Shown: piece by piece, positions 1 through 64,000 of the stretch
Layout: each line of letters starts with the position of its first letter
Numbering within the stretch: the stretch's first letter is position 1
From: Magnolia sinica
Lineage: Eukaryota; Streptophyta; Magnoliopsida; Magnoliales; Magnoliaceae
Direction: 5' to 3'
DNA length: 64,000 nt
Assembly (NCBI RefSeq): GCF_029962835.1
Contig: NC_080578.1
Coordinates: 29,219,001-29,283,000 of the forward strand
Program-made: the position numbers and the translations under genes
The notes under the pieces: generated by a model
The model's database searches: none
Told to the model about the DNA's origin: nothing
What the model saw: the letters and a program-made list of their open reading frames with translations, nothing else

Positions 1-17
1 TTAAAACATGGAAATCT

Positions 18-485
18 GTGAAAGACAATGAATGTTTCAACTGCCATGAATATGAGCATTTGACAAATAAATGTCTCAAAAGAGATAAGTTAAAAAGAAA
101 GGGCATGATAGCTACTTGGGATGAATCATCCGGATCTGAAAGTTCTTCTGAGTCAGATAAATCAGAACAAGAAACTTCAAACGAAGTGAAAGCCCTAATG
201 ACTATAATCAGAGTCACCTCCTCAGATAGTTGTAACTTATCTGATTATGAGAATCTCATGAGTGACCCTAAAAATGAAAATGAAGATGATCTTCAAGATG
301 CTTATAATGCCCTATACAGGGAAAGTTGCAAAATAGCTGTCAAGTTAAAGATTCAAAAAGAAAATTTTCTTAAATTAAAAGAAGAACTTGAAAATATTGT
401 TTTAGAAAAATCTCATCTTTCTGATTGTTATGAAAAAGCAAAACTTGATTTAAGTTTCAGAACTTTGAATTTGAAAAACTCATAA
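18..485 (+). pseudogene. gag: copia gag C-terminal part (zinc knuckle and coiled coil)
   Basis: The open frame encodes the nucleocapsid part of a copia gag. A CX2CX4HX4C zinc knuckle (CFNCHEYEHLTNKC) sits at about residues 6-19. A basic stretch follows, then a Ser/Glu-rich acidic segment (about residues 38-60) and a Lys/Glu-rich, probably coiled-coil region to the end. Gag forms the particle that packages element RNA. The true start lies left of the window, so position 18 is only where the open frame begins. The knuckle plus acidic tail matches SIRE-type gag; the lineage call is from memory. Confidence 0.8.
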
Positions 486-959
486 TAGAAAATGAGAATT
501 TAAAACTCGAAATTTCTTCTCTATTGAGTTCTAAGGATACTTGGAGATATGACCATGGAGACCCTAAGCTGGAAAAATTATTAACCGCATTCAGAAAATG
601 TGGCGATAAATTGGGTCTGGGCTATATCAAAGATACTCCACTAAAAAATAAGAATGCATCTCCTATATTGTAAAAAGAGAATCCTCAAACTCAAAAGGTA
701 GAATTTGAGAAATAATAACCAAAACAATTTCAAAAATTCAAAACCTTTTCAAACTTCTAAAGTTAATCTTAATATCATCAGCTTTAGAAATCAAAGACAT
801 AACCCCTTAGCTGAAAAAATAGTGGACTTACTCAAAGAACTTCTCAAATATTTCAATTCTCACAAGTCAAGAAAAACAAATAGTACTCCTAATCCCCAGA
901 ACTACAATGAAACGGATTCTAAAAGTTACTTGTTGCCCACACTGCCTTTAAAGCTTCTA

Positions 960-1749
960 GTCATTCAAAATGGTACCTAGATAGTGGATGTTCAAGACAT
1001 ATGATAGGTGACGAGGATATATTCACTAACTACAAAGAAATGAATGATAGTTCAGTTACTTTTGGTGATGGAAGCAACTGCAGGGTTATCGATCAAGGTA
1101 CTGTTCAATTCTCTAACCTTCCTCCTTTTGAAAACGTCTTATACGTTAAAGGTCTTAAACATAATCTTCTTAGTATATCTCAAATCTACGATAACAAACA
1201 TAGTGTGAAATTTACTAATCAAGGATGCAAGATTTCAAATGAGAAAGGTTGTGTAATATTAAATGGTTGTAGGACTTCTGAAAATTGCTGTAGTATCAAT
1301 GAGGCTTGCTCTTCTAAATTTTCATGTTACTTGGCCCAAATAAATGAAACAGAATTATGACATAAATGTCTCGGACATGTTAACTACCGAAACCTCTATA
1401 GACTGAGCAAAATTGATCTTATTCAAGGTCTATCCAAACTAAAAAGGGTTGATAAAATATGTGGTGTATGCCAAATTGGGAAATAAACTAGGAGTAGTCA
1501 CGAGAAAGTGAACTACTTTGCCACAACCAAACCTCTTGAACTCCTTCATATGGATTTAGTTGGACCAACCAAAATGGAGAGTAGAGGCAAAAAGTACTTT
1601 CTGGTTATTGTTGATAACTTTACCAGATTTACTTGGGTAGCTTTCATGAGAGAAAAATCTAAGACTCTCGATGAAGTCAAAATAATAGTAAAACGAATTT
1701 AGACTGAAAAAGAAATGAATGTTATCAAGATTAGAAGTGATCATGGTAC
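960..1749 (+). pseudogene. pol: copia protease, GAG-pre-integrase and integrase N-part
   Basis: The aspartic protease core reads WYLDSGCSRHM (about 970-1003), the copia version of the D[ST]G active site. It is followed by a region with the copia signature KHNLLSISQ (about 1157-1183). A GAG-pre-integrase zone with HKCLGHVNYRNL spans about 1360-1393, and the integrase core begins with LLHMDLVGPTKM (about 1540-1575). The match ends exactly where the Tat LTR starts at 1750. Identity as copia pol is firm; the copy is broken. Confidence 0.85.
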
Positions 1750-2368
1750 TGTTGAGGCATAAAAAGAAGAAAAAACACCAAACATTCATTGTACGCAAGC
1801 TGCTATGCGGAAAAGGCCTTTGTGCGTAAACTGATGTGTAGTAGTTGTTGCACGCAAAAGATCGATATGCACAGCACAACGAAGTTCGCACAACAAAGTT
1901 CACACAACGGAGTCCACATATAAAGGATACCGTGTAAAGCTTGCATGGCAAGTTCACACGTGCGAGAAGGCTGCACACAATGCTTGCTGCGCACAACTGC
2001 CTAGAGCGCACAACTACCTGAAGCGCATAACTACTTGAGCACACAACGACTCCAGTGCACAACACCTCTAGTGCACAATAACCTTCAACACAGAACGCTT
2101 CCAGCACGCAATGGCATTGCCTTCAGTGCACAATGTTCCTTATCAGTATATGATGTTTCAACACATCATGTTATAAAGATACCATGCATTGTATTTCTTT
2201 AAATATAATATTGTGATTTCATGAGTATTCAATTTTGGAATCAAATGAGAGAAAGGATGTAAAAGAACTTGGAATGAACAATAAATGATGTGATTATCTT
2301 CTTTTGTTAATTCTTGAGTGATGAATAAAATCCCCCAAATCAAAGACATTTTTTTCTTGTTCGAAACA
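1750..2368 (+). repeat. 5' LTR of the Tat element
   Basis: This is a 619-bp repeat matching 15269-15986 in the same orientation. It starts TGTTGAGGCATAAAAAGAAG and ends GTTCGAAACA. The middle is filled with short degenerate repeats of the type GCGCACAAC/GTGCACAAC spaced by 5-15 bases. It is shorter than the 3' copy, so the LTRs have diverged. The minus-strand open frames across it are by-products of the repeat composition. Confidence 0.9.
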
Positions 2369-2371
2369 AAA

Positions 2372-2389
2372 TGGCGACTCCACTAGGGA
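2372..2389 (+). other. primer-binding site of the Tat element
   Basis: TGGCGACTCCACTAGGGA begins three bases after the LTR end, where minus-strand synthesis is primed by a tRNA. Tat/Ogre elements are reported to use tRNA-Arg-type sites of this form; the tRNA identity here is from memory. A second, similar motif (TGGCGACTCTTAGTGGGA) lies 88 bases downstream at 2460. Confidence 0.7.
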
Positions 2390-3222
2390 ATTTTCACCTA
2401 TTCACTTGAATATTAACCTAAGAATTATACGAAAGATAATCACAACTGTTTGGCTAAAATGGCGACTCTTAGTGGGAATGTCCTACCTTTCATCTCCAAA
2501 ATAGAATATAACTTGATTTAAATACTAATTTATGTTGTTTTATAATATGAAAGATTCAGGAGAAAAGATATTGCAATTAACCAACCAACCAATCAATCAA
2601 TGGCAATCGTTCAAAAGAATATAGTCTTTTACTTCTCTGCAATGGGTTTCATCATGGAGTATGCTGAGAAAGCAGTGTCGACCAAGCATATGGGGCCACG
2701 GGCAGTGCTATAGTTATAACTACTTCACCAATTACACAGGAAGAAAGAGATGAGTGGATCGTCGTCACTCACAGAAGGACAAGGACTCGGAATATCACTG
2801 TAATGGGAACGAATGCACCACTGAGAAGACATAGGGGACCGATAACGGGAAACACAGCTAGGAAGCATCCTGAACTCGCTCCGCCAGTAATCTACCATAG
2901 GCAGATGATGGTTCCTTCAGTTACACAAGATTTCCCCATCTTGCCTGTTAAGAGCTCCTGCTGGACAAGAGAGCAGAAATGAAAGGCTTTACTGACAAGT
3001 TCATCAGGATCCACATCACCAATCTCTATGTCTTCCCAATCAACCAGCTAATACAGAAATACACAAAGATCATGTGAGTCTCCTCTTTCGACAACTCTTA
3101 TAACGTCGATACACTCCGATTCAGCATCGACTACTGCCTCGTCAGGGAATGGAGAGGTTGCCGTTCACATGGCCGGAAGAAATTAAGAGTCTTCTCCAAC
3201 TACAGAGGATCGAATCGCTGAA

Positions 3223-4226
3223 ATGGTAGAGGCACAGAAAGCACTAATGGAAGAATGCAGAAACCTCCGGGAGGCCTTGGGGACTCTTACACATAATGTA
3301 GCCCAGATGGTGGCACCCCTAGTGATTGATAACACAAATGAACGGGAACAACACCCCGAAGGATCGCAGCTACCCAGGACCGGGTCACACAAATCTGCCC
3401 CCACGATGAGTGCAATGACATAGGAAGAAGTACGACAAGTTGTCGAAGAAGAGATTAGGTTAGAAAGAGAATGTGAGGGCATAGGAAGATTCAGATATCG
3501 AACGCCGTACTTGAGAGAAGTAGAAGATATCCCATTCCCAAACAATTTTAAACATCCTGATTTTCAAAATTTCAATGGGGATGGGTCACCAGAGGAACAC
3601 CTGATGCACTTCATCACCAGTATGGGGAATTTCTCCACAGTGCCCCAGTATTGTTTCTGATTATTCGGGTCTTCTCTGACGAATAAAGTGTTCAGGTGGT
3701 ATTCTAGCTTAACACCTGGGTTAATAAGAACAAGGGAACAGATGCAAGATGTGTTCATGTCAAACTTCTTCTCATCAGAACGTTATGTCAGTATTACAGA
3801 ACTAGCCTTGGTGCGACAAAGATAGGGAGAGCCAGTGGAAAAATTTATAGACAGATAGAAGACCTTGGGGGCTTCTTGTAGACAATTGCTAAAAGAGAAA
3901 GAACAGGTGAAAATGTGCCTAAACTCTATGAAAACTGGAGTAGCATTTGGTCTCACCAGTGCTGACATCTTCGCGACTTGGCTACAAAAGCGCATGCTCT
4001 AGAACTAAGGACTCGAAAAATGCCGGAGTTTAATTATGAAATGATTAGAAGAGGATCTCAGAAATTAATCACAAATGTGGTTGAGCATGAAAAGAGAAGC
4101 CAGGACGCGAGAGAAGTAAGGGGTAAAAGGATAGAAAGGAAAGAAGAGTCGAATCACCCTAGGGGAAGGTTTTACGATAAAAAACCCCGATCATTGAATT
4201 CTCACGAGGATTCTACGTTCAAATAA
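3223..4226 (+). pseudogene. gag: Tat gag remnant
   Basis: The region encodes a gypsy gag-like capsid. A Glu-rich N-terminal stretch is followed by a retrotransposon-gag-type core (segments such as GDGSPEEHLMHFITSMG near 3580-3630 and VFRWYSSLTPG near 3690-3720). The tail is Lys/Arg-rich (about 4080-4200), as in Tat gag proteins. The coding frame is broken, so only segments are open. The position directly after the primer-binding site and leader fits gag. No zinc knuckle is obvious. Confidence 0.72.
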
Positions 4227-4689
4227 GAGGACATACTCCTTATAATGAATTAGTTGCTAAAAGCGGAAACAATTGAATTGCCCCCGTCAAAACGTCCCGA
4301 AGAAGCATCTAAAGTGAAGGAAAGAGACTTCTGTCATTATCACCGCATAATAGGGCATCTGACAGAAAATTGTTATACACTAAAGTGTTTATACAAAGAA
4401 TGATAAACACAGGTGAGATAATAGTTGAGAAAGAGAAAGAAAGAGACAAAAGAGCAATAGCAAGTGTATTTACCATGTGAGCAGACTATTAGAGAAGGAC
4501 AAATGTGGATAATCAGAAAACAATGGGGAAAGTTGCAGTGACTACCTTGTGATCAGGGAAGAGGATTGTTAGCCCACCAATTTTGAAAAGAAAAAAACTA
4601 AAGAAAGAAGAAGTCAAGAATCACGCCAACAAAAATAATAGTGGCTAGAAAGAAAAGGGAAAGGAGACAGGAAAAGTGACTTATGACAT

Positions 4690-7600
4690 TATAAGCCACT
4701 TGAAAGACATCCCAGCTCGATTGAGTGTCTATGATGCTCTGAAACTATCAGAAGACTCCTGACAAAGCTTGATTAAAGCCTTATCTGGTGAAGGTATAAG
4801 GGGAGTATTGCTGACTGAGATGGAGAATGAGAAATGAGAAGATTGTATGCCTGTTATCTCCTTCTTCGATGAAGACCTGGTTTGTGATGGAGAACATAAT
4901 AGGCCATTGATGATAGTCGGTCATATTCGCGGCAAACAAGTAAAGTGAATAATGCTCAATAATGGGTTTGCTGTAAACCTATTACCATTGATAATGCTGA
5001 ATGAATTGGGTTATTGACACTCGAATCTATACCGTAGTGGAATGATGATATAGGGTTGTAATCAAGATGGACAGCGTGCACTTGGTAAGATCACAGTAAC
5101 ACTGGAGATAGGAGAATTAACTACAAATATTGTCTACCACGTTATAAATGCAGTGACTACATGTAATCTCCTTCTGGGAAGACCGTGGATGCATCAGTAT
5201 GGCATCATACCTTCCACCCTACGAGTATTTCAAATACTATAAAGACAGGGTGCAACACAAAGTATTAGCTAATACAAGACCGTATACAAAAGCCGAAGCT
5301 TTTTTCGCAGATGTGAGTTACTATGATGCTTTCGCTAGCAGGGAAGAAAAAAAGAATAATGAGAACAGGGCCCTAGGAAATGTTTGCATGAAAATAGTAG
5401 AAGAAAAAGGAGTGAAACCGCTTATAACAGAAAATGTGAAAAAGAAAATTTAGTTTGTCCCGAAGCATTTACAACAGCCAGGACAACCACCCTTAACATT
5501 ATTGTCGCCAGAACAATAGGAAATTCTGCAGTCAAATTATATAGTACCACTCTCGTATGCTGAAAGGAGTAAGTCGTTTCCTCTCATCTCGAAAAGATTT
5601 CATGTTAAAGCAAACGCAAGATATCCAGAGCCGATTGAATTCTACGCTCCTTCGAAAGTGAAGACAAAGGAAGCAGTCGATAGTGGTGTGGGAAATGGAA
5701 AATTAATACCCAAAGAGATTGAAAGATATACCCTGGTTAGTCAACAATCATGAAGAAAATAGGCTTTGATCATGAAGAACCCGTTGGCCTGAATTATAGA
5801 AGAGGAATTCAGGTTCCAATTGGGGTGAATCAGATGAAGCGAGAAAATTTTCAAGGTCTGGGGGCAGAGGCTTCAGTGAGCATGGTAACAGTCGACTAGA
5901 TAGAAGAAACAGACCTTGAAATGGTCAGCAAACTTGAGACAGCTCCAAAATAGATAGAAGACGGGGGGCAGCCAACAATTAATAATTTGAGAGAGATAAA
6001 TTTGGGAACAGAAGAAGAACTGTAAAATATGTTCATAAGTGCCAATCTATCAGAAGAAGAAGCCGATCAGTATGTCAGCCTTTTGAAAGAAAATAAAGAC
6101 ATCTTTGTTTGGACGTATGCAGAAATGTCGGGTCTAGAGCCAATAGTAGCAATGCACTGGTTAAATATCTCTAAAGATAAAAGACCAATCAAGCAAACAC
6201 AAAGGCGGTTTCACCCAGATTTGGTCCCCAAGAGAGAGGAAGAAATAAGAAAATTAATAAAGGTCAGATTCATCAGGGAGGTCAAATACCCCAAATGGAT
6301 ATCAAATATAGTTCTAGTAAAAAAGAAGATTGGGCAGATTAGGGTTTGTGTTGACTTCAGAGATCTAAACGAAGCATGCCTGAAAGATGATTTCCCATTG
6401 TCGATCACTGAGCTTCTAGTAGATAGTACCACAAAATATGTCATCGTGTCCTTCATGGATGGCTACGCCAGTTATAATCAGATAAGAATGGTGCCTAAGG
6501 ACGAGGAGGCAACAAGTTTCAAAACCCCCTTGGGAATATATTGTTATAAAGTTATGTCGTTTGCCCTCAAAAACACAGGGACAACGTATCAAAGGGCAAT
6601 GCAAAATGTATTCTAAGATATGATGCATGAGCATGTTGAATGTTATGTGGACGATCTGGTAGTCAGGTCAAACTATCATAAAGAACATCGTGAGCGTTTG
6701 GCCTCAGTCTTCCGTCAGATTAGAAAAAGACAGTTAAAGATGAATCCAGCCAAATGCACATTCAGAGTATTGTCAGGAAAATTCCTTGGTTTTGTGGTAA
6801 GACATAGAGGCATCGAGATTGATCCGAAAAAAGTTAGAGTTATTTGAGATATGCCGCCTCCAAAAACATTGAAAGAATTAAAGAGCTTACAAGGTAATTT
6901 AGCATATATCCGCTGCTTTATCTCAAACCTAGCAGGAAGATGTTAACCATTTTCTCATTTGATGAAGACAGGAACAGAATTCGTATGGGATAAGTCCTGC
7001 CAGAATGCTTTTGATTCGATAAAAGAACTGTTGAAATAGCCTCTAGTATTAACAACCCCAGTAAAAGGAAGACCTCTCTTATTTATTTCAGCAGCTGAGA
7101 ATTCATTGGGAGCTTTATTGGTGCAAGTGAACGAAAATGGGAAGGAGGCAACACTATATTATTTAAGTCAAACTTTGATAGGTGAAGAATGCAATTATGC
7201 ACTGATTGAAAAAATATGCTTAGCATTGGTATTTGCAGTCCAGAAGCTAAGACATTATTGTCTATCCCATGACATAACTCTAATATCTCGAGCAGACCGC
7301 ATCAAGTTTTTAATGACAAGGCCGATGTTGTTAGGAAGGCTTGCTATTTTCAGAATACGCGATTACATATGAGCCGGTGAAAGCAGTAAAAGGACAGGTA
7401 GTGGCGGATTTTCTGGCGGCCCATCCTATGACAAACTACAAAGCCATCTTCGATGACTTTCCCGATGAACAAGTCATGATGATAGAATCATCAAATGTAT
7501 GGCAAATGTTCTTTGATGGAGCAGGTGCCAGGGTGATACTCATCACTCCCCAGGGCGATTTGTTACCTTACTCTTTCATGTTGGGCACCACGTGCACAAA

Positions 7601-7993
7601 TAATGAAGCTGAATATACCCTTATTATTGGGATGGAAATAGCCAGCGAGCTGAAAGTAAAAGCATTACGAATTTATGGGGATTCTAAGTTGGTTATAAAT
7701 CAGTTGCTGACTGAGTTGAAACAAGAAAACAAGAACTTTTGCCATACTATCGAAGGGCACAATGTTTATTGGAACAATTCCTAAATGTGGAGGTCAAGCA
7801 TATACCACGGTACGAGAATGGGAAGGCCAATGCTTTAGCCAGTCTATCAGCAGCACTATCTTGCCCAGATCAGAGCCCCCTACATTTGAAAATTGAAGAA
7901 AGGGGATTCTTGCCTTCAGCAGAGATAATTGGTGAAACAATGGAAGCACTCCCCATATCATGCTTAGAAGTGACAATAGATGATTGGCGTTAG
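4690..7993 (+). pseudogene. pol: Tat protease, reverse transcriptase and RNase H remnant
   Basis: A protease-type zone ends with LLLGRPWMHQYG near 5168-5203, a motif found near the C-terminus of gypsy proteases. RT follows at about 6029-6850. It shows WISNIVLVKKK (about 6296-6330), VCVDFRDLNEACLKDDFPL (about 6346-6400), SFMDGYASYNQIRM (about 6450-6490) and the catalytic YVDDLVVRS near 6641-6670. RNase H lies at about 7080-7990, with ECNYALIEKICLALVFA and a second RNase H-like stretch containing FFDGAG (about 7510) and NNEAEY (about 7600). This archaeal-type RNase H is typical of Tat elements. The frame is broken in many places. Confidence 0.85.
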
Positions 7994-8159
7994 CCTTTCA
8001 TTGACTATCTTAAGTACAATATCCTACCAGAAGTTCTAGAGGTAAAGTTGTAGATTAAGTAGAAAGCGAAAAGATTCATTATGTGTAATGAGGAATTATA
8101 CAGACGGTCCTATAATGAATGCTATTGCGATGTCTAAATGAAGAAGAGACAGGTCAAGT

Positions 8160-9233
8160 GCTGTAAGAGGCAGATTCTGGGGAATGTAGGGCACATCAGG
8201 CTGGGAGAAATTTATTCCATAGAGTACATCGGATGCGATATTACTGGCCGATAATGTTTAAAGATGTGATAGACTATGCAAAGTGATGCCATGAGTGCCA
8301 AATCCATGGGGACATCATACATGTACCCCTGAAGATCTTCATTAGTCAGCTACTTCCTAGCCTTTTTCCAAATGGGGGCTCGATGTTATTGGCCTCATAA
8401 ATCCATAATTGTCTAGAGGAAAACAGTATATATTAGCAGCAATAGACTATTTCTCTAAATGGACAGAAGCAATTGCGCTGCGAAATGTTAAAGAGAAAGA
8501 TGTTGTTAATTTCATTCGGCATGCAATAATATATCGTTATGGCATCCAGAAGAAAATCATCACAGAAAACGACACTCCTTTCAAGAACAGGGGCATGGAG
8601 AAGTTATGTCTCAAGTTCAAAATCCACCAGTCCTTCTCAACACCATATTATCCACCAACTAACGTGCTGGCGGAGGTGTTCAACAAAACAATTGTGAAAA
8701 TACTGAAGAAAATGGTGAATGGAAATAAGCGTGATTGGGATGAGAAATTGTAGGAAGCTCTATGGACCTATAAGACCACTCATCATACAATGACACAAGC
8801 TATCCCTTATTCATTAGTTTATGGTGTTGAAGCCATTGTGCCAATTGAAATACAAGTTGTTTCACTAAGGGTAATAGTGCATCAATCAATTACAGTTGAC
8901 GAGAATGCAAGAATACGACTGACAGAGTTGGATCTACTTGATGAAAAAAGACCGGTAGCTTAGCAACGATTGTAGTTATATCAAGCCAAGATTCCTGCTG
9001 CCTTCAATAAAAAGTTTAAACACCGATCTTTCAAGAAAGGGGATATGGTCCTGATGTTGAAGAGGCCAATAGTAGTCACTCGAAGAACAGGGGGCAAATT
9101 TTATCCCAAATAGGACGGACCGTATATCATAGTTGAAGTCTATTCCAATGGGGTATACAGAGTAAGAGATCAAGACGGACGAGGCATTAGTATACCGGTC
9201 AATGCTCGTTTCATTAAGAAATATTATCCCTAA
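8160..9233 (+). pseudogene. pol: Tat integrase remnant
   Basis: The integrase core includes YILAAIDYFSKWTEAIAL (about 8425-8480), which holds the first catalytic Asp. It continues with YRYGIQKKIITENDTPF near 8533-8583 (second Asp region) and STPYYPPTNVLAEVFNKTI near 8638-8695, the usual site of the catalytic Glu. A C-terminal segment to about 9233 contains the GDMVL-type motif (about 9040-9060). Integrase inserts the element cDNA. The copy is broken. Confidence 0.82.
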
Positions 9234-10436
9234 CAGTGGGAGAAATTTTGACCTAGAAGATTATCAGGATAAGACTTCTACATCAAAAGGGGACAATTAT
9301 AGTTGAAATAGTGAAATAGCATTTAAAGGCGGAGCCTTGTATTCTTTCTTCACAAATGATGAATAAAAGGCGAACTTTCAAGTATATTGTCAAAGTCCCA
9401 ACTGTCGCTGTCATTATTGATTATTCACGATTGGTTGCTTATTAAAATTGTTATTATCGCCAAGCTAATTGGATATAAAGAACATATATCATCAATTTAT
9501 CAAGGGCAACAACAAGCTACAACGATATATCAATTATTGATTCACCTTCTAAGGCAACCTAGCCAAGCCTTATACGGCCAACTATGCATAAGACCTATAT
9601 ATTATCACATCACGTGCATACCCATGCAGGCAGCAGATGGAGCTAGGGACAGAAGCCTCAAAGGCTAGAAGTCCTCAACGGCCAGTCACGTGTGAGACCA
9701 ATGGCATTTGTAAGCTCTCCAACAACTTCATAGATGAGGATGAAAATACCCTCCTATGAATGGGTCCGAGCTTATAGATGAAGGAAAATGGGGAGTAAAA
9801 TAAGAACCCCCAAGTCTTTGGCTTAATTTCAGTATTAACTTATGAGGACAGGGTCTAAGAAAAATACCCCCTCATTGATGGACTGGTAGCCTTGGACTTG
9901 GTACCAAAGGTAGCCTTGTGCACCCTGTGAACTCTAGAGAGTTACTATGGCCAACCATGCTTGTAAAGCCCATTGAGTTCACGGCTCCGGTTGCTTCATT
10001 GGGCCCCTTTGATGGACCGCGGTTTGTGAACTCCCAGACGGCGATAAGTCCAGAGAACTGATGATAGTTAAAGAGACCATTCACATAAGACCTAACTCCA
10101 ACTACTTATGAGTCTAAAAAAATGTGATTGCTCCACTACTCAAGAGCTTAAACAGTGTGTAAACTAACTTCACTAACTTCAAAACAAAATAGTTCTGCCC
10201 ATTAAATCAAACACCACATAGGATCGCCATTCAACATATTAAAAAAAAGAGAGGAAGAGGTAATAACGTATAAGTACAAAATACTGCATCAACATAAAAT
10301 GTAAAAGTAATGAGCGAATCACCAAAGGACGTAAATTCACTAAAACACTACAGCCTGTTCATATATTACATCACAAAAAGAGATAAAGAAATACATATGT
10401 CAAAATAATAAGAATAATATAAGTTTTTACAAATCT
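9234..10436. other. Tat 3' spacer between integrase and antisense ORF region
   Basis: No supported gene is seen here. It is the noncoding spacer after integrase that Tat elements commonly have. The short open frames present have no recognisable domain. Confidence 0.6.
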
Positions 10437-12597
10437 TCAGTTATATTTAGTGCTGTTATATAGCACTGTAACTCCTCTTTTAATTGAAGTTGTGCTGCAG
10501 AAGTTGTGTTCAGCTTCAAGAATAATCTTGGCTTGATTAGGAACACCGGCCAATTCTAATTCCAAAATAGCAGCAGTTTCCTGATTTTTCATCCGTTCGG
10601 CCCTTTCAAGATCAATAACTTGAATATTCACCTCAAGTTCTACCCTGATTTGATGAATAATCAATTCCACCGCTTCTTTCTTACCCTCGCGTAGCAGAAT
10701 TTCTCTCTCAAAAATAGCAATTTGATCATCGATAATTACTCTATTTCTATCAGAGACTTTCAGCTTCTCATGAAGAGATAGGCTAGTAGCACCATGAGTA
10801 GCTAGAATGCCATCTGAATAAGAAAGTTTCTCCTTAAGTAATGTCAACTCTTTCTGACAACCAAGAATTTTTAAAGCAATAACAACACTTCGCGCTGCTT
10901 CTAAATTTTTAGTCTAATCATAAAATTGCAATATGCAGTCATGGAGGGATTGAACATTGACATGTGCAAGATGATCAGAGTGGACAAGAACGGCTAAGGC
11001 ACTATCCAGAAAAGGCCACTGAGTTGGGTCTTTGAAAGCGTTGATAATGACCAAGAGCGCATTCTTGAAGAATCCCAACATGAGAGGGGATACTTTTTCC
11101 AATGAAGGTTTATCAAAAACTGTAGCCACTGAATTAGAGCCCTCAGATCCACTCGGGATTGGCATGACTGAGGCTGAATAAGAAAAAAAGAAAAAAAGAA
11201 GAGAGAAGAAGATTATGAGTTTAAAAGAGGGTGGATACGTAAAATAATGAAAAGAGGAGTAAAAAATAAATATGTACCTCATTCAGGAGTAACAGTGGAA
11301 GTGGCTTGACCTAAGCAAGTTGAAGGTGCTACAGATCTTGGTATCTCCGTAGTTACAGCAATGTTGAAAGAAAGTTCTTGATCTCCTCTTGTATTAGAGT
11401 CAACAGTTGTTGGAGTCAACACGTCAACCAGATTTGAAAAGAATTCTAGACTCTAAGCCACCGATTGAATAGGAGAAGGATGCACTGCGAGAGACTTATC
11501 AGTATGAATAGGGGCATCAAGTGTCACAGCGATTGATGGCAAGACTCCCTCTAGGCTGTGAGGGAGAGGAGCGTTTTCCATTTCCACTGGAAGTCCTGAT
11601 GATTGGGTCTCTGTCTCCATTAACATTGGCACTTCACGAGTAGTCATAGCGGTGGTCTCTACAATACATGGAGAATATGCAGTGTCAAAGGAAAGGAAGA
11701 TGTTTGCGCTAGGAGAATAGCCACATTCTCCATAATTAAGTTGCTCCTCTTCTCGAGAGTCCATTGTGATTGGGTGAAAACATTTAGATCGATCAAGACA
11801 TCAAGAAGTTGAGATTTATCTCTAACATTGCCTTCTTCTCCAATATCTACCTCAGTGCCAGTATCCACATTCAGCAAAGCATCTCCCTCATCAGTTAAAT
11901 TTGTAGAAGAAGATAGATCATCACAAGCAATGTTGGCCGAATATTCTGAAGAACTATCCTCCATCGATATAGTCTGTTTTTCTTTATAAATAGTCATCAT
12001 GGGGAGAATGTGAGTACTTCGAACCGGAGAAGGAGCTGGTTAGGTCAAAACTTCAAGGGACAATGACTTAGCACGGGATCGAGTCATAGGGGACATAGTA
12101 GTAGCAACTTGATTCAAAGTAGGAGAAACTGAGGTTGTAGCACGATGAGCAACTGGAGAGACTGCAACTATTATATGGCCCGTGGCAGCACCAACTGTAG
12201 TGGTTGTATGATCAACATTGAAAGGAATAGTCATGATGATAGGTTCTGTAGCAAGAGGAACGGTGGAAGTAGTATGAGTAGGTTGATTTCCTCCTTCAGG
12301 AGTGGGGGAAGGTAGAATACCACCCACAGTTTCAAACTCATCGCAAGGAGTAGCTAGTTGTACTCCTTGCTTTATCAAATCTAAAGGAGAACCAAATGCA
12401 AACCATCCTTCCAGGGTATTCAGTGGCTTTACTTCTTTGATGGGCTCTTCTATGGAAATCTTGCGGTCGAGTTGTTCAGAGATAGCAGCTTGATCTTTCT
12501 CGATGAAATAGCCTATTCCCTGTTTTGGTCTATAATTCCTCAAATGTGGAGGAGGAACCCAGATGGGGAGATCCATCGAAAAATAATTGCGTACCAA
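10437..12597 (-). pseudogene. antisense ORF region of the Tat element, downstream part
   Basis: Read on the minus strand, several consecutive open segments form the downstream half of an antisense ORF. A Thr/Pro-rich low-complexity stretch (about 12040-12400) and Ser/Asp/Glu-rich segments (about 11453-12000) come first. They are followed by a short hydrophobic segment with LGFFKNALLVIINAF (about 11040-11090) and a Glu/Lys/Arg-rich, probably coiled-coil tail (10437-10847). I recognise no domain in this half. Its place in line with the plant mobile domain upstream suggests one antisense gene. Tat elements are known to carry antisense extra ORFs between integrase and the 3' LTR. Broken. Confidence 0.6.
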
Positions 12598-13496
12598 ATA
12601 ATAATGGTGCGCCCATCATCGCATCCAAGAATATGAAGCTGTTACTCGATGGTTATATCCAGGGAGAACAAATCGAGAACCAAAGTTTCTTGCCAAAAGT
12701 TGTTTCCATATCAATGCCCAGTTATAGGGGCTGACTCTGTAGCTTTGCATAGTCTGATCCTCCCCTATTTGTGGCACAGTTTGGTCATACCAAATTTTCT
12801 AGCAAACTAGTTAGGGTAGTATGGTTCTCTCCAAAATTCTACCCCTTCTTGCAAGGGAAGACTGCAAGAGCGGATACATAAGAAGAAAGTCCACTCGATG
12901 GGGTCTAAATCATTGTTATCCTCGACATCTCTGTCTTTGGCCTAATAATCCAAGTAGAAAGGGAAGAAGTCAATGGATTCCATATTGTCAATCTTATCTA
13001 CTATCCAGTCATATGCTTTCTTTATCATTTTTCACTTCTGAAAATGCCATAAAGGTAGATGCGCAGGATGGACGTAAGATTTCTCCAGGTTGCTATATGT
13101 CCAAGGAAAGTAAATGCCTAATCAACTAGAGAAATAATGACAGGGAGTGAAAGAAGACAAGACTGTTATTGCTGGGCTTAAGCAGTGTACCGCAACATGT
13201 CCAAAAGCTTTGTACAATGAGCATAATACATGAGGAGCTAGAGAGTATTTTTTTCTACACTAGCCGCGACGAATAAAGTAGGTCGAATGGAGTCTGAGCT
13301 TTTCAAACTTGGAAGCACGAGCAAGCTTGAGCAAGCTTAACCAGTAGGCTAGGAAAGTAGCCAACTCAGTTTCAGCGATGAATTCAACTGGGCCTTTTAT
13401 CTTTTTGCGATTGGCTTCCAGCTCAGAACCATGACTACCAAAGAATCTGAAAAGAGAAAGGGGGATGGATTAACAATTTATGCAAATAAGCAAATA
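12598..13496 (-). other. antisense ORF region, middle stretch without a clear frame
   Basis: There is no long supported frame on either strand. On the minus strand it links the mobile-domain part (13497-14577) to the downstream part (10437-12597), so it is probably a decayed or spliced portion of the same antisense gene. The + strand open frame near 12821-13129 has no recognisable domain. Confidence 0.4.
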
Positions 13497-14577
13497 TCAT
13501 CTGAGAGACAAAGAGAATGTTAAGGACACTAACACCAAGTATCGCGAAAAGTGTACGAGCCATTGAAGGGGTGATATCTTATGAATATCCGGAAAATAAG
13601 ACATTTCTTGGAAGAGTACGATTGTTGAGGCTATAATCTTGGGCGTTCTGTTTGGGGCGACATAGGCGAATTGTTCGTTCGTGGGAACATATTCATCTAA
13701 GAAAGACCCGGTGATGGGTAAACCAGCCATTCTATACAAGTCCCATAAGGTGATGCTTGCTTCACCAATAGGGAGGTGGAAGGAGTTTGTGGTAGAAGAC
13801 CAATACTTCAGAAAGCCTTTATAGATCATTGTATCTTTGTGAAAAAATTCAGAGGTGGCTTCTATAGCATGATAAACTTTGGCTGCAATAAGAACATTTT
13901 CATACTTCTTCAAGATCGCTTTCGCCCACGCGTTGTAGTACTAGCGATCAGTCCAAAGACCCCGGGTTCTGAATTCTTCTTTTCCCCACAAAGAGTCACG
14001 ATGACGGAAGCGTTGTTGGATTGTTTCAAAGAAGTGAGTGGGGTATATGATGTGAGGGTTGTAACATGGCATGAGGAAGCGCATGTATGTTATTTGCCTA
14101 GTTTTCTAAACCAGACCTTTCTCCATTAGGTAGCATTCAAGAAGTTGTGGCTCTTTGATTACCCAATTTGACACATACAGAAGTCTGTTTTGTGTCATGA
14201 AGTCAGTTGGCTCGTTCTGAATTATGGAGCGATGACATTGAAGATGTAGAGGTATGATAATGGTCTCGTCTTTATATGGGTTGCAAAATTTAATTACGTC
14301 TGGATATGATTTAATTGAATCCCAGGCGTTTTGGAAACACCTCTAGTTATGCTCCTGGATTTTTTCCTGGAAGGCTTCGTCTTTGCTCTTTCCCTTCGCT
14401 TTCTTCATAAATGCGGCAGCAGGGGAAGCTTCAGCAGTAGATAGTCGGGTGTCATCCATTCGAAGGTTGGCTGTGGACTTTAGCCAATTCTGCAGGTCCA
14501 ACTCTTGTCCCTCCGTTGGGGGTCCCTCTATTTCTCGCATCAATACAGCTGTGCGAATATGCTCGGATAAACACTGA
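13497..14577 (-). pseudogene. antisense ORF with plant mobile domain (aminotransferase-like PMD)
   Basis: The minus-strand frame at 13913-13497 contains HLPIGEASITLWDLYRMAGL followed by PITGSFLDEYVP. This is the characteristic core of the plant mobile domain (PF10536 type), found in MAIL1/MAIN-like host proteins and in plant transposons. A second minus-strand frame (14543-14343) lies upstream. Antisense ORFs with this domain are known from Tat-lineage elements, and their role is unknown. Orientation is opposite to gag-pol, with its 5' end toward the 3' LTR. Treated as a broken fossil. Confidence 0.75.
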
Positions 14578-14838
14578 ATGCGATCAGCAAAGTTAAAGAT
14601 GATGGGGGCTTGTTCTTTGAAAAAGTTGGAGTAATCTTAGGATCTGGGCCTTTTGCGAGTATGCAGTTCGGTTGGTTGAGAATCAGATGGTCCTGTAGTA
14701 TTTGAAGAAGTAAGAGGTCTCTTTGAGCTGGCCATCAAAACCTACACAAGGAATTAGCAAATGAATTAGAAATAAAGGGAAGGATTTGTTAAGTCTAGAA
14801 AGTTGAGAAAGGGAAAATTTGTCTAAGTCCTTAAAAGC

Positions 14839-15175
14839 AAAGAGTTGCTGTGCGTAAGTCTTTGTGCGCAGATTGCTATGCAGCAGCTGTTGCGTGCAAG
14901 TGATGTGCGGAAAAGGTGTCACTATGCGCTACCTTTGATTGTGCACATATCTTGTTGTGCACAAGCGCTTGTTGTACGCAAGATGTCATTGGGCGCAGGT
15001 TGTCGTTGTGCGCAAAGAGGTTTGATGTATAAAGGGGCGGGGTGAGCAGAAGGAGAAGTGAAGGAAAGGAATGATGAAGGGGTATTTATAGATTGAGTTC
15101 CCCTCGTTATGTGTAAATCATTATGCGTAAGTGCTTGTTGTGCGCAGGAATTAATAGGGCGCACAATGAAGAAAG
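14839..15175 (-). promoter_or_regulatory. candidate antisense promoter and LTR-like leader
   Basis: On the minus strand, CTATAAATACCCC (15091-15079) is identical over 13 bases to the TATA-box region of the same element's 3' LTR on the + strand (15504-15516). Around and downstream of it, reading leftward, the minus strand is filled with GCGCACAAC/GTGCACAAC-type repeats like those in the LTR. The TATA box lies upstream of the antisense plant-mobile-domain ORF. I infer a promoter for that ORF, perhaps derived from an inverted LTR piece. No transcript data are available. Confidence 0.5.
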
Positions 15176-15253
15176 GAAAGTAAAAAAATGGTTAAAATTA
15201 TTATATTGATCCCACATTTTTTTTATTTTATAGTTTAAAGATCAAAAATGCAG

Positions 15254-15268
15254 AATCAAGGGGGCATC
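15254..15268 (+). other. polypurine tract of the Tat element
   Basis: The purine-rich run AATCAAGGGGGCATC lies immediately before the 3' LTR start at 15269. This is the expected primer for plus-strand DNA synthesis. Confidence 0.7.
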
Positions 15269-15986
15269 TATTAAGGCATAAAAAGAAGAAGAAGCACCAA
15301 ACATTGATTATACACAAGCTGCTGTGTGGAAAAGGCCTTTGTGCGCAGACTGATGTGCAGTAGCTATTGCATGCAGAAGACCAATATGCATAGTACAACG
15401 AAGTTCACACAACAAAGTTCGCATAATGAAGTTCGCACAATGGAGTCCACGCACAAAGGATACCGCACAAAGCCTTCATGGTGAGTTCACACGTGCAAGA
15501 AGGCTATAAATACCCCCGACCCCTCTAAAAGGGGTCATTGGCAACCAATTAGAGAGAAGGAGCAGACCAGAGAGAGAGAAAGGTAGGACCCACTTTTCGT
15601 TGTGCGGAACAGCTGTTGTGCAATGCACAACGCTTGTTATGCATAACTGCCTGGAGCGCACAACGCCTCCAACGCACAACGCTTCTAGCGCACAATAACC
15701 TTCAGCACACAACGCATCCAGCACGCAATGGCATTGCCTTCAGTGCACAATGTTCCTTATCAGTATATGATGTTTCAACACATCATGTTACAAAGATACC
15801 ATGCATTGTATTTCTTTAAATATAATATTGTGATTTCATGAGGATTCTATTTTGGATTCAAAGGAGAGAAAGGATGTAAAAGAACTTTGAATGAAGAATA
15901 AATGATGTGATTATCTTCTTTTGTTAATTATTGAGTGAATGAATAAAATCTCCCAAATCAAATACATTTGTTTTTTGTTTGAAATA
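15269..15986 (+). repeat. 3' LTR of the Tat element
   Basis: A 718-bp direct copy of 1750-2368. It contains a TATA box (CTATAAATACCCC, 15504-15516), followed about 100 bases later by a dense series of GCGCACAAC-like repeats (about 15605-15750). It ends GTTTGAAATA, after which the copia integrase sequence resumes. The target duplicate GATAC lies at 15987-15991. Confidence 0.9.
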
Positions 15987-15991
15987 GATAC

Positions 15992-17467
15992 TAAATTTGA
16001 AAATAGTAATTTTGAGAAATATTGTACTACTCACGGCATATCATATGAGTTTTCTACTCCTAAAACACCTCAACAAAATAGGGTTGTTAAGAGAAAGAAT
16101 AGAGTGCAACAAGAGATGACCAATGTTATACTAAATAGCATGAATTTACCTAAAAACTTGTGGGCTGAAGCTATACATACTGCATGCTATATTATAAACC
16201 ATGTGCATATAAGAAAATTAAAAGATAAAATAGCCTATGAGTTATGGTTCAATAAGAAACCAACTGTTAAGTACTTTTGAATATTTGGAAGTAAGTGCTT
16301 CATATTACGTGACCGTGAAAGCCTAGGGAAGTTTGAAGCTAACAGTGATGAAGGGATATTCTTGGGTTATGCTCTGAATAGTTGAGCATATCGTGTTCTT
16401 AATAAAAGAACAGGAGTGATCTAGGAATCCATTATTGTTGTAATTGATGATCACCTGATCACTCCCACACCTAGTATAGAAGGTAATGAAGTCAATTTAA
16501 TTGAGAAACCTGACCCTTCATCTAGTTCAGTTAATACTGAACTAAGATCAGTCAAAGACCATCCTACTGATATGATATTAGGTAATCCTCTCATTGGTGT
16601 GTGAACAAGAAAACAATTAGAGAATATTTACAATTGTGTTTGCTTTACTTCTCAAATTGAACTAACTAACATAAAAGAAGAACTTACAAATGAAAATTGG
16701 ATTGTAGCCATGCAAGAAGTGCTAACTCAGTTTGTTAGGAATGATGTCTGGTATTTAGTTCCAAGACCATCTGATAAACATATAATTAGAACCAAATAGA
16801 TTTTCAAAAACAAATCTGATGAAATAGGAAATATAATTAGAAACAAGGATAGACTGGTTGTATAAGGATACACTCAGATAGAAGGAATCGATTATGATGA
16901 AACTTTTGCACCAGTAGCTCGCCTTGAATCCATCAACTTGTTTATGTCCATTGCTTGCTTTAAAAAATTCAAGATATATCAAATGAATGTTAAAAGTATA
17001 TTTTTAAATGGTAATCTATATGAAGAAGTCTATGTTGAACAACCTAAGGGTTTTGAGGACCTTAAACACTCAAATCATGTATATCGTCTTAAAAAGTCAC
17101 TTTATGGTCTAAAACAAGCTCCTAGGGCATGGTATGAGAAGCTGACTAAGTTTTTACTCAGTTACAATTTTATTATGGGAAGTGTTGATAAAACTTTATT
17201 TGTTAAAAAGAACAATGAACACATACTAATTGTACAGATATTGTTGATGATATTATCTATGGTTCTACAAGCACTAACCTGTCTGTTGAGTTTGCAGAGC
17301 TTATGAAATCCAAGTTTGAGATGAGTATGGTTGGAGAATTGATTTACTTTCTAAGCTTACAAGTTAAACATTAAGAAGATAGTATCTTCATTTCTCAAAC
17401 CAAATACACCTTAAATTTGGTTAAGAAGTTTGGATTTGAGAACGGTAAGAAATTTGATACTCCTATG
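15992..17467 (+). mobile_element. pol: Ty1/copia element, right part (integrase to reverse transcriptase)
   Basis: This continues the copia element broken at 1749. The integrase resumes with KFENSNFEKYC (about 15992-16025) and TPQQNRVVKRKNR (about 16067-16105, containing the catalytic region). RT follows at about 16690-17460, with [19 protein letters not shown] (about 17089-17145), the hallmark of copia RT, and a C-terminal segment. It stops abruptly where the Tekay-like LTR begins at 17468. No RNase H or 3' LTR of this copy is visible in the window. Broken. Confidence 0.88.
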
Positions 17468-20400
17468 TGTAAGACCCGACCTGAGTTCATGCATGTGTGC
17501 GTAGGTATGCATTTTATTTCTCTTGGTCTCGCGGTCCTACCGGTCAAATCCCGGTGACCAGTAACCCTCGGATAGTGTTTACAGTCATCCTTAAGTCCGG
17601 TCATGTAGACCCGACTCAGATCGAGCCGAAACCTATGCCATCTTGTTCGCATCGTAATTGCAATTCCGATTACGTGTCTTGTGTGTCCATCCAATGTATA
17701 GATCATAAGTTATGTGCATCTCATTTTATAGCCCTTGATCATGATCACGTGGCCCACCTACAGGTGGTGAACACATTTTTCTAGGTGGTCCCATCCCTTA
17801 GCACAACTTTCAACACACACTACCCACACACTACCCAAAACCCCATCTCCTACACCACCCTTCTCCCAAACACCACCCACCTCCTAGCCTATAGCCTCCA
17901 TTAGGCTTCCTTTTGCTAACCCATCATTAGTCCTCTATCGCAAGCACCATTTTTCAAGAGAAAATTTGAAATTTGCTCTTCCCAAGCCATTTTATAATCA
18001 TTCCTCTTCTACAACATCTGTCTTTCTCTTTTCTCTCCCTCTCATTTCTCCCTTCCCATTTCCTTTCCTTCTCTTGCAAGAGGATGGAACATCCCCACCT
18101 CTCTTTACTAATTCCAGCCACATTCTTCCCCTCTCTCTCCTAATCTCTCCATTAGAAGCTCATCTCACCCATTGAAACATGTTCCTTGGAGTATGGAGAG
18201 TATATTGATGTAACTTTGGAGTAGGATCTTTAAGAGGTGGGTGCATGTTCTTCAAATCTTTAAACTTCTTTGCATTATAGCTATTCTCCCTCTCTTTTTT
18301 TATATTGGAGCATGTGGGCCCATTAAGAGATGATGGTGGCCCCAAGACTCCATGGATGTGGTTTGAAACGAATCCTACATTGCATGCATGTACATGCAAG
18401 AGACCATCCTCCATGGATCCCTTCATGCCTCATTCTTCCTTAGATCAGGGATCTTTGGGTCATCTAGACCCTTGATCCTTTGTGGATATTTGATCTCCAC
18501 TATAGATCTCAATTAGATAAGCTTGATCATGTAATATATGCATTCTATGGTAATGAAATCTCCTTGTATGTGTGTGATGAAGGGAAGGGCCTCAATGAGG
18601 CAGAGACCCTTCTCTTGTGGCCGATTGATTCTCCATTTCTTACTGAGAGTGTTGATCATGAGTGTGTGGCCCACCTTCTGGACCAACAATATCCCAACCA
18701 TCCATAGAGAGGGGACGTTTTCATAGTCCATCCCATTGAACGTGTGGCCCCTAAATGCATCAAAAGGGGTGTATGCAAGCTTGTTTTTGGTGATGGGATG
18801 GTATGGATAGTTGTGGGGCCCACTTAGGTGGACCACACCATGATTTTCAGGGGTCAAATCCCCATTTAATTTATGTTTACAATTTATTTTTGTGAAGTAT
18901 ATGTTGCTCTCCAGTCTGCTTTGACAGATTTTGGACCATTTTGGGGCCTGATTTTTGGTCTTTTGGTGGAAAATTTGATGCCATCCAAAGCATGATTCTT
19001 GAAGACCTATGTCCCACATATAAGCCTACTAAATATCAACCTCGTCTCCCAAAGGTGTGGCCCAAGTGAGGTAGTTAGTCTGTAATTTCTGCACTGTTCT
19101 AGCAACATATCAGTGTGGAATTCCTTGAACATAAAATAATTTTTCCACTGGTGGGTGGCCACATCAGTGGACCCCACCTTTTAGTACATATATGAGGGGA
19201 CATAAAAACTATTTTTTCCCAATTTTTAGAGGCCTTTAATCCACCCCATTGGAAGGTCAGATCAGGGCCTGTATGAAATCTGCACTAAACAGATTTTGGG
19301 GATAGTCAATTTTCTTTAATTTAAATAAAATACTTCCCATATTCCAAAAATTCTAAAATTTTGTAAAGAAATGGCCCACCCATGGTAGGACCCACCTACC
19401 AATTTTTGGGGCCAACGGACCCCTGTACACAATGTGACAAGGGCTGGACCAGCCCACCAAGCTTGGACGTCCAGCCTTGGATGGGCCGTCCAGTCTCTTT
19501 GTGGGCTCACCATGATGTACTTGTTATCCCCACCATCCATCCATTTTTGGTCCATGTGGGACATGACCATCTCCCTCAGTAGCGGTTGGGACCCAGTTGA
19601 GGTTAGATGTCCTCCTTGGTGGCCCTAAGGTAGGCCCATGGGTTGCTATGGGTGGTTTAAGGCCCACTATAGGCCCTCTTTAGGACCACTTATTCCTTTA
19701 GGCTTATATGTTATCCTCCTTAGCTTTATAGGCTATCTCAAAGTATTGGACCCCCACTAGAGGATTGTTCCTTAGATTAATTGTCTAAGTGTCTAGACTT
19801 GATTTCCTCCTTAGGAAGGAGTATGTTCTAAGTCATTATCGTCGTATGGCGCACCCTTATGACCCCATATGTATCATGGAGTGTTTGGATTACATTTGTG
19901 TATGGTCATTGGGTTGATATGATAGAGGAATGGAGTTTCCCTCTTGTGCACATTGAATGCTTGGATCTAGTGCATGATTGGTATGCGTGACTCACGCATC
20001 TGGCATCGCATCTCATAGGTATGATCGTTGTTGCTTCACCAGGGCCTTGCCTCCACAGATACATCGTGGATGGCCATGATTGGACACCATAAATGTTACC
20101 TGAGCATATGGGGTGCATAGGATGCCCTTGGGTGAAAATCACAAAACTTCCATGGTACCAAGGTACCGTGATCGAGTGAAAACTATGAGCTCACGAGGGC
20201 CTTATAATGTTAGGCCGCGACTCCCACTGTCGTGCAGTCAGTTGGGATGGGGTGTGGCCTTACCCACATGTGAGAAGGGGCAATAGTTAGGCTGAGTTTG
20301 ACCAGCTCATGAATGGGTCCGCTACCATCGAGCCTTGCTGGTGATTGGCTAACCACGGGTAGGTAGTGAGGTCTCTTACGCTCATTTGACTGTGCGGGTT

Positions 20401-21104
20401 TAGAGAGCGGCAGTCGTCTTGTAGTACATTTGACCCCGGTAGATTCCTTATGATGGAACTATACTGATATGTGGATTAGAAATGAGGACTGGCATCACTT
20501 CGCATTGCATTTACATCGGCTATATAAGCCTTATATTGCATTGCCTTGGTATGGCGCCCAGTACTCATTGCATTATATAGCCCTGGTATGGCTTCTTACA
20601 TTCATGGCAACCTTGGTAAGGCTAGCGCTATTAGCATTGATCATATTTCCCTCCTGTATCTCTTATCATTTGTTTGCGTACCATTGCCACATACTTTCAC
20701 CACCCTCTAAACTTTTTATCAGCTTATGCATGATTGATGCGTGTAGGAGATCCAAGGTCAACTCGTAACAATGGAGCTTGGATAGGAGTTGAGCCATGGA
20801 CCCAAGTGTTGCAGATCTTCTTCCTTCTTATTTTGTCATCAGATGTATTTTTTTATTATTGTATTAAAGCTCAAATTTATAGTGGATTTTGTGATGTGTG
20901 CCTTTGTTATTTCTTAGATATACTTGCTGTGATCTTGGGTATGCTTGTATTAGAATGGATATGTGATTATGAAAACCTTCCTTGTAGGATCCCAAGATCG
21001 GAACCTACTTTAGGAGCCGAGAATGGGGTACTATGGAGGCTGTTGCGGCCAGAACCGGCTTTTGAGTTCCTTGTGAGTCCAGTTACCGAGTCTATGGCAT
21101 GACA
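17468..21104 (+). repeat. 5' LTR of the Tekay/Del-like element (about 3.6 kb)
   Basis: Boundaries are TGTAAGACCC at 17468 and TGACA at 21104, directly before a tRNA-Met-type primer-binding site. The length suits Tekay/Del chromoviruses, which have long LTRs. The body contains repeated GTGGCCCACC/GGACCCCACC-type motifs and no real gene. Open frames within it, such as 18513-19019 on the minus strand, have no recognisable domain. Confidence 0.7.
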
Positions 21105-21109
21105 AGAGT

Positions 21110-21121
21110 TGGTATAAGAGC
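21110..21121 (+). other. primer-binding site (tRNA-Met type)
   Basis: TGGTATAAGAGC differs by one base from the canonical plant TGGTATCAGAGC complementary to initiator tRNA-Met. It lies six bases after the LTR end. Confidence 0.75.
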
Positions 21122-21280
21122 ATAGCAAGTAATTCTGGAATAACTTAGGATAACATCACATATCTGTTGCGAGCTTAGGACAAGTAGTGTCCCGAGAGCC
21201 TTTCTTTTGCCTCGTTTGATCCTGCAATTGTTCTGATCCCTTGCATCGTCATCTGTTTGTAGACGATGCTGCCGAGGCAT

Positions 21281-22617
21281 GGCACCCATGGCTGTGGTGC
21301 CCACAGTCAACACACGAGAGAGATGCACTCATGATGCCAGGTCGACCCAAGCACACCCTGCTCCACCCATCATGCACCCTAGTCCCGATTGTATCCCTAA
21401 GGTCGTGATTCCACCCCCTATGGTGCCTATTCCACCGCCTGATCCTGCTGCTCTAGTTGCAGAGACTCCAACTCCTTTAGCCACACTCGTGCCTTTGCCT
21501 GAGGTGAGTGCCGCTCCCGTGTTTTCGACAGTGCCAGTCAGTGCGGAGCATTTCTAAAAGTTGATGCAGGCCATCACTGCTGTGTTACAAACTCATCAGC
21601 CTGTATCAGTTTTGGTTCCTGAGCAGACCGATTTTCCTTGTGCTAGCGTTATTTTTAGAGAGTTCATACAGCATGACCCTCTGAGATTTAGGGGTGTGCC
21701 TGAGCCTTCTGCCACCGAGGCTTGGCGCATAGAGATAGAGAGGATTTTTGACATAATGCAGTGTCTGGCTAACCAGCATGTTTCCTTAGTGACTTTTCTT
21801 CTTCAGGGTGAGGCCCGTCATTGGTGGTCATCAGTGTCAAGGATGGCCGAGCCTCAGTTTGTTTAGACTTGGGAGGAATTCATGGTCCATTTCAACCAAA
21901 AGTTCTTCCCCGAGCATGTTGAGGAGCAGAGGGCTATGGAGTTTGAGACTTTAGTCCAGGGCGATATAACGGTGTCGCAGTATGAGGCCCGTTTCTTGGC
22001 TTTGTCTAGGTTTGTTCCTCATCTCACCAGTGACGAGAAGATGAGGGCTTGCCATTTTCAGATTGGTTTACGTCCTACTCTCTGCAGTTGAGTAGTGGGC
22101 CATTGCTTGAGGATGTTTATTGAGGTTGTGTACAGAGCCTTGGTGTACGAGGAGGACTGGGCCATGACTTAGAGAATACGAGAGTAGAGTTCCGGTTGAG
22201 ACCGGAAGAGGAGAGCACCAGCCGGTAGTTCCCGTTAGCACCGTCAGCAGAGAGGGAGGGGCAGTTCAGAGTTTCGGCAGCTTATGGTATAGATAGTAGC
22301 TCCCTCATCATCATCAGTGCAGCTAGTTGCTTCATCTTCTAGTCATTTTTCCAGCGTTTGCTATGGTTGTGGGCAGACTAGGCATCAGAGGCATGATTGT
22401 CCTCTCCCCTTGTAGCAGCAGAGGCCATCGCAATTGCCTCCTCCTCATCCTCCTTAACAATAGCGAGCGCAACTTCCAGCTCCCGCTTTTAGGGCTCCTC
22501 CTTAGTAGTAGAGGCAGCCAAGTAGACCTCCCCAACGACCACAGTAGCAGCAGCTGAGGGAATATCCACATGTCCAGTCCCTAGGTCGAGTACGTGTAGT
22601 AGCTCAGCAGGCACAGA
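21281..22617 (+). pseudogene. gag: Tekay/Del-like gag remnant
   Basis: A Pro-rich N-terminal region (about 21350-21550) leads into a capsid domain. This has FREFIQHDPLRFRGVPEP (about 21655-21710), LLQGEARHWWSSV (about 21797-21835) and LVQGDITVSQYEARFLALSR (about 21952-22010), which is the classic chromovirus retrotrans_gag domain. A zinc knuckle of CX2CX4HX4C form (CYGCGQTRHQRHDC) follows at about 22360-22400. The frame is broken and coding similarity ends near 22617. Confidence 0.82.
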
Positions 22618-23215
22618 CTTAGGATTCTAAAATTTAAAATTTATTTTAATTATAACATAAAATTAACAAAAATAAATAAATTCTGATATTAAATTAAAAG
22701 TTAACAAATTTATAAATCAAGTATTTTTACGATAATAAATAAATAAATTTATATTTAAATTTAACTTTTAATGAAATTGATTTAAATCAATCAAATTATA
22801 ATCTAATTTATTAAATAAATTCCAAAGCTGATGAATTTGATTATTTTAATAACAAAATTTATTTAAATTATTAATTTCTAAAAGTTTAGAATTAAAATTA
22901 GATTTTTTTTTTTAAAGTCAAACTATACTTTCAATTATTTATTAATTAAGTTATATTATATTCTAAACTAATTAAGATTCTTTTCTTTTATATAATTTGA
23001 ATGTTAAATTAAAATTTAACTATGAATCAAACTGATTTAATTCAATAATTGTTTCATGGTATATTTTAAAATTTCAACAATTAAGGTAGATAATTAAATA
23101 AATTTTAAAGAAAAAGATCAATCACATAAATAATTAATTTAAGTAATAATATTATTAAAATTTAGAATAAGATGTCATAATAATTAACTAAAAATTTTAA
23201 ACTTTAAGATAAGAT
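22618..23215. other. very AT-rich noncoding stretch
   Basis: About 600 bases made almost only of A and T (runs such as AAATTTATTTTAATTATAAC), with sharp edges against the gag remnant on the left and ordinary sequence on the right. No gene is seen. It could be a matrix-attachment-like region, decayed intergenic DNA or part of an unrecognised element. Confidence 0.6.
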
Positions 23216-24527
23216 CACCTACTTGATTTGAAGTGGTGGACCAAACCTTATGCACTACAAACCCGATGTATACACTCAATGTGCATAATATCTAAAATCA
23301 AGTCTTGACTTACTCATATATATGCACCATGCACACATCGACTATTCTTATGATTTTAAGGGTGGGCCCACACTTAAACTTTACTGGACCCACACTCCTG
23401 CCGTAAGCTATTGGCTAAACCCTTATTTATTGGGCTGATGCCATAAATGTTCATGTATGTGCTTCATATGTGAAGGAAACGAGTGTTAACATTAACTACC
23501 AATGATTTTTGTTTTTTGTTTTTTGTTTTTTTTTTTTGTCTTTTTTTTCTTACAGCTAAATTTAATGGTCTTTCATGCATGAAAAATAAATAAATTTAAA
23601 AACTCCTAATTAAATATTAATTTTATTACTTAATACTAAAAAGTTTCAACCTACGTAACACCTCTTATGCTAATACCTATACTCATATCTAAAATAATAT
23701 GCACAAAAGAAAGATCTGAAGTTAGAATGTCATTCATTAGATGTATACTTAGATGGTTCAGATAATGAATGGTTTAGATTTCTAAATGGGCACTCTACAT
23801 GGCAGATTCTAATTCAATAGTCCAGATGATACGGTTTGCCACTAGATGGTTTTGATTGGTTTGACCATCTATTAGGAAGTAGGTCAGGGTTTGAACTTTA
23901 ATTGAACGGTTTAGATTGATGTAAGGATACATTAGGTAGTTAATAAATGTGAGTATGACGATATTTGAATGGTCCAGATGGGTGCAGTGTGTAGAATTCT
24001 AACATTATTTATGTTTCTCTATATGAAAATAAAAAATTATTATATTCATTTATTTCTTCTTCTTTTTCACATGTGTATGACATGTGAAGGGTGTATGCTA
24101 TGTGTGGTTTTGATTTGGTATGTACATGCATGCATAGGTTGGTTACATTTTATTTATGTCATTACACACCACTACCCCTTTTGATTGCATTTTTCGATGT
24201 ACGTTCACTTTCTTCAACTTCTCTAGTGTATGGGCATCACTAACTTCTAAGGCGCCCTAAAAAAAGACTTTTTTTTTTTGCTCCGACGACTACATTTCTT
24301 AAAAATAAAAGTCACTGACATGTGGAAGACATGTAAAATAACATTTTTTAGAGATGAAAACTACTTTTGGTTATGGATAGAGAGAGATGGTTGTAGTTGT
24401 TGTTGTCATAGGGAAAAGTGATTATTGGAAGGAATTTGAGGTAGATGGGGATGATTGTGGTTGTCACGTGGAAGACAATAAAGGAGATAGAGTTTAGATT
24501 TTGTAATCTATTACCTTGGTTAAAGTG
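23216..24527. other. unassigned noncoding DNA
   Basis: No coding signal is supported. It holds poly-T tracts (about 23510-23550 and 24270-24280) and phrases such as GGTGGGCCCACAC that recur in the LTRs of this window. Confidence 0.5.
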
Positions 24528-24992
24528 GTTGTCATGTGTTAAGGTTCTGGGTTGTTTGTGTTTAAGGGTTTAGATTGTCATGTGTTAATGATTTGGATCT
24601 AAGTTGTCATGTGTTAAGAGTCTCGATTGTCATCTGTTAAGGGTTTTAGGTTATCATGTGTTAAAGGTTTGAATTGTCGTTGTCATGTGTTAAGGGTGTA
24701 GGTTGTCATATGTTAAAGTCTTGGGTCATCGTTATCATGTGTCAAAGGTCTAGGTTGTCATGCATTACAGGTTGAGGTTGACATAAAATAACCTCGACTT
24801 TTAACACATGACAACTTCGACTATGACAACTTTAACTCTTAACAAATGATAACCTTAACCCTTAACACATGACAATCTCGACCCTGCCCTTAACACTACA
24901 AGGACGCTTTCTGTGGGACCCATTATCGAGTATGCATTAAGGGTCGAAATTGTCATGGGTTAAGGGTCTAGGTTGTCTTGTGTTAAGAGTTG
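24528..24992. repeat. minisatellite with copies in both orientations
   Basis: About ten degenerate copies of a unit of roughly 20-30 bases with core TTGTCATGTGTTAAGGGTYT run on the + strand at about 24528-24779. The same core appears inverted (TTAACACATGACAAC) at about 24780-24897. It is direct again at about 24946-24992, after a short spacer. Confidence 0.75.
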
Positions 24993-25240
24993 TGGGGCCC
25001 ACCATGGGATATGTGTCGAAGATCTACTCCATTCAATAGATTCAAATTTTAATTTAATATCATAGGCTAAAGAATAAGCTACATTTAAAACTTTTGTAGC
25101 TCCGAAGAAGTTTTCAATAGTAGGTTTTCAATCTCATTACTTTCTATGTTTAATGAATGAGTTACATCCACAGGTAAAGTGGGCTCCACGATAAGGAAAT
25201 ATTTAAGAGTGAACAAAAGAAAGAAAAAAAAAATAACGAA

Positions 25241-25242
<2 letters not shown>

Positions 25243-25298
<56 letters not shown>
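25243..25298. repeat. (GA)n microsatellite
   Basis: An uninterrupted GA dinucleotide tract of about 56 bases. The minus-strand Ser/Leu-rich open frame across it is an artefact. Confidence 0.95.
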
Positions 25299-25299
<1 letters not shown>

Positions 25300-26460
25300 A
25301 TGGCAGTGGACCATGATGACATGGCTATTCGTGTAAGTAACCATCACCATCCTACACTCATGTCTCATCCATGTGCGATATCTGGCCTGTTTGTTAGGTG
25401 TCCACTCGTGAGCCGTGTTCTAAAGAAAGTTAGGTGCAAGGATTATCATATATGGGGCTGTCTGGATTGACTATGGACCATCGGTCAATCTTTTTCAACG
25501 GGCCATTTTTTATTCATGTATATCCCAGATGATGATCAACTTGGCCTGATTTTCGGGCCTCTCACAGAGAGGATAGAGCACACATGATGAATGGCCTAGA
25601 TCTATCCCAAACGGTGTACAAGGGATGATTGACCATTGCCCGTTAACAATATCACTTAAAGGGTCTTAAGATTTTACTTGAACGCCATTTATAGTCCATG
25701 CAAGATACGCTTCCCAGACTATGGCCCAACATTGGCTGCTAAATAGGGTCCGCCACGCAATACAGTGGACCCCACTACTTCTTAAATAGGTTTCATGCCC
25801 TCCACAAAAAGGAAGCACAAAGTCTATAGTTTTCAGGGGACCACAAGTCACTTTGATCATTTTATTATATATTTTGTAGGTTAGTTGTACATGAAAATGA
25901 CATGCACTCCAACCTTAATCTTTTCAGAACCCTAAATCTGAAAAGACTTTAATTTAATACATCCTAACCGTTCAAAGTTGGGCCACATATGGAGATCACT
26001 TGAAGAAAAGATCAATCTGATTTGCCAATGGGCTAGCCTCGCCATCAAAATAATTGGACTAACAATAAGCTGATCCATTGTACAGGTCTAGCCCACCTAA
26101 TCAATGGATTAGCCTGATTTTCATGGAAGATGGCCAATCTGACCAAAGAAATGCCCATGAAGAGAAACTTTGGCACTCTGCCAGAAATGGATGATACACA
26201 GCACCTAAAAATTATTTAGAAATTTCATTAGTGGCATACAAAATATTAGATTTCTATTAGGGAGCCTTGCATAATCAATTCCTTATATAGATCAAATCTA
26301 TTAATTGTTAGATTATTTGAATTTGAAGATATCAATAAGCCTATATGAGTTGTAATTGGTTCATATACATAAAGTGGTGGCGCTTTTCCTATTCTATGTA
26401 TATAAAAACTTCAATGACATGGATGTTAGATTCATAATTGTGGAGATGTGTAGAGGAAGA
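25299..26460. other. unassigned noncoding DNA
   Basis: No gene or recognised element. Some phrases (GGTCCGCCACG, CAGTGGACCCCACTACTT) resemble LTR fragments elsewhere in the window, so it is probably decayed repeat DNA. Confidence 0.45.
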
Positions 26461-26715
26461 GTTATTTTATTTTATTTATTATTATTATTTTGAAGATAAA
26501 AAGACACTTTTATTTCCTCCAAAATAGAACAAAACTCAAAGAATATAAAAGAAAGTTCACACCCCCTGCCAGAGAGGAAAAAAAGAAAAAAGAGAAAGAA
26601 AGAAAGAAAGGAGCCCATATACCTCGAGCTAGAGCAAGAGCCCACCCCTGAGGCAAGGGAAGGAGTAAGAAGTGAGAGCTAAAGACTCGCTGGAGAAAAC
26701 TAAAGGAATCCATCA
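26461..26715 (-). mobile_element. possible LINE 3' tail (minus strand)
   Basis: On the minus strand the sequence ends with GTCTTTTTATCTTCAAAATA, followed by an A-rich tail with AAT/AAAT repeats (26461-26495). This pattern resembles plant L1-like LINE 3' ends. There is no recognisable RT or endonuclease segment, so only the tail is suggestive. It could also be an unrelated gene-like 3' UTR. Confidence 0.3.
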
Positions 26716-26801
26716 GTGTTAGAAAAGTGGTAAGCTTAAACTCTGACGTGATTCAAATTGAATTACTCGAAGGCATTAATAAGGTGAAGGATGCAAGCTT
26801 T

Positions 26802-29125
26802 TGTTGGGAGCCGTAGAAGCAAACCCCAAATTTGAATCACACAAACAAAAGAGAAATGCAAACAAAGTAAACTAGAGAACATGTGATTTTACGTTGAAAA
26901 ACACTTACGGGAAAAAACCACAGTACAGAGTTTTCTTCCTATATGAGAAAACCTAATTATTCTTTGTTTAATACCCTAGAAACGATTTAGCCCTCTTTTA
27001 TACTTACCCTAATCCCATATTATACCCACATATATAGTGTTACACTTGAAATAGGAAACAAATTGTGCAATTACATAAAACCACACATGTCATCGATTTA
27101 AACATCAATCGAGCAACCCTCGATCGATCGAGCCTCCATGTTCGATCAATGAAACATGCTCAAAAGTGGCTAGAGACTTAACATGAATTTTTTGAACTAT
27201 GTCAATCGCTGAAACCTTTAAGGTTGATCGATTAAACCTATCCAAAACTGTCCAGAGATAAATCTGTTTAATCTGGGGTCCATTCGTTTAATTGAGCAAT
27301 TAGTTCGATCAATTAAAATCTATTGTTTTTACACAGATTGAAGATATCCAGACAACAATCTCCATCAAAGCTTCAATCAAAATGAACTATAGCTCCAAGC
27401 ACCATCTCTTTAATAGTCTCCACCATAGCTTCACCGTCGTCGCTTATCATACACACACCATCCTTATTAAACCTTTGCTAAGCTTAAAGAAGTAGAATAA
27501 AATCTAAACTTCTCTATAGGAACCACCTTAGTAAGCATATTTATTATATTCACACTCATGTGGATCTTCTCAAGAGTAACATTTCCTTCCGAAAATATTT
27601 GTAAGATAAAATAATGATGAACATCAATATGCTTAGTATGAGAATTATATATCAAACTCTTTACCAACTTGATCATGGTTTCATTGTCAAAATTAATCAG
27701 CACAGCCTCCTACTAAAGCCCAAGCCTGTTCATCATTATTCTCAACTAAGCACCTTCGTTGAATGCCTTCGTCACTGTCATATACTCACCTTCGGTTGTG
27801 GAAAGAGTAACCACGAACAAAAGCTTTGACATCCAACTGATCACTCCACCCACTGGCTCAAATGAGTACCCAAAAGTCAACCTTCTATTATCCACATTTC
27901 CCGAGTAATCAAAATCCACATAGCCTATAAGTTTATCCTCTAATTTTTCAAATGTCAAGACATAGTCCTTCGTATCTCATAGATATCGAAGTAGCCATTT
28001 CCCTGCCTCTCAATGTTACTTGTGAGGTTTTGACATGTATCTACTCACAACACCCATTACATGTGAAATATTTGGTCTCACAGAGACCATGACATACATT
28101 AAACTATTAACCACACTCAAGTAGGGCACACGAGATATAAACTACTTTTATTCATATATAATGAGACATTACTTAAAAGAAAGCCGAAAGTGAGCAGCAT
28201 GGAATGTGCTAACCGGTTTAGCCTTGTCCATCATAAACTTGACTAACACCTTCATAAGGTATTCTTCCTGAGACAACTGTAACCTTCTCCTCTTTCTATC
28301 TCTATGTATATTAATGATGAGAAACCTCTTTACAACCCCTAGATCTTTCATCTCGAATGTCCCTGATAAATGAGTCTTTAATATATTGATCTAAGATATT
28401 TTATGGCTAACGCTAAGCATGTCATCAACATATAAAACCAGTACAATAAATCCCCCATCACTTAGTGCTTTGAAGTAGACACAATGATCATATTCACTTT
28501 TGATAAACTGTTGACTCACCATAAAAGTATTAAATCTTTAATACCACTTGTTGGGAGTTGTGGAAGCAAACTCCGAATTCAAATAACACAAATGAAAGAT
28601 AAATACAAATAAAGCAAACCAGAGAGTACACAATTTTACATGGAAAAACCCTTGTAGGAAGAAAACCACGAAACAAAGCAACGAGCAATCCACTACGAAA
28701 ATAAAAGTATAACAGATAGATGAACATACATATATAAAAATGCAAGTTTTCTTCCTTGAAAACCCTAGAAACGATTTAGCTCTCCCTATTCTTACCCTAA
28801 TCTCATATAGTGTTACACTCAAAATAGAAAACAAATCACACAATTATGCAAAACTGCATGTGTCGTTGATCCAAGTATTAAGCGATCAACATTGATTGAG
28901 CAACATTCGATCGATCAATTCTCCATGTTCTATTAATTGAACATACTTAAAAGTGGTCAGGGAGTTAACATGATCTTTTCGAATTATGTCAATCGCTCGA
29001 TCCTCCAAAGTCGATCAATCAAACCTGTCAAAAATTGTCCAAAGACCAATCTATTTAATCTAGGATTCATTTGATTGATCGAGCAGTTGGTTCAATCGAT
29101 TGAAATCCTTCATTTTTCACAACAA
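26802..29125 (-). mobile_element. short Ty1/copia copy with two LTRs (minus strand)
   Basis: Two similar direct repeats, 26802-27357 and 28549-29125, start TGTTGGGAG on the + strand (element end CTCCCAACA on the minus strand). They flank about 1.2 kb. Next to the right-hand LTR, the minus strand reads TGGTATTAAAGA (28546-28535), a copia-type tRNA-Met primer-binding site. The inner part encodes only the end of RT and RNase H. Both LTRs carry TCGATCGATCGAG-like phrases. The LTRs differ at many places, so the copy is old. Broken. Confidence 0.8.
27467..28535 (-). pseudogene. pol: copia RT C-terminal part and RNase H remnant
   Basis: On the minus strand: VLYVDDMLSVSH (about 28450-28415) carries the copia YVDD catalytic motif. 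MKDLGVVKRFL at 28351 onward corresponds to the usual MKDLG step. The copia RNase H segment has YVDFDYSGNVDNRRLTFGY (about 27925-27870) and LSTTEGEYM (about 27800). The end segment contains HTKHIDVHHYF (about 27640-27605) and MLTKVVP (about 27545-27525), as in copia C-termini. Broken. Confidence 0.85.
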
Positions 29126-29569
29126 CCATTTTCACTGATTGATGATGAAAGTGTGCCCACCATGATCGTAGATATGAGAGTATAAATTTTGAGAAAAAGC
29201 CTCATTTTCCAGGAGAAACTCCCTGGATTCCCAATTTCTTTGTAGCAAAGCTCATTACACACTTCATTTGTGAAACTTGAAACAATAGAAATCAATTTCA
29301 TAAGTCCATAAGGAATAACAAGGGGGACTCTTATCAACTAGCTATCCACATTGGACATGACACCCCCATAAACCTTACCTTGGAGTCGTTAATTTTACCA
29401 CATGAGAGCGTTAAAGAATGGTTATGCCGTTGCTTCAGAGCTCTAAGAGACAAGGCAACCAAAAATATGCGTTGGAGTGGCCATGGCAATTGAGGGCTCG
29501 AAAGGAAAAGGACCATGAGTTCTGACCTCCTTCAAGAATTTTTTAAGGAAGATTTTCTTATGGAGAAAG
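29126..29569. other. unassigned noncoding DNA
   Basis: No domain is recognised on either strand. It lies between the minus-strand copia copy and the presumed start of the Athila LTR, whose left edge is not sharply defined. Confidence 0.4.
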
Positions 29570-30090
29570 GTGTTATTGAATGAGCTTTAAGTATTAAGTT
29601 GATAGATGAATACATGTTTTATTCATGTGAGGTGACTCGGGAACCAAGGATGGAAATTGTGCTTAAAGTGATGAAATTAGAGCTCAAGGGAGAACAATAT
29701 GAAGATTTGAAGATTCCAAGGATATGAAGAAATAATTAAAGTGCCAAAGGACTAAAGAAGCCAAGTGAAGAAGGAATAAAAGTCAAAGATCCAAAGAGGA
29801 GTTGCAAAAGGAAGAAATTCAGAGACTTTCGATCCCATCGAGTGTTATTCGATGCCATTAAGTGAATTTCAATGGGAGTTCGATCCATCTAGCACAAATC
29901 GAGGAATTTTGGGATTTTCTAGAAAGGTTGTTGGACAGTTTCTATATTTCTACTTGATGCCATCGAATGAGCTTCGATCCTATCGATAAACTTCCGAATT
30001 TTGAAAACTCATTGCTCGATAATTTTTGTGTTCCTACTTGATCCCTCGAGGAGAGCTTTGATGCCATCGACTAGTGTTTGATGGGAGCTC
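29570..30090 (+). repeat. Athila-like element 1, LTR left part
   Basis: The sequence holds many phrases such as TTCGATCCCATCGAG and GATGCCATCGA that continue after the insertion at 48631 (AATGCCATCGACGGTGCATG). The same LTR is therefore split by the solo LTR at 30091-48625. It leads, after the insertion, to an Athila primer-binding site at 49445. The left edge near 29570 is a guess from composition. Confidence 0.5.
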
Positions 30091-33014
30091 TGTGACACCC
30101 CGTACTTTCCAGTACTCGAGTGTTACTATGTAATCTAATGTAATATAAATATAAAAGTAATACAACATAAACATATACACTATGGAAGGTTATTTATATA
30201 CTTTGTAAGATTTAAAATTTTCATATTAAAAATGATATGTAACCATAATCCATACTATGTGTATACACTTACAATATCATTAATATAAATTACAAATTAA
30301 AGAATTTATAATACATAAAAATAAAATATACTGGAAAAATTTAATGACTTATATAAAATTTAAAACCTAACACATATATGACCATACAAATAATGTATAT
30401 ATTAATCTTTGCTTACTGATATTCATATAATTTATATATATTAACAATTTGTGGTAATATAAATTACATATAACAAAATATATAAAGGAAATAAATAATA
30501 ATGATAATAGTAGTAATGATAATAATAATAAATGTTGAATTAACCCTAATAAAAACATTTAATGTTCTAAAATCATAGAACGGGTGGTCCCAGTCACCTA
30601 AATGAATTCTTAAGTACCTTTTAACCATTGATGATCGAATTGGAATCGATCTGACCGTTGGATTATCACAATAGACATTTAAAATCATTAATCGATACGC
30701 ATGGCCCACCTAAGCCTTGGATCAGCCTGGTCTTTGGTCCAAGACACTAAGTGGGCCCACCAAGTGGAATGAACGGCCTGGATTTATCACAAACATCACG
30801 GTGGGCCCTACACTTGTGATGCATGTGCAACTGGGTGTGGTGCACCCGCTGTGCATTGGCCCTGCCAACTGGGTCAAACACGGCTGACCCGATGGACCTC
30901 GAAATAGAGAGGTTTTTCCTCTCTTTTTCCCGCTAGTTTTGATTCAAACGGACAGACATTCATGATTTCAATTGTAGCCCACAAACCATGGCCCACCTCC
31001 ATAATCTGAGCCGCCCATCATGCTTGGTCCTCCATTTCAGTCCAACCCCAGCAATTTTTACATGTTGTTGGGCCCTTACGTAAACACAACACTAACCGCA
31101 AGAAAGATGGCGTGCGGAAGATGTGTGCTTTCAGCCCTCCCAAAATCTTTCCGTTGTGATCAAGGTGGGTCATCTATGACCAATCCAAACTGTCCAGCTT
31201 GTAGAGCCCTCAAACACGATCAAAACCATGCCACTGTTGCGGATTCACGCGTACGTGTGTGTGCACAAACAAGGCCCAAACAGAGACGTGTGCGGCTATT
31301 TTGCCGAAAACGGAAAGCTTCTGTTTTTCCTTTCGTTTGACATCTTGGCAATCTGCATGAGCTAGTAAAGGCTCATCTAGATCGTCCCTAATGGAGGAAT
31401 CTTGATCGTTCGTTCGTTGCTCGCGTGTTAGGGGTTTGTCTATGAGAAACCGGTGCCCAAAACCAGCAGCATACTAGCTGTTTCAAGAAAACCAAGTGCT
31501 GGGATCAAATCTTAGCCTTCCATTCACATCCAATGGACTTGAGGGTGAGGGAATACCTATAAAAGAAAGAGAAACGCCTTATCCCTCCCATTCTTACGGC
31601 AGCCATGAAGAATCGGCCGTTTTCCTCCTACCACCGAACCCACCACCCAAACCTCTATGGAACTTCAAACTCCCCATTCCACAAGCTCCCCTATGACCCC
31701 AAATCATTTGACACTGTCAGATTGAAGGGAGAGGCTTAAGGATGAAACCCGTCATTGGAGATGCCTCCTTCTCTGTTCGAGCCACGACGAGTTGCAACAA
31801 GTTCGGGCAAGTTCGGTCGGGTTGGAACTCCTACTGGCAGCAGTTGAAAAAGACAAGAGAGAAGTAGAGAAATGAAAGAAAGAAAGGAGGGAGAAGGAGG
31901 GTGAATGGAGAAAAGAAAACGAGAGAGAAAAAGTGGACGTTGTCCCTCTTCTTTTCTGTTGTCTGTTAGGCCATTGCATGAGCATGGCCTAAGTTCAGGA
32001 ACCCTTGAGTCCTCCTAGGATAAAAAGGAAGGAAAAGAGGAAGAAGGGAGTGGTGGAGCAACCGTTTGCCGAATTCCGCCTCTCAGCCGAGCTAACTTAG
32101 CTAGTCGCCGAGTCCTGACCTGTGTTAGGCCCAATGTTTGAGGTGTGTTGCTGATTTCTTTGGCTGAGTGAAGTTAGGGAAGAGAAGTAGGAAAAGAATG
32201 AGAGAAAAGAGAGGAAGGAAGAAGAGAGAAGAAGAGAAACTAGAGGGAAAGGTGGCCGTTGGGCTGACTAGGCTAAAACTGGGTTTGACTGGGCCAAGTT
32301 GGGTTTGGGCATGGTCCGAATGTTGCTGGATTCCCAGTGTGTGGGAAGCAAATAGAAAGAGAAAGAGGAAGGGTGAAGTGGGTGGTTGTGTGTGCTGAGT
32401 CAACTCAGTCTTCAAGTTGAGACGGGCCGAGCTGACTCAGTAAAGTTTCCTGAATCAAGCAACTAGATGGCCACGTTGGGGCTGTTTAGGTCCAGTTATT
32501 GTAGTAAGCCAAATTGGTGGCTAATTTTGAAAGAAGACTCGGGTTGGGATGGAGTTAACTCGCTGGAAGTTGAGTTAGGCCGCACTTATCTCCCGCCGAG
32601 GTACAAACTCTCTACCCTCTTGCATTGCGATTTAGATTCGATTACTTAATTAAATGTTGTAATTAGAAAGCTCGTATTTCACAAAATCCTAACCTTGAGT
32701 TAAATATGGGTCAAAGTCCACTATATAACCTCGTTATTATAAGCAAAATTGTGATTATCAAATAGTAGTATTTTATTTAATGATAGATCATGAAATCTAT
32801 TACACTACCAAAAAAAAGGGGCAAAGGATTCAGACCACATTACTTTTTTTACTATGGATATAAACCTTAGCTATAGTTGCTACGGTTTTAATCCGTAGTG
32901 AAAAAGTTGATACACCATTAATAATTAATAGTGTTGTAAGGGGCTCTATGAGGCCTAAAAAAATATATATATTCTATCTAAGTTGTCTGTATATTTATAA
33001 ATATTACTTTAGAG

Positions 33015-33150
33015 CTTAAAACAAAAAATCAGCCAAATCGAAGGCTCAAGTGGACCACATGGTAGGAAACATTGATATTAAATTACAGTTGCTTCTTATG
33101 GTGTGGTCCACTTGGGCCTTCAATAGATCTGAAATTTGGTTTTTTAAAGT
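33015..33150. repeat. fold-back inverted repeat
   Basis: GGCTCAAGTGGACCACAT (about 33042-33061) pairs with ATGGTGTGGTCCACTTGGGC (about 33098-33117), and similarity continues outward to about 33015 and 33150. Together the arms form a hairpin with a loop of about 35 bases. It resembles a small MITE-like fold-back. A relative of the arm occurs at 53757 (CAAGTGGGCCACACTAC). Confidence 0.65.
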
Positions 33151-34355
33151 AAAATAATTTATTAAAATTATGGATCGAAATGGGTTAACTAAATACATCA
33201 TGGTGGGCCCCACGGAGTCCCTGATCGGACCGTCCACGTCTGTCCGTCAGAGGAGCCCCAAATTTGGGTGTGCGCACAAAACAGAGCCGCACCCAAACAC
33301 TCCATTTCACTCCCTCTCTCTCTCTCTCTTCCCTGATCTCACTCTCCCCACCGATGATTCCCCTCTCTCTGCCCCCTAACCTTTCTATGTGTGTGTGTGT
33401 GTGTGTTTGTGATCCAAAGAAGGGAGGGTGCCGAAACCCTAACCCTATCTTTAAATGCAAATCTAATCCTGTTTGGAGCATTTTCTAACAAAATTCCAAT
33501 TTCAGGTATGGTTTCTGAGAGGTTTCAGCTCCTTTGGAGATTCTTTTACTTTTGAGATCTAATTTGCAGGTTTCAGCTCTCGAATATGGGTTTTTGCTCT
33601 CTGATTTGGGTTTTGTGGAATGTTTTGTTTGGTTTGCTCATTTTTTAAGGAGTTTCTTTCGATTGGAGAACTTATATGGGAATATGCACGTGCTTCCTTT
33701 TTTTCGGTTTTGAGAGGATTCAAATAGCGAGATTTCGTTGGATTTTACTGGAGTTTGCGAAATCTTAATGGAATTCCTCTTTCTGGAAAGATAATGTATG
33801 GTACTAGTTTGAGAAAGCACATGTTTAGAGGATTGTGTTCAAAAATATCTGATTTACACATTGGAATTAGGGTACTTCTTCTCTGTTTCTGCTTGGAATT
33901 TTGCTTTAGATCTTCTTTGATGGAATATTTTGATTTTTCAATCTTTTTTCAGGGTAGAATATGTGAATCTTTACTATTTTATTTGTTTTGATGGGAAAAT
34001 TTTAAAAAGATCATAGAAATAACAAATTCTATTATGTGATTTCCAAGTTTAAGAAAATGTAGTGTGGATTTAAGTAGGGTTTTAAATTTTCACTGCATTT
34101 GAATGATTTATTGTTGTATTGTGGCTCAGTTTCACTAACAAAATTTACTATTGTTGTATTGTGGCTCAGTTTCACTGCATTTGAATGATTTACTGTTGTT
34201 CATTTGAATGATTTCCAGATCTCATCCACTTGTACCGTGCCTATAAGTTGAATTCTATAAAACCCATTCCTTGATGAATTTAGTTTGATTTGATTTTATC
34301 TGATGCTACTGAACTTTCTACAAAACTCCAACCTTTTTAGGCAAGAATTATTCAC
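33151..34355. other. promoter-like and leader-like region of the CACTA element
   Basis: No coding frame is supported. It has a pyrimidine-rich CT tract (33310-33332), a GT microsatellite (33388-33407) and a TTTCAG|GTATGG context near 33502, reminiscent of a plant gene 5' UTR with intron edges. A direct repeat containing TATTGTTGTATTGTGGCTCAG lies near 34110 and 34149. It may be the transposon promoter and leader, or captured host upstream DNA. Confidence 0.4.
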
Positions 34356-35171
34356 TCACCCATCTTTCATATTTGTCGACAAACTGTTTGAGCGACCTAG
34401 CTGACTGTGTTTGTTCACTTCCACATGATCATCTGATGAGTTGGTTTCCTGGGAGACCTGTTTGTCAAAAACAGGAATCTGCCTGCTACGCTGGCATTTT
34501 GAGAAATGCTCTGATTTCATCGAGTTCCAAGAGTTCAGTGCTTCATTTCCATCGATAGCGGCAAGAGATTTCCTCTTCATACCAGGAAGCACTCTCAGTC
34601 CAGCATATGAACCAGGTATGCATGGTCGTGTTTCCATTTCACCACAATCACCGGAAATGTTCCGTGTGCTACAACTATTGGATTGAGTTATTCTGTACAT
34701 ATGCTCAATAAATTCATTAATGAGAATAGGCCAAGCACCTTTAGGGTCATATCCTTCAAGAAACTCATCTATGCATCTGCTAAATGGTAGAAGTTGTTGC
34801 CAAGTGTCCTCAGAAATATTTTGCCGATGATGTTTCTCAACAAATTCACACCATTGGTTAAGAAGTTGAAACCTTCCTGTCAAAACTAATCTCCACATAG
34901 CTACAGCCCTTCTTACATCGATGTCCTTTTGCCCATTTTCATGGCAAATGAAAAACACAAACCCATAGAAACATGTGAATGAATGAGAATCTACAGTCAA
35001 GTTTAGGAGTGACATGAGCTTGGAAAGGTCATCAAAAATCACATTCCTGTCACTTGATTGTCCTCTTGAGTTAACTAACTTTGAAAGCAAAGCTAGTTCC
35101 TCCTTTGATTTTGCATGTTCATTTATTGATATAATCTCGCAATATCGGGTGTAGATGTCGATTTTTCCATA
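34356..35171 (-). pseudogene. captured DCN1-like (AAR3-like) cullin-neddylation gene copy
   Basis: The minus-strand frame is open for 271 codons, from just after a stop at 35174 to a TGA at 34356. It matches the potentiating-neddylation (cullin-binding, PF03556) domain: DIYTRYCEI near the start, then MWRLVLTGRFQLLNQWCEF, DTWQQLLPFSRCIDEFLEGY, and GAWPILINEFIEHMY. A Ser-rich tail of about 100 residues follows, containing GMKRKSLAAIDGNE. DCN1-like proteins bring the NEDD8-loaded E2 to cullins; the tail and overall layout resemble the plant AAR3 branch (from memory). The usual N-terminal Met is missing (only TTG or internal ATG), so the 5' end is probably cut. It lies antisense and head-to-head to the TNP2 gene, inside the CACTA. 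No intron interrupts it. It may be untranslated, or driven from element DNA. Confidence 0.85.
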
Positions 35172-35504
35172 TCATTGTGTGTCATGAGCCCAAAAATGGA
35201 TGGGCGTTCAATAATCATTGTTTCGTCTTATGTAATCCACATAAGATTTGGATCTTCCTTTTTTCAGTCTCATGCCCTAACATAACGTAGAAAAATGGAT
35301 GAATGGCATGGATGAAACACATACATCATGCGGTGACCCACACAACACCGTCAGTAGGCAATCCAGGTCCCTCGTGATATGCCCATGAAAAGTTAAAGCT
35401 ATTCAAAGACTAAACTCCAATGATAGTCATAGATGCATGTGTTTAGAATTAGATGAATGGATGAAAAATAATAATTATTTTTTTTTGTAAGGTGCAGGTT
35501 CAAA

Positions 35505-38500
35505 ATGAACCCCATGGTTAAACAGGATCCAGCTATAACAGATAAGGAGTGGATGACACTAAGTTTTCCAAACCCTTGTTTTATTTCTGGAATCAGAAGC
35601 TTTGTGAAGTTTGCACAAGAACACCTTCCTGGTAGAGAAACCATTCTTTGTCCATGTGCCACTTGCAGATGTTTACGATTACCGGTTTCTTATGATGATT
35701 TGGAAATACATCTCATGCAAAATGGATTCGACTCAAGCTATAAGGTTTGGGACATGCATGGTGAGCATGTATCACCTAAGCATACTGAATATGCATCAAG
35801 TTCCCAACAGTACCACAATGTCCTGAACTTAAATGAGGTTCACAATGCGATTGTTCAAGAACTCGATGGTAATAACCTAGATGAAGTTGTATAGGATGAG
35901 TCGAATGTAACCCCTGTAGTCGAAGGCATCTTTAAGGAAAATAAAATTGATGAGTTTGGAGAAAATCTACGAGACGCAATGACTGAGCTATACCCAGGGG
36001 TCCAAGATTTCACCGTGCTGACTTTTATTGTACAACTTTTCAAATTAAAGGTGAACCATGGATGGAGCGAAAAAAGCTTTATAAAGCTCCTTCAACTACT
36101 AAAGAAGGTGTTACCTTTCAGTAACAAGGCCCCTACTAATACCTACCAAGTGAAGAAGATCATTACAAAGTTGGATCTTGATTATGTGAAGATCCATGCT
36201 TGTCCAAATGACTATATCTTGTACTAGAAGAGAATGAGATGAAAATCAGTTGTCCAACTTGTAAAACCCCTAGGTTCAAGATAGAAATGAATGTTGAGAA
36301 AAAATAATCTCATGTACATGTCAAGGTGTTAAGGTATTTTCCATTAACACCAAGGCTACAAAGAATGTTCAGTGTGCCATGGTTAGCGAAAGAAATGTCC
36401 TGGCACTCAACCAGAAAATTGCAACCTGAAAAGATGGAGTATCCGGCTGATTCTATTGCATTGAAGATTCTCGATGAGAAGTATATGGACTTTTCAACTG
36501 AGCCTTGCAATGTTCGATTAGGCCTGGCTACAGATGGGTTTAACCCATTTGGTGCTTTGACTATAGCTTATAGTTCATGGCCCATTATGTGTGTGACATA
36601 CAACGTTCCACCAAAGCTTTGCATGAAACCTCAGCTTACTATGTTAACTTTGCTCATTGAGGGACCACAACAACCCGGAAAGGATATTGATGTTTATTTA
36701 TGACCATTGATTGATGAATTGTAAGACTTATGGCATAAAGGGGTCACGACGCTTGACACATATCATAAAAATAAATTTAAGATACGTGCCGTTTTTTCTC
36801 TGGACAATCCACGACTTTCCAGTATATGGTAATGTTTCTGATTATAAGACTAAGGATAAGTATGGTTGTCCTGTATGTGGTCCCAACATAGATTCCTTGC
36901 AACTCTAATATAGAAAAAAAACATGTTTATATAGGTCACAAACGATGGTTGCCAATGTTAGACCAGGCAAGGAAGGACACAAGTGCTGGCACATTTAATA
37001 AGAAGATGGAGATACGACATCAACCCATTTATCTAGATAGATTGAGGTCGAAAGACAGACTGCGAACCTACATATGCAATGGGGGAAGACTGAGAAGAGG
37101 AATATGAGGGGTATTGATGGAGGCCGACAAGAGCTAACGGGTGATGTTGAATCACCGTGGATCACCGTGGTTCTTCAAACAGTCTACATTATTTGATCTG
37201 GAGAATTGGAAAGACATTCCGGTATGTCGCAACCTTGATGTTACGCACAACCTTGATGTTATGCATGTCGAGAAAAATATATGTGAAATCCTTATTGCCT
37301 TGTTGTTGAACACACCTGACAAGAGCAAGGATGATGCTAATGCGCGCAAGGACCTGAAACGGTTGGGAATTCAGAAGCATCTATGGCTAAAAAAGAGCAA
37401 TGACAAGATGATTTAGAAACAAGGTCCTTTTTGTTTAAGAAAAAAAGAGAAAAAGCTTTTCATCCAGACTTTGCACGACCCGTGTGTTTCAATCGGTTTT
37501 AGTGCGAATTAGAAGACCATCATAAAGGGAGATTACGTGGATTTAAAGGGAATGAAGTCTCATTCTTACCATGTGTTGATGCAACATTTGCTCCTAGTTC
37601 TCATCTAGCATGCATTCAGGGATAGGAAGGTCATTCGTCCTATAATTACAAGCTTTTGCACCTTCTTTAATGCCTTGTGCTCGACAACAGTAGACGTTCA
37701 AACGCTCCTCACTCTTGAGAGGGGTATGGCTAGGACATTATGTCAGCTTGAGATTATATGCCCTCCACTATATTTGTCGTGATGATGCATCTGTAGATCC
37801 ACTTGGCTTATGAGGCTCGCATATGTGATCCTGTATACTATCGATGGATGTATCCATTCGAAAGGTACACTATAAGTTTAGTAAGAATAATTCGGCTTAA
37901 CATCTACGGTTGTATGTATTTGTAATGTATCATTATCTTTGTCAGGTTCATGAAGACATTCAAGGCCTATGTCCGTAACAAGACGCGACCTGAGGGTTGC
38001 ATTGTAGAACAATATATCCAAGAGGAGACAATTATATATTGCAACCAATACAGAGGAAAATAAAAAACAAACCTCTTGGAAAAATTGGAAAAACGGTTTG
38101 TTGGAGTCATTTTAGGACTACAAAAGTTGCTAGATGTTGTTGATGACGGTAACAATGATGACGATGTTGGTCTAATAGGTTCAAGTCAAAGTGTTATCCT
38201 AGTAGGTATCGAATACGAACAGGCTAGTACATGGGTACTGAAGAGTCATCCTAGCTATGATGTGTGGGAAGGGTATGCACAATTAGCTCATTTGTATATA
38301 TCTTCTTTACTGCAATTTCAATATAATAATGGTATCAAATAACACGCAGGAAGCACAAAGATTTCTTGTGGCGATGTTACAGGAGGATCAACAGGGTGCT
38401 TAGCGAGGATGAATTCATACCTTGGTTGAAGAGGCAACCAGAGTTTAGCGAATCTGACTATAAAAAATTTAAAGATATAGTGAGAGGACCTCTAGCTTTT

Positions 38501-39113
38501 TGTACTCAATATAATAAGTATTGTATTAATGGTTTTCTCTTTGTCACTAAAGACTATGAGGAGAATAAAATGAATTAAAATAGTGGGGTTATGACAGAGG
38601 GTATGACCATCTTCCAATCTAGTGCTAAGGATATGAATACAGTGGATGAAAATCAACCTTACTACGGAGTCCTTCATAAAATTATCCAATTAGATTATAG
38701 AACAGGGTACAAGCCCATCTTATTTAAGTGTGATTGGGTAAAGGTGATGCATCATGGTCTTTCTTTTGATGTCTAAGCGAATCTGAGATTAGTTAATTTG
38801 TCCAGTCTTTACAGTTCTGACAAATTGGGTGACAAGCCATTCATTCTTGCGTAGCATGCCACGTAAGTTTTCTACTCCAGAGATCCAAAAAATCCCTGAA
38901 TGGCATGTGGTATTAGAGGTTCCAAAAAAGATTTTTATCAAAGAAGAGACATGTCATTTATCGGAACAATTTAAGGATGTAGCTAATGTCAATGCAGGAC
39001 CTAATCTCACCTCATTAGCAATTGTTGATGAGTTGATATTCAATGAACCTGAAGACATTAGTGTTGTAGTCGAGAAAACAAAGAAAAGAAAGCGACCAAG
39101 GAGAATCTCTTAA
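35505..39113 (+). pseudogene. CACTA TNP2-type transposase (TNPD), decayed
   Basis: It starts at an ATG (35505) with a transposase-associated domain (FISGIRSFVKFAQEHLPGRE, then CPCATCRC). The TNP2 core follows (36326-37416), with RLGLATDGFNPFGAL near 36520-36560 (a catalytic Asp region) and LDVMHVEKNICEIL near 37252-37293. A DUF4218-like part holds WMYPFERFMK, split by an 81-base intron (37865-37945, GT...AG). Next come a segment with GPLAFCTQYNKYCINGFLF (about 38487-38545) and a DUF4216-like part (YYGVLHKIIQLDY). TNP2 cuts and moves the element. The frame is open to an in-frame TAG at 35892, continues in frame to 36225, and changes frame by 36326; later segments are also interrupted. Transposase decay is therefore clear. 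Confidence 0.88.
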
Positions 39114-39276
39114 ATTATTTATATTTTCTAAGCATGTAACAATATGATATTTATTGGAGGAAATCCAATCAAGGTATGGATAATGTAGTGAATTTTTTGT
39201 ACTTTATCTTTTATCCAAATTATTGTATTAATCATTAGTGTTTTTATTTTATTTTATTTTATTTGAATTTAAACAG

Positions 39277-41070
39277 GCACATGGATTCACAACTAGAGGC
39301 ATTGGGTGTGCACTTGACTGAGACTACAAATGCAAGCAAGACCAAAGATAATATGATAGTTCTCCTTAATTGGATATGTAAATTTCAATTTTCTTATATA
39401 TTAGCGGTAATTAACAATGTGTATATGATAGTTCTCCTTTATGTTGTTGTGCCAACTTCTTCTTCTTTGTCTAGAAAGAGAGGTCCTATTAGGGGTGCTT
39501 TTTTACATAAGCAACCTGACAGGAAAAAAGTCTTAAAGACAAATGAATTCGAGCAATTGAATGAGGATTGTCCTGAACAAAAGTAATTTGTATCGCATAT
39601 CGATATCCTCACCCATACTCATATCCCGATCATATACCAGGACTTTTGCCAGGTGCCTCATGCACACATTTAAATGATCATAGAGTCATTGTCACGGGCT
39701 TATGAGTTTGAGGGTCAAAGTTGGGATGTGAGTCTTACATACATAACAAAACGCATCAAGAAAACATGGCGGAATTACAAGAAAAGGTTGACTGCAAAAT
39801 ATATTAAAGACAAGGATCCTGCAGTTGTGAGAAATAGTCCTTCCACCCCCAGGTATCCCTATGGAGGATTGGTTAGTCTTTGCGAATCAACATAGCACTA
39901 AGGAATTCAAGAGAGCAAGCGAAAGGAATAAAGTCAATTGATCCAAGCTAAAAGGACTTGCGTGTCTTGGGAGGAACAGCATGGCTATTATTCACCATCA
40001 GATGGTATGCATTATTTATTTATAAATATAGGTATTATAGTTTAATATTGAATTTACTTTTGAATTATCACTCATTTAACTCCATTAATATGTAATGTGT
40101 CAAAGGCGAAGGAGAGGAATCTTACCTCTGATGCCGAGATAGGTAGACGTGATGTTTACTTAAGAGCCCATACAAGCAAGGACAAAGTTGTCCAGTATCC
40201 TGACCTTATTGTAAGTACATCCCCTTCTACCACTAACTAGTACCTTTATGAGATGCCAATGTATAACTTTGAATTATTTTACATCCATTTGTATTTTCTC
40301 ACAGGAAAAATTAGATGAGCTTTATTCTAGCAATCCTTCTTCTAAGATTACCAACGTTGACGATGCCCTCACACAGGTAATAATAAAATTTAAAAATTAC
40401 AGTGAAATTCATGGTAATTATGAATTTTCTAATAACTTGATTTGTAATGTTTTATAGTTGGTTGGTTCTGACAGTAGAGGGCGAATGCGGGGTCTAGGTT
40501 GCTCAATAACCAAGACAGGACTGAAGATGTCAGCCCCTGCCCGTTCAAAGGTAGAGAATTTGATAAAAGAAAGAGATAGCCTAGTGTAGGAGATATTTGA
40601 TATAAAGAAATCATTGGCCAAGATGGAGGCATGGATGGAGATGCAGCAACATGCATAATCTACTCAAAACCTCTCATCACCAACAATTGCTAAATCTGCT
40701 CAGGCATCGTCAGTATGCAAGTGTAAATTTGCTACTATATTGAACTTACAATTATTTTATAAACGATAACAATACGAATGCCATTTTATATATGTACATG
40801 TAGCCGGATATTATATATATCGGTAAGAGCTGCGACTTGCTTGGTTAGGGCAATGGTGATGTAGTTGCTCGTGGTCAAGTACATGAAGTTAATCCAAATG
40901 CAGTTGTCCATTGCAAACCATTGGAGGAGGGAGCTTTTGTTATTACCCTAATTGAGATTATACATCCAGACACTCATTTGTGGAAAGAAGATGGGTTCGC
41001 ATCTACACTTGGAGATGCTAGTCCAGGATCACTTGTGCAATGGGGGAAGGAATCTTTGATATTTCAATAA
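39277..41070 (+). pseudogene. CACTA TNPA/Transposase_24-like gene, decayed
   Basis: A multi-exon gene in the same direction as TNP2. Segments recognised: RKRGPIRGAF (about 39475), KKTWRNYKKRL (about 39748), EDWLVFANQHSTKEFKRASE, then, after splice-like junctions, exons at about 40107-40209, 40305-40376 and 40458-40700. The last contains SDSRGRMRGLGCSITKTGLK and a Lys/Glu-rich coiled coil. A final exon at about 40803-41070 has GDVVARGQVHEVNPNAVVH and ends TTTCAATAA. This order is that of En/Spm second genes (PF03004 plus DUF8039-like tail), which bind the element ends. In-frame stops occur near 40587 and 40847, so it is a remnant. The 5' end is unclear. Confidence 0.75.
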
Positions 41071-42290
41071 TTTGAACAAATTTAGTACTCTATAATTGAA
41101 CTTGGTGTGGATGCTTTTTTTAGTTACTTTATATGATGTTTCACTTATTTTTTTGGTTAATTTTGAACTAATTTGGCACTTTAGTTACTTTATATTGATG
41201 AACTCAGAACTTAGTTTGGTTTTTAGTTACTTTATATTGATGTTTCACTTGTTTTTTTTTTTTTTTTTTTTTTTGCTTACTCTATATGTTGTTTGGTTTG
41301 GGTTTTGTAATTTTGAATGAATTTTATACTCTATATTTAAACATATTAGACTCCGTTTGGTCGTAACAAACCAAATAGAGCCTATGCCCCTTTTTAACTC
41401 CGTCAATGCAACTCCTTGCATTGCCGGTCCTAAGCCTGGGTAAAGGAGGAGGGAGAATGGGCATCAAGGTGAGTTGTGTACTTTCCTTCATTTTCTGAGA
41501 GAGATTTTTAAAATCCTTGATGGTTAATTTTAATAGTTTTCTGGCTTCTTCTACTATCATTTGAGGACCTCAAAGGCCCAACTAACTTGAAATTTTTATA
41601 TGCAGGCTAATGTATTTTTAGCCCCACAGATCAATGTTGCCACTACAAGGTTCAATACTGAAATGGCAAAGTTTTTAACTATTTATTTTATCTTTGTTTT
41701 CATGTTCTTCATAAATAATTTGATGTCTTAACTTCCTGTCATTACTAGCTAGTCTTGTCACTATTTGTACATATGTCATCTCATGAGTATTACTATTTGT
41801 TATTTTCTTACCCCTGTAGTAATTATCAGAAGCAGTGGACCATCATTGAAAGATTACCCTTGTAGTAAGTCCAACTAAGGTATGAATAATATATGGTTTT
41901 AGTTCATGGTAAATGGTACCTTTTATTGTGGATCACCCCTAGACTAAAGACCTGGTACCTATTGTTCTAAGTTCGTATTGATTTCACTAATTGTAATAGA
42001 AAACAGACTCAAGCTCAAGCTGGGGGAGATTGTTACCACAATTCCAACTATCGATAAGTACAATTTAGAAGGCAGATTTAAATTTTATTTATTATTTTAT
42101 TTATTTGTAAATCTGTGCCCATATGCATTGTCGGAGAAACTAAAAAACTTACTCATTCTCAGATTGCATCGTGGAATATGCATCCATTAGGCAAAGAAAG
42201 GGCGACATTCCAAGCACTCACACTTTCTCTCTTTGCTTGCTAAATTGGTGAGTCTTCTTTCCTTCATACTATATGATTCATTGATGAAGT
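41071..42290. other. noncoding CACTA interior, possible LINE scrap
   Basis: No gene is supported. A 24-base poly-T run lies at about 41250. At about 41395-41460 the phrases CTCCTTGCATTGCCGGTCC and GGGTAAAGGAGGAGGG resemble leader sequence of plant LINE-like elements (from memory, low confidence). The rest is unassigned. Confidence 0.35.
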
Positions 42291-42595
42291 GGCCTAACCA
42301 TTTGGACAGGCCCATGTTTATATAATATCTCGAAATTGATGAAGTAGATCCAGATATGCGTCGAAGCTATTCAGATGTTGAGTGGGGCTCCCTAGAAGGT
42401 GGGAACTGCTATTATGACCATGATGAAGCTGTCCATTTTCTATGGACAACAATATGGGTGTGCGTCAGAGCTATCTAGATGTTGAGCGAGGGTCCTTGGA
42501 AGGTAGGAACCACTGTTATGACCATGATGAAGTTGTCCATTTCCTATGGACAGCATTGGAGGGGCCTGACCATTTGGACAGACCGTGTTTATATC
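42291..42595. repeat. two-copy tandem repeat (about 104 bp) between direct repeats
   Basis: Two copies, 42356-42459 and 42460-42562, share GATGTTGAG, GGAAGGTAGGAAC-like and ATGACCATGATGAAG blocks. They are bracketed by a 33-base direct repeat with core CCATTTGGACAG (42291-42323 and 42563-42595). It adjoins the telomere-like array that starts at about 42606. Confidence 0.75.
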
Positions 42596-42605
42596 TGTAT
42601 TTGTA

Positions 42606-45540
42606 AGGACCACACCCTTAACCTAAACCACACCCTAAACCTATAACCTAAAACTAAACGTTAACCTATAACCTAAACTTTAACCTTTAACCTATAAGCT
42701 ATAACTTATAACCTAAACCTAAACCTACAACCTATAACCTAACCTAAACCTAAACCTAAACCTATAACCTAAACCTATAACCTATAACCTAAACCTAAAC
42801 TACTACCTAAACCCGATCTTAAACCCGATCCCCAACCCAAACCCGATTTCCTAAACCTAAACCTTAACCTATTCTCAATTCCCTAAAGTTATAACTTATA
42901 ACTTATAACCTATAACCTAAACCTAAACCTAACCTAAACCTATACATAAACCTACAACCTTAACCTAAACCTAAAATCTAAATGTATTCTCAAATCCCTA
43001 AACCTAAACCTACACTTAATTCTAATCTCAACTTCTTAACCTAAACCTAAACTTGAAAACCCAAACCTAAACCCAATCCCGAACCCGAACCCGATTTCCT
43101 AAACCTAAACCTTAACCTATTCTCAATTCCCTAAAGCTATAACCGGTAACTTATAACCTAAACCTAAACCTAACCTAAACCTAAACCTAACCTAAACCTA
43201 TAACCTAAACCTAACCTAAACCCAAAACCTAAACTAAACCTAAACCAAAACCTATAACCTTAACCTATAACATAAACCTATAACCTATAACCTATAACCT
43301 AAACTAATAACTTATAACCTAACCTTAACCTAAACCTAAAACCTAAACCTAAACCTATAACCTAAACCTATAAACTAAAACCTAAACCTAAACTTAAAAC
43401 CTAAATCTATTCTCAAATCCCTAAACCTAAACCTACACCTAATCCTAATCTTAACTCCCTAACCTAAACCTAAACCTAAACTTGAAAACCCAATCCTAAA
43501 CCCGATCTCAAACCCGAACTTGATTTCCTAAACCTAAACCTTAACCTATTCTCAATTCCCTAAAGCTATAACCTATAACCTATAACCTATAACCTACACC
43601 TAAACCTAACATAAACCTATAACCTTAACCTAAACTTAAAACCTAAACCTAAACCTAAAACCTAAATGTATTATCAAATCCTTAAACCTAAACATACACC
43701 TAGTCCTAATCTCAACTCCTTAACCTAAACCTAAACTTGAAAACCCAAGCTAAACCTGATCTCAAACCTGAACCTGACTTCCTAAACCTAAACCTTAACC
43801 AAAACCTATATCCTAAACCTAAACCTTAACCTAAACCTAAACCTATAACCTTAACCTAAACCAAAACCTATAACCTATAACTTAAACTTATAACCGATAA
43901 CCTAACCTTAACCTAAACCTAAAACCTAAACCTAAACCTAAAACCTAAAACCTAAGCCTAAACCTAAACCTAAACCTATAACCTAAAACCTAAGCCTAAA
44001 CCTAAAACCTAAATGTCTTCTCAAATCTGTAAACCTAAACCTACACCTAATCCTAATCTCAACTCCCTAACCTAAACCTAAACCTAAACTTGAAAACCCA
44101 AACATAAACCCGATCCCAAACCCAAACCTGATTTCCTAAACCTAAACCTTAACCTATTCCCAATTCCCTAAAGCTATAACCTATAACTTATAACCTCTAA
44201 CCTATAACCTACACCTAAACCTAACCTAAACCTATAACCTTAACCTAAACCTAAAACCTAAACCTAAACCTAAAACCTAATTGTATTCTCAAATCCTTAA
44301 ACCTAAACCTACACCTAATCCTAATCTCAACTCCTTAACCTAAACCTAAACTTGAAAATGTAAACTAAAACCGATCTTAAACCCGAACCCAATTTCCTAA
44401 ACCTAAACCTTAACCTATTCTCAATTCCCTAAAGCTTTAATCTATATCCTATAACCTATAACCATAACCTAAACCTAAACCTAAACCTATAACCTTAACC
44501 TAAACCAAAACCTATAACCTAAACCTTAACCTATAACCTATAACCTATAACCTAAACTTATAACCGATAACCCAACCTTAACCTAAACCTAAAACTTAAA
44601 GCTAAACCTAAAACCTAAAACCCAAACCTAAACCTAAAACCTAAATGTATTCTCAAATCCCTAAACCTAAACCTACACTTAATCTTAATCTCAACTCCCT
44701 AACCTAAACCTAAACCTAAACTTGAAAACCTAAACCTAAACCCCCAGATCTTGAACCCGAACCTGATTTCCTAAACCTAAACCTTAACCTATTCTCAATT
44801 CCCTAAAGCTATAACCTATAACCTATAACCTACACCTAAACCTATAACCTTAACCTAAACCTAAAACCTAAACCTAAACCTAAAACCTAAATGTATTCTC
44901 AAATCATTAAACCTAAACCTAAACCTACACCTAATCCTAATCTCAACTCCTTAACCTAAACCTAAACTTGAAAACCCAAACCAAACCCGATCTCAAACCC
45001 GAACCCAATTTCCTAAACCTAAACCTTAACCTATTCTCAATTCCCTAAAGCTTTAACCTATAACCTATAACCAATAACCTAAACCTAAACCTATAACCTA
45101 AACCTTAACCTATAACCTAAACTTATAACCTATAACCTAACCTTAACCTAAACCCAAACCTAAAACTTAAACCTAAACCTATAACCTAAAACCTAAACCT
45201 AAACCTAAAACCTAAATGTATTCTCAAATCCCTAAACCTAAACCTATACCTAATCCTAATCTCAACTCCCTAACCTAAACCTAAACCTACACCTAATCCT
45301 AATCTCAACTCCCTAACCTAAACCTAAACTTAAACTTGAAAACCCAAACATAAACCCAATCCTGAACCTGAACCCGATTTCTTAAACCTAAACCTTAACC
45401 TATTCTCAATTCCTTAAAGCTATAACCTATAACCTAAACATAACCTAAACCTATAACCTAAACCTATAAGCTTAACCTAAAACTAAAACCTAAACCTAAA
45501 CCTAAACCTAAACTTAAACCTATAACCTTAACCTAAACCT
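42606..45540. repeat. telomere-like array with higher-order structure
   Basis: About 2.9 kb of degenerate CCTAAA, CCTATAA and CCTTAA units, related to but not the same as the plant telomere repeat CCCTAAA. A marker phrase TTCTCAATTCCCTAAAG recurs eight times (starts 42872, 43120, 43549, 44157, 44418, 44792, 45034, 45403). Spacings alternate short (about 242-261) and long (about 369-429), with one 608-base gap that fits a lost marker. This implies a higher-order unit of about 610-680 bases, roughly four to five copies. Other markers (CAAATCCCTAAACC, GAACCCGATTTCCTAAACC) sit at fixed places within it. Confidence 0.88.
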
Positions 45541-45730
45541 AGTTTTTGAGTTTAAAAGTCCATCCTAGGTTTGAACACATTACTCATGTTAAATTTTTCC
45601 ATAGTTTAGAAGATTTGGAGGTACATTTTTGATTTCTTCATATATAAGTTTTTTTTTTGTCTTTCTTCCTTTAGAGATGTGTACAAAGGCATGCTTATTT
45701 GATTGTGTCTACAAATGTTGTTTTATATAG

Positions 45731-45919
45731 GCTAACAAGCTTAAGAAGTTAGTGGAAGATGAAATTCATTTTCTCAAGGGAAGGGTTTCAGAACTTGAAA
45801 GTGATCTTGTGTCAAAGTCCACAGAAGTTACATCTGCAGTTTCAAGGAAAGAAGAAGCTTTGTCTTTTACATTTGTTGAAATTGACCGTCTGAAGGAAGA
45901 AAATTCTGTAAAAACGTGA
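45731..45919 (+). pseudogene. coiled-coil exon-like fragment, probably captured
   Basis: A 62-codon frame begins right after a splice-acceptor-like TTTTATATAG (45721-45730) and ends at TGA (45917-45919). It is rich in Lys, Glu, Leu and Ser with heptad spacing, for example KKLVEDEIHFLKGRVSELES and SRKEEALSFTFVEIDRLKEE, so it is probably coiled coil. I do not recognise the parent protein. It does not look like the En/Spm transposase genes, so capture of a host exon is the likely explanation. It could instead be the last exon of the CACTA second gene, displaced by the array between them. Confidence 0.5.
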
Positions 45920-46225
45920 TCATTATTGAATGCATATGGAGGGTGTTTACTGTGTTGGAGTGTATTTGTTTCTTGCACATGAGGGCATGTCTTAATTGTA
46001 ATTCTTATGATAAGTTGAGGAAAGTGAAGTATTGTTTATTTAGAAATGTGATTGTAGGATGCATTATATGATTTGATTGCTATTTGTAATAAATGCATCG
46101 TTTTTTTATATATTTCATTTTATGTATTATTTCTATCAGCATTAAGCTTAGATGAGTTATCAATCACAGCAGGTTCTTACAATGGAAACAGGTCGTATTA
46201 TTACAAATTTTTTTTTTTAAAATAG
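45920..46225. other. noncoding CACTA interior
   Basis: AT-rich sequence following the coiled-coil fragment. It could be its 3' untranslated part; no gene is seen. Confidence 0.4.
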
Positions 46226-46625
46226 TTGCGAATATAATCTGTAGTTATAGCTATGGATTTCGTTCGTAGCTATTGGTATCTATTGCTACGGATATTGTCC
46301 GTAACTATTGTTATCTATTGCTACAAATATAATTCATAGCTATTGGTATTTATTGCTACAGATATAATCTGTAGCTATCAGTATCTATTGCTACGGATAT
46401 AATCCATAGATGTTAGTATCTATTGCTACGGATATTGTCGGTAGTTGTTGGTATCTATGGCTATAGATATAATCCGTAGCTATTGGTATCTATGGCTACG
46501 GATATAATCTATAGCTATTAGTATCTATTGCTACAGATATGATCTGTAGCTATACCTTTAGCCACCCCACCAATAGCGACAGACGTGCTACGGATCATAT
46601 CCGTAGTAAAAGGGCTTTTACTACG
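46226..46625. repeat. CACTA subterminal repeats, right end
   Basis: About eight degenerate copies of a unit of roughly 40 bases (core TATTGCTACGGATATAATCC plus GTAGCTATTGGTATC). The palindrome-like pair CTACGGATATAATCCGTAG is a candidate binding site for the TNPA-like protein. A single related motif (GCTACGGTTTTAATCCGTAG) lies near the left end at about 32880-32900. Confidence 0.85.
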
Positions 46626-48625
46626 ATTTTTAGCCGTAGCCTTTGCCCGTTTTTCTTGTAGTGTTATCATGACTAGATTCATTATGAATAGTTATGATTA
46701 TTATCATTAACAAATATTATCATCTTCCTTATGGGATTAGTCAAATACTTGTTAATATAATTATTAGTTAATCCTTATTGTATTATCATTAGAAAATATC
46801 CTATTATTATTACTTGAGAGATTATTAGTCATTATAAAAATGTTAAATAATGTTGGTACATTCAAACGTGAACTTATGAACCATCATTATTAATATTGAT
46901 GGATTAATATTCCTATTATGGATATTATTCAATCCATTGTACCATAATAATAATAATAATAACAATATTAATAATAAATTAGGATTTAAATCCTAGAATC
47001 TAAGTTTAGGACTAAACCCTAGGATGAAGCCCTAATTCTATATTAAAACCCTAAAATAATCCAAACCCTAGGTTATATAAATCTTGACCATAGACGCTTG
47101 GTAGAACATTGATCTCACGAACTACGTTGCAATTCATGATAGGATTCAATTCTAAGGGCATGAGCTCTTAGCGACACCAGAAGGTTATTCTGTTCATCAG
47201 GTGATGATTCTTCCTCTTGAGCTTTCCATTTTGCCATTAGCTTAAGTTAAGTTTTTATTTTAATTTATAATTGATATCTCCATTTCATAATCACATGGGT
47301 TAACTGTTGGAATTGAATTGTTATGTTACATGCTTAATGTTTATCCTACATATTTATTCATGCTTGTGGATTATTTGTGGATTGCTTATGGAACTTAAAC
47401 TGGTATATTAGTGGAAAACTCCCACCTATAAATGTACACCCATACTTAGGATGTAACCCGATTGGTTGTACTTATAATGGACCTTCAGCTTAATGGTTAT
47501 TGAATGGTGGTTTAAATTGACCATTGATGTGGGCTTACCATCCATGGTTGGTGTGTCCAATGGTTTTTAAGGATGGTCTTTATCGCATGGTTTTGATGTC
47601 AACCTTATATGGCATATTTTTTATATTTGCCCTATATGGCATAATTTGATATTTGCCCTACATGGTTTTGTTTTGGTACTTACCCTAGATGGGTTTGATG
47701 TTTTATTTTGTATAACCATGTGATGGTAAGCCCGATATACTATAATATGATTGGCCACTAGTTGATGGGTTTCCATTAAACATCCTAAGATGTTAGTCTC
47801 ATGAGTCGGGGGTGGTGGTCATGGGATACTAATGCGTGAGCTGTCGCCTGGGCTCTGAGCTCCCCGCAGTGACCTTTGAGCTTATTAAACCTGTTGATTG
47901 TAAATAGACTAATAATGGTTTGGCTAATCATACATACATGGCACAGACCAGCATCCATTGCTATCGTACGAAATGTACGTATTTGTACGACTGGATGATT
48001 TTCTCAGGTCGATGATTGCATGGGTGACGAGCCCACTGTCTATACGAATGAGCATCCCCAGGACGATGATTGCATATTTCATGCATCCATTCATTTAATA
48101 AGACCTGCATCGTGTATTGTTTTGTATGCTTTACTTTATAACTATGCTTACCTAATGCAGCGGTGTGTAATCTTGAAGGGAATTCACACTGAGTTGGCCA
48201 CTCATCCATCAAATAAATATAACTGTATAGGTAGCACAGGTGGCTTAAGTGATTTTCAAGTTTGGGTTGATGAGGAGTTGGGTTCAAGTATCAGGGTTAC
48301 ATGACTGTATCTACCTTGAGAAGCTGAGGGGTCTTGCGGCTCAAATTTACTTGCATTCTACTATTTCTCATATATTAGATTATGTAATTCTTTTATTTGT
48401 TAATTTTGGAGACAATAGCTTGTATAAGTCATCATGGGCAACTTCTTGTATATTTAAATGATGATGAAATTTTCCTTTATATCGATTTGTCCATACTACG
48501 CTCATCTGCTTACTCTGAATGAAGAAAAAAAATGTACACTCAAATTTGACCATCTTTTAAAGTTAACACTCGAGTTTTTGGGACACGGGTCATATACTTG
48601 GGTCCTGAAAAGTCGGGGTATTACA

Positions 48626-49438
48626 AGCTCAATGCCATCGACGGTGCATGCGACTGCATAAATACAAAGTTGGTTTGTAACTTTTGTGAGGCAGTACTGC
48701 AAAACTTGGCTATCCAAAACTATAAATAAGAGTATCTAGAATGAGTTTAGGCACCTTTCAAGGGTTTAGAAGTGGGAGATTGAGAAGAAGAAGCTTTTCC
48801 AAGCCTATTCTTCCATCTAAACTTTGAGTTATGGTTTGATTTTTATGTTTCTCTTTATGAGTTTAGTTCAATCATGCCTATGATGTTCTAATCTCTTAGT
48901 TAAGTCTATGGGGTGAACCTTTTGAATGAATTTTTTAAATTTAATTTGTTTTTAATGAAAGTTATTTGTTTTTTATGTTGTATTGTGATTGGACGAGATG
49001 GAATTCCTAGATTGGAGAAGGAATAAATCTGTAAAATTGATTGATCTATTGTGGCTTCCGAATATATTAGATGATTTTGATTCCCTACAATTGATTGCCT
49101 AAATCTTTATAAGAGATTAAACCTATCATGATTATAATCTATGTTTGAAGTTGTGATTGATTCTACTACGTTATCTTCCGACTAGAACAAATTGGAATCC
49201 GGTTCTAGTTGAGTTATCAACTGGAGAAAGTGAATTAAGTTCAGAATTCATTAATTGAGGATTCTTGGATCCTTAGTTGCTTTTATTAATTATTAAATGC
49301 TTTTAATTACTTTTTCACTAGATTAAAAATTTAGAAAATCATTATCTTTCACTGTGTTCTCACTAATACCCTAAGGATTAACCTCGCTCTTGTCGAGTTT
49401 ATTACTACAGCGCAATCCTACACTTAGGATTGCAATCA
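48626..49438 (+). repeat. Athila-like element 1, LTR right part
   Basis: The LTR continues after the solo-LTR insertion, starting with the duplicate AGCTC, and runs to TTGCAATCA (49438), just before an Athila primer-binding site. No gene is seen in it. Confidence 0.6.
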
Positions 49439-49444
49439 AGTTTT

Positions 49445-49462
49445 TGGTGCCATTGCCTGGGA
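49445..49462 (+). other. Athila primer-binding site, element 1
   Basis: TGGTGCCATTGCCTGGGA, preceded by TTTT, is a slightly diverged form of the Athila-type TGGCGCCGTTGCCGGGGA (tRNA-Asp type, from memory). It marks the LTR/internal border. Confidence 0.75.
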
Positions 49463-49762
49463 ATTGCACTGAGAATACTAAAGGTTAGATTAGGTTTTTG
49501 TCTTTTACTTCTAACCCAGGGTTTTTTCAGAGTTTAATTCTAGAACTTCTAATTTTACTCTATAGATTCTTTTCTACTAACAGTGTTTTGTTTTATGTTT
49601 TGTAGCATCCTTAATCCTAATTCTTATATACCGGTAACTCCATTCCTTTCTTCTGATAATTGCTTCTAGTTTATTCTACTTCTTGTAGGATTTTTTATTT
49701 TCACTGTAGGATTTTATTTTTCTTAGGTTGATGTTTCGAATTAGTTTTTCTATGTATGGTTC

Positions 49763-50939
49763 ATGCCCATGTGGCTAAAGGACCACGCACAACGACTTCT
49801 AAGTGAAGGGGGTTTAGTCAATGGGCTCTTTGCCCACCGTCAAACTAGAAAATATCTAAGTACTCCCTTGCCATCCAAAACCATGGCTGTAAATTCTCTA
49901 AACATGGTTGAGCATGAGGTACACTTTGATGAGAATGTCGATGTTAATCCTAATAGGCCACTGGCTAGGATGGTGCATAATGGGAAAGAGGAACACTACA
50001 TTCCTCTGATTAGAACTTCGAGAGATCGCTTACAACTATCAAGAACAATCACATTGTCTTGCATGATTTTCTCGGTTAATGTATGTAATCTAGATTTCAA
50101 ACTGGGAGTAATCCAACTCCTTCCTAAAAATTTCATGGACTTGATTCAGAAAGTCAATATCTACGTCTAAAGGAGTTAGATGAGATTCTAGTAACCTTGA
50201 ATTACAATAATGTCTCCCATGCCATAATTGGACGTAAGTTATTTTCCTTCTCTCTAAAGGACAGAGCCAACTCATGGCTTCATTCTCTCAAACCAAGATC
50301 TATATGCACATGGCTTGAGATGACCAGAGAGTTCCTAAAAAAAGTTATTCCTAGTACATAAGATGAATTCATTAAGGTGTGTTATCATGAATTTATCTCG
50401 AAAAGAGGATGAGACATTTTTTCCATGTCATGAGAGATTCAAGGAACTCTTACTCGCATGTCCACCTTATGGTTACAAAATTTGATGAGTAATTAGTTTT
50501 TTCTATGATGGGCTGAACTCAATTATACACCAATTTGTCGAGATGATGTGCGATGGTGAGTTCATAACTAAAGATCCCGAAGAGGCATGAGACTACTTTG
50601 AGAGGTTAGTTGAAAATGCACAATCATGGGACACCACTAACAAATCAAGTAATGATAAGCCTACACCTAAAAAAAGGGGAAATATAAGTCCTTAAGGAAG
50701 ATGATGATGTTAATGCTAAGATTGTGAGTCTCACTAAAAATTTAAAATTTTTATAAACATTGATTAAGTCATGTATTCACATGTCACATCTATCTTACAC
50801 ATTAGAGTTTAGGTTTGATATTGAATTGATAATTTGATTATTATTGAGAATGTTAGGAACCAATCCTAGGGAATTTATCCATCATGTTCAAGTGGAAGGT
50901 TTGAATAGATAAAAAAATGAAAAATAGACTGAAAGCCAT
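49763..50939 (+). pseudogene. gag: Athila-like gag remnant, element 1
   Basis: The open segment at 49763-50170 includes a leader and LMVEHEV-like N-terminal gag part. Further right are segments such as FSLKDRANSWLHSL (about 50250-50290), the Athila gag core also present in element 2 (LKDKAKAWLNSLEVG, about 61345-61390). Coding similarity stops where the Tekay-like LTR begins at 50940. Broken. Confidence 0.7.
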
Positions 50940-51740
50940 TGTGAGACCCGTATCCTAACCCGTACCATTTCGTAGATTTCTGTGGTCCTCCCGGTCGAAT
51001 TCTGACGACCCGCTATCTGTAACCGGCATTTGCACGCGATCCTGAGTCGTATCCCGCATTCCAGAGTCGGCTCGACCTGAAACTTATACCCTAGTGACCG
51101 CACCATCGTCGCGGTTCCAACACCGCGTCTCACGTGCCGATGCGATACCCAGACCAGGAGATATGGGCCCACGTTCATTCCAAAGAAACGCCGCGCATTG
51201 TGAATTTTGAGAGAATCTCTACGACCCGTCACATCAATCAAGTCAATTACACCCTTCATACCCCAAGGCCACCTCACCCTATCCCAAGTACATGCACCCA
51301 TTCCCTCTTTTCCCTAAGTCAATACTCCTCTCCCCACCCATTCAACATTTACACCAAATTCAAACCAACCCATACTTCCCATTCTCATTTTTTACAACAC
51401 CCACTCCATCCATCCATCACTCCTCTCTCTCTCTCTGTCATTTGAAACTCGTTCTCCCAAGCAACCATGAGAGGTGGACGTCCAAGCTCTCCATGAGAAA
51501 GAGCTAGGTGTGGCCCACCTTCTTACCATCTAATCCCACCCTCCATGATCGATCTCAACCGTTAAAGTCCATCCATTGGAGCTCTAGCATGCAGTAGTGG
51601 AAAAAGGAAGAGGAGATCTAATGGTGGGTGATTTTATTTATTGATTTTGATGATTTGAGGCCCACATATGGTGGGACCCATCTCGATGTATGCATTGTAT
51701 AGGGAGGGCCCATATTGGCGGGGTCCCTCCCCTTCTCACT

Positions 51741-51782
<42 letters not shown>

Positions 51783-51980
51783 TGGGCGTGACCTACTAGA
51801 TCCACACCGATCATGTACCCATTGTGATGAATGTATTTTATCCATACCGTCCACTGAGTGGGCCCACCCGATAGTCTGTTTGGACGGACCTGATTGCAGG
51901 AAAAACACAAATATTAGCTTGATCTCGTTGATTGTGGGGTGGCCCACTCACATGGACCCCACCTTGTTATATGTACACTA
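50940..51980 (+). repeat. Tekay-like LTR, outer copy, left part
   Basis: It starts TGTGAGACCCG inside the Athila gag and resembles the start of the LTR at 17468 (TGTAAGACCCG). The related solo LTR at 51981 interrupts it; sequence of the same type resumes at 57695. A (TC)n tract lies at 51741-51778. The Pro/His-rich open frames near 51134-51507 are not genes. Confidence 0.6.
51741..51778. repeat. (TC)n microsatellite
   Basis: A TC dinucleotide tract of about 38 bases. Confidence 0.95.
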
Positions 51981-54900
51981 TGTAACACCTGGTCCATTTG
52001 GTACTATTTTCCATGCATATGTGCATGATGATCGATGCCCTTAGCTAGACCTGGATTGGACGTTCATAGTACATCCTAACTGATCGGAACCCTAAGACCT
52101 CGAAACCTATCTCATATTGATCGCCCCATCACCGCGATCGTGGAGGTACCACCCGTGCGTCGGTATGATACTCCGTTAGTGAGATACACCATGAAAAATA
52201 ATAAGTGTATCATGTGCGCATGACACCATGTATCTCATTTCACACATGTGCACAACACATGTCATACACACATGTACATGCCACACATGAGTGAGAGAAT
52301 CTCTACCCATGTGTGTGATGTCACACACCCATACCTCTTCTCTCTCATGTGCATGAAAAGTCAACTCTCTTCCATGCCACACCTCATGCATGACATCATC
52401 ACACCATGTCATCCCATACTCCTGTAATCCAACATTAATTACAAAGCATGAATTAATTACCATAATCCTAGCCTAAGCTAATATTAATCACAGTAGCTTA
52501 ACTTAACTAAAATTTTATCCATTTCTTTATAAATACCCCTCCATCCCTTAGCATTTCACCATTTTCCATAGGAGAGAGAGAGGAGTGATCTTGGTGGGCC
52601 ATCAACTCCATCAATCCCATCCCTCCCATCTATCTCAACCATTAATTACATCTCAACCATCCATCTAATTCATCAAGGTGAGTACACCCACTCCACTCTT
52701 GGTTTACTTTTTTTTAATTATTTGTATGATTATTAGTGTAAATGATTTGTGGATAATGATGTGATCAATGGTGTGGATATATAAGAGAGTACATATAAAA
52801 AAAATAAAATAAAATTAATACTTGTGATGATATGATGATAATGATGTGATTAATGGTATGGATGCCTGGAAAAAAATAATAATAATAAATAATAATAATT
52901 TATTATAGGCTTTATGTGGGACCCATTGATAGTGGGCCCCACCAAATTTTTGTGGCCATCCAAACTGTCCAAGTATGGAAATTTGGTTAGCCACACACTC
53001 ACACATGCACACATGTATGCACATCACAGGAAAAAAAAAAAGAAGAAGAAAAGAAGGCAGGCATCCAGATGCCTGCCGCCGTTTGAAAGAAAAAGAAGGG
53101 AAGAGGTGTGGGTCCACAGCGGACCCCACCCATGATGTATATATTAAATCCACGCCATCCATTCAATTTTTCATATCATTTTAGGCGTTGAGCCAAAAAA
53201 TGAAGCCAACCCAGTTCTCTGGTAGGCCACACCATTAAAAATCATGTGAAGACATGCTAAAACATATAAAAGTACTTGTTGGGGCCCAATTGAAACTTTT
53301 ATGCATTTGAAACTTGGACTGAACGCTCCACCACATGGGACACACACAACAGATGGACTGGATCGTCCTGTTGTGGGCCCCATATATGAAAAACAAAAAA
53401 AATAAAACAAAAAATAGCACTGCTGCCAGGGTCTGACGCTGCAGCAAGCAGCGTCTGCTGCTGACGCTGGAAGAAAGTGGGCCCCACCACGGGCCCCACC
53501 TTGATGTATGTCGAACATCAGCACCGTGCATTCGATGGGTCCCCTTTAAAAAATAGGTCACCCTCAAAATTCAGCCGTACACGGAATTCAGGTGGCCCAC
53601 ACCATCAAAAAAATAAAAATAAAAATAAATTGATGAAGCTGAATAAATCAGCAATTTTATGGGTCTGATCATGTGGTATATGTTATATCTAAACCATCCA
53701 ACCATTTGGTGAGCTTGTCCTAAGGCTTAAGAAAAAAAAAGATAGATATAACTATCAAGTGGGCCACACTACAAAAGCACCAGGGATTGAACGTCTACCA
53801 TTGGAACCCTTTTTGGGTCATAGAAGTTTTGGACCAATATGTAATTAGTTTTTTAATTTTGGTCTTTGTGACCTTATGAACAAATTGGATGGAAAAATAA
53901 ATATTAAGGTGGGCCCTGTAAATTGTTTAACGGTGAAATCATTATCTCTACTACTGTTTGTGGTGAGGTCCAGATAATCTTTGGATATGATTCATTTTTG
54001 GATAATGCTATAAAATGATCTCTAAAATAAATAAATAAATAAAAATAAAAAAATAGATGAACTCTATATATGTAATAAATACATCACTTTGGGACCCATG
54101 TAGCTTTGATCTCTTTGAACCGTTCATATAACTCGGAGCTCAAGTATATAAAAGCACTTTGTGGGGTCCACCTAAAATTTTGATGCATCTGAAACTTAGT
54201 TTGACCACTCAACCAAGAGGGATAAACATAATGGATGGGCCGAATTTATGAACCACATCTCTGAGGGCCCAACACATGATTATGAATATTTAATGGAGGG
54301 TAAACCTCTTAACCTGTGTGTGGTATGGCTCACTTTGATGTAAGTGTTATGTCACTTAATCCACCATGGCTATGACATGATATATATTTAAGATCGTCAC
54401 TATTTATCTATTTTATCAACCCTTTTGACGGTATATTACCATGAATCAGGCCCATCCAATGATTAGATAGCCGTACATTATGAAATAATGTAAATTAAAC
54501 TCTCATCACAAAAAAAAAATTTGTTATGGGTCATCTTGAAGATGTATTAGATATTCAACCCATCTAGCCCATGTACCGGGTCCCCTTTAGAGCATTGTCC
54601 CAAAGATCAGTCAATCCAACCTGAATTGGACCATATAATACAAGGTTGTGAGAATAAGGACCTAACTATTGAATCCAACCTAAGGCCACCATGGGGTATC
54701 TATTTAATCCATGCGGACCATCCACTTCCTCATATCATTTTAGGATTTGTACTAAAATTAAAGTAGACCTAAGTTTTAAGTGGGTCACATATGACTTAAC
54801 CTCATGTAAATTCTATTTATTTGTGGGTCCAAGAATGTTAAGGCCCATTTTAAGTGAATGTCATGTGGGCCCATCAGTGGTAGCCTTGGGCCAACCATTA

Positions 54901-57689
54901 GGCCTCTTTGATAAGAGTTTTTAATCTCCATGTGTTAAACATATGACAAACTGGTATTATAATTTTTTAAGTAATGATGATTAATCCCTTAAATGGGCTG
55001 ATCGTGGACAGCCCTTGATCACTTGACACTTTGGTTAGAGTACGACCCTAAGTAATAGGATCATATGACTTGTGTTTAAACCCTTAAACATGTTTAATTA
55101 TAACAAATATGTAGATTCTAGTGGTGTGAGGGTGTGATATACTTGTTTGGTCCATTAATCATGTAGGTATTTGATGTATATATAGTCATCTAATCATAGG
55201 CAATGGTGGAGTATATATAGTATATGTAGTCATCTAATTGTATGAATGTGAAATCGTACAAGGCCACCTAACCGTATGAAATCAAGTGGCATTGATGGCC
55301 ATTCAACGACGTAGGTTTGTGCTTATCGATATAGATACCGCCACTTGTATCACATATAACTAAGTTGTACACTAACCGAATGTGATGTAGAGTTATATTA
55401 CCCAAGCTAATGCTATTAAGGTCCTGGATTCTATACGCTGTAATCGTTAAACCGTAAATGGTACGATGAAACGTGGTTCTTGGCCCTTAACTATCCAGCT
55501 CCAAATATGAGCCATTAACTATGTGACGTGTGAAGTGGTTGTAGTATAAGACTTATCATAATTGGTGTAGCCATGTATTCGTGGCCTATGGGCAAGGCTC
55601 ATTGAGATATATTTTTGGCCCATATGATGAGGCTCATTGTGATGTATTTGAGACCCATGTGTAGGGCCCACCTAGTGTATTTGAAGCCCATGGGTTGTGA
55701 AGCCTGATGTGGTGTATTCATGGCCCATGTGCCGAGGCCCATAGCGATGTGTAAGGCCCATATGATACGACCCAATGTGATGTATATGCAGCCCACGAGT
55801 GAGGCCCAATGCGATGAATGTGTGGCCCTTACGAGAGACCCAAAGCGATGTATATGAGGACCGATGTGATGTGTGATTTTGCCATGATGTATGTATTGAT
55901 GTTTATGTGGGTCACTCCTTGGGAGTAATGTTGGTTAAATGTCCACATTGACGGGTAATGATGATTGAATGTCCATATTGTGACCTTCCCTTAGGCCTTG
56001 TTAGGCCCATTCTCACCAATTCCAATTGACGATGCCGATTACGAGTACATGATACATAACATCATGATACATGCCCATACACATCATCTGCATGTTTGTT
56101 ATGAGATGTGGTTGATCATTTCATATGTCATTGAGCATGTTGCTATGAGACTCCCTGATAGGTGGAGGTTATCTCACATGAGTGCACGGTATGCATAGGA
56201 TTGATGCATGACTAGATTATATGACTCATGCATCTTGCATTGTGTGCCCTAGCGACATCAGGGCCGTAGCCTCCACAGGCATATCTTGGATGGCCAGATG
56301 GGACACCGAAAATATTTGGTTCTAGCATACGGGCGCCATAGATGTCCCTGGGTGAAAATCCCTAAACCTCCGAGGCCAGGAGATGCCCCAACGTCGAAAC
56401 CAAGTCGATACATGAGCGCCCGAGTGCCGAATACCAGTAGGCCACGTCTCCCATTGTGTTGTAGTCGGTTGGGAGGGGGTGTGGCCTTACCTGCCCGAGA
56501 GTAGGGGACATTACTAGGCTGAGTTTGACCAGCTCGTGAATGGGTCCACTATCGACGTGCCGGATAGGTATTGGCAGACTATTGGTCAGGCGGATAGTGA
56601 GGTTTCTTACGCTCACTTGGACTGTGCTGCTAGGAGAGAGACAGTGCCATTTGGAGTATACTAAACCCCGGTGATGATCTCGAAGATGAACTGTACTGAT
56701 ATATGGACTTATTGAGCAGGAGTTACATACTCATTCATTCATTCATTCACGATCCACTCGGGTTGGTAGTGCATAACTATTTGTTACGTGTACCTTCGCA
56801 ATGGCCAGGATTTTGGTTGGGGCGCACGACTAACCTGAGATCAGGAGTTTACCACATTGAGTCTGATTAACGAAATTAGATATGGGACTAGTTTAGATAG
56901 AAGTCCTTTGTGATAGACCCCATAGTCTGCGATACTACGTACTATCATCCCGACTTCACTCCAGCATAGTCATTTCATTCGCACCACATATTACATTGCA
57001 TTAGTAACATTTAGCATTTCAGGTTACTATGTTTCAGTATTTAGATATGGCTGACGGTATTCGTGAACTCATCTAGAACTGTATGTTACATTACATCCTC
57101 GACATCTGATATTTAGCTCTTTATAACTCCTCATTTGCATAACTGATTTATATTGCGTACTTTGATATTGTATGACTCATGGACTTGTCAGTATTTCTGA
57201 TATTGTATAATTATGGCATAACAATATGATGATGATGATGTGATTACGGATGCATGTAATATGGTTATGGCTGTGGTATGATTTCCTTGTTGCATATTTA
57301 TCTTGCTTACATGTAGGACACACTGCACACACGTGTGTACTCACTAGGCTTTTTGCCTAAGCCTCCTATTTTCCTTTTTTTCAGGGCTGGAGTAGCTTGG
57401 AAGACTTTGCTTTCTCGATGCATTGCATCTATTTTTCGATTTGGCAATGTTGATGTTGTGTACCTTTGGAAAGCATTGTACTTGTAACAATCAGGATTTT
57501 TACTGGAGAGTGTTGCTTGGTATTTGATCATGGATCTTCATGCTTAGGAATTACTATGTATATATAAAAAAAAATTAGTAAAAAAAATCTTCCTTGTGGT
57601 GCTCCAAACTCGGGACTTGGTGAATGGAAGTCGAGTGCCGGATTCGGGGCATCACGGAAGTTGTCCGTCCCTGGGTTTGGGGCGTGACA
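51981..57689 (+). mobile_element. Tekay-like solo LTR (5.7 kb)
   Basis: It begins TGTAACACCTGG and ends TTTGGGGCGTGACA. Exact 5-bp target duplications CACTA flank it (51976-51980 and 57690-57694). The stretch at about 56200-56750 matches 19900-20500 in the first Tekay-like LTR. No primer-binding site, gag or pol is present, so it reads as a solo LTR, though its length suggests further small insertions inside. GTGGGCCCCACC and TTGATGTATG blocks recur (for example 53470-53520). Confidence 0.75.
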
Positions 57690-57694
57690 CACTA

Positions 57695-58110
57695 CATCCT
57701 CACTATCCATTTAGAGAGACCATGGGTCAAATGGGCCAGGTGTACCGTCTAGCCTGCTGTCCAGTAGCAGGCCTGGATGCAAGGAAAAACAAAATATCAG
57801 CTTGGTCTTATGGACCCCAACATAATTTGTGTTTCATCTATTACATGTGGTGGCCCACGTGGGATCCACACGTGATGCATGTAGTGTCCACACCGTCCAG
57901 TAAAGGATGGTGGGACCCACCTGATGTATGCGTCATATCATGGTCGTCCAACCATTTGACGTGGACCCCATCATGGCAGCGTGTGGGGCCCACCTTGTAA
58001 TGATGTATGGTTTATATCTATACCGTCCATCCATCTATATTGGCGTTGGTAAGTATTTAAAATAAATAAATAAATAATATAATATATAATATATGATATA
58101 TATAAGTGTG

Positions 58111-58159
<49 letters not shown>

Positions 58160-58595
58160 CTGGTGGGCCACACCACGTGACCACACCTGATGTATATGTA
58201 TATTATATATGTAATATTATATCTGGTGGGCCACACCACGTGGCCCCACCTGATGTATATGTTTCACCCATCCCATCCACCGTCCAAACCCTTGGACGGT
58301 GGGATTCCCATGATGTATGTGTTGTATATATACCATGCATCTGTGGGACCTGCCCTTGATGTATGTGTGGTATCTGCACCGTCCAAACCTTGGAAGGTGG
58401 GACTCACCATGAGATTTGTGTTGTATATCTCCACCGTTCATTCCTTAGTTGGTGGGGATTGGATTGGCTGGTCTGCCACACACCAGCTATATAGTTGCTG
58501 TTGTGACGTCACCAAATCCTATGGGGCCTACATGATTTATGTGGTAATCCACACCATTTAAACAGGTGGGACGGTGGGACCTACCTTTATGTTTG
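57695..58595 (+). repeat. Tekay-like LTR, outer copy, right part
   Basis: The sequence is of the same type as 51800-51980 (both have GGAAAAACA followed by AATATYAGCTTG). It continues the outer LTR until a second Athila element starts at 58596. Repeated GGTGGGCCACACC and TGATGTATATG blocks fill it, including a near-exact tandem pair at 58159 and 58222 (63-base period). Confidence 0.55.
58108..58157. repeat. (AT)n microsatellite
   Basis: An AT dinucleotide tract of about 45 bases with small interruptions at the edges. Confidence 0.92.
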
Positions 58596-60612
58596 TGTTG
58601 AGGGTCGAATATTGCATATTAGACCCCAGTTATTATTTTCTTTTGTGAACATAATACTGTTTAATGCCCTATTTTAATTGTGTCTGTGATGCAAGGTGTA
58701 TTTACGAGCGTGGACTGAAAAAGGGTACTAAAAGCGTGGATTTGACGCTTTAAAGTAACCAAGGAAATGTATGGGACCCCAGGGGACCAAGATCGACGGA
58801 TTTACATGCCAGAGATCTGAGAAAATCGAAAAACTGAAGCTTAAGTGGCCAGATAGTCAGCCAGAATGCAAGATCATAGCGTTTCCACCATCCTTTTGGC
58901 TTGAAACTTCATGCATGGCCTGAAGACCATAAATTAACCGTACACATAAAATTTCAGCCCTCGGATCATTGTTGAAGTAGCCCAACGGATAGATCATCCC
59001 ATAAACCATTGATTTTGTGCCCACTTGATCTCTGGATATGATTCAAACTTAGGCTCGACCCATTAAATTAGTTGGAAGAATAGATGAATGGATTGGATTT
59101 CTCATAACCATCATAGTGGACCCCACCTGAGTGGTGTGTGTACCATGCACAAGTGCACGCGCCGTGCATTGCAACCAAAGTTGGGTCAAATCGACTTTGA
59201 CCCGTTCCTTCTTCAGAAATGGAAACTTCTGTTTCTTCTAGTGTGAAACAGGGGCGCCGTTTGATCTGCAGTGGGCCTCCATCATGACCCATGCGAATAA
59301 TCCAAGTTGTCCATCATATAGAGGGGATCGAACTAGTCAAAACCATGCCGACTTTCTTCATCCATACACGCACACATGCCAGTCACAGAAATCACAAAAA
59401 GACTATTTTGCAATGTTTGAATCAGTGCAGTATGATTTACTTCCTTGGGCCACATCAAAGGATAGGCAAAACCGACTACCCGCACCTAAATCTCGCCACA
59501 AGTACAGTGGACGGAGTAGATCTCACTTTTGACACTAATCAGGGGCCCGCCAAGCAACGCAGCAAGGTTCAGCCCTGTTTTCGTGTCCGGATGTTGTCCG
59601 AGTTTCGCAGGCTGTTGTGGCCCACCAAGCAAGTCCGATTGCAAAATCCGGACCGTCCATTGTGTAGGCCTACCCACAACATCCTAGGGGACGTTGTTCT
59701 TTCTGGAAAGAAAGAAAGGAAGAGGAGAGCTTGAATGTTGCCATCTTGGATGCGTAAAAACTCTATGCAGGGGAGTGCGTAAACGCACCGACTCCTCTCC
59801 ACCGACCTCCTTGCCTATAAAAGAACGAGAACAGAGAGAGAGTGGGGATTCAATCTGGGGCTGGAACGTGGAGCAACTTTCTTAATAGAGTTTTTTTCTT
59901 CCTTTTGTCTTATGTTTTTTTAGCTTAATCATGTTTAGGTCAAGTTAAACTTCTTAGCTAGGGCTGAGATGAAGCCCCTAATTTGAATGATTCTTATTGA
60001 TTGTTGATTTCATCTGGAATTATTTGATTTATTTCTTTCTCTATTATGTTTAAATGAAAACATCAAACCTCTCCAATCTATGAGCTTAACCAAAGTCTAG
60101 AAGTGGATGTTGTTTGGAATCTTATTACAGGTGTGCTTGTCTCTGACCATAAATAGGTTTTCCTATAGAGAAAGAAATAGAAATTTACATCTATTCATGC
60201 CTAAACAATGATGGAAAGATGTGATCCTTGTGCTTCAAGGGATTTATACATCCTGTGTGCCTGACCAAGGACACAGATTGTGCTTTATTTGTTGAATGTA
60301 TATCAATTTGAATTAGGGTGAATCAACAAGTAAAACAAGAGTTAGGATAATTAGGGGTGGATTCAAAAGTCTTAGTGTTCTCCTTGAGTGAATTTTCCTT
60401 CTTGTTCTTAGTTATTTTTCATTGATTTTTATTAGTTTACTTAATAATTAGCTAAACTATTTGTTGGATTAGTTAAGAAGAATCATAAAATTCGAATTGT
60501 GACAACTAGTCCTCGTGGGAACGATCTCGTAATACTTACCATGTCTATACTTGATTCGTATACTTGCAAGTTTAAAATTAATTTAAATCAGGTTGGTTTA
60601 AATAAAGCATCA
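58596..60612 (+). repeat. 5' LTR of Athila element 2
   Basis: It starts TGTTGAGGGTCGAATATTGC and ends AAAGCATCA, just before AGTTTTTGGTGTCG. A TATA box TATAAAAG lies at 59816-59823. The length of about 2.0 kb suits Athila. The 147-codon open frame at 59291-59734 has no domain. Confidence 0.8.
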
Positions 60613-60618
60613 AGTTTT

Positions 60619-60636
60619 TGGTGTCGTTGCCGGGGA
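60619..60636 (+). other. Athila primer-binding site, element 2
   Basis: TGGTGTCGTTGCCGGGGA, two bases different from TGGCGCCGTTGCCGGGGA, preceded by TTTT. It is typical of Athila elements. Confidence 0.85.
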
Positions 60637-60983
60637 CTGTTTCGGTCCAATTAGATTTAGGATTCTCTCTTATCATAATTCATAGCCCTAGGATTTTTCT
60701 CGCATCATTTCATAAATTTTAAGAAACTTAATTTATTTGTCTTTATTTTCGCCAGGAATTGAGGATGGAAGCTGAAAAAGAAAAAAAAAATTGTCTTCAA
60801 AGTGAAGGAGGAGCTCCTAATTCTTCGGAAATCAATCATCTCCATTTCCGGGTTCTTTCTTCCAATTCTTGTTTACATAGTTTCATCTTGCTTTTAGGAA
60901 TTTATGATTTTTAGCTCTAGTTTTATTTCTCTTAGGTTACATCTTAGTTTAGCTTTCCTTCCTACATTGCAGTAATTCAGTTT

Positions 60984-62360
60984 ATGATAAGACATATATC
61001 TCTGAACATAGAACTAGCACCTTTTGATCCTGAAATAGAAAGAACATTTCATAGAAGATTGAGAAACATTCTATTTGAAATGGTGGACGAGAATGGAATT
61101 AAAGCTCTTAGAGATTATTTAGCTCCTGTCCAATTTAATGCACCTTCATGCATAGTGTTGCCAGCCACCACGGCAGCACACTTTGAACTTAAACCTGGGG
61201 TCATACAATTGTTGCCCTCCTTCTATGGTTTAGATAAGGAGGATCCATATCATCATGTGAAAGAATTCCTAGACATTTGCTCTACCTTTAGGTTCCAAAA
61301 ATTTTCAGTTGATTCGATCCGTTTGTGCCTTTTTCCTTTTTCTTTGAAGGATAAGGCGAAAGCATGGTTGAATTCTCTAGAAGTTGGGTCTATCACTACA
61401 TGGGACCAACTGTCTAAGAAGTTCTTAAACAAGTACTTCCCCGTTCACAAAACTAATGCTCTTCATAGAGAAATTACTAATTTTACACAAAAAGAGGGTG
61501 AGCATTTTCATGAATATTGGGAAAGATGGAAGGACTTGCTACTTAAATGTCCACACCATGGTTTTGAGAAGTGGCAATAGGTTCAATACTTCTATGACGA
61601 TCTGACACCCCAAAACCATCGCATGGTTGATGCCACCAGTGGAGGGTCATTCATGACCAAAAGTGATATCGAATCTTGGAATTTCTTTGAAACCTTGTGT
61701 GAAAACTCTCAGCAATGGGACTATTCAAATAGAGGTGAAAGAAGTCCCCAATTATAGAAGAAAGGTGGTATATATGAGATAGGAATCACACCAAATCTTT
61801 ATGCCAAGATTGATGGCCTGACAAAGAAAGTTGATGCTTTGATGTTAAATAATGGACCTCCAAAAACAACTCAAATCGAGTCATGTGCCATATGTTCTAG
61901 TCCCGCCCATCCTACGTAGTCTTGTCTATCTGGTGTTGCATTTCTAGAATTTCTCTTTAAACAAGTGTATGCTATGAATACTTTTTAGAGAACTGAGAAT
62001 GATCCTTACTCAGACACTTACAACCCAGGGTGGGCTAGACATCCAAATTTTTCTTAGGCAAAAGGACCACAACAAGGAGGACCATCTAGAAATCCTCTAA
62101 TGCAACCATACCCCCAAGTTGGCAGTCAACAATTTCAACAGTTTCCGCAATATGAACAACTTCCTTCACAATCAAGGAAACCATCTCTTGAAGATACACT
62201 CAATCTTTTTATGCAGAGTTCTCTTCAATTTCAAAAAGACACCCAACAAACTTTACAAGCTAATCAGCAAAGCTTACATGCAAATGCGCAATCCATTACC
62301 AAGCTGGAAGTACAGTTGGGTCAACTTGCTGCCACATCTATAGCAAATCCAAAAGGATAG
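60984..62360 (+). pseudogene. gag: Athila gag remnant, element 2
   Basis: The first segment (60984-61580) holds a retrotrans_gag core: GVIQLLPSFYGLDKEDPYHH, LFPFSLKDKAKAWLNSL, KYFPVHKTNALHREITNF and EHFHEYWERWKDLL. This is the standard Athila gag. A later Gln-rich segment (62100-62360) is the usual Athila linker before protease. Broken. Confidence 0.88.
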
Positions 62361-64000
62361 TATGAGATTGGCTCTAATTCAAAGCAAGAACAATATCATG
62401 AGCAAGCCAAATCAATCATTACCCTTAGGTTCGGCAAACAGATCGAGAACAAAGTAGAGAGGCCTAAGGAAGAATCAAATTCTAAATCAAAAGGCCAAAA
62501 TGAAGTGGAGAGACATACTAGTGCATCTAAAGTCCAAAAGCACTCTAACTCTCTAGGAACCACTCATGTGTCATCCTATGTGCCTAAAGCACCTTTTCCT
62601 CAATGTCTGGCACTAATTAAGAAAGTAAACAACTTTAATGATATATTGGACATGTTTAAGCAAGTGTAAATTAACATTCCGTTGCTTGATAGCAGCAAGT
62701 CCCTGCTTACACTAAATTTCTTAAATATTTTTGCACTCAAAAGCGTAAGCTGAATTTTCACAAGGTCTTCCTTGTGGAGCAACTCAGCTCCATGATTCAA
62801 TACAACACCCCTCCTAAATTTAGGGATTCAGGAGCACCCACCATTTCTTATGTCATAGGAGATCATAAGATTGAGAAGGCATTGCTTGATTTAGGGGCGA
62901 GCGTTAATTTGTTGCCATATTCTGTATATGAGTAGCCACGACTTGGTGAGCTGAAATCGATCAAAATAACACTACAACTAGCTGATAGATCTATTAAGGT
63001 GCCTTGTGGTGTTATTGAGGATATGCTAATCCAAGTTGATAAGTTTTATTTTCCAGTGGATTTCACGTTCTAGATACTCAGCCTGTCCAGAATCCTACTA
63101 GTCATATCCCGGTTATCCTGGGACGTCCATTCTTAGCCACATCCAATGTTATCATAAATTGCAGGAATGGAGTTATGAAGTTGTCTTTTAGTAACATGAA
63201 GATTAAACTCAATGTTTTCAATGCTGGACAACAACCGGCAAACTCGGATGATATATTTGAAGTGAACATGATTGAGAGTCTAGTGCATGACTCTTTCCTT
63301 AAATCTTCCGAAGACGCTCTTGAGACTTGTTTAGCACATTTTAGCATAGATTTTAACATAGAAAGTTCCATCCAAGAAGTCAATGCATTGCTTGACTCTA
63401 ATCCTATAATAGATACTATAAAATGGAAAGCTAAAGTGGAACTTCTTCCACCATCTAAGTCTAAACTGGTCCTGTCTATTGAGAAACCACCCGAACTTAA
63501 CCTTAAATAATTACCTGAAACTCTCAAGTATGCATATTTAGGTCCTTTGGAGACCCTACCTGTCATCATAGCTTCTAACCTTGATAAGGAACAGGAGGGT
63601 AAGTTGCTTAATGTTCTTAGAGAATATAAGGCAGCTATTGGGTGGAAAATAGTGGACATAAAGGGAATAAGCCCCACTGTGTGTATGCATCATATTTATC
63701 TTGAAGAAAATGCAAAAACATTGCGTGAAATGTAAAGAAGGCTTAACCCTAACATGAAAGAGGTCGTTTGGGTAGAGGTGCTTAAATTGTTAGATGTTGG
63801 TATCATTTACCCCATTTCAAATAACACATGGGTTAGCCCAATTCAAGTTGTTCCCAAAAAGTCTAGGATTACGGTGAAAAAAATGATGATAATGAGTTAG
63901 TGCCAACCCGCATGACTACGGGTTGGCGAGTTTGTATTAATTACCGTACACTGAACCTGGTCACAAGGAAGGATCACTTTCCTCTTCCTTTCATAGATCA
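62361..64000 (+). pseudogene. pol: Athila protease and start of reverse transcriptase
   Basis: The protease core LLDLGASVNLLPYSVYE lies at about 62880-62932, with the catalytic DLGAS, and ILGRPFLATSNVIINC lies at about 63117-63165. RT begins at about 63570 and shows HHIYLEENAKTLR, then WVSPIQVVPKKS (about 63830-63863) and GWRVCINYRTLNLVTRKDHF (about 63922-63983). It continues beyond the window. Broken. Confidence 0.85.

Follow-up and report, generated by a model that had tools for sequence, protein, structure and literature searches.

An intron-free copy of a host DCN1-like gene, derived from spliced mRNA, inside a CACTA transposon of Magnolia sinica

The capture of genes by DNA transposons is commonly put down to the copying of genomic DNA, and LTR retrotransposons capture spliced host mRNA, as in maize Bs1. 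Where ends are rejoined by synthesis-dependent snap-back end joining, an inverted repeat lies across the joint and a short sequence is shared with the other end. Transposons of the Pack-TYPE, or Pack-CACTA, kind have been described (PMC8903248), and the available part of that paper's main text contains no passage on introns, cDNA, reverse transcription or splicing. CACTA-like elements of Chenopodium carry host gene fragments, such as an 80-bp AP2 piece (PMC8978399, accessible sections). According to the portion available, a survey of animal Pack-TIRs left out captures that lacked introns where the parent had several exons, on the suspicion that they were retroduplicates, meaning that the class of intron-free cargo has been filtered out by at least one capture survey; the same paper reports that the ARF6 retrogene lies nearly wholly within MER20, which could also reflect recurrent retroposition (PMC8277862). 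A literature search, in which subscription journals were thinly covered and sources were available in part, found no CACTA element with spliced multi-exon cargo.

Here, we describe such a locus in a 64,000-nucleotide stretch of the M. sinica genome (the window; C6:29219001-29283000; the genome totals 1.84 Gb in 127 contigs). A first-pass annotation made from the letters alone had proposed that an intronless, open DCN1/AAR3-like gene is carried there within a CACTA transposon. As a whole, the locus is best explained, with high confidence, as processed-cDNA cargo from a spliced mRNA, amplified and now decaying, in a Pack-CACTA-like element.

The proposed location inside a CACTA element was borne out. 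The left end, CACTACCAAAAAAAA, opens with CACTACC at 32803, the inverted counterpart (CACTACA) finishes at 46663, and the 3-bp target-site duplication of CACTA elements is present as TTA on both sides (Table 1). Both the transposase-associated domain and TNP2 are found, the latter split between frames, in keeping with the decay already noted for this neighbour; a weak DUF4216 match beyond TNP2 fell under its cut-off, and the other eight pieces scanned gave no match. At up to three mismatches the 15-base end pattern is not rare in the window (nine matches, with 5.76 expected from shuffles), and the CACTA assignment is based on the exact left end, on the point at which homology ends in five of the other seven cargo loci (32801-32803), on the subterminal repeats, and on the duplication. 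The CACTAC left end occupies the same place in three copies on C12 and in those on C14 and C1, the window element being the only one for which both ends were located. Oriented opposite to the transposase, the cargo lies 1.6 kb in from the left end. Pieces of TNP2 occur at two of the eight cargo loci (the window and C19), with none in the 10-kb stretches of the other six. The degenerate 3-kb AACCTAAACCTA minisatellite has long matches at the C3 and C1 cargo loci and a short one at C14, and seems to belong to the element family.

Table 1. Features of the CACTA element and its cargo, in positions of the window.
Feature	Position	Strand	Basis
Target-site duplication TTA, left	32800..32802		Flank of left end
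CACTA transposon, 13,861 bp	32803..46663	+	CACTAC ends, TTA duplication
Native CACTA left end, common to cargo-free relatives	32803..33346	+	88% to L051; many relatives match query 1-527 to 1-553
Segment A: 5′UTR-like, short exon, intron start, as C9:24489228-24490068	33323..34244	+	88-90% identity; gene reading by eye
Segment X, 139 bp, other origin	34239..34377		C2:55348572 (94%), 12 places on C9
Open frame of the first-pass annotation, 271 codons plus stop	34356..35171	-	Frame listing
Host DCN1-like cDNA covering nt 26-809 of the parent CDS, without its 8 introns	34378..35161	-	Alignment to C2 parent
Cullin-binding domain, residues 59-157	34701..34997	-	PF03556, E=7.6e-28
Joint of cDNA exon 1 to CACTA-native sequence; putative secondary deletion joint, ATG and 5′UTR removed	35161..35161		13/30 fetched relatives start here without cargo; C14 and C1 run on
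Transposase-associated domain	35505..35891	+	PF13963, E=8.7e-18
TNP2 transposase, broken over two frames	36326..36905	+	PF02992, E=2.8e-36 and 2.5e-6
AACCTAAACCTA-type minisatellite inside element	42596..45541		Repeat listing, cargo-locus comparison
35-bp subterminal repeats, right end	46202..46586		Repeat listing
Target-site duplication TTA, right	46664..46666		Flank of right end

A protein search of the whole genome returned 19 matches, comprising the frame itself, seven further copies, of which two were each split into two pieces, a remoter match on C9, and short matches to exons on C2. This C9 match (C9:16032375-16032683, 39% identity) is possibly an exon of a second DCN1-type gene. Aligned with C2:1134001-1160000, the window gave nine blocks of 93-97% identity, which correspond to the nine exons of the host's own DCN1-like gene (C2:1136682 onward). 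In this parent, GT follows the upstream block and AG precedes the downstream block at all eight boundaries, two of which permit two GT/AG splits, one being chosen. Once spliced, the parent has 302 codons, and its sole Pfam match at E 0.01 is PF03556, which would fit AAR3. The window copy is 94.6% identical to the parent over the captured span and, since all eight introns are missing relative to the nine-exon parent, each removed at its splice sites, its derivation from a spliced mRNA is established. The earlier suggestion of a captured processed copy of a multi-exon gene therefore stands, and the parent, which might have proved intronless over this span, has nine exons there. As in Pack-CACTA elements, a host gene fragment is thus accompanied by a parent elsewhere in the genome. 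The 3′ end of the cargo falls inside the CDS, in the last coding exon.

Besides the parental exons, the cargo occurs in eight places: the window on C6, three on C12, and one each on C14, C1, C19 and C3 (DNA search with the cDNA part, very common words skipped, all 12 candidates scored). The C12 copies sit in stretches that are 98-99% alike over 8.7-9.8 kb, which looks like segmental duplication multiplying a cargo copy without transposition, and six lineages are counted for this reason. These three copies (L012, L013 and L014) lie at 63.10, 61.97 and 64.08 Mb, within about 2.1 Mb, and one is inverted. The transposon family is far larger than the cargo set, with 2,799 and 1,825 candidates for two parts of the element, 40 of each being scored. 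Among 30 loci fetched, two carry the cargo (the window and C19), 13 start their homology at exactly 35161 without cargo, and 15 start elsewhere, at 35200, 35359-35367 or 35438.

The copies are in decay. In-frame stops are present in seven of the eight, the window copy alone being stop-free, indels in three (C19, C3 and C1), and a start codon together with an open frame in none. Between 18 and 27 of 780 sites separate each lineage from the reconstructed ancestor, and the capture is therefore not very recent, contrary to one of the two meanings that had been offered for the long open frame. A tree built from 260 codons is star-like, with deep-node bootstraps of 35-53, and places C14 beside C19 (bootstrap 46) instead of with C1; the grouping of C14 with C1 consequently follows from the TAG that they share at codon 29. 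The window, C12, C19 and C3 copies share the 35161 joint. The simplest order is one capture followed by two groups, C14/C1 and window/C12/C19/C3.

At the 35161 site the window has cDNA exon 1 where cargo-free loci have native sequence: ten of the 13 cargo-free loci were read there, nine of them as ATTTTTCC and one as ATTTTTTC, preceded by native sequence. The C14 and C1 copies retain the ATG and 99 nt of 5′UTR, reaching C2:1136583. As this position lies 30 nt after TATAAAA at C2:1136553, it is the expected transcript start, predicted solely from the TATA box. Comparison of the copies identifies the 35161 joint of the window copy as secondary, a putative deletion having taken the ATG and 5′UTR, and the longest captured pieces still present reach from the predicted start of transcription into the final coding exon.

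Past C2:1136583, the C14 and C1 copies enter 1 kb of sequence that is found at full length in cargo-free C5:45785250 and C14:55843178, and over most of its length at C19:22249564. Segment U (L015 5320-6344) was considered as a captured piece and rejected, as it is present in the cargo-free C5 and C14:55.84 Mb loci, some 2 kb ahead of the 35161 site. At the 5′ joint the cargo-free C5 and C14 loci read TTTC-AGCTAGAAG, and the cargo copies CCCTCT-A-AGCTAGAAG. An inverted repeat, CTAGCTTAGAGGGA ... TCCCTCTAAGCTAG, spans this joint in both the C14 and C1 copies, and two cargo-free relatives read TTTCAGCTAGAAG at the unfilled site. In our reading, the inverted repeat would be of the kind left by snap-back end joining. 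The signal is short, consisting of seven non-parental bases, six of them native; a 7-base match by chance has a probability of about 6e-5 (4 to the power -7) for one fixed alignment, and as the pattern was noticed after the fact this figure is a guide only. Pure snap-back for the whole inverted repeat was rejected because AGCTAG is native at the cargo-free site, which leaves a single base (A) that parent and native DNA both fail to give.

The cDNA sits with two other foreign pieces, segments A and X, where relatives have native 5′ sequence. In the cargo-free locus L053, the left end and the 1-kb segment are separated by about 0.7 kb of other sequence, an arrangement from which it follows that A, X and the cDNA have taken the place of some of the native 5′ region. 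Segment A overlaps the left end in a CT repeat common to both, and overlaps X by 6 bp, the A-X joint sharing GCCTAT or nearly so. Relative to C9, segment A is without about 0.1 kb near 34200-34213; a spliced intron was rejected as the source of this gap, the edges of which are not GT-AG by eye. Twenty more places match part of segment A at 79-92% (matches under 100 bp left aside), and the piece may represent a multi-copy leader or owe its spread to another mobile element. In the C19 copy (L017), segment A is broken between 6358 and 9534 by about 3.2 kb of other sequence, probably a later insertion. Segment X is present in all eight cargo copies, and its occurrence at 12 places on C9 led to its being dropped as transposon-native.

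The joint between the cDNA and X, TTTGTC followed by GACAAATATG, has an identical position in every one of the eight copies, with a one-base difference nearby in each of L015 and L016, and X and the cDNA abut there without overlap throughout. This common abutment is what favours a chimeric retrotransposon product, in which a template switch between X and the host mRNA would have yielded a molecule that was then inserted into the element. Such an origin is unlikely, given that the joints of the eight copies, read by eye, show neither poly(A), nor a long terminal repeat, nor a duplication specific to the cDNA; remnants of a retrotransposon were likewise absent on inspection, and the joints thus give no pointer to the source of reverse transcriptase.

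On balance we lean slightly towards the view that end joining patched a CACTA element that had suffered a break or gap in its 5′ part. The break would have been filled with patches, one of them supplied by first-strand cDNA. The 3′ end of this cDNA, corresponding to the 5′ end of the mRNA, may have snapped back on its own GAGGGA and copied TAAGCTAG, whereupon the AGCTAG of the snapped-back end would have annealed and joined to native transposon DNA. Transposition would then have multiplied the patched element, the C14/C1 group keeping the ATG and 5′UTR and sharing the stop at codon 29, and the window group losing the ATG through deletion.

We regard it as an even call whether a spliced host transcript entered the CACTA element directly, the cDNA end that corresponds to the start of the mRNA serving as one of several patches and being joined by snap-back to the element's own DNA; if true, DNA transposons could acquire host sequence by way of RNA with no integrated retrogene as an intermediate. 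A doubtful but possible alternative is that an intron-free retrogene of the C2 gene formed elsewhere, part of which was later copied by the CACTA element as genomic DNA, the retrogene possibly then being lost. DNA transposons are known to copy genomic DNA (PMC8277862 and PMC8978399, available parts), the former paper mentions the ARF6 retrogene in MER20 as a possible capture, and the neighbouring segments A and X do not come from the C2 gene. However, protein and DNA searches of the 1.84-Gb genome found no intron-free copy outside the eight cargo places, and the C14/C1 piece ends at the expected transcript start and meets native DNA directly, with no retrogene flank.

The 271-codon frame, which is open from stop to stop on the minus strand, is the longest among the 27 stop-to-stop frames of at least 120 aa listed for the window. 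Besides PF03556 (Cullin_binding), two weak Pfam lines (0.0072 and 0.066) fell under their cut-offs, and the best of 13 matched PDB sequences was human DCN1-like protein 2 (E=1.2e-26). Homology to PF03556 and to this human protein makes the frame more than a chance one; the cullin-binding (PONY) domain of DCN1-like proteins is present, and the best PDB match is to a DCN1 family member, not to a transposon-only protein. The claim that the frame is open across the domain and the C-terminal tail holds for its openness, but the final codons are not derived from the parent, homology to which is confined to the cDNA interval of Table 1.

As a coding sequence the window copy is impaired. The ATG of the parent is absent, a stop lies just upstream, and the first in-frame Met is residue 53; a start at this Met was dismissed as conceivable on paper with nothing in its favour. 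The DAD patch is not intact: residues 122 (D, probably the first Asp of the patch) and 146 (A) are retained, and residue 152 is Asn in place of the last Asp of the parent's patch. These are cullin-contact residues, located by alignment to human DCN1-like proteins and by the yeast spacing A253-D259 given in the available part of PMC4886823. A literature search found no paper on D241N. The frame is open by chance and very probably makes no working protein, and as a protein the window copy most likely does nothing and is a passenger.

The long open frame had also been offered as a possible sign of selection. A majority ancestor with five ambiguous sites was used, together with six lineages (L012 standing for the three C12 copies) and a neutral model drawn from the copies' own mutation spectrum, mostly G-to-A and C-to-T. 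The window branch carries 26 changes (17 replacement, nine silent, no stop), giving a dN/dS of about 0.66, which is under 1, though not significantly (P=0.21 against neutrality), and the other five lineages carry 18-27 changes with one to three stops each. Pooled, the six lineages have 103 replacement plus stop changes and 32 silent ones (dN/dS about 1.12, P=0.74 for less than neutral); the parent-plus-stem branch has six replacement and ten silent (dN/dS about 0.21, P=0.002). The cargo copies evolve as if neutral. The probability of being stop-free after 25 neutral changes is 0.22, and neutral simulation gives zero, one, two or three open lineages of six with probabilities of 0.16, 0.35, 0.30 and 0.15, so that at least one would be seen in 84% of cases. 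Under neutrality a single open lineage among the six is the most frequent result, and hence one open frame is what chance gives; neither the counts nor the simulation supported selection on the window frame.

It is accordingly very improbable that the window copy stays open for a useful protein: its standing as the sole stop-free copy of the eight and its low branch ratio point that way, whereas the test against neutrality, the simulated outcome, the absent parental ATG, and the Asp-to-Asn change in the DAD patch all point the other. Any transcription starting from the left end of the element would run through the cargo in the antisense direction relative to the parent. Antisense or small RNA from the element might tune the parent gene or shield the element from silencing. 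In favour of this are the opposite orientations of cargo and transposase and the roughly 95% likeness of the cargo to the parent, and a camouflage idea has been put forward (PMC8978399, available part); the decay looks neutral, although RNA effects need leave no codon signal, and we consider this regulatory role quite unlikely.

Elsewhere in the window, open pieces at 923-1360, 6026-7784, 16866-17306 and 60948-63510 resemble, by eye, copia- or gypsy-type retrotransposon proteins, and at 24528-24992 direct and inverted repeats of about 40 bp cluster around GTTGTCATGTGTTAAGG, possibly as a separate hairpin-rich element.

With the parent, cargo, cargo-free relatives and joints all preserved in one genome, the entry of a spliced message into a DNA transposon can be followed at single-base resolution. 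The locus also provides a clear negative: when the number of copies and their divergence are taken into account, a long open frame carried by a transposon does not count as evidence of selection. Processed pseudogenes and retrogenes resemble the cargo in having all introns removed, and differ from it in that the cargo is without poly(A) or a duplication of its own, ends at 3′ inside the coding region, and is carried by a DNA transposon. Capture by LTR retrotransposons, as in maize Bs1, likewise makes a spliced host fragment mobile, whereas the carrier here is cut-and-paste. Snap-back end joining shares both marks seen at the 5′ joint, and differs in that one end here appears to be cDNA. In animal Pack-TIRs, as far as the accessible text goes, host sequence is similarly duplicated by DNA transposons and template switching has been proposed (PMC8277862). 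The Chenopodium elements are alike in that the host fragments lie in their 5′ portion, ahead of the transposase-associated domain, and in having internal tandem-repeat arrays, whereas neither a spliced multi-exon piece nor an unfilled site is described in the available sections (PMC8978399). Pack-CACTA transposons, on the available text, share with the window element the CACTA ends, a host gene fragment inside, and several copies (PMC8903248), and the difference lies in the piece being a spliced cDNA and in the window element still having a decayed transposase.
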